From positions 1 to 23,770 of IMG/VR virus record IMGVR_UViG_3300045283_000399: 23,770 nucleotides of DNA; one strand, given 5' to 3'. Below are positions 1-23,770 of this stretch, one piece after another. The translations under genes were made by a program, and so were the position numbers. The notes under the pieces were generated by a model. It was given only the letters and a program-made list of their open reading frames with translations. It had not been told where the DNA came from and searched no databases. Numbering within the stretch: position 1 is the stretch's first letter; the number at the start of each line of letters is the position of its first letter. This DNA is from a virus.

Positions 1-191
1 TTGACTATTGTCGGTCACTGTGTCCACCGTCCAGTGGCAACCGCCCTCGCACGTGAAGTTCCACGCCTTGCCGTCATCCGTGATTGTGTCCAGGTACGTC
101 CTGTAATGACCACAGTCCGGGCATTGAACGGGGTGCGAGAACTCATTGCCGAGACCAGTGAATCGCGGGGCGCCCAGCCACGACCAGATCG
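1..191. repeat. Terminal direct repeat, copy 1 (circular overlap)
   Basis: Identical to 23580-23770 except at two positions (127 A versus G; 129 C versus T). The minus-strand reading frame that starts at 207 continues without interruption from position 1 into 23579. The repeat is therefore best read as the overlap of a circular or terminally redundant molecule, not as two genomic repeats. The unit length is about 23,579 bp. A true terminal repeat of a linear virion DNA is the alternative. Confidence 0.9.
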
Positions 192-207
192 ACGTGAGGA
201 TTGGCAT
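1..207 (-). CDS. Small zinc-ribbon protein, 5' part (gene crosses the circular join)
   Basis: This is the first 69 codons of a 111-residue protein; the remaining 42 codons lie at 23579-23451. The ATG at 207-205 overlaps the stop of the upstream gene as TGATG, which suggests translational coupling. A four-cysteine knuckle is visible: CPDC at residues 29-32 and CEGGC at about 53-57, followed by His, with 20 residues between the pairs. This is a typical zinc-ribbon spacing. The C-terminal part is acidic and helical. I do not recognise the family; a nucleic-acid-binding or structural zinc ribbon is the most that can be said. It is part of a minus-strand run of small genes with overlapping stops and starts. 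Residue 27 is Val in this copy and Ile in the repeated copy. Confidence 0.8.
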   Translation of the reverse strand, partial: MPILTSIWSWLGAPRFTGLGNEFSHPVQCPDCGHYRTYLDTITDDGKAWNFTCEGGCHWTVDTVTDNSQ

Positions 208-767
208 CAGAGGGGGTTGACCCGGCGTGCGATTCGTCGAGACCGCTCCAGACCCGCCGCAACCTCTTCGTCAGTGCAAGGCTCGATCGCCCGGCGAAGC
301 GGCCACGTATCCCGGTGGATGTCGTCGCCGCACGGGCACCGCGACAAAACCTCGGTGACGGTCGGGTCGGCCGGCGCCGTCCGTTCTGTTGGGTGAGGAT
401 TGCGGCCGCAGCCGTGACAAGGGGTGGTAACCCACTCCAGAGTCAAGACGTCAGTGTGAGTGCGCCTGTACTCGGCAACTTCCGCCGGGTCGTAGTCGTC
501 CAGGTTGATGCCGAGTTCGCACGCCCGAACGAAGCGCTCGCGAGAGTCCCCCATACCCCTCGCGATACGCTCCTCCTCCATCTCGGCGTCACGGGCAGCC
601 CGCTCAGGCTTGCGCACCATATCGCGTTCAACGGAGAACCAGAACGGTCCGACCTTGAAGAAGTCGATCCTGAATCCGTAGTAATCCTGGACGTAGTCGT
701 GGGCCAGCGCCCAGGTACGGTCCCAGTGAGCCTCGAATGCGCGTGGCGGATTTGGCTTCAGCGGCAT
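207..767 (-). CDS. Hypothetical protein with C-terminal zinc ribbon (186 aa)
   Basis: The frame is open from 1049, but I place the start at the ATG at 767. It is preceded by a GAGGA element about nine bases upstream, and the upstream part of the frame contains a strong hairpin (793-815) and a duplicated fragment of tnpB, so it is unlikely to be coding. The N-terminal half is rich in aromatic residues (HWDRTW, DYYGFRIDFFKVGPFWF). The middle is charged and helical. The C-terminal third has paired cysteines, CHGC at about 121-124 and CPC further on, then histidines, consistent with zinc binding. The stop overlaps the start of the next gene. Function unknown. The co-transcribed neighbours are also small zinc-ribbon-like proteins, which suggests an early, non-structural role. 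Confidence 0.7.
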   Translation of the reverse strand: MPLKPNPPRAFEAHWDRTWALAHDYVQDYYGFRIDFFKVGPFWFSVERDMVRKPERAARDAEMEEERIARGMGDSRERFVRACELGINLDDYDPAEVAEYRRTHTDVLTLEWVTTPCHGCGRNPHPTERTAPADPTVTEVLSRCPCGDDIHRDTWPLRRAIEPCTDEEVAAGLERSRRIARRVNPL

Positions 768-792
768 TTCACCTGTTCCTCTAAATTTGGGA

Positions 793-815
793 GAGGCCGG
801 CACGACGCCGGCCTC
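793..815 (-). terminator. Strong GC hairpin, possible terminator or attenuator
   Basis: Perfect 9-bp inverted repeat GAGGCCGGC / GCCGGCCTC around a 5-base loop. It lies between the stop at 1001 and the start at 767 on the minus strand, within a non-coding gap of about 230 bases. Neither side has a clean run of T, so it may attenuate transcription or stabilise an mRNA end instead of acting as a classical terminator. Confidence 0.5.
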
Positions 816-910
816 CTTTGGTTCGACCGCCCAGCGACGGGCCGCTCTCATGTGGTGGTTCTCTCCGGTACGGTGGCTGCGCTCTTGGGCTGTGGCACTC
901 ACGTCTGGCG

Positions 911-952
911 TGGCCCGGCGTCGGGTAGGCGCGGTATCGGTAGCGGACGATC
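911..952 (-). repeat. 42-bp exact copy of the tnpB 5' end
   Basis: Bases 911-952 are identical to 22626-22667, which encode the conserved TnpB N-terminus (IVRYRYRAYPTPG) on the same, minus, strand. Similarity stops abruptly on both sides. In this copy the frame is preceded by a stop and has no start codon, so it is not a gene. It looks like the scar of another, mostly deleted tnpB-type element, or a product of illegitimate recombination. Confidence 0.85.
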
Positions 953-1000
953 TTGCTTCAGCGAGCGGAGTCATCACCTCCTTGATCAGATCACGGTACT

Positions 1001-1225
1001 TCACCGAGGGCGGCCGTGATGCCAGTGTCGATCCAGCGTGACGTCGCATTCGTACGGCGCGCCGCCGTCCCGCCGTCGACCGTAGCGTTCGAGGTCCATC
1101 AGCGCCTCGTCGTACGTCGCGTATATGCGTTTGCCGGCGACCGGGCAGACCTCCGGCGGGCCGACCGCCGTCAGGTGCAGGCGGCCGGCGGTCTCGTTAT
1201 CGAGGAGGTCGCGGATCGCGGGCAT
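1001..1225 (-). CDS. Small Cys/His-rich protein (74 aa)
   Basis: Starts at an ATG that overlaps the upstream stop as TGATG, and ends at the stop at 1001. The sequence has one cysteine in CPVAGKRIY, a helical stretch (ATYDEALMDLERYG), then YEC and a HWHH cluster near the C-terminus. This resembles the common small phage proteins that fold a single zinc knuckle around a pattern C...K.Y...A...Y.C...WH. It is smaller than most recognised zinc-finger families, and the exact ligands are uncertain. Its function is unknown. It sits in the minus-strand early operon between a GYxLRRS-family protein and the gap that holds the tnpB fragment. Confidence 0.7.
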   Translation of the reverse strand: MPAIRDLLDNETAGRLHLTAVGPPEVCPVAGKRIYATYDEALMDLERYGRRRDGGAPYECDVTLDRHWHHGRPR

Positions 1226-1449
1226 CACGTCGCCAGCCAGCGCTCGACGTCGGCCAGGGTCAGAACCGGTATGCCGTCGATCAGCCCGTGGTGGGGCTGT
1301 CCGGTTCGTGGGTCGATGATGAAGTAGAGCCCGTGGCCCGCCGTCTGTGGATCGCGCGAGGTCGAGCGCCGAAGCCGATAGCCCCGTCGCGCCACCGCCC
1401 CCCGCAGGCGGAAGTCGCGGTGGGCGTCGTCGTCGAAGCGGGTGGTCAC
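1225..1449 (-). CDS. GYxLRRSxxRDP-family small protein, copy A (74 aa)
   Basis: GTG start at 1449, overlapping the upstream stop (GTGA); its own stop overlaps the next start. Key residues are RRGYRLRRSTSRDP at about 21-34 and LTLADVERWLAT at the C-terminus. The same two blocks occur in the protein encoded at 2065-2289 on the opposite strand, so the two are paralogues. From memory, small proteins with this architecture (basic N-terminal motif, then a C-terminal helix LxxVExWL) are common in actinobacterial genomes and phages and have no known biochemical function. The basic first half could contact nucleic acid; that is inference. Confidence 0.75.
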   Translation of the reverse strand: MTTRFDDDAHRDFRLRGAVARRGYRLRRSTSRDPQTAGHGLYFIIDPRTGQPHHGLIDGIPVLTLADVERWLAT

Positions 1450-1745
1450 GATGCCTCCAGGGGCAGGGCCGGGTTGATGCGGCTCGGACGAGTGGCCTCT
1501 GGGAGCCGGTGTTCGAGGACGGCAACCGCTTCGATGCGGCAGCGCTCACACCGACGGCGGACCGGGTCCGGCCGTTCCTGTCGCGGGAAGCATCGTCGGA
1601 CCTCGTGTCCGCACTCCAGCAGCCACACGCCCCAGATCGGTCCGGTGTAGCGCGTGAAGTCTCTGATCGGAGTCCCCTGGTAGCCGACCGTGGCCACGAA
1701 CTCTTTGACGATGCGGAGAGGCGGCGGGGCCGTCTTGGTGTCCAT
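1446..1745 (-). CDS. Small zinc-ribbon-like protein, leaderless start (99 aa)
   Basis: The ATG at 1745 falls exactly at the predicted transcription start of the promoter at 1752-1780, so the mRNA is probably leaderless and no ribosome binding site is needed. Possible metal ligands are CGHE at about residue 45, a Cys six residues later, and RRCERC at about 64-69, giving a C.H...C...C..C arrangement. The rest is basic and rich in Pro and Arg. The stop overlaps the GTG start of the next gene. Function unknown. It heads a run of coupled genes that continues across the circular join. Confidence 0.72.
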   Translation of the reverse strand: MDTKTAPPPLRIVKEFVATVGYQGTPIRDFTRYTGPIWGVWLLECGHEVRRCFPRQERPDPVRRRCERCRIEAVAVLEHRLPEATRPSRINPALPLEAS

Positions 1746-1751
1746 GTCCGT

Positions 1752-1780
1752 AGCTTAACCCTTAGCTAGCCAGATGTCAA
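1752..1780 (-). promoter_or_regulatory. Consensus promoter for the minus-strand early operon
   Basis: On the minus strand there is TTGACA (1780-1775), a 17-base spacer, and TAAGCT (1757-1752). The -35 box matches consensus at all six positions. With -7 at 1752, +1 falls on base 1745, which is the A of the ATG. It overlaps the 3' end of the upstream gene by a few bases. Confidence 0.75.
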
Positions 1781-1968
1781 GCCTCCTCCCCTCCGGTTAT
1801 CTCTCCGTGGCGTTCAGCCATCTCGGCCAATAGGTCGAAGACCGCCGGGTTGGTGCACCGCACAACCTGGCTCTTGGCCATGCGCCGGTCGAACTCCTCC
1901 GGCGTCTCCCCGCCCTCGGGAAAGAAGTAGGCCAGCGCTTGCGGCGAAAGGCGTTCCCACCAGGACAT
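1777..1968 (-). CDS. Small acidic helical protein (63 aa)
   Basis: ATG at 1968 with a clear ribosome binding site, GAGGAGG, about eight bases upstream. The protein is mostly acidic helix: a hydrophobic N-terminal part (SWWERLSPQALAYFFPEG), a segment with EEFDRRMAKSQ, and a C-terminal helix (AVFDLLAEMAERHGE). It has a single cysteine and no recognisable motif. Its stop lies within the -35 box of the next promoter. It is the promoter-proximal gene of the minus-strand block, opposite a divergent plus-strand gene at 2065. This position often holds regulators, but the sequence gives no direct support for a DNA-binding fold. Function unknown. Confidence 0.7.
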   Translation of the reverse strand: MSWWERLSPQALAYFFPEGGETPEEFDRRMAKSQVVRCTNPAVFDLLAEMAERHGEITGGEEA

Positions 1969-2064
1969 TCCTTGACCTCCTCAGCCTGACCGTGATCACT
2001 AACCGACCGCACCCGCCATAACTCGCCTGACCTCGTCGCCGATTGGGAGTGTAGCATACAAACC
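1969..2064. promoter_or_regulatory. Divergent promoter region between the two early operons
   Basis: On the plus strand a -10-like TAGCAT (2052-2057) places +1 at 2064, one base before the GTG at 2065; the -35 is poor. On the minus strand an extended -10 (TGC-TACACT, hexamer 2053-2048) would give a leader of about 70 bases carrying the GAGGAGG site of the 1968 gene. The two -10 boxes overlap, so the two directions would compete for polymerase. Confidence 0.5.
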
Positions 2065-2289
2065 GTGATGATGACGACCCAGGAACGACGAGAGGAGGCG
2101 CGAGTTCGGACGAGGGCGGCCCGCGAAGGGTACTCACTCCGACGGTCGCGCACGAGGGACCCCCGATCCCCCGATTTCGGTCGGTTCGAGGTCCTGCGGT
2201 TCGGGACCGACGAGCCGGTTTCGCCTCGCGGACTGACGTTGAAGGCGGTCGAACGCTGGCTGGACACGGCGGCCGAGGGTCACAGTTGA
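2065..2289 (+). CDS. GYxLRRSxxRDP-family small protein, copy B (74 aa)
   Basis: GTG at 2065, with in-frame ATG codons at 2068 and 2071. There is no ribosome binding site, but the start lies about one base downstream of the predicted transcription start. Key residues are REGYSLRRSRTRDPRSPDFG in the middle and LTLKAVERWLDT near the C-terminus, colinear with the protein encoded at 1225-1449 on the other strand. The N-terminus is basic and helical (QERREEARVRTRAA). It is the first gene of the plus-strand early operon ending in the replication protein. The two paralogues lie on either side of the divergent promoter. Function unknown; a small nucleic-acid-binding or adaptor role is possible. Confidence 0.75.
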   Translation: MMMTTQERREEARVRTRAAREGYSLRRSRTRDPRSPDFGRFEVLRFGTDEPVSPRGLTLKAVERWLDTAAEGHS

Positions 2290-2432
2290 TGCGGTGGGAG
2301 GATCGGTTCTCAGACGACATCGAGTATCGGATGCCGCTGTCGGCGCCGGAGCGGCCGGTGTACGACCTTGCCGACCTGGACCAGGTCGATGCGCTGCGAG
2401 CGTTGCCCTGGGAGGATGCGTCGGGCACTTAG
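2289..2432 (+). CDS. Small acidic protein (47 aa)
   Basis: The ATG overlaps the upstream stop as TGATG, and the frame ends with TAG at 2430-2432. The translation is acidic and rich in Trp, Asp and Leu (MRWEDRFSDDIEYRM, later VYDLADLDQVDALRALPW). Its coupling to the preceding gene and its plausible amino-acid use support it as a real gene despite its length. No family is recognised. About 120 bases follow before the next start; they contain the hairpin at 2496-2524. Confidence 0.6.
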   Translation: MRWEDRFSDDIEYRMPLSAPERPVYDLADLDQVDALRALPWEDASGT

Positions 2433-2495
2433 TACATCGACCACACCAATACGACGAGGCGCCCTCCTTGGTGCTATGGTGGCGGGACGAGTCCG

Positions 2496-2524
2496 CCGGG
2501 AAGAGGGCCGCCAAGCCCTCCCGG
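2496..2524 (+). terminator. Two-part hairpin ahead of a 27-aa leader gene, possible attenuator
   Basis: CCGGG (2496-2500) pairs with CCCGG (2520-2524) and AGGGC (2504-2508) pairs with GCCCT (2515-2519), with a three-base bulge and a 6-base loop. No T run follows. It lies between the 47-aa and 27-aa genes, upstream of the replication gene, so it could limit read-through or stabilise a processed mRNA. Confidence 0.4.
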
Positions 2525-2555
2525 AGTAATCGGGCTCACCGAGAAGGAGTCGCCG

Positions 2556-2639
2556 ATGAACTCGACCTTCACTCGCCCTGATGGGCATCATACAGCATCG
2601 CGGGACGCCGTGTACGTCGACCGGCCGTGTACGCGATGA
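2556..2639 (+). CDS. Very small protein or leader peptide (27 aa)
   Basis: ATG at 2556 with a good ribosome binding site (AAGGAG, about seven bases upstream). The stop at 2637-2639 overlaps the ATG of the next gene as ATGA. The translation begins MNSTFTRPDGHHTASRDAV. The strong initiation site, and the lack of one directly before the next gene, suggest that ribosomes load here and pass on to the next frame. It may be a leader peptide and not a functional protein. Confidence 0.5.
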   Translation: MNSTFTRPDGHHTASRDAVYVDRPCTR

Positions 2640-2881
2640 GACAGCGGGACGTCATCATTGCACCGCACCCCGACGGCTTCGTACTGATCTGGCCAGATTC
2701 CGGCAAGCGGATTCGGTTCCGATACGCCGACCGGGGCGACTGGCGCACGACGCCTTCGTTCACGACCAGGGCACGCGCCTGGCTCTATGCGAGGGGGCAG
2801 GGCTGGAGGGTCGTCAACGAGCAAGACGGCGACGACTTCTTCCGGTCCGATGTGCCGCTCGAAATTCGGAGCCGGCCATGA
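2636..2881 (+). CDS. Hypothetical protein (81 aa)
   Basis: Starts at the ATG coupled to the 27-aa frame; a GTG at 2627 is an in-frame alternative. The sequence alternates short beta-like segments and basic residues (DVIIAPHPDGFVLIWPDSGKR, FRYADRGDWRTTP), then a helix (TTRARAWLYARGQGW) and an acidic end. It may be a small single-domain alpha/beta protein. No family is recognised. Its stop overlaps the ATG of the next gene (ATGA), so it is translated as part of the early operon leading to the primase-polymerase. Confidence 0.65.
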   Translation: MRQRDVIIAPHPDGFVLIWPDSGKRIRFRYADRGDWRTTPSFTTRARAWLYARGQGWRVVNEQDGDDFFRSDVPLEIRSRP

Positions 2882-3093
2882 CTGAGCGGCACGGGCGCTG
2901 GAGGAATACCGGCTGGTTCGTCGGAGCGGATGATGTTAGTATCGACGGAACGTCCTCCGGAACGACGGCGATCAACCCGTTCCGAGGAACCGACCGCAAG
3001 TTGGTAGGAGAAGAAATGACCTCCGGTCTTCCGTTCCGCACGCCCTTTTGGACGTGTGGCGAGTATATCAGACCCGGACGCACTCGGTCGTGA
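2878..3093 (+). CDS. Hypothetical protein upstream of the replication gene (71 aa)
   Basis: The ATG at 2878 overlaps the previous stop, and the stop at 3091-3093 overlaps the GTG start of the primase-polymerase (GTGA). The sequence (MTERHGRWRNTGWFVGADDV at the start) has no recognisable motif. A second in-frame ATG at about 3016 has a better ribosome binding site (GGAGAAG) and would give a 25-residue peptide. The functional product may be only the short form, or the frame may mainly serve to couple translation into the next gene. Confidence 0.45.
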   Translation: MTERHGRWRNTGWFVGADDVSIDGTSSGTTAINPFRGTDRKLVGEEMTSGLPFRTPFWTCGEYIRPGRTRS

Positions 3094-5828
3094 AGCCCCG
3101 ACCCACCGCGCTGCCGGTCATCGCCAGGAACATCCCCGCCGATCTGAAGGCATGGCCGCAATGGGTCGTCTGGCGCTACGAGTGGGATGACGACCTGCGT
3201 GACAAGGTCACCCGCCAGCGGACCGGCGAGTGGACCAAACCGCCGCGATCGGTGCGGGGCGGCGGACTGGCGTCATCGACCGAGCCTCTGACCTGGGCGT
3301 CGTTCGACGACGTCGCGACAGCGTATGCCGGCGGGAGCTGGGACGGCGTCGGGTTCTGTCCACGAGAAGAGGACGGGTTCGTCTTCACCGACTGGGACGA
3401 CATGACGACGGACGAGGCGAGGTGGACGGGCGGCGTCGTTCAACTCGACTCATACACCGAACGATCACCCTCCGGCACCGGTTACCGTGTGATTCTTCGC
3501 GGTCGTCTGGTCGGCAAGGGGCGTACGAACCGCGCCAAGGGCGTCGAGATATACGACCGCGGTCACTACCTGACCATCACCGGACAACACGTAGAGGGCA
3601 CGCCCTGGACGATCGAGGCGCGGCCGGAACGAATCCTGGAGCTGCACGAGCTTCTGAGTGTCAAGCCGTCCGGGAACGGACATCGCCCCGAGGTCGAGAT
3701 CGAAATCGGCGACGACGAGGTGGTGCGTCGCGCTCGCGGGGAGCGATTCGACGCACTGTACGACAACGGCGACCTGAGCGAGAACAACGACGACCACTCG
3801 GCGGCGGATCAATCCCTGTGCAATCTGCTGGCCCGATACACGACCGACGCGGAACAGATCGATCGACTGTTTCGAAGCTCGGCGCTCAATCGCGAGAAGT
3901 GGGAAGCTCGACCAGGCTACCGTGAGGTCACGATCGAGAAGGCGATCGAATTCATGGTCGAGACTCGCGCCGCTGACGTTCAAAAGATCGCGTTGAAGGC
4001 CACGCTGAACAAGCAGGGCGCCGACGGCGAGTACAACGAGTACCGCATGGACAGGGACGGCACATACCTCACCCGAACGCCGGCCAAGGGTGATCCGTAC
4101 GAAGTCCAATTGGCCAACTTCGCGGCTCGCATCATACGTAAGACGGCGGCCGACGACGGTCTCGACCAACTGGAGCGCTATGACGTTCGGGTGTGGGCCG
4201 GAGGTCGGATCGGCAATCACGTGGTCAAGGCCAGCGAGTTCGAGGCCATGCGGTGGCCGCGAGACGTGGTCGGTCTGGATCTCTCGATCGCCGCTGGCCC
4301 CAGCGCTCGTGATCATGTGCGAGCGGCCATTGACGGCATCTCCGGCCATCCGGCCCACGCCACGATCTACACCCACGCGGGCTGGCGCAAGATCGGCGAT
4401 CGGTGGGTCTTCCTGCACGCTGACGGCGCGATCGGCGCCGAGGGCGTCGTCGCGAACATTGACGTCGAGCTGCCGGGACCTCTTCAGGCTTATGCGTTGC
4501 CGCCGCCGGCGGTCGGAGAGGATTTGAGGGCGGCGATTCGCGCGTCGCTCGGTCTCGTAGACGTGGGACCCGACACGGTCACGATCCCGCTGCTGGCTCA
4601 GGTCTACCGGGCGCCGCTGCGGCACGCCCACCTCGTCGTGCATGAGACGGGCCGAACGTCGTCTGGCAAGTCGGCTCTCGCCTGTGTGATGGTCGGCCAC
4701 TTCGCCCCTGGTCTCACGGAAGCGACCGCCGGCAACCTGTTTCGCTCGACGACGAATCACAACGAGTCCCTGCTGTTTCACGGCATGGATATGGTCGTCT
4801 TGCTGGACGAGTTCTCGCCGCGGGGGTCGGGGTTCAAGCGAGCGGAGATGAGGGCCGAGTTCGGGGCCTTGGTCAGAGCGGTGGCGGCGGGCACTGGTCG
4901 CGGGCGGTCCGATCGGACAGGGGAGGCGCGCGTTACCCGTCCGGCACGAGCGTCGATGCTCTCGACCGGCGAGGAGCTGGCCTCTGAATTGTCGGAGATG
5001 GCGCGCATCGTGGTGGTCACGGTCGAGCCTGGCAACGTCGACGGGATGGGGCTGGAGGGTCGGACCCTCTTCCCCAAGCTGACGGCGGCGCAGGCGGCGA
5101 GCGCGGACGGCGTGCTGGCCGGCGCCATGGCGGGGTATCTCAAATGGCTGGCGGCAGAGATGGAACACGTGCCCGCGCGCACGCGCGAACTGGTCAATGA
5201 ACTGCGCGCCAAGTTCGTCGGCGGCCACCAACAGACCGCGACCAGGGCGGCCGAGCTGATGGCCGGGATGACGACCTTCTGCCGGTTCGCGGTGGCCGCC
5301 GGTGCCATCACAGAGGAGGAGCTGATGGCGTGCACGGTCCGCGCTCAGGCGGCGCTCCAGGTGGTTGCCAGCGGGCAGCGGAGTATGCAGGTGGACACGG
5401 ACCCGGTCGCGGTCTTCGTCGAGCTGCTGCAATCCGCCATCGCCTCCGGCCGCGCCCACCTGGCCAGCCCGACCGGGGGTGTGCCGGAGGGGGTGCCGCC
5501 GCCGGCCTGCGGCTGGCGGCGAATCGACGGCGGCGTGACCTTCGGCGGCATCTCGTCGGGATCGACCTATCAGGCCCAGGGTGACCGCGTTGGTTGGGTG
5601 GACGGCGACGACCTCTTCCTCGACCCGGCGGCCTCCTACCGGGCCGCCCAGGGCATGGTGTCGGCGGGGGAGAACGGAATTTCGGTCCAGCCCAAAACCC
5701 TGGGAAAGCGGCTGGCCTCGGCCGGGGCGCTCCGATCCGATTCGGGTCGGAACACGACCAAGAGGACGATCGAAGGTTCCCGAAAACGGGCGTGGTGTCT
5801 GCGGCTCGATTTTGTTTTCGAAAAATGA
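3090..5828 (+). CDS. Primase-polymerase/helicase fusion replication protein (912 aa)
   Basis: GTG start coupled to the previous stop. The N-terminus resembles the PrimPol domain of phage NrS-1 DNA polymerase: QWVVWRYE (24-31), ASSTEPLTW (61-69), the metal-binding DxD in FVFTDWDD (Asp101, Asp103), SPSGTG at 126-131, and VEIYDRGHYLTITG. The usual motif-II His after SGxG appears to be Arg133 (GYRVIL), which is odd. Next comes a linker typical of these primases (HSAADQSLCNLLARY ... IDRLFRSSALNREKW). The C-terminal half is a DUF927-like helicase with Walker A GRTSSGKS (about 520-527) and Walker B VVLLDEF (about 568-574). The protein would prime, possibly copy and unwind DNA, acting as a one-protein replisome core like P4 alpha. 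Possible origin repeats follow immediately downstream. Confidence 0.88.
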   Translation: MKPRPTALPVIARNIPADLKAWPQWVVWRYEWDDDLRDKVTRQRTGEWTKPPRSVRGGGLASSTEPLTWASFDDVATAYAGGSWDGVGFCPREEDGFVFTDWDDMTTDEARWTGGVVQLDSYTERSPSGTGYRVILRGRLVGKGRTNRAKGVEIYDRGHYLTITGQHVEGTPWTIEARPERILELHELLSVKPSGNGHRPEVEIEIGDDEVVRRARGERFDALYDNGDLSENNDDHSAADQSLCNLLARYTTDAEQIDRLFRSSALNREKWEARPGYREVTIEKAIEFMVETRAADVQKIALKATLNKQGADGEYNEYRMDRDGTYLTRTPAKGDPYEVQLANFAARIIRKTAADDGLDQLERYDVRVWAGGRIGNHVVKASEFEAMRWPRDVVGLDLSIAAGPSARDHVRAAIDGISGHPAHATIYTHAGWRKIGDRWVFLHADGAIGAEGVVANIDVELPGPLQAYALPPPAVGEDLRAAIRASLGLVDVGPDTVTIPLLAQVYRAPLRHAHLVVHETGRTSSGKSALACVMVGHFAPGLTEATAGNLFRSTTNHNESLLFHGMDMVVLLDEFSPRGSGFKRAEMRAEFGALVRAVAAGTGRGRSDRTGEARVTRPARASMLSTGEELASELSEMARIVVVTVEPGNVDGMGLEGRTLFPKLTAAQAASADGVLAGAMAGYLKWLAAEMEHVPARTRELVNELRAKFVGGHQQTATRAAELMAGMTTFCRFAVAAGAITEEELMACTVRAQAALQVVASGQRSMQVDTDPVAVFVELLQSAIASGRAHLASPTGGVPEGVPPPACGWRRIDGGVTFGGISSGSTYQAQGDRVGWVDGDDLFLDPAASYRAAQGMVSAGENGISVQPKTLGKRLASAGALRSDSGRNTTKRTIEGSRKRAWCLRLDFVFEK

Positions 5829-6036
5829 AAAAAAACAATCGGGCAATCGGGGCGTCAAAATCCGGAATCGGGGTAGGCTTTTCGAATACGAATTTGCCTG
5901 ATTGTCCCGATTGTCCCGATTGTCCCGATTATAGAAGTGTAGGTGTGTAGGAGTGTAGTGGTGCTTGGAAAAACGGAGATTCGCGTCAAAGTAAGGGTCT
6001 CTACCCCGTAAGACCGGGCAATCGGGGCATCGGGGC
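5829..6036. repeat. Iteron-like repeats, putative replication origin
   Basis: Three head-to-tail copies of the 9-mer GATTGTCCC lie at 5900-5926, with a partial fourth to 5930. Related inverted motifs (CAATCGGGCAATCGGGG at 5836-5852; GGGCAATCGGGG from 6016) flank them on both sides. The region begins with an A-rich tract at the end of the replication gene and is visibly less GC-rich than its surroundings. Three GTGTAG-type words lie at about 5936-5958. Position and structure fit an iteron origin recognised by the upstream replication protein; binding is inferred. Confidence 0.55.
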
Positions 6037-6162
6037 ACCCCAGGCTGTGAGGCAAGGGCTCTGGAGTATTTTCGGCAATTGTTTGGAGAAAATAAAATGA
6101 CGGAATTCAAGGTGGCGGCCGAATGGTCGCCAATATCGGAGGAGGGCCTGATGACGTCTGGA

Positions 6163-6194
6163 CCAGGGCCGGCGTCTCGCATCGCCGACCCTGG
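6163..6194 (-). terminator. 12-bp hairpin downstream of the tRNA-like sequence
   Basis: CCAGGGCCGGCG (6163-6174) pairs with CGCCGACCCTGG (6183-6194) with one mismatch and an 8-base loop. On the minus strand it lies just after the 3' end of the tRNA-like element and could end its transcript, although no T run follows. Confidence 0.45.
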
Positions 6195-6199
6195 CGGGG

Positions 6200-6277
6200 T
6201 GCTCCGCCTCGGAGTCGAACCGAGTACCATCAGGGTGCGAGCGCTCTCCCGGACATGGCCGATCCGCTGGACGAAGC
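6200..6277 (-). tRNA. tRNA-like sequence (degenerate tRNA or attachment-site remnant)
   Basis: On the minus strand the 3' half is convincing. It has a T arm CTCGG-TTCGACT-CCGAG, followed by GCGGAGC, A and CC. Seventy bases upstream GCTTCGT can pair with GCGGAGC over all seven positions, two of them G-U. A D-like arm (CGGA/TCCG with GG in the loop) is present but oddly spaced. I could not fold a five-pair anticodon stem with U33, so no anticodon is assigned. It may be a decayed tRNA, a tRNA mimic, or the tRNA 3' end of an att site; no integrase gene is visible. Confidence 0.3.
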
Positions 6278-6370
6278 TCGGCGATCTGGCTAGATCGTCG
6301 TCGGTCGGTACGATCCGCGGGGTCGCCCGCCGACCCAGTCGGTTGAATCGGTCGGCGGGCTCATACTTGG

Positions 6371-6760
6371 GTGATGCCGCATTCGAAGCTCAGACTGTGT
6401 GCACACGGTCGATGTCCAAACCACGTCGCCAAGCCCGGCGACATTCACTGTTCCGACCACGCCGACGTCACGACGCTCACGATCCGCGGCAGTTCGAGGG
6501 CCTGGCGGCGAGCGCGTCTGGTGCGCATCGAGGCCCAGTTTGGGATCTGCTGGGAGGCCACCTGCATGTGGCCCGTGGAGGAGGTCGACCACCTGCATGG
6601 GCGGACCGACGATTCGCCCGAGAGCCTGAGGGGACTGTGCTCGGCGCACCACCGTCAGCGGCACTATGGCGGTGGCATCGTCTTCAAGCCCGAGGGCTGG
6701 CGTCCCGACGTTCGGCCTCGGCCGCCTGAGTCATACGACCTCGACGGTTCGGTGGGGTAG
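6371..6760 (+). CDS. HNH endonuclease with N-terminal Cys/His knuckle (129 aa)
   Basis: GTG at 6371 or ATG at 6374. The N-terminus has a Cys/His pattern (CAHGRCPNH ... HCSDH). A basic helix (RAWRRARLVRIEAQFG) leads into the nuclease core: CWEATC, VEEVDHLHG (the conserved Asp-His of the beta strand), then SPESLRGLCSAHHRQRH with the Asn-like position replaced by SLRGLC and a following HH. This layout matches small phage HNH nucleases, which in cos phages sit beside the terminase and assist packaging. Here no terminase is present, so it could serve packaging with a partner's terminase, or act as a free-standing homing or replication nuclease. The 3' end overlaps a convergent minus-strand gene by 30 bases. 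Confidence 0.8.
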   Translation: MMPHSKLRLCAHGRCPNHVAKPGDIHCSDHADVTTLTIRGSSRAWRRARLVRIEAQFGICWEATCMWPVEEVDHLHGRTDDSPESLRGLCSAHHRQRHYGGGIVFKPEGWRPDVRPRPPESYDLDGSVG

Positions 6761-6928
6761 ATGCGCCGAGGGCCGCCCCATGCTCGGGACGGCCCTCGAA
6801 ATAACGAGGATGCGGCAGGCGATAGGCTCTCCGAGCCAGCGGGCGGCCGTCTCGGGGTCCACCGTCCGACCCAGGCGGACGAGGTGGCGGATGTGCTCCC
6901 GATGGTAGTGGACTTCTTCGCCTTTCAT
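6731..6928 (-). CDS. Small helical protein, possible HTH (65 aa)
   Basis: The ATG at 6928 overlaps the DUF3631 gene stop (ATGA), preceded by a purine-rich AGAGGG. The N-terminal half is basic with several histidines (VHYHREHIRHLVRLG). The segment VDPETAARWLGEPIACRIL has the spacing of a short helix-turn-helix (helix, turn at Gly, helix), so DNA binding is possible but unproven. The C-terminal 15 residues overlap a strong hairpin and the end of the convergent HNH gene. It is the last gene of the minus-strand trio with the ATPase and membrane protein, and may act with the ATPase. Confidence 0.6.
   Translation of the reverse strand: MKGEEVHYHREHIRHLVRLGRTVDPETAARWLGEPIACRILVISRAVPSMGRPSAHLPHRTVEVV
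6768..6797 (+). terminator. Hairpin after the HNH gene
   Basis: GAGGGCCG (6768-6775) pairs with CGGCCCTC (6790-6797), with additional C/G pairing inside the loop. It begins eight bases after the HNH stop. No T run follows on either strand; it lies in the last codons of the convergent gene, so it would act on the plus-strand transcript only if it stops polymerase. Confidence 0.5.
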
Positions 6929-8295
6929 CCCTCTCGTTGGTCGAAGGGTCTAGCTATCGAATGCAAGTGGCAGGGTAGTAGCGGCTCAGTCGACCACAAG
7001 TTTCCATAGTGTTTCGCGTCCTGCGTCCCACCGTTCCACAGTGAGACCAGGTCGCGGGCATAGTAGCCGTTGAATTGCTCGCCGCCACGTCCGCCCCGAG
7101 TCAGGTTGTGAGAGAGGACGCCTAGCTTGGCCAGCGCGTTGGCGACCGCGCGCTGGGTCATGTTGATACCGTTCACCGCCAGCCCGTCCACGATCTCACG
7201 GTTCCAGACCGAGTCTCGGTCACCCAGGGTCGATCGAACGACGGCCAGGAACGCGTCGGCGGTGGTCTCGATGTGGGTTTCCGCCAGCGTCGTGCAGGCT
7301 TCCACGGCTTGGGCCAGGATGTCGGGTCCGGCGAGTTGGGCGATGGCTAGGAGTGGGCGCCAGACGAGACCGGTGCGGGCCGCCGGCAGCTCCGGCGAGA
7401 TGGCCGTCAGCGGGTCCCTCACGTATTCCAGCCAGCCCATGATCCGGGTGCGGAGTCCGTCGGCCAGGGGAACGACCTCGTCGAGGTCGTAGCGCCGCTT
7501 GTCGCGCAACTCGTCCGAGCTGGCGCGCCGGAGTCGGATGGTCACAGTTCGCGTGTAGAGGTCTGGGGGGATCGACTCTCCGAGGCCAGCCATGATCGCC
7601 AGCGAGTAGATGTTGTACTCGATGTTCTTGCCTCGGCCGGCGGTGCGAGTGACCCGGGAGCCCTTGCCGTAGCCTCGGTTGAGGATCGAGCAGACCTGTC
7701 CGCCGGCCTTGCCTGACGCCATCAGGCCGAACAGCTTGTCGACCTCGTCGATGTAGATGATGTGCCGGGGCGTGGCGTGCGCCGTGGTGAACACGGCCGC
7801 CGGAGTGGCTGAGGAGTGGTCCACGTAATCGACGCCGAGCCGGGCCACGAGGTCGGCCAGCGTGGTCTTGCCGTTGACCGCTTCGGGCGAGAGGATGCCC
7901 AGACGGGGCGTGTAGCTCCACAGGTCGTGGCAGTGGGAGTGCAGCGCCCAGAGTGAGCAGGCCAGGCGTTGAGCGTCGCTCATGACCATGTACCGGTTCA
8001 GGTAGGCGTCGATCTCGGCCAGCCGCGCGCGAGTCACGGCGGCCGGCGAGGTCGGATCGTCGTCTGTGTAGGACGCAGGACGCGGCTTGACTGGCGTGGG
8101 CATGGGGATCTCCTCGGGGTCGAGGGCTTCCCACTCGGCCTTTGTGATGGCGGAACGGCCGGTCTTGAGGGCGGCCCTGATCAGGTTGGCGGACGTGCGA
8201 GTCTCGGTCCCGATCCTCACTTTGCCGCCGGGACCTGAGCCGCTGACGACGAACGGACGACCGCTCGCTGAGTTGGTGAGGATGCGGTAGCTCAT
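6925..8295 (-). CDS. DUF3631-family P-loop ATPase (456 aa)
   Basis: The ATG at 8295 overlaps the stop of the membrane-protein gene as TGATG. Residues about 116-190 carry the family core: LWALHSHCHDLWSYTPRLGI, a Walker A-like SPEAVNGKTTL (136-146), and Walker B IIYIDEVD (179-186). A segment with LNRGYGKGSRVTRT and then SLAIMAGLGESIPPDLYTRTVTIRLRR matches the order of motifs in DUF3631 proteins. These are AAA-like ATPases usually found fused to or near phage primases. The N-terminal 85 residues are not recognised. The C-terminal part resembles a winged-helix region (MTQRAVANALAKLGVLSHN). It is a second probable helicase-type ATPase, transcribed opposite to the primase-polymerase. It may support replication or regulate copy number; the role is inferred. 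Confidence 0.8.
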   Translation of the reverse strand: MSYRILTNSASGRPFVVSGSGPGGKVRIGTETRTSANLIRAALKTGRSAITKAEWEALDPEEIPMPTPVKPRPASYTDDDPTSPAAVTRARLAEIDAYLNRYMVMSDAQRLACSLWALHSHCHDLWSYTPRLGILSPEAVNGKTTLADLVARLGVDYVDHSSATPAAVFTTAHATPRHIIYIDEVDKLFGLMASGKAGGQVCSILNRGYGKGSRVTRTAGRGKNIEYNIYSLAIMAGLGESIPPDLYTRTVTIRLRRASSDELRDKRRYDLDEVVPLADGLRTRIMGWLEYVRDPLTAISPELPAARTGLVWRPLLAIAQLAGPDILAQAVEACTTLAETHIETTADAFLAVVRSTLGDRDSVWNREIVDGLAVNGINMTQRAVANALAKLGVLSHNLTRGGRGGEQFNGYYARDLVSLWNGGTQDAKHYGNLWSTEPLLPCHLHSIARPFDQREG

Positions 8296-8576
8296 CAGTG
8301 ACCAGCCGAGCCGATGGCGGCCAGCACCATGAAGCCGATGACCAGGGCCACGACAACCAGGACGGGCGCCAGGCAGCAGGCGCCGATGCCAGCTCCCGCG
8401 CCGGCAACGATGCTGTTGCCGGCGCTCATGGGTCGGACGTAGACGGGCGGCTGCGTCGGGTACGTCGGTCCCTCGAACTGCGTCACGACGTCTTCTCGAT
8501 GGGCGGACACACGCGTGGCGGGGGTGGGGGTGAGGTTCATGGTGCCATCGTCCCATGCGCTCGCTCTGTTAGCCAT
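8295..8576 (-). CDS. Small single-span membrane protein (up to 93 aa)
   Basis: Two possible starts: the ATG at 8576 (93 aa) and the ATG at 8540 (81 aa, beginning MNLTPTPATRVS); neither has a strong ribosome binding site. The N-terminal part is polar and Pro-rich. The C-terminal third has small residues and CC (AGAGAGIGACC), then one long hydrophobic span (LAPVLVVVALVIGFMVLAAIG), and ends in Ser-Ala-Gly-His. Topology would be a single transmembrane anchor near the C-terminus. A holin is conceivable from size, but there is no endolysin and the gene is coupled to an ATPase, so a membrane anchor for that ATPase is equally likely. No family is recognised. Confidence 0.65.
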   Translation of the reverse strand: MANRASAWDDGTMNLTPTPATRVSAHREDVVTQFEGPTYPTQPPVYVRPMSAGNSIVAGAGAGIGACCLAPVLVVVALVIGFMVLAAIGSAGH

Positions 8577-8626
8577 GGTGCATGCGTGCGCACATCATGA
8601 CAACTGTCCTACCATAGTTCGTCACT

Positions 8627-8647
8627 CACTACCGGCGACCAGTAGTG
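8627..8647. promoter_or_regulatory. Inverted repeat, possible operator
   Basis: CACTAC, nine bases, GTAGTG: a perfect six-base dyad that ends eleven bases upstream of the -35 box at 8659. Its size and position suit a dimeric regulator of the divergent promoters. No matching regulator can be named. Confidence 0.4.
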
Positions 8648-8658
8648 TCTACTGTCGC

Positions 8659-8687
8659 TTGACGAACATACTAATCGCCGCTAGTTT
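8659..8687 (+). promoter_or_regulatory. Promoter for the structural-gene operon
   Basis: TTGACG (8659-8664), a 17-base spacer, and TAGTTT (8682-8687) match a housekeeping-type promoter with good spacing. It would give a leader of roughly 170 bases before the first gene at 8868. Confidence 0.5.
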
Positions 8688-8867
8688 CTCAGGGGAGGGT
8701 CGGTCGGCGGCCAGCGTTCCGGTCTCGCTTTTGTTCCCGCAGGTTCTGTAAAACGTAACTGCTCCGTACACGGTACACTGCCGTTTACACGACTAATTCG
8801 CAGTAGTTCTGCGCTGTGAACGCGGACTATTGCGACATAGTTGTAGAGATTTGCCAGTAAATCAAGT

Positions 8868-9194
8868 ATGCTCTCGATCGTGAGATGGGGCGGCGCGACA
8901 AACGAGGGCGACGACCTGTTGGTGGTGCTGGCGGTCGACGACAACGATCGGCTACACGTCGTCGTCGATCAGAACCATCCGGTCGTCGAGGGCCGGGACA
9001 CGAGCGGCCCGTTGCCGGGCATGCCGCCGATGCGACCGGAGGTCGGGACCATCGACTTCCTGCTGCCTGGCTACGGCGACTCCTGGGCGATCTGGACCTC
9101 CTCGACCTGGGAGGGGGAGCCGTCCGACGTCGTGGTTTGCTCGCGCATGGACGTCATCGACTGGCTCGCTGGCGCAGAAACGATCCCCGTTTAG
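8868..9194 (+). CDS. Hypothetical protein, first gene of the late operon (108 aa)
   Basis: ATG at 8868 without a clear ribosome binding site. The protein is acidic with alternating beta-type segments: DDLLVVLAVDDNDRLHVVVD, then EVGTIDFLLPGYGDSWAIW, and ends with SDVVVCSRMDVIDWLAG. It could be a small beta-rich domain. No family is recognised. It occupies the place where the terminase or capsid genes of a siphophage would be expected, but it is far too short for either and carries none of their motifs. Confidence 0.6.
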   Translation: MLSIVRWGGATNEGDDLLVVLAVDDNDRLHVVVDQNHPVVEGRDTSGPLPGMPPMRPEVGTIDFLLPGYGDSWAIWTSSTWEGEPSDVVVCSRMDVIDWLAGAETIPV

Positions 9195-9207
9195 TACGTC
9201 GGCGGGT

Positions 9208-9438
9208 ATGCTGCTCGATATGCCGATCACCACGCGTTCGTTCCGTGGTCGCCCCGAGGTCCGATCGGATGCATCGTCCGGTCGCACCAACCCGATGGGC
9301 GGCGGTCCGCTTCCCGGCAACCCGGCGCCGGACAACGGCGACGAGTCCGACGTCGACGTCGTGAACCCGGCCGTTCAGACCGCCCCGCCGGAGCTGTTCG
9401 GCGGTCAGCGGACGAATCTCGGCCGCAACACCGCCTGA
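9208..9438 (+). CDS. Small disordered protein before the neck genes (up to 76 aa)
   Basis: ATG at 9208, or ATG at 9223 giving MPITTRSFRGRPEVRS at the start. The protein is rich in Gly, Pro, Asp and Asn, lacks hydrophobic blocks and is probably disordered. It ends three bases before the gp10-like gene, so it belongs to the structural operon. It could be a remnant of a head-region gene, a small accessory virion protein, or a scaffold-like peptide. There is no motif evidence for any of these. Confidence 0.5.
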   Translation: MLLDMPITTRSFRGRPEVRSDASSGRTNPMGGGPLPGNPAPDNGDESDVDVVNPAVQTAPPELFGGQRTNLGRNTA

Positions 9439-9440
9439 CG

Positions 9441-9854
9441 ATGGCGGTCAGGGTCACCGTCGAGACGTCTGGTCTGCGTGAGATGCAGGCCAGCCTCGAC
9501 CGCGCCATCGCCGACCTGCCCCTCGCCGGCCAGGCCGAGTTGGCCGAGGGCGCCATCGCCGTGTTCGCGGCCTCGGAGGCCGTCGTGCCCCGCGACAAGG
9601 GTGGGTTGGCGGCGACCGGCCGCATCACGCCGATCGAGGGCGGTTACGAGGTCGCGTACGGCGGCGGCCCGATCTCCTACGCCGCGATCACCCACTGGGC
9701 TCAGCGAACACGTCACGGCGACAGGCGATATCCGTACACGATCCATCCGCCGGGAGAGCACGCCTGGTTGTGGAGGACCGGCGCCCGACTCGGTCCAGGC
9801 ATTCAGCGGCGCGTCATCGCGGCGGTCGAGCGAGCGGCCAGGGGGGAGCTGTGA
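9441..9854 (+). CDS. HK97 gp10-like tail/neck completion protein (137 aa)
   Basis: ATG at 9441. An N-terminal helical segment (LREMQASLDRAIADL) is followed by the family signature region: AVVPRDKGGLAATGRI (promise of the V.TG.L..S pattern), a beta hairpin EVAYGGGPISYAAITHW, and HPPGEHAWLW, ending in a helix. This order is characteristic of HK97 gp10-type proteins, which act at the head-tail interface as tail completion or stopper components. In most siphophages this gene follows the connector and adaptor genes; here it precedes them. The next gene begins with an overlapping GTG. Confidence 0.75.
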   Translation: MAVRVTVETSGLREMQASLDRAIADLPLAGQAELAEGAIAVFAASEAVVPRDKGGLAATGRITPIEGGYEVAYGGGPISYAAITHWAQRTRHGDRRYPYTIHPPGEHAWLWRTGARLGPGIQRRVIAAVERAARGEL

Positions 9855-10450
9855 GACGTGTCCTTGTGACCGCCCCTGCCGTCGAACCGCTTTCGTTGGC
9901 GGACGCCAAGTCGCATCTGCGCATCTCGGCGTCCGACACGAGCGAAGATGCGTACATCGCCAACCTCATCGTCGCTGCTCGTCAGTTCGTAGAGGCTCCC
10001 ATTGCGCCGGGGCTCGACATCGCCATCGTCACTCAGGTATGGGATCTCTTCTTCGACGAGTTCCCGTCCTCGCCGCTCGAATACATCGATCTGTCGCCGC
10101 CGCCGTTGCAGTCCGTCGTCTCGGTTCGCTATACCGACGTCGTCAATGGCCTGACCACGATCACGTTGCCGAACGCCGCGTTCATCGTGGACGGCGGCGT
10201 TGCGCGCGACGCTCGGCTGGTGGCGGCTACGGGCTGGCCGACGGCTTCCTTGCCTCGCGCCGACGGCGTCGTGGTCAGGATCAAGGTCGGGTTCGGTGAT
10301 GTGGCGGCGGCCGTCCCCGAGGCCATGGTGATCATCCTGCTCCAGTTGGTGGCGGCGATGCATCGCAACCGAGGAGACGACCCAGCCTCGTTCGTTCCGC
10401 CGGCCTTCGAGTATCTGTCCAGCGTCTTCAGGGGGATGGGCTTTGCGTAG
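9851..10450 (+). CDS. gp6-like head-tail connector (199 aa)
   Basis: GTG at 9851 overlaps the previous stop (GTGA). The N-terminus carries the connector signature PLSLADAKSHLRISASDTSEDAYIANLIVAARQFVE (positions about 14-49), in short a SLADAKxHLR helix followed by EDAYIxxLIxAAR. A central beta-rich insertion and a C-terminal helical segment (VPEAMVIILLQLVAAMHRNRG) follow. The family (HK97 gp6, phage QLRG/gp6-like) forms the ring that docks onto the portal after DNA packaging. Its presence implies a DNA-filled capsid from some source. At 199 residues it is slightly longer than the core family because of the central insertion. Confidence 0.85.
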   Translation: MRRVLVTAPAVEPLSLADAKSHLRISASDTSEDAYIANLIVAARQFVEAPIAPGLDIAIVTQVWDLFFDEFPSSPLEYIDLSPPPLQSVVSVRYTDVVNGLTTITLPNAAFIVDGGVARDARLVAATGWPTASLPRADGVVVRIKVGFGDVAAAVPEAMVIILLQLVAAMHRNRGDDPASFVPPAFEYLSSVFRGMGFA

Positions 10451-10826
10451 CGCCGTCCCACGTTTCACGTCTCACGGTTCGAGGTTCGACATCGGACGCA
10501 TGCGCGACCTCGTCACGATCCAGACCCGCGCCGGCACGCCGGACGGCCAGGGCGGCCTGACTGAGGCTTGGACGACTGTCGACCAGGTCCGCGCCAACGT
10601 CCGAGGTCACAGCGGCACCGAGACGTTTGTGGTCGGCCAGCAGACGTACTCCGTGAATTTCACGATCTCGATGCGCTGGCGGTCCGACCTGACGCCGGCC
10701 AAGCGTCTGTTGTGGCTCGACGGCGCCGTGACGCGAACGCTGGACATCGTCTCGGTTGTCAATCCCGACGGGCTCCACGTCGAGGCTCTGATCACGGCCG
10801 TAGAACACACACCGGCGGCGCCATGA
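10443..10826 (+). CDS. Head-tail adaptor, SPP1 gp16-like (127 aa)
   Basis: TTG at 10443 overlaps the connector gene; an ATG at 10500 would remove the conserved IGRMRD segment partly, so the upstream start is preferred. The family pattern is clear: IGRMRDLVTIQTR, DGQGGLTEAWTTV, VRANVRGHSGTETFVVGQQ, ISMRW, and a C-terminal beta strand with the AVEHT end. These proteins close the connector and prepare it for tail attachment. The stop overlaps an ATG of a 35-codon frame. Confidence 0.82.
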   Translation: MRSAVPRFTSHGSRFDIGRMRDLVTIQTRAGTPDGQGGLTEAWTTVDQVRANVRGHSGTETFVVGQQTYSVNFTISMRWRSDLTPAKRLLWLDGAVTRTLDIVSVVNPDGLHVEALITAVEHTPAAP

Positions 10827-10930
10827 CAACTGATAACGTCCGGCCGCTCATCGGCTATGGTACTCACACACTCAATGGCTGCCGGACGCCCGTACATTGT
10901 AGCACGCACCAGGGGAGGGCGTACAGTTGA
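10823..10930 (+). CDS. Mini-gene with Cys/His motif bridging adaptor and chaperone (35 aa)
   Basis: The ATG overlaps the adaptor stop (ATGA), and the TGA at 10928-10930 overlaps the TTG start of the chaperone gene. The translation is MTTDNVRPLIGYGTHTLNG followed by a compact CRTPVHCSTH. The Cys-Cys and His-His pairs are reminiscent of a minimal zinc knuckle. The exact overlap at both ends suggests that it is translated; whether the peptide has a function or only relays ribosomes is open. Confidence 0.5.
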   Translation: MTTDNVRPLIGYGTHTLNGCRTPVHCSTHQGRAYS

Positions 10931-11325
10931 GCTTCTTCGTCGTTCCGTCCGTCAAGCGGGTGACCCTCCCCTCCGACCCCAATGCGTGGATCGAGCTGAA
11001 ATGTGAACTCTCGGTCTCCGAACAGAAGAAGATGGAAGGCGCGCTGGTGACCACCGGCCAGCAGAGCGCCGACGGCACAACGCCCGCATTCGGGGTTGAC
11101 GCGTGGGCGTATTACCTCGCGCGCCTGTCCGCCTACGTCGTGGCCTGGAATTTCACAGACCCCGATGATCGGCCGGTGCCAGTCTCGGTCGGCACGTTGT
11201 CCGCCCTTCGAACCGAAATCGCCGAAGAGATGACGCGCCTGATCGACGAACACATCGCCGCGCAGGAAGCCGAGCGCAGAACAATCCCTTTTCCCAATCG
11301 CTCGAAACGGCGGTCGCAATCATGA
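10927..11325 (+). CDS. Tail assembly chaperone, G-type product (132 aa)
   Basis: TTG start preceded at seven bases by a strong ribosome binding site (AGGGGAGGG). The sequence fits siphophage tail chaperones: an N-terminal beta strand region (VKRVTLPSDPNAWIELKCEL), a central helix with AYYLARLSAYVVAW, the NFTDPDDRPVPVSVGTLSAL block, and IAEEMTRLIDEHIAAQEAE. A consensus slippery heptamer lies ten codons before the stop. In lambda-like phages the G and GT products hold the tape measure protein during tail assembly. The gene is normally between tail tube and tape measure genes; here it lies before the tail terminator. Confidence 0.75.
   Translation: MSFFVVPSVKRVTLPSDPNAWIELKCELSVSEQKKMEGALVTTGQQSADGTTPAFGVDAWAYYLARLSAYVVAWNFTDPDDRPVPVSVGTLSALRTEIAEEMTRLIDEHIAAQEAERRTIPFPNRSKRRSQS
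11286..11292 (+). promoter_or_regulatory. -1 frameshift slippery site of the tail chaperone
   Basis: CCCTTTT in the correct phase (C CCT TTT), matching X XXY YYZ. Slipping back one base moves from the frame of the 10927 gene to the frame that is open to 11444 and encodes a typical GT-like C-terminus. The expected fusion is 172 residues. Confidence 0.75.
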
Positions 11326-11444
11326 GGGTGATGCGCTGGGATTGGCAGCAGTACAACTCGACTCCGGTGTTCGTCATCGACGAGATTATCCGCCAACTCA
11401 ACAATGAGTCCGAGGACTCGGCGTCGGCGGAGGGCTGGGAATGA
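11292..11444 (+). CDS. Tail assembly chaperone T extension, made by -1 frameshift (50 codons)
   Basis: After the slip the frame reads SQSLETAVAIMRVMRWDWQQ and goes on with YNSTPVFVIDEIIRQLNNE, ending at the TGA at 11442-11444. The W.W.QY..TP..V.DEI...L pattern is the recurrent signature of the second chaperone part in actinophages. An ATG at 11322 overlapping the first stop (ATGA) could also start a 40-residue free form. The end overlaps the ATG of the terminator gene. The product is the frameshifted long chaperone that contacts the tape measure. Confidence 0.75.
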   Translation, partial: SQSLETAVAIMRVMRWDWQQYNSTPVFVIDEIIRQLNNESEDSASAEGWE

Positions 11445-11926
11445 CCCTCAACGCGTCGACCCTCGCATTGACCGTTACGCCGGAGGCCCCAACGATGACT
11501 GACGGCTCGCGGCGGACCGCGATTGGCGCCGTTCAGGCCGCCGTCTACGCGCACCTCGTCGCGGACGTCGCGCTGGCCGACCTCGCTCCGGTCCTCGACT
11601 TCGTGCCCGAGGGGACGGCGTTTCCTTACGTCGAACTGAGCGAGTTTGTCGAGCTGCCGGACTCGACATTGGGAACCCAGGGGCGGTCGGTGCTGGTCAC
11701 GGTGTTTGCCTGGTCGCAGCAGCCGGGGTTCCTGTTGCTCGAACGGATCATCGACAACCTCATGCGGTTGCTGGACGAGGACCAGATCGCGGACGTCGCG
11801 GGGTCCGGTTGGACGGTGTTCGACAATGAGGTCGTTCGCTCTGAGGTCGTTCGCTTGCCAGACGGCGTGACGAGACAAGCGGCCGTCCAAGTTCGTGTCA
11901 GCGCTGCCAGGGTGGACCCGGGCTGA
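11441..11926 (+). CDS. Tail terminator, DUF3168-like (161 aa)
   Basis: The ATG at 11441 overlaps the chaperone stop and has GGAGGG eight bases upstream; an internal ATG at 11495 (MTDGSRRTAIGAVQAAVYAHL) may be the family's normal start. The core matches DUF3168: AVQAAVYAHLVADVALADL, a VLDFVPEGTAFPYVELSEF beta block, TLGTQGRSVLVTVFAWSQQPG, the helix LLERIIDNLMRLLDED, then a final sheet. Proteins of this family cap the growing tail tube and join tail to neck. The extra N-terminal 18 residues are unusual. The stop overlaps the portal gene start. Confidence 0.75.
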   Translation: MTLNASTLALTVTPEAPTMTDGSRRTAIGAVQAAVYAHLVADVALADLAPVLDFVPEGTAFPYVELSEFVELPDSTLGTQGRSVLVTVFAWSQQPGFLLLERIIDNLMRLLDEDQIADVAGSGWTVFDNEVVRSEVVRLPDGVTRQAAVQVRVSAARVDPG

Positions 11927-13422
11927 TGTCTCTTTGGGGTCGCCTGACTGGCGCCGAGGCTCGACGTCAACTTGATGAGCTGCGAACAGAGCGTGACGGC
12001 CTGATTGAGATGCGCAGCATTGATAGCTTGCCGTGGAACACCGGCAGTGACGTCATTTCCTCGCGGACCCCGACCTCGACTCAGGCCACTCGGCTGAGCA
12101 CCATCTACGCCGCGATCGCCTTGGTCGCCCGCAACATCTCTACCCTCCCCCTGCACGGGTTCCGCGACACCGACGCCGACGGCCTGGTTCGTCTGCGTCG
12201 GCTACCGTCCTTGTTCGCCCATCCCTCGATCCACGGCGACCTGGTTGACTGGCTGTTCGCGTGCCTCACGTCATTGTTGACGGACGGAAACGCCTACGGG
12301 CTCATCACGGCCCGCGACGGGTATTCCTACCCCACCAACATTGAGTGGTTGCACCCTGAACAGGTCATGGTCATCGACCAGAACTTGTGGGGAAGGGGTT
12401 CGTACTTCGACCCCATCATCTACTGGCGCGGTCGCGAGATGAATCGCGAGGACATCGTCCATATTCCGTACTTCAGCGTCCCGTTTCGATACAAGGGCCT
12501 GTCGCCGCTCGGTGCGCTGGCCAGCCCCATCGACACCGGCTTGGCGGCGCGTGTGTTCGAGGGCGACTGGTACAAGTCGGGCGGCCTGCCGCCCTCCACG
12601 TTCAAGAACTCGACGCAAAAGGTCAGCGATGTCGAGTCGGAGAAGATTCGTGATCGACTGGTCGTATCGATCCGCGCTCACAAACCGCTGGTGTACGGCG
12701 CCGATTGGGAGTTCAACCCGATCCTGATCTCGCCCAAGGACTCGATGATCGCCGAGGCGCGACAGATGTCCGCCAACGACATCGCGGTCGTCTATGGCAT
12801 TCATCCCCCGGAGCGGATCGGCGGGCAGACCAAGACCGCGCAGACCTACGTGAACATCGAACACGATCAGATCATGTTGGTCCAGGAGACGCTGTTGCCC
12901 TTGGTGCACAAGCTGGAGTCGGTCTTCTACGACCTGTTGCCCGACCCGCAGCGGGTCATCTTTGACCTCGACTCACGTATTCGCCCTGACGCCAAGTCGC
13001 GCTGGGAGGTCCATCAGATCCGGCGAGAGATCGGGGCCTCCAACATCGACGAGATCCGCGACATGGAGCATCAGCCGCGCCTGCCCAACAAGCGGGGCCA
13101 GGACTACGATCCGCTCACCGTGCGCAAGGAGCTGATTCGGGCGTCGGCCGCAACGACTGGCGATCCCAACCAGCCTGGATTCCAGACCGAGCCACCGCCG
13201 GGTCCGCCGCAGCCGACCGTCAAGCCTGAGCCCGCGCCGGTCGCGTCGTCGAACGGCAACGGCCGCTCGCACCACCCGGACCCGATCAGGCTGCCGTCAT
13301 TCGACCCGCCGCTGACGCCGATCGAAACTCGGCTGGCCGAGCTGTACCTGCGGGCGTCGACCGACGAAGAGAGGATGGCGGCGCTGGACGCGATCGAGCG
13401 CGGCCGGCTGGAGTCGAACTAA
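11926..13422 (+). CDS. Portal protein, HK97 type (498 aa)
   Basis: The ATG overlaps the terminator stop (TGATG). The sequence follows the HK97-portal layout: ATRLSTIYAAIALVARNIST (clip/wing entry helix), LPLHGFRDTD, a WLFACLTSLLTDGNAYGLI helix, the WLHPEQVMV strand, EDIVHIPYF, GLSPLGALASPIDTGLAA, the long stem helix around DSMIAEARQMSANDIAVVYGIHPPERIG, and VQETLLPLVHKLESVFYDLL. The C-terminal ~100 residues are Pro-rich and disordered. The portal is the dodecameric DNA gate of the capsid vertex and normally follows the terminase gene. Here it is placed between tail terminator and tail tube genes, with no terminase, protease or capsid gene anywhere in the unit. Length is normal for the family. 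Confidence 0.88.
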   Translation: MSLWGRLTGAEARRQLDELRTERDGLIEMRSIDSLPWNTGSDVISSRTPTSTQATRLSTIYAAIALVARNISTLPLHGFRDTDADGLVRLRRLPSLFAHPSIHGDLVDWLFACLTSLLTDGNAYGLITARDGYSYPTNIEWLHPEQVMVIDQNLWGRGSYFDPIIYWRGREMNREDIVHIPYFSVPFRYKGLSPLGALASPIDTGLAARVFEGDWYKSGGLPPSTFKNSTQKVSDVESEKIRDRLVVSIRAHKPLVYGADWEFNPILISPKDSMIAEARQMSANDIAVVYGIHPPERIGGQTKTAQTYVNIEHDQIMLVQETLLPLVHKLESVFYDLLPDPQRVIFDLDSRIRPDAKSRWEVHQIRREIGASNIDEIRDMEHQPRLPNKRGQDYDPLTVRKELIRASAATTGDPNQPGFQTEPPPGPPQPTVKPEPAPVASSNGNGRSHHPDPIRLPSFDPPLTPIETRLAELYLRASTDEERMAALDAIERGRLESN

Positions 13423-13606
13423 CTCGTGGTAGGCTGAAGGCCAGAGTTCGCGGCTTCGGCCGGGTCCCCTCCGGAGTGCTGGCAAGAGCGTTCCAGCAGG
13501 CTCCGTTGCAAGGGGCGGTCTGAGCGGTGGGCGTGCCTCTCTGGTCTATGCCGGATCGAGTGGGCGGCATCCCTCGCGGTCCATGCCAGGCCAGAGGGGC
13601 ACCCGG
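13423..13606. other. Highly structured spacer after the portal gene
   Basis: Several nested inverted repeats occur: CGGC-TTCG-GCCG at 13451-13462, TGCTGG/CCAGCA at 13477-13498, ATGCCG/CGGCAT at 13548-13570, and an enclosing GTGCCTCTCTGG/CCAGAGGGGCAC (13533-13544 with 13591-13602, one G-U pair). This suggests a folded RNA or a DNA structure. On the minus strand an open frame of 63 codons (13610-13419), coupled by ATGA to the gene at 13765, covers the same stretch. Its Arg/His/Ser-rich translation does not look like a folded protein. Confidence 0.45.
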
Positions 13607-13765
13607 TCATTCGGTATTCAGAGGAGTCGAGGAATCGTGGCCGTACAGCTCGGCCGTCAGCGCTCGGAGGTCTGGGACGTAGCCGTGCTTCTTCGCCTTG
13701 GCGACCGACTCTTCGGAGATCGGCTGCCCACAGCCACACTGGCAGATCGGATGTTCGGTTTCCAT
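13607..13765 (-). CDS. Small CxCGCG protein on the opposite strand (52 aa)
   Basis: ATG at 13765. The translation METEHPICQCGCGQPISEES continues with VAKAKKHGYVPDLRALTAEL. CQCGCGQ is the type of short cysteine cluster found in small actinophage proteins with one knuckle, and the following helix and GYVPD segment look protein-like. It is the only minus-strand gene inside the structural operon, inserted between the portal and the tail tube genes. It may be a moron acquired together with the structured spacer. No clear promoter or ribosome binding site is visible, so confidence is moderate. Confidence 0.5.
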   Translation of the reverse strand: METEHPICQCGCGQPISEESVAKAKKHGYVPDLRALTAELYGHDSSTPLNTE

Positions 13766-13806
13766 CCCGTATACATCAGCACGTTTGAACTCGTGCCAGG
13801 AGGTGT

Positions 13807-14193
13807 GTGATCGCTCGCATCGCAGGCCGGAACTCACTAGTCTACGCCGGCTCCGGCATTCTGTCGAACTCGGCGGACTGGACCATCGACACGACCGCGG
13901 CGTCCATGGATGTCAGCCAGCTCGGCGACGACTGGGTGCAAACCCTGCGTGGGCAGCGCTCGGGTTCGGGAACCATCACGGGACCCGTGGACACGTCGTC
14001 CACGTCGCCCTGGGACCTCGCCAACGCGAACGCGGACTCATCGGGGCCGATCTTCATCTACCCCCAGAAAACGGTGATGGGCTCGTACTACTACATGAAC
14101 GCGTGGTTCGAGTGCAACGTCACCGGGGGAGTGACGACCCCGGTCCGTTTCTCCATGAAGTTCACGTCGGACGGCCCGATCTCGACGCACTAG
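13807..14193 (+). CDS. Major tail tube protein (128 aa)
   Basis: GTG at 13807. The N-terminus, ARIAGRNSLVYAG, the motif SADWTIDTTAASMDVSQLGDDW (about 21-42), and a C-terminal sheet (YYYMNAWFECNVTGG, then VRFSMKFTSDG) match short tail tube proteins with the pattern W.ldi..d..D.t..gd.W. It forms the hexameric rings of the tail tube. The size is at the short end for siphophages. It is placed two genes ahead of the tape measure, as expected apart from the missing chaperone. Confidence 0.72.
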   Translation: MIARIAGRNSLVYAGSGILSNSADWTIDTTAASMDVSQLGDDWVQTLRGQRSGSGTITGPVDTSSTSPWDLANANADSSGPIFIYPQKTVMGSYYYMNAWFECNVTGGVTTPVRFSMKFTSDGPISTH

Positions 14194-14206
14194 GAGCTGT
14201 GCCGAA

Positions 14207-14617
14207 ATGAAGGTACAGCGCCACCTCGACTACACACGGACGGACGCGGAACGGTCGGCGAAGACGGCGTCGGAGCGCCGCAAGCTGGCCGTGTACCGTG
14301 CGATGTTCGCGCGATCATCCGGCGAGGCCCGCGAGCAGATCGCAGCTCACGTCCTCGCCCATTACGGCGTCGAACTGCGCCACGACGCCAACATGGAGGG
14401 TCTGGCGCCCGAACCCACGCCCGAGGACCCGCTCACAGCGTTCGGCGTGCCGCCGGAGCGTGTCGAGGATCGCGGCGTCTGGCTGGCGGAACAGATTCGT
14501 TCGCGCGGCGGCAATGTGAAGACGGAGCTGGTCCGCGGCAAGAGGGTCATCGTTCTCACGGAAGCGCAGCAGCGGTTGGCCGACATCGAGGCCCGAAGGG
14601 ACGGCCCCGATGGATGA
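14207..14617 (+). CDS. Unknown structural-operon protein A (136 aa)
   Basis: ATG at 14207 with AGGAG upstream. Mostly charged helix: DAERSAKTASERRKLAVYRAM, REQIAAHVLAHYGVE, then a Pro/acidic linker (PEPTPEDP) and a C-terminal helical part with KTELVRGKRVIVLTEAQQRL. There is no recognised domain. It overlaps the next gene by eight bases. The pair occupies the position of tail chaperones, but the second frame lies at +1 and not -1 relative to the first, and neither protein carries the chaperone signature, which is found at 10927. A tail assembly or minor virion role is inferred from position only. Confidence 0.65.
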   Translation: MKVQRHLDYTRTDAERSAKTASERRKLAVYRAMFARSSGEAREQIAAHVLAHYGVELRHDANMEGLAPEPTPEDPLTAFGVPPERVEDRGVWLAEQIRSRGGNVKTELVRGKRVIVLTEAQQRLADIEARRDGPDG

Positions 14618-14972
14618 CATCCTCACCGGTATCGACGCGCTGGCCGCGCTGGAGCGCCGTCGGCTCAATGAACCGACGGCGGGTTGGGACGACGACGAGC
14701 TGGAGGCCAATGCCGACGTCGAAGCGACCGCACAACTGCGAGACCTCGTTGACGAGCGCGCCCGCGAACTGCCTCGACAGTATGCCGAGCGGCTGGCCCA
14801 GGAGGAGTTCGAGCGTTTGGCGTGGGATGCAAAGAGGCGCCAGTTCGTTGAGCGGACGCTCATGACGCCGGCCGAGATCGCGGAGTTCGAGCGTCGTCGT
14901 CGGATCGCGGCCGACCATCAGTCAGCGCTGGCGGCCGAGGCACTGGAGTCCATTTTGCGGGGGAGGGGATGA
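14610..14972 (+). CDS. Unknown structural-operon protein B, helical (120 aa)
   Basis: ATG at 14610 inside the end of the previous gene. The protein is almost entirely charged helix with heptad-like leucines and many Arg/Glu (ATAQLRDLVDERARELPRQY, then EEFERLAWDAKRRQFVERTL), so a coiled coil or an extended helical scaffold is likely. It has no cysteine and no glycine-rich part. It ends in ATGA overlapping a 13-codon frame that leads into the tape measure gene. It may bind the tape measure or act as an assembly factor; there is no family evidence. Confidence 0.65.
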   Translation: MDDILTGIDALAALERRRLNEPTAGWDDDELEANADVEATAQLRDLVDERARELPRQYAERLAQEEFERLAWDAKRRQFVERTLMTPAEIAEFERRRRIAADHQSALAAEALESILRGRG

Positions 14973-15010
14973 CGACCGGCGGCAGCTCTCCGTCCTTGGT
15001 TCTCGCCTGA
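14969..15010 (+). other. 13-codon frame linking protein B to the tape measure gene
   Basis: ATG at 14969 overlaps the previous stop (ATGA), and its own TGA overlaps the tape measure ATG (TGATG). The peptide would be MTTGGSSPSLVLA. The tape measure gene has no ribosome binding site, so re-initiation through this frame would explain its translation. Confidence 0.4.
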
Positions 15011-17289
15011 TGGCCGACGAAACTGTCAGTTTGAAGTTCCGAATCTCCACAGAGGGAGTCGCGTCGGTCGTCACGGCCAAGGTCGCGATCGACTCGTTGA
15101 CGGATTCGAATGGGAAGCTGACAGCCTCTGGCGCGGAGGTCGCGAGGGTGACCGGCATCTCGGCCGCGTCGCTGGAGAAGCACCTGATCGCGGCGCGCAA
15201 TACCGCGGTCGAGGTTGATAAGCTGGGCGTCGCCCTGGGCAAGGCTGGCGGTGAGTTCGCCCATCTGTCCTCGATCATCAACGGACCCGGGACCGGCGGC
15301 GGTTCCGGCGGTGGCGGTCAGGGCGGCTTCCTGACGCAGTTCCAGCGCAACTTCCGCGGTTTGCAGTCGAACATCCCGGTGCTGGGAGGGCTGATCACCG
15401 GACTGGGCAACGTGATGGCGGGAATCCCGGCCCCGGCGTTCGTGCCCGCCCTGGCGGCGCTGGGCGTGGCGGCGCTGGTTCTGGCTGCGCCGATGGCGGT
15501 CTTGATCTCGAATCTGGCGGCGGTGGCCACGGTTCTCGGCGGGATGATCATCGCGCTGTCGTCCGCTGTGGTCCTGCTTGGCGCGTTGGCCGGCGGCGCT
15601 CTGGCGGCGGCCGGCGCGTTGGCGTTGTTCCTGGGACCCATCGCGCTGATCGGCGTGCTGCTCGGCACGATGCAGCAGTCGCAGGCCGACGCCGCGAAGT
15701 CGGCGGCCGACGGTCTCGCCACGGCCCAAGAGGCGTACGACCGAGCGGCCGCATCGGTCGTCAAGGCTCAGCAGGCAACCGTGGCGGCCTCCAACTCGGG
15801 CGCCATCGCGACCGCTCAGCAGGCCCTTGATTCGGCCAACGCCCAGGTCGCGGCGGCCCGCGCTGCGTTGGCCGCGAATCCAGACTCGGTTGGCCTCCAG
15901 GGCGGCCTGGCGACGGTGTTGGCCGAACAGCAGAAAGCAACCAACGCCCTCACGACCGCTCAACAGGCCGGCGCCAGCTCGGCAACCACGCTGAAGGATG
16001 CCCAGGGCGCATTGGCCATCGCCGCGCGCAAGCTGGCCGACGCGCACGACGCCGTCGCTCAGACGAACCAAGCGCTGGCGTCCGGCAACGGATCGTTCAA
16101 GCAACTGACCGACGGCATCGAGCGCATGAAGGAGACGCTGGTCAAGGCCGCGACGCCGGCCCTCGAAGAGATCAACGCGGCATTGGTCAAGCTACTGCCG
16201 GAGGTTACAGAACTCGGTCTGGGCGTCGTTCGGTGGTTCGGCGACGTCATCGGACCCACCCTCAAAGCCATGACGACTCCCGGCGGGCCGTTCGATACCC
16301 TGGTCACTTTTCTGAAGAGAGCCGGCGGTTCGTACGCGGATTTCGTGACTGAGATGCTGAAGCGGACGCCGCAGTTGTCGGACATCTTTCGCCAGTTCAC
16401 CGTTCGAGTCGGCGACGCGTTCGACGGCCTGCTGCACAATCTCATCCGATTGGTCGACTGGTTCATCCGCAATCAGCCCGAGTTGTCGAAGATTGGCAAC
16501 CAGATCGCGGCCGCGTTGGGTGGCGGCGTCCAGCATGCCGCCGACTCGATCAGCAATTTCGTCACCTGGCTGAGCGCGAACTGGCCCAAGATCGGACCGG
16601 TGTTCGAACGGACGATCACCATCGTCGGTCAGTGGCTGGACAAGTTCCTGAAGTGGTTCGAGGATCTGGCGACCTGGTTGGCCGATCCCGCCAACTTCGA
16701 CCGGGCGGTCAGGCAGGCCACGGATTTCATGAACGGATTGGGCAACGCGCTCAACGGCGCCGCGTCCGCCATCAACGCGTTCATGACGGTCGTCAATGCA
16801 CCGGCGTTCGTGGAAGTGACCAAGAGATTGGGCGACCTCGCCAACATCTGGCATCAACTTCCGGCCGCTTCTCAGTTTGGTCTGGTTGGTTCGGCGGTGG
16901 AAGCCTACAACACCATCGCCGCGAGGGATGCCGCTTACGCTGATGCGCAGAGGTCAGGTTTGAAGGTAGCCGATCGACCCGCCTACCAGACCGGCGGCGT
17001 TGTCAGCGGTCCCCCCGGCCCCGATCGCGTCCTCACGCGCCTCACGGCTGGCGAGGGGGTCCTGACGACGGCGGCCATGTCCCGGATCGGCGCCGGCGGC
17101 CTGGCGGCTCTCAATAACGGTGGCGGGCTGGGCGGTAATGCGTCGGGCCTGCTGGCCTCGATCCTGGAGTCGCTGCGGACGCTGGAGGCCAAAAGCCTGG
17201 GCAGCGTCGCGATAACGAGCAACCAGCCGGTGGATCACCGCAAAGTTGTAAATGCCATTAACTTTTTTAGTTCGGCGAAGCGCATCTAG
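15010..17289 (+). CDS. Tape measure protein (759 aa)
   Basis: ATG at 15010, no ribosome binding site. The domain order is typical: an N-terminal region with VSLKFRISTEG, a Gly-rich linker (GTGGGSGGGGQGG, about 95-108), a hydrophobic block of about 100 residues with several possible membrane spans (about 135-230), and Ala/Gln-rich coiled coils (TAQQALDSANAQVAAARAAL). Amphipathic helices with regularly spaced Trp follow, then the common C-terminal segment GGVVSGPPGPDRVLTRLTAGEGVL. Tape measure proteins set tail length and are ejected during infection. At about 1.5 angstrom per residue the tail would be near 110 nm. The protein is shorter than in many actinophages, in keeping with a compact virion. 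Confidence 0.9.
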   Translation: MADETVSLKFRISTEGVASVVTAKVAIDSLTDSNGKLTASGAEVARVTGISAASLEKHLIAARNTAVEVDKLGVALGKAGGEFAHLSSIINGPGTGGGSGGGGQGGFLTQFQRNFRGLQSNIPVLGGLITGLGNVMAGIPAPAFVPALAALGVAALVLAAPMAVLISNLAAVATVLGGMIIALSSAVVLLGALAGGALAAAGALALFLGPIALIGVLLGTMQQSQADAAKSAADGLATAQEAYDRAAASVVKAQQATVAASNSGAIATAQQALDSANAQVAAARAALAANPDSVGLQGGLATVLAEQQKATNALTTAQQAGASSATTLKDAQGALAIAARKLADAHDAVAQTNQALASGNGSFKQLTDGIERMKETLVKAATPALEEINAALVKLLPEVTELGLGVVRWFGDVIGPTLKAMTTPGGPFDTLVTFLKRAGGSYADFVTEMLKRTPQLSDIFRQFTVRVGDAFDGLLHNLIRLVDWFIRNQPELSKIGNQIAAALGGGVQHAADSISNFVTWLSANWPKIGPVFERTITIVGQWLDKFLKWFEDLATWLADPANFDRAVRQATDFMNGLGNALNGAASAINAFMTVVNAPAFVEVTKRLGDLANIWHQLPAASQFGLVGSAVEAYNTIAARDAAYADAQRSGLKVADRPAYQTGGVVSGPPGPDRVLTRLTAGEGVLTTAAMSRIGAGGLAALNNGGGLGGNASGLLASILESLRTLEAKSLGSVAITSNQPVDHRKVVNAINFFSSAKRI

Positions 17290-17291
17290 CC

Positions 17292-17351
17292 ATGTTCGAG
17301 ATCAATACGACGGCGACGCTCCGAATCCAGCCAGCCATGACTTATATATGA
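17292..17351 (+). other. 19-codon frame linking tape measure and distal tail genes
   Basis: ATG two bases after the tape measure stop (MFEINTTATLRIQPAMTYI). Its TGA overlaps the ATG of the next gene (ATGA). Either a translational relay or the original N-terminus of the distal tail protein separated by a frameshift; the frames differ by one base. Confidence 0.4.
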
Positions 17352-18103
17352 GCTTCATACTGAGTGCGGGCAGCTATAACGGCGTGTCCTGGGGACATCC
17401 AGGAGATGCCCTGAGGGTGCAGAGTCAATCGGGTTTTGGCGACCTGCCGTCCATACGCGAGCACACGACCCCCCGTTCGGCGGCCGACGGGAATTGGCGG
17501 GCTCGACGGTTCACGGACGCGCTCACGCTGCAACTCGGCTTGGCCATCGTGCCGGTCTCCGGCTACACCGTGGATGCGTCTTGTCGTTTGCTGGAGGCCG
17601 CCACCGGCGTCCAGCGGTCGATCTCCCTCCCCCTTCTTTTCGACGCCGGCTCAAAACGAGCAAACGTGTTCGTCGCGCAACGTCTGATCGACCGTCAGCG
17701 CGACAATCTCGCCAAGGCGACGTTGGCGTTCGAGACGGTCGAGCCGGCGGTGTACGCAAACACCGAGACCGTGATTGCGTCCGTGTTCGGCGGCATCGTG
17801 TCGGCGACCAATTCGGGCAACGCCTGGGCGTATCCCGTGATCACGGCGGTCGGTCCAGTAACCGGACCCTGCTCGTTCTCCGACGCTCACGGCAACGTCG
17901 TGACTGTGAATACGTCGCTGGGCGGTGGCGATACGCTGGTGGTCGACTTCTTCGCGTTGTCTTGCCGGCTGAACGGCATCCTGGTCAGCGAAACGTCGGC
18001 GTCGGACTGGTGGATTTTGCAACCGGGCGCACAGAACATCTCGGCGTTTTGCGGTTCGGGGACGGGAACTGTGACGTACCGGTTCCGATCGACGTGGGCG
18101 TGA
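17348..18103 (+). CDS. Distal tail-like protein (251 aa)
   Basis: ATG at 17348 chosen because it begins MSFILSAGSYNGVSWGHPGD, a usual style for distal tail proteins, and because the upstream part of the open frame overlaps the tape measure gene. The first half includes RRFTDALTLQLGLAIVPVSG; the second half is beta-rich (VYANTETVIASVFGGIVSAT, then NAWAYPVITAVGPVTGPCSF and DTLVVDFFALSCRLNG). This layout of a ring-forming N-domain plus a galectin-like C-domain fits Dit/SPP1 gp19.1-like proteins that form the hub at the tail tip. Assignment is by position and general pattern, without a sharp motif. Confidence 0.62.
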   Translation: MSFILSAGSYNGVSWGHPGDALRVQSQSGFGDLPSIREHTTPRSAADGNWRARRFTDALTLQLGLAIVPVSGYTVDASCRLLEAATGVQRSISLPLLFDAGSKRANVFVAQRLIDRQRDNLAKATLAFETVEPAVYANTETVIASVFGGIVSATNSGNAWAYPVITAVGPVTGPCSFSDAHGNVVTVNTSLGGGDTLVVDFFALSCRLNGILVSETSASDWWILQPGAQNISAFCGSGTGTVTYRFRSTWA

Positions 18104-18113
18104 TGGGCGTGAC

Positions 18114-20555
18114 GTGAGCTACGTCAGCGAAGTCCTCGCCGATTCCCCCTTCAGTTTTTACCGTTTCGCAGACTTCACGGACTCATCCGGCAACGGCAAC
18201 GGCACTAGCGTGTTGTCGTCCGGCCCCACGGTCGGTCACACGTCGATCGTGACCGGCGACTCGGGGGCGGGGTCCGGCATGGCGCAGTTCAACGGATCGG
18301 GCTATCTGGCCTGGCCATTCCCGGTCTCGACCGATCTGACAATCGAGTACTGGATCATTGCGTCGGCGTGCGACGAAACCGTCGGCGGAAACTACCCTTC
18401 TTTTCGTGTGGGTAACACTTCGTCGGTCGGACCATGCACACCGTTCGCCGATCAGGGAACCATCTTTGTCGGTTCGTCGGTCAACGTCTCCGACGGCGGC
18501 CTGCACCACGTCGTCTATGTGTGGACCGGCGCCACGATTGAGATATTCGTTGATGGCGTTTCGACTGGTACCGCCACCCGTGTTCGGCCGGTCGGCGGCG
18601 GTGGTTCACTGGGAGGGTACGGCGGCGGCCCCTGGTACACCGGCCAGATGTCGGACATGGCCGTGTACGCGACCGCCTTGTCGTCGGCGCGGATTGGAGT
18701 CCATTACACCGCCGGCACGTCAGCGGCCCCGACCAACGTAGTTCGAACCGCCGATGACACCATGGTGGCGATCATCGATACGGCCACTCTGGCCGGCACG
18801 ACCGTTCATCTCACGCGGACCACCGCCGACACCATGGCGGCGATCACGGACGCCGTGACAGGCGCCACGGGTCGGTTCCTGAACGCCGCCACGCTCGACG
18901 TTCTTATGACGCCGCAGCGTCCGGCCTGGTTCCCGCAGCCTGCCGCCGGACAGGACCCCCATGTCAATGTCGAGTTCAAGTCGTTTGGTCTGTTCGACCG
19001 GACGTTTTACGGCCGTTTGCAAATCGACGGCGCGACGTGGACGGAAACGTACAACACGAAGCCTGGCGACCTGCGCGGTACGGTCGCCATCACGCCAGAC
19101 GTTCGACTGGACGCGCTGGCGGTCAAAAGGCTGTTGGTCGTCGTGGTCGACGACCAACCACGGGCCGCGTACGTTCTGCAGAAGGTCGAATACGACTCAG
19201 TCACCGCCACCGCGACGATCTTCGCCGAGGATGTGTGGACGGCTTTTTACGACAAGTACCCGATCCTGGACGCGTTCACGGTCACGGCGGTCGACGAGAT
19301 CACGGGCCTGTTGTTCGAGCTTTACGAGTACGTTTCCGAGCTGCCGGACTCTGACATTGGTCTGACGTTGGACCTGGCGGATTCGGGCATCCCGCGGACA
19401 GTCGCCATCAATCCTGAAGACTCAACTCAGACGTTGGGCGCCGTGGTCGGCGCGCATATCGTCTCGATCGAGGACGGGGCGCAGATCCGGATCGACGTCA
19501 TCTACACGGATGCGACCGAGACGCCGACGCTGGTATTGCGAGCGCGCCATCCGACCCTGGGTCGACGATACGAGACGACGAACCCGGACCTTTTGCCGGT
19601 GTTCAAGTACCTGCCGACCGGCGGCAACATCGTCTCCGTGAAGTGGCAGAACGACGGCACGACGTACGCGACCAAGGTCTACGGCGTAACGAGCAAGGGC
19701 ATATTCGCGACGTCGGTCAACGCCGGCCTGCGGGCGTCCGGCCTGCCGGAGCAGGTGTTCACGATGACACGACAGGCGCCGTTGCCACAGGACACGATGC
19801 AGGCCCGGACGGACGCGGCGCTGGCGGCGCGAGGGACGGCGTTCGGGATCTCGACCGTCGTCGTGACGATGGCCTCGGTGACGCAGCAGAACCTCGTGCC
19901 GGGTGACGACGCCATCTTCGTGCTGCAAGACGCCCTGTGGTTCACAGACAAGCTCGTGGCGCACTATCGGATCACCGAGATTGCGTTTGACGCCGACGCC
20001 GAGACCGCTGAGTTGAGCCTCGATCCGTCGGCGACTGGCGACCTGGCCGAAGAGTCGGTTCCGGCGTCGACGAATCCGCCGCCGCCACTCCCGCCCAGGA
20101 CAGACGTCCCCTGGACGCCGTTCGTGATCGGTCAGGAGCTGCTGTCGTTTGGTCATCTGGCGACCGCCCACGGGGGAGGCGGGACAGAGACGACGGCCAT
20201 GCTGCCATTCGTGGTCACGACCGGCAATCCGCTCGTCCGCGTCGTGGTCCAGGGTCAGTGCGATATCTACGCTGGGTTTCAGGTCACGATCATCGGAACC
20301 ATCTCCGGCGGCGTGTTCACATCGGAACCGTTCTTCGTATCGCCGGGTGGCAACCCCGAGGCCGGCGTGGCGCTCGACGTGCCGATCTTCGATCATTTGA
20401 CAGGCAAGGGCGGTGGCGGGGACTGGGTGCCGGCGGCCGGGGTTTTGCCGGCGGACAACTACTATGTCCGGCTCGACGTCACGGCCGGGGCGCCTGGGAA
20501 CTACGACGTGTTCGTGTATCTGTTCGGGTCGTCGGCCGAATTGACGGTTTCATGA
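18114..20555 (+). CDS. Tail-tip baseplate protein with N-terminal LamG domain (813 aa)
   Basis: GTG at 18114 overlapping a 4-codon frame (18103-18117) that itself overlaps the previous stop. Residues about 1-205 form a LamG/concanavalin-like jelly roll: VLADSPFSFYRFADFTDSSG, MAQFNGSGYLAWP, LTIEYWI, VSDGGLHHVVYVW, IEIFVDGVSTGTA, and MSDMAVYATALSSARIGVHY. The central region, about 260-640, resembles the siphovirus Gp37-like tail protein: FYGRLQIDGATWTETYNTKPG, KRLLVVVVDDQPRAAYVLQK, VWTAFYDKYPILDAF, and AFGISTVVVTMASVTQQNLVPG. The C-terminal 150 residues after a Pro-rich linker are beta-rich. The fusion would put a carbohydrate-binding module directly on the baseplate, so this is a likely host-recognition protein. 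Confidence 0.72.
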   Translation: MSYVSEVLADSPFSFYRFADFTDSSGNGNGTSVLSSGPTVGHTSIVTGDSGAGSGMAQFNGSGYLAWPFPVSTDLTIEYWIIASACDETVGGNYPSFRVGNTSSVGPCTPFADQGTIFVGSSVNVSDGGLHHVVYVWTGATIEIFVDGVSTGTATRVRPVGGGGSLGGYGGGPWYTGQMSDMAVYATALSSARIGVHYTAGTSAAPTNVVRTADDTMVAIIDTATLAGTTVHLTRTTADTMAAITDAVTGATGRFLNAATLDVLMTPQRPAWFPQPAAGQDPHVNVEFKSFGLFDRTFYGRLQIDGATWTETYNTKPGDLRGTVAITPDVRLDALAVKRLLVVVVDDQPRAAYVLQKVEYDSVTATATIFAEDVWTAFYDKYPILDAFTVTAVDEITGLLFELYEYVSELPDSDIGLTLDLADSGIPRTVAINPEDSTQTLGAVVGAHIVSIEDGAQIRIDVIYTDATETPTLVLRARHPTLGRRYETTNPDLLPVFKYLPTGGNIVSVKWQNDGTTYATKVYGVTSKGIFATSVNAGLRASGLPEQVFTMTRQAPLPQDTMQARTDAALAARGTAFGISTVVVTMASVTQQNLVPGDDAIFVLQDALWFTDKLVAHYRITEIAFDADAETAELSLDPSATGDLAEESVPASTNPPPPLPPRTDVPWTPFVIGQELLSFGHLATAHGGGGTETTAMLPFVVTTGNPLVRVVVQGQCDIYAGFQVTIIGTISGGVFTSEPFFVSPGGNPEAGVALDVPIFDHLTGKGGGGDWVPAAGVLPADNYYVRLDVTAGAPGNYDVFVYLFGSSAELTVS

Positions 20556-20571
20556 TATAAGAGGTTTGACG

Positions 20572-21009
20572 ATGACCGATTTCACGTTCCCGAGATTTCG
20601 TCAGCAGATCGTCGCCGGCAACGACATCTGGACGGCGGTCTCAGTCAGAGCGCTGCTCGTCGATTCCTCGTCGGGTTGGACGCCGTCGGGGTCGGAGGAT
20701 ACTCTGGCCGACGCCTTGTCTGGTGGCCTGGTCGAAATTTCGCCCTCAGGGTACGTCGCTGGCGGCGCGGCGCTGGGGTCGAAGTCTGTAGCGCGGGCCG
20801 ACCCCGCCGTTCAACTGAAGGCCGGGCCGGTGACCTGGACCGCGTTGGCAGCGGGTCCGACCGTGATCGCGGTCGTGTTGTACGTCCACACGGGGACGAA
20901 CTCGACATCAGACCTGATTGCCTACCTGACGTCGCCGGGTTCGCTGGCGCTGACGGGTGCCAACTGTGTGTTGAGCTGGCCGGGCAACGTCGTCGTGAGT
21001 CTGACGTGA
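20572..21009 (+). CDS. Small tail-associated protein (145 aa)
   Basis: ATG at 20572, 17 bases after the previous stop. The sequence has VSVRALLVDSSSGWTPS, DTLADALSGGLVEISPSGYV, and WTALAAGPTVIAVVLYVHTG, ending in a hydrophobic beta-rich part. Proteins of about 140 residues with this pattern commonly follow the tail-fibre gene in siphophages and are thought to be minor virion components. I cannot name a family. The gene is joined to the next by TGATG. Confidence 0.6.
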   Translation: MTDFTFPRFRQQIVAGNDIWTAVSVRALLVDSSSGWTPSGSEDTLADALSGGLVEISPSGYVAGGAALGSKSVARADPAVQLKAGPVTWTALAAGPTVIAVVLYVHTGTNSTSDLIAYLTSPGSLALTGANCVLSWPGNVVVSLT

Positions 21010-21200
21010 TGGCGATCGTCGTGCCGCCCTGGGTTCAACCGCGACCCGACGATCCGATCGGGATGTGTCGCCGTCATCTGCGTCGATACGTCGACCCCGA
21101 CGGGTGTCCTCACTGTCCCCCGCCGGTCGTCGTACCGGCCCCTCCCCCGCCGGTCGTCGACGCCAAACGGCTGCCGCGGCGCAAGGGCCGTTGGCGCTGA
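21009..21200 (+). CDS. Small zinc-knuckle, Pro-rich protein (63 aa)
   Basis: The ATG overlaps the upstream stop. The N-terminal half has C-x2-H at CRRH and CPHC eleven residues further on (RRHLRRYVDPDGCPHC), a plausible single zinc site. The C-terminal half is Pro/Val-rich (PPPVVVPAPPPPVVD) and ends in a basic RRKGRWR. No family is recognised. It is the penultimate gene of the late operon, so it might be a virion-associated or regulatory peptide. Confidence 0.6.
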   Translation: MAIVVPPWVQPRPDDPIGMCRRHLRRYVDPDGCPHCPPPVVVPAPPPPVVDAKRLPRRKGRWR

Positions 21201-21201
21201 C

Positions 21202-21393
21202 GTGGCGACACATACGCATCGCCACGCCGCCGACGTCGTCCAGGTGAGGGATTCCACGGGTCGAGGTCCGACGGCGGTCCTACGAAACGCATATGACGTC
21301 GGGGGGAGGGTCCAGGACTACCTCGGCCCTTTGCTCGGCCGACTGGTCTGGGTCGGGCAGCCGTTCACCGCGTGGCGGGCACGTCGCCGTTGA
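21202..21393 (+). CDS. Hypothetical protein at the end of the late operon (63 aa)
   Basis: GTG at 21202, one base after the previous stop. The translation is His-rich at the start (VATHTHRHAADVVQVRDSTG) and basic at the end (WRARRR). It has no hydrophobic span, so it is not a holin. Its last 29 bases overlap the remnant of the minus-strand gene interrupted by the transposon. It might be a chance frame. Confidence 0.4.
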   Translation: MATHTHRHAADVVQVRDSTGRGPTAVLRNAYDVGGRVQDYLGPLLGRLVWVGQPFTAWRARRR

Positions 21394-21427
21394 CCTCGAT
21401 CACGACCTCCCCGCCAGCCTCCAGGTA
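21365..21427 (-). pseudogene. 3' remnant of a gene split by the IS element
   Basis: On the minus strand, directly after the right end of the IS, the bases read YLEAGGEVVIEVNGDVPATR and then TGA at 21367-21365. There is no start codon. Joined to the upstream part at 23454-23151, with the transposon removed, it continues the same frame (...KRDVFVT-YLEAGGEVVI...), giving a gene of about 125 codons. The segment is cut off from its own promoter and start by the insertion. Confidence 0.65.
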
Positions 21428-21600
21428 TTGACATCCACTCGGCCGTGAACGGCCGAGATTCCGCTACCGACAGACATTCTGCCCTCGCCGTATTCCTGCT
21501 TCACGGCCCGCTGCCGAACGAGGTCCGGTCTTACGTCTGGGCTCCACAAGCGTTTTAGGTCTCTCGCCTGCCCAGCGGCGACCTTCGTTCCTGATATTGA
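21428..21600 (-). ncRNA. Probable TnpB guide RNA (omega RNA), scaffold part
   Basis: In this family the guide RNA covers the end of tnpB and the right end, and its guide is the DNA just beyond the element. Here the hairpin at 21438-21457 (CTCGGCCG, loop TGAA, CGGCCGAG) lies at the expected place. The 5' limit is not visible and is given only roughly. The guide would begin at base 21427 of the minus strand, TACCTGGAGGCTGGCG. Confidence 0.5.
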
Positions 21601-22669
21601 CGGCGGCGTTGCGGTCGCGATCGTGTTTCGTCCCGCAGCCCTCGCACGTCCAGGTTCGGACATTGAGCGGCTTGGGGCCATCGTTTCGGCCACAGACCGA
21701 ACAGAGTTGACTGGACGGGAAGAAGCGATCAATCTTGACAACTGTCCGACGATGTCTCACCGCCTTCTCTTCGATCAGCCGAACCAGTATCGACCAACCG
21801 GCATCGTAGATTGATCGCGCCAGACGCAACCGTCCCATCCCGGCGACGTTCAGATCCTCGACATAGACCGCTTGGTTTTCGCGGACCAGTCGAAGGGCTA
21901 GCTTGTGGTGTGTGTCGAGTCGCGACTCACGAACCTTGCGGTGTATGACCGCGACCCGCCTGACGGCCTTGCGTCGGTTGGCCGAGCCCTTGACCTTGCG
22001 ACTGACGGATCGCTGTGACCGCCTCAACGCTCTCAGCTTGCGGCGCAGGAATCGAGGGTTCTCGACCTCTGTGCCGTCCGACAACGTCGCCAGCCTGGAT
22101 AGGCCGAGGTCTACGCCGACGTCTGAATCGATGACCGACCAGGGCTCGTCCGTGACCTCGACGACGAATGACGCATAGTACCGTCCATCCGCTTCCCGGA
22201 TGATCGAGACGCCGGACGGCACAGACGGCAGTGGTCGTGACCATCGCAGCTCGACGTCTCCGACCTTGGCGATTCGGATGCCGGCCGACGTAACCGCGAA
22301 GCCGTTCCTGCTCAGCCGGAACGACTGATGATCCTTGCGCCTCTTGTACTTCGGCCGTCCGAGTCGCCGGCCGGAACGCCTACCCGAGAGCGAGTCCCAC
22401 CAGTTGCGGTAGGCGATACGGGCATCGTTGCATGCCTGCACCAGCGCCACCGACGAGACCTCGGCCAGCCAAGGTCGGCCGTCTTCGCGATTATCGATAA
22501 TCGCTCGGTGTTGAACCTCGAAGTCGTTCAGCTTCTCACCGTCCCGATAGGCCGTCTCCCGGACCGCGAGCGCCTGATTGAAGACAACCCGGGCACAGCC
22601 GAACGTTCGGACCAGCATCCGGATCTGGCCCGGCGTCGGGTAGGCGCGGTATCGGTAGCGGACGATCAC
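21464..22669 (-). CDS. tnpB: TnpB RNA-guided nuclease (401 aa)
   Basis: GTG at 22669 (a GTG at 22675 is an in-frame alternative); the frame remains open further upstream, but that part overlaps tnpA. The N-terminus YRYRAYPTPGQ and CARVVFNQAL are typical. Catalytic RuvC residues are present: Asp187 in VGVDLGLS, Glu271 in VYVEDLN, and the Asp pair 350/352 in HDRDRNAAVNI. The zinc ribbon is C323-x2-C326 and C342-x2-C345. Length is normal for the family. With its guide RNA the protein cuts DNA next to a short target-adjacent motif, which helps the element persist after excision. A C-terminal tail of about 40 basic residues follows the last motif, and part of the guide RNA overlaps it. The first 42 bases of the conserved N-terminus are duplicated at 911-952. 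Confidence 0.92.
   Translation of the reverse strand: MIVRYRYRAYPTPGQIRMLVRTFGCARVVFNQALAVRETAYRDGEKLNDFEVQHRAIIDNREDGRPWLAEVSSVALVQACNDARIAYRNWWDSLSGRRSGRRLGRPKYKRRKDHQSFRLSRNGFAVTSAGIRIAKVGDVELRWSRPLPSVPSGVSIIREADGRYYASFVVEVTDEPWSVIDSDVGVDLGLSRLATLSDGTEVENPRFLRRKLRALRRSQRSVSRKVKGSANRRKAVRRVAVIHRKVRESRLDTHHKLALRLVRENQAVYVEDLNVAGMGRLRLARSIYDAGWSILVRLIEEKAVRHRRTVVKIDRFFPSSQLCSVCGRNDGPKPLNVRTWTCEGCGTKHDRDRNAAVNIRNEGRRWAGERPKTLVEPRRKTGPRSAAGREAGIRRGQNVCR
22626..22667 (-). repeat. 42-bp repeat, copy in tnpB
   Basis: Identical to 911-952. In this copy it is the start of tnpB and so the probable source; the other copy has no flanking similarity. Confidence 0.85.
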
Positions 22670-22676
22670 GCCCACG

Positions 22677-22684
22677 AGTATACT
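22677..22684. promoter_or_regulatory. Palindromic -10 element shared by tnpA and tnpB
   Basis: AGTATACT contains TATACT on each strand. On the plus strand +1 falls on 22691, the first base of the tnpA GTG. On the minus strand +1 falls at about 22670, one base before the tnpB GTG at 22669. Neither side has a good -35, so transcription is expected to be weak and leaderless. Confidence 0.5.
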
Positions 22685-22690
22685 TGGTCT

Positions 22691-23101
22691 GTGCCCGAAA
22701 ATGGTGAACTTCGACACGGAAGATCCTGCGTTTTTGCCCTTCACGTTCATCTGGTCTTCGTGACCAAGTACCGTCGTCACGTCCTGAACGAGGTCCACCT
22801 GGACGCGCTCCGAGGGATATTTGAGGCCATCTGCTTCGATTTCGGCGCTCGGCTGGTCGAGATGAACGGCGAGGACGATCATGTCCATCTTCTGGCTGAG
22901 TACCCGCCGACCGTCCAATTGTCCAAATTGGTTAATTCGCTCAAGGGCGTATCCAGCCGGCGACTGCGCCAGGCATATTCGATCAGGACGCATCGCGAGC
23001 ACCTGTGGTCGCCGTCCTATTTCGCCTCATCGTGCGGTGGTGCTCCACTGGCAATCATCCGCCGGTACGTGGAGCAACAGCGGATTGCGAGCCGAAGCTA
23101 A
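22691..23101 (+). CDS. tnpA: TnpA, Y1 HUH transposase (136 aa)
   Basis: GTG at 22691 coincides with the predicted transcription start. The protein has the normal family length and layout: FALHVHLVFVTKYRR near the N-terminus, the HUH motif DHVHLL with His64 and His66, SKLVNSLKGVSSRRLR, LWSPSYFASSCGGAPL, and the catalytic tyrosine Tyr126 in RRYVEQQ. This matches the positions known for IS608 TnpA (His64, His66, Tyr127). It excises and inserts the element as single-stranded DNA, recognising the hairpins at both ends. It is divergent from tnpB and shares a palindromic -10 with it. No sign of decay. Confidence 0.92.
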   Translation: MPENGELRHGRSCVFALHVHLVFVTKYRRHVLNEVHLDALRGIFEAICFDFGARLVEMNGEDDHVHLLAEYPPTVQLSKLVNSLKGVSSRRLRQAYSIRTHREHLWSPSYFASSCGGAPLAIIRRYVEQQRIASRS

Positions 23102-23122
23102 CTCGGCCCTGAAGGGCCAGAG
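23102..23122. repeat. Left-end hairpin of the IS element
   Basis: CTC-GGCCC, loop TGAA, GGGCC-A-GAG: an imperfect hairpin with one bulged base starting one base after the tnpA stop. It shares the loop and the outer CTC/GAG pairs with the right-end hairpin at 21438-21457, as expected for TnpA recognition sites. Confidence 0.65.
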
Positions 23123-23145
23123 CTTGCGCCTATCGGCAAAACTGG

Positions 23146-23454
23146 TCACGTCACGAACACGTCACGCTTGGGGACCCGACGGACATCCTGCCAGCCCTCG
23201 CCGATGAACACCACGACCCAACTGACGGAGGGCTCGTAGTCGTAGATGGCGCCACGGACCAGTTGACGGAACGGGCCGCCGGAGAGGGTTTCGAGGGAGG
23301 CCGCCGGCCGGTAATAGGCGGCCGCGACGTCGCCCAGCTCGACGTGTAGCCACCCCCTCCCCGCGCGCTGATGGCCATCGTCGGCGGCCCGCTCCCAGTC
23401 GGTACGTCGGGCGTCGAAGAAGCGTCTGGCGGCGGCGATTTCGTCCTGGATCAT
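23146..23454 (-). CDS. Hypothetical protein truncated by the IS element (102 aa as it stands)
   Basis: The ATG at 23454 overlaps the stop of the zinc-ribbon gene that crosses the circular join (ATGA). The N-terminal helix (DEIAAARRFFDARRTDWERA) is followed by a beta-rich half: GWLHVELGDVAAAYYRP, FRQLVRGAIYDYEPSVSWVV, and a C-terminal RVPKRDVFVT. The present stop at 23146-23148 lies inside or at the edge of the transposon. Without the insertion the frame runs on for about 20 residues at 21427-21365 (YLEAGGEVVIEVNGDVPATR). The protein has thus lost its last beta strands. It is the final gene of the minus-strand operon. Function unknown. Confidence 0.68.
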   Translation of the reverse strand: MIQDEIAAARRFFDARRTDWERAADDGHQRAGRGWLHVELGDVAAAYYRPAASLETLSGGPFRQLVRGAIYDYEPSVSWVVVFIGEGWQDVRRVPKRDVFVT

Positions 23455-23770
23455 TCGTACGAAAGCCTCTCGTCCTCGGCCATCTCGTATTCCTCCCGAA
23501 GCTCCGACTCCAGCCTGTCCGCTGGAGTCGCCGTGACATACAGTCCTGGACCCGTCCAGGCAGTTACCCGGAGCATGAGTTGACTATTGTCGGTCACTGT
23601 GTCCACCGTCCAGTGGCAACCGCCCTCGCACGTGAAGTTCCACGCCTTGCCGTCATCCGTGATTGTGTCCAGGTACGTCCTGTAATGACCACAGTCCGGG
23701 CATTGGATGGGGTGCGAGAACTCATTGCCGAGACCAGTGAATCGCGGGGCGCCCAGCCACGACCAGATCG
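23451..23770 (-). CDS. Small zinc-ribbon protein, 3' part and second copy of its 5' part
   Basis: Bases 23579-23451 encode the last 42 residues of the zinc-ribbon protein that starts at 207 (LMLRVTAWTGPGLYVTATPA and an acidic helical end, ELREEYEMAEDE). Bases 23770-23580 repeat most of the 5' part, without the first 16 bases, and differ by one codon: Ile27 (ATC) in place of Val27 (GTT). The stop at 23453-23451 overlaps the start of the next gene. The uninterrupted frame across the join is the best evidence that the molecule is circular. Confidence 0.8.
   Translation of the reverse strand, partial: IWSWLGAPRFTGLGNEFSHPIQCPDCGHYRTYLDTITDDGKAWNFTCEGGCHWTVDTVTDNSQLMLRVTAWTGPGLYVTATPADRLESELREEYEMAEDERLSYE
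23580..23770. repeat. Terminal direct repeat, copy 2
   Basis: Matches 1-191 at 189 of 191 positions. Both differences fall in one codon of the zinc-ribbon gene and exchange Val for Ile, so they look like true sequence variation between molecules and not random error. Confidence 0.9.

Follow-up and report, generated by a model that had tools for sequence, protein, structure and literature searches.

The window analysed here is the whole of IMG/VR record IMGVR_UViG_3300045283_000399, a stretch of 23,770 bases, and the element that it represents is known from this one sequence. The two ends of the record share a 191-nt direct repeat, mismatched at two of its positions (127 and 129), giving a circle of 23,579 bp, about 87% of which is accounted for by called ORFs. 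Circularity is based on this one terminal overlap. The repeat sits within a Zn-ribbon-like ORF that is intact when joined over the ends, with stop/start overlaps to the ORF on each side, in keeping with the closed replicon proposed in an earlier note on this DNA. A single codon (GTT, Val; ATC, Ile) accounts for both mismatches, making strain variation likelier than sequencing error, and a circular population with strain variation appears to be the simplest reading of the record ends. Composition is uniform, with a GC3 of about 0.8 in portal, tail and early genes.

Table 1. Features of the element in window coordinates. Percentages "to 95-kb phage" are protein identities to the relative IMGVR_UViG_3300047509_000088.
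Feature	Position	Strand	Evidence and remarks
Zn-ribbon-like junction ORF, 5' part	1..207	-	continues at 23579-23451; joined ORF intact, coupled on both sides
186-aa early protein, no convincing family	207..767	-	profile search
Four small early ORFs	1001-1225, 1225-1449, 1446-1745, 1777-1968	-	tightly packed, GC3 about 0.8
PrimPol-type primase with DUF927 helicase (replicase)	3048..5828	+	primase profile E 5.5e-55
Iteron-like repeats GATTGTCCC, inverted copies on either side	5836..6036	+	repeat analysis
HNH endonuclease	6371..6760	+	phrog_144, E 1.7e-7
PD-(D/E)XK nuclease relic, 33 aa	6908..7006	+	PF20472 E 1.7e-9, profile positions 51-82 of 145
DUF3631 AAA-type ATPase	6925..8295	-	profile E 1e-10; start at 8295 inferred
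Low-GC (0.52) intergenic region ahead of late genes	8577..8867	.	composition
First late gene, no family	8868..9194	+	ORF call, profile scan
Small Pro-rich late ORF, no family	9208..9438	+	ORF call
Ne1, HK97 gp10-like neck protein	9441..9854	+	phrog_5 E 4e-4; 30% to 95-kb phage
Ad1, head-tail adaptor, gp6-like	9851..10450	+	phrog_442 E 1.5e-20; 39% to 95-kb phage
Hc1, head closure protein	10443..10826	+	PF05521 E 9.5e-18; 43% to 95-kb phage
132-aa protein	10927..11325	+	28%, E 2e-17, to 95-kb phage
Tc1, tail terminator (tail completion gp17)	11441..11926	+	PF11367 E 1e-15; about 49% to 95-kb phage
HK97-type portal	11926..13422	+	Pfam E 3e-49; 56% to 95-kb phage
Gap at relatives' protease and MCP site	13423..13806	.	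384 nt between portal and tube genes
Major tail (tube) protein	13807..14193	+	profile weak, orthology clear: 51% to 95-kb phage
Two ORFs ahead of tape measure gene	14207..14972	+	position
Tape measure protein, 759 aa	15010..17289	+	35%, E 1e-88, to 95-kb phage
Dit, distal tail protein	17252..18103	+	PHROG E 1.8e-24; SPP1_Dit 5e-9; 45% to 95-kb phage
Baseplate/Tal-like protein with LamG	18114..20555	+	PF13385 (LamG 5.6e-11); 35%, E 5e-100, to 95-kb phage
Tail-associated protein, phrog_644	20566..21009	+	E 3.7e-22; mycobacteriophage matches
TnpB of IS200/IS605 element	21464..22670	-	profile; 50-59% to actinomycete TnpB
Y1 TnpA of IS200/IS605 element	22691..23101	+	PF01797 E 1e-38
ORF without family, coupled to junction ORF	23146..23454	-	ORF call
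Junction ORF, 3' part	23451..23579	-	joined across ends

The element has its own replication module, consisting of the primase-helicase and the iteron-like repeats. The helicase half of the replicase resembles Streptomyces and Rhodococcus plasmid proteins, and the profiles agree with the assignments made previously for this gene and for the DUF3631 ATPase. Just past the primase gene, GATTGTCCC is present in 3.4 exact copies (5900-5930), and the repeat region as a whole is a candidate replication origin. The PD-(D/E)XK nuclease relic is truncated on both sides, and the DUF3631 gene runs across it in antisense with an extended C-terminus, so that the site near 7010 reads as a recombination scar between the two; relic and scar indicate past gene loss. 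The low-GC region ahead of the late genes is probably regulatory, and a search of it for a sigma-70 consensus gave no match. Structure predictions run without an alignment for two proteins, the 186-aa early protein among them, returned pLDDT values of 51 and 43, too low to be informative. A minus-strand segment (6170-6290, near 6210) that looks like the T-arm and acceptor end of a tRNA was evaluated as an attachment site and rejected, since neither Rfam nor ARAGORN recognised it and the 396 genomes searched from the phylum contain no match.

The late genes encode a portal, a neck and a full tail, as the earlier note had read them, and the profile matches to the portal, Ad1, Hc1, Dit and LamG confirm that reading. 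The portal start overlaps the Tc1 stop by 4 nt (ATGA). The 132-aa protein is possibly a tail assembly chaperone, its ortholog in the 95-kb phage directly preceding the tape measure gene, and the two ORFs ahead of the element's own tape measure gene are in what is probably the tail chaperone position. No retained structural gene is broken, and lengths are close to those of the orthologs with two exceptions, the tape measure protein (759 versus 1021 aa) and the baseplate protein, which is without an N-terminal repeat. A small antisense ORF (13607-13837) partly fills the gap between the portal and tube genes.

Between the tail genes and the end of the record lies a passenger IS200/IS605 element (21464-23101), in which a Y1 TnpA adjoins the TnpB; the TnpB had been listed before and is indeed present, whereas the TnpA had been missed. 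An exact 42-nt copy of the TnpB coding start (22626-22667) occurs in intergenic sequence at 911-952, far from the IS element. The Dit and phrog_644 proteins resemble actinophage proteins, and these resemblances, together with the plasmid-like helicase half and the TnpB identity, suggest that the host is probably an actinomycete.

Head and packaging genes were sought in 145 ORFs of at least 62 aa and in 95 intergenic stop-to-stop fragments, compared with PHROGs and Pfam, and the main proteins were additionally scanned singly against profiles. For the ORFs, no terminase, capsid or protease family is found among the Pfam matches (complete at E 0.1) or the best 25 of 62 PHROG families; for the intergenic fragments, whose match lists are complete, none is found either. 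TerS, TerL, protease and MCP of the 95-kb phage, compared directly with the element, gave best E values of 0.05 (TerS) and at least 0.4 (the others), and the gap downstream of the portal holds no MCP, protease or TerL relic. As a control, proteins from 38 distant portal loci yielded about 40 with MCP matches and at least 31 with TerL matches, counted by single profile families, indicating that the method detects such genes where they are present. The largest late protein without a family assignment has at most 136 aa, which argues against a hidden capsid. The absence of capsid, protease and terminase claimed in the earlier note is thus borne out, and the search of translated frames against terminase and capsid profiles that it had proposed gave no such family among the matches listed. 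The element therefore has neither the HK97-fold MCP nor the TerL of an autonomous tailed phage (Caudoviricetes), and without MCP, protease, TerS and TerL it is, like a satellite, devoid of genes essential for its own virion. The profile scans likewise revealed no integrase, a gene common although not universal among phage satellites, and no lysis gene, as had been stated, nor was a capsid-redirecting or capsid-remodelling gene recognised.

F-type tailocins consist of a tail module and have neither portal nor head-tail connectors. This class was rejected for the element because portal, Ad1 and Hc1 are present.

Single-protein scans of IMG/VR (portal, primase, baseplate, DUF3631) and a scan of GTDB genomes with the portal found no close relative, an initial portal alignment recovered distant portals only, and conservation in an Ad1 alignment was too low for use as a scan query. 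Relatives were reached by a plasmid search followed by a two-sequence portal alignment as query, which recovered 80 loci at 31-56% identity. The best of these, IMGVR_UViG_3300047509_000088 (95,370 bp), has orthologs of all ten structural genes of the element (10/10), with identities running from 56% for the portal to 28% for the 132-aa protein (Table 1), and the similarities indicate common ancestry of all ten with those of a large, head-encoding phage. The phage is about four times larger, its neck genes stand in another order, and around its portal it has the genes that the element does not, in the order TerS-TerL-portal-protease-MCP-tube (profile E values of 9e-44, 2e-162, 3e-39 and 4e-69 for TerS, TerL, protease and MCP). 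Orthologs of the primase-helicase and the DUF3631 ATPase were sought in the phage and none was found. Judged by these comparisons, the element is a plasmid-like replicon joined to a portal, neck and tail that come from a lineage of large phages. The ratio of 95.4 to 23.58 (4.04) would fit a four-copy concatemer; it was set aside as evidence because no terminal repeat is seen in the 95-kb record, which is possibly incomplete.

Among the 80 portal relatives, protease and MCP are found in all 58 loci whose downstream sequence exceeds 3.5 kb, and a TerL match in 61 of the 63 loci whose upstream sequence exceeds 1.8 kb; the 95-kb phage is one of the two exceptions, its TerL being more divergent and certain by profile. 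As a side observation, an actinomycete prophage fragment has capsid, portal, protease and terminase in that order along transcription, which differs from the usual order. Where relatives have TerS and TerL, the element has its tail terminator, and where they have protease and MCP, it has the tube gene after 384 nt. Because the missing blocks lie on either side of a portal that was kept, neither one contiguous deletion nor the dropping of one assembly segment can account for them, and at least two events are needed.

This pattern bears on two alternatives. The circle could be an assembly artefact, in which a larger true genome carries the head genes elsewhere and a two-copy 191-nt repeat falsely closed the circle. 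The two mismatches in the terminal repeat and a relative's genome of at least 95 kb are compatible with such an error, but it is quite improbable given that the ORF restored by joining the ends is unbroken and coupled on either side, that a dropped contiguous segment cannot take genes from both sides of the portal, and that Tc1 and portal genes meet in a clean overlap of 4 nt within DNA of uniform composition. Alternatively, the element may be a phage-plasmid whose head and packaging genes were lost a short time ago and which is maintained as a plasmid, its tail genes being intact only because the loss is so young. The plasmid-like replicase, the nuclease relic and scar near 7010, which would fit decay too, and the lack of a recognised lysis gene or integrase all accord with this, as does the existence of complete Streptomyces phage-plasmids with related portals. 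One of these, NZ_CP108372 of Streptomyces sp. NBC_01335 (34.5 kb), is like the element a circular actinomycete replicon with a primase/polymerase gene; its portal is 39% identical and is its only match to the element, and it differs in being a complete phage with integrase, TerL, protease and MCP. Decay would nevertheless require at least two losses that took TerS/TerL and protease/MCP precisely and left the portal between them, the lost genes left no relic, the structural genes are all unbroken, and the gene order is compacted, as the overlap of Tc1 stop and portal start shows. On balance this explanation is considered unlikely.

A further alternative is a divided genome, in which the virus would have a second, obligate replicon for its head and packaging genes. 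In favour of this, the genes are cleanly divided by function, yet no tailed phage precedent was found in the open literature, and a scan with the GATTGTCCC repeat as marker of a partner replicon returned four unrelated viral contigs, none with genes common to the element, so that this arrangement appears highly improbable. Of these contigs, one has the repeats beside a primase-like ORF and another within a long ORF.

The explanation that we favour, with modest confidence, is that the element is satellite-like, having its own portal, neck and tail and using the capsid and terminase of a related helper. Such an element would copy itself with its own primase-helicase in an actinomycete and, upon infection by or induction of a related tailed phage, would make portal, neck and a long non-contractile tail. 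The helper would supply capsid shell, protease and terminase, its terminase would pack element DNA through the element's portal into the helper capsid, and the element's own tail would attach after packaging. Here we infer the helper dependence, the assembly of the head on the element's portal and the packaging route. Since no capsid-remodelling gene is visible, packing of concatemers into full-size helper heads is possible. The earlier note had proposed a satellite of this tail-bringing kind; the gene content and the loss on both sides of the portal support that proposal, whereas the borrowing of capsid and motor from a helper remains something that we infer.

Known satellites divide the virion differently. 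Capsid-forming satellites encode MCP and terminase and borrow tails (PMC10690885, where they are defined), in agreement with the earlier description of them as encoding heads. The cf-PICIs and the Streptomyces satellites MulchRoom and MiniFlayer resemble the element in making part of the virion and in having portal and connectors, but theirs is the part with MCP and terminase, and MiniFlayer has short fibres, whereas the element brings the tail and is without MCP and terminase (PMC10690885). Of the features that mark a cf-PICI, the element thus encodes portal and connectors; it has neither MCP and protease nor TerS and TerL, and it carries tail genes. PICMI satellites rely on complete helper particles and package concatemers (PMC10803314); like the element they have no capsid-remodelling gene, and the element would share their dependence on helper heads. 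For the Charybdis elements, a preprint speculates that tail parts of their own might be combined with pirated capsids, but these 4.6-kb elements, some of them archaeal, have no portal, terminase or protease, and their tail-like genes are few (PMC12324425). In the open-access full-text literature, no described case of a satellite with its own portal, neck and full tail was found.

We therefore put forward, tentatively and with somewhat less than even confidence, a class of satellites that mirrors the capsid-forming ones, its members having their own portal, neck and tail and taking only capsid shell and motor from a related phage, perhaps with several genome copies per helper head. Satellites in the cited literature borrow whole particles or tails, and borrowing of head and motor by an element with its own tail would differ from both. 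If such a class exists, its members would set their own host range independently of the helper, portal, neck and tail would be heritable as a unit apart from the shell, and the compatibility of portal and capsid between viruses would become directly testable.
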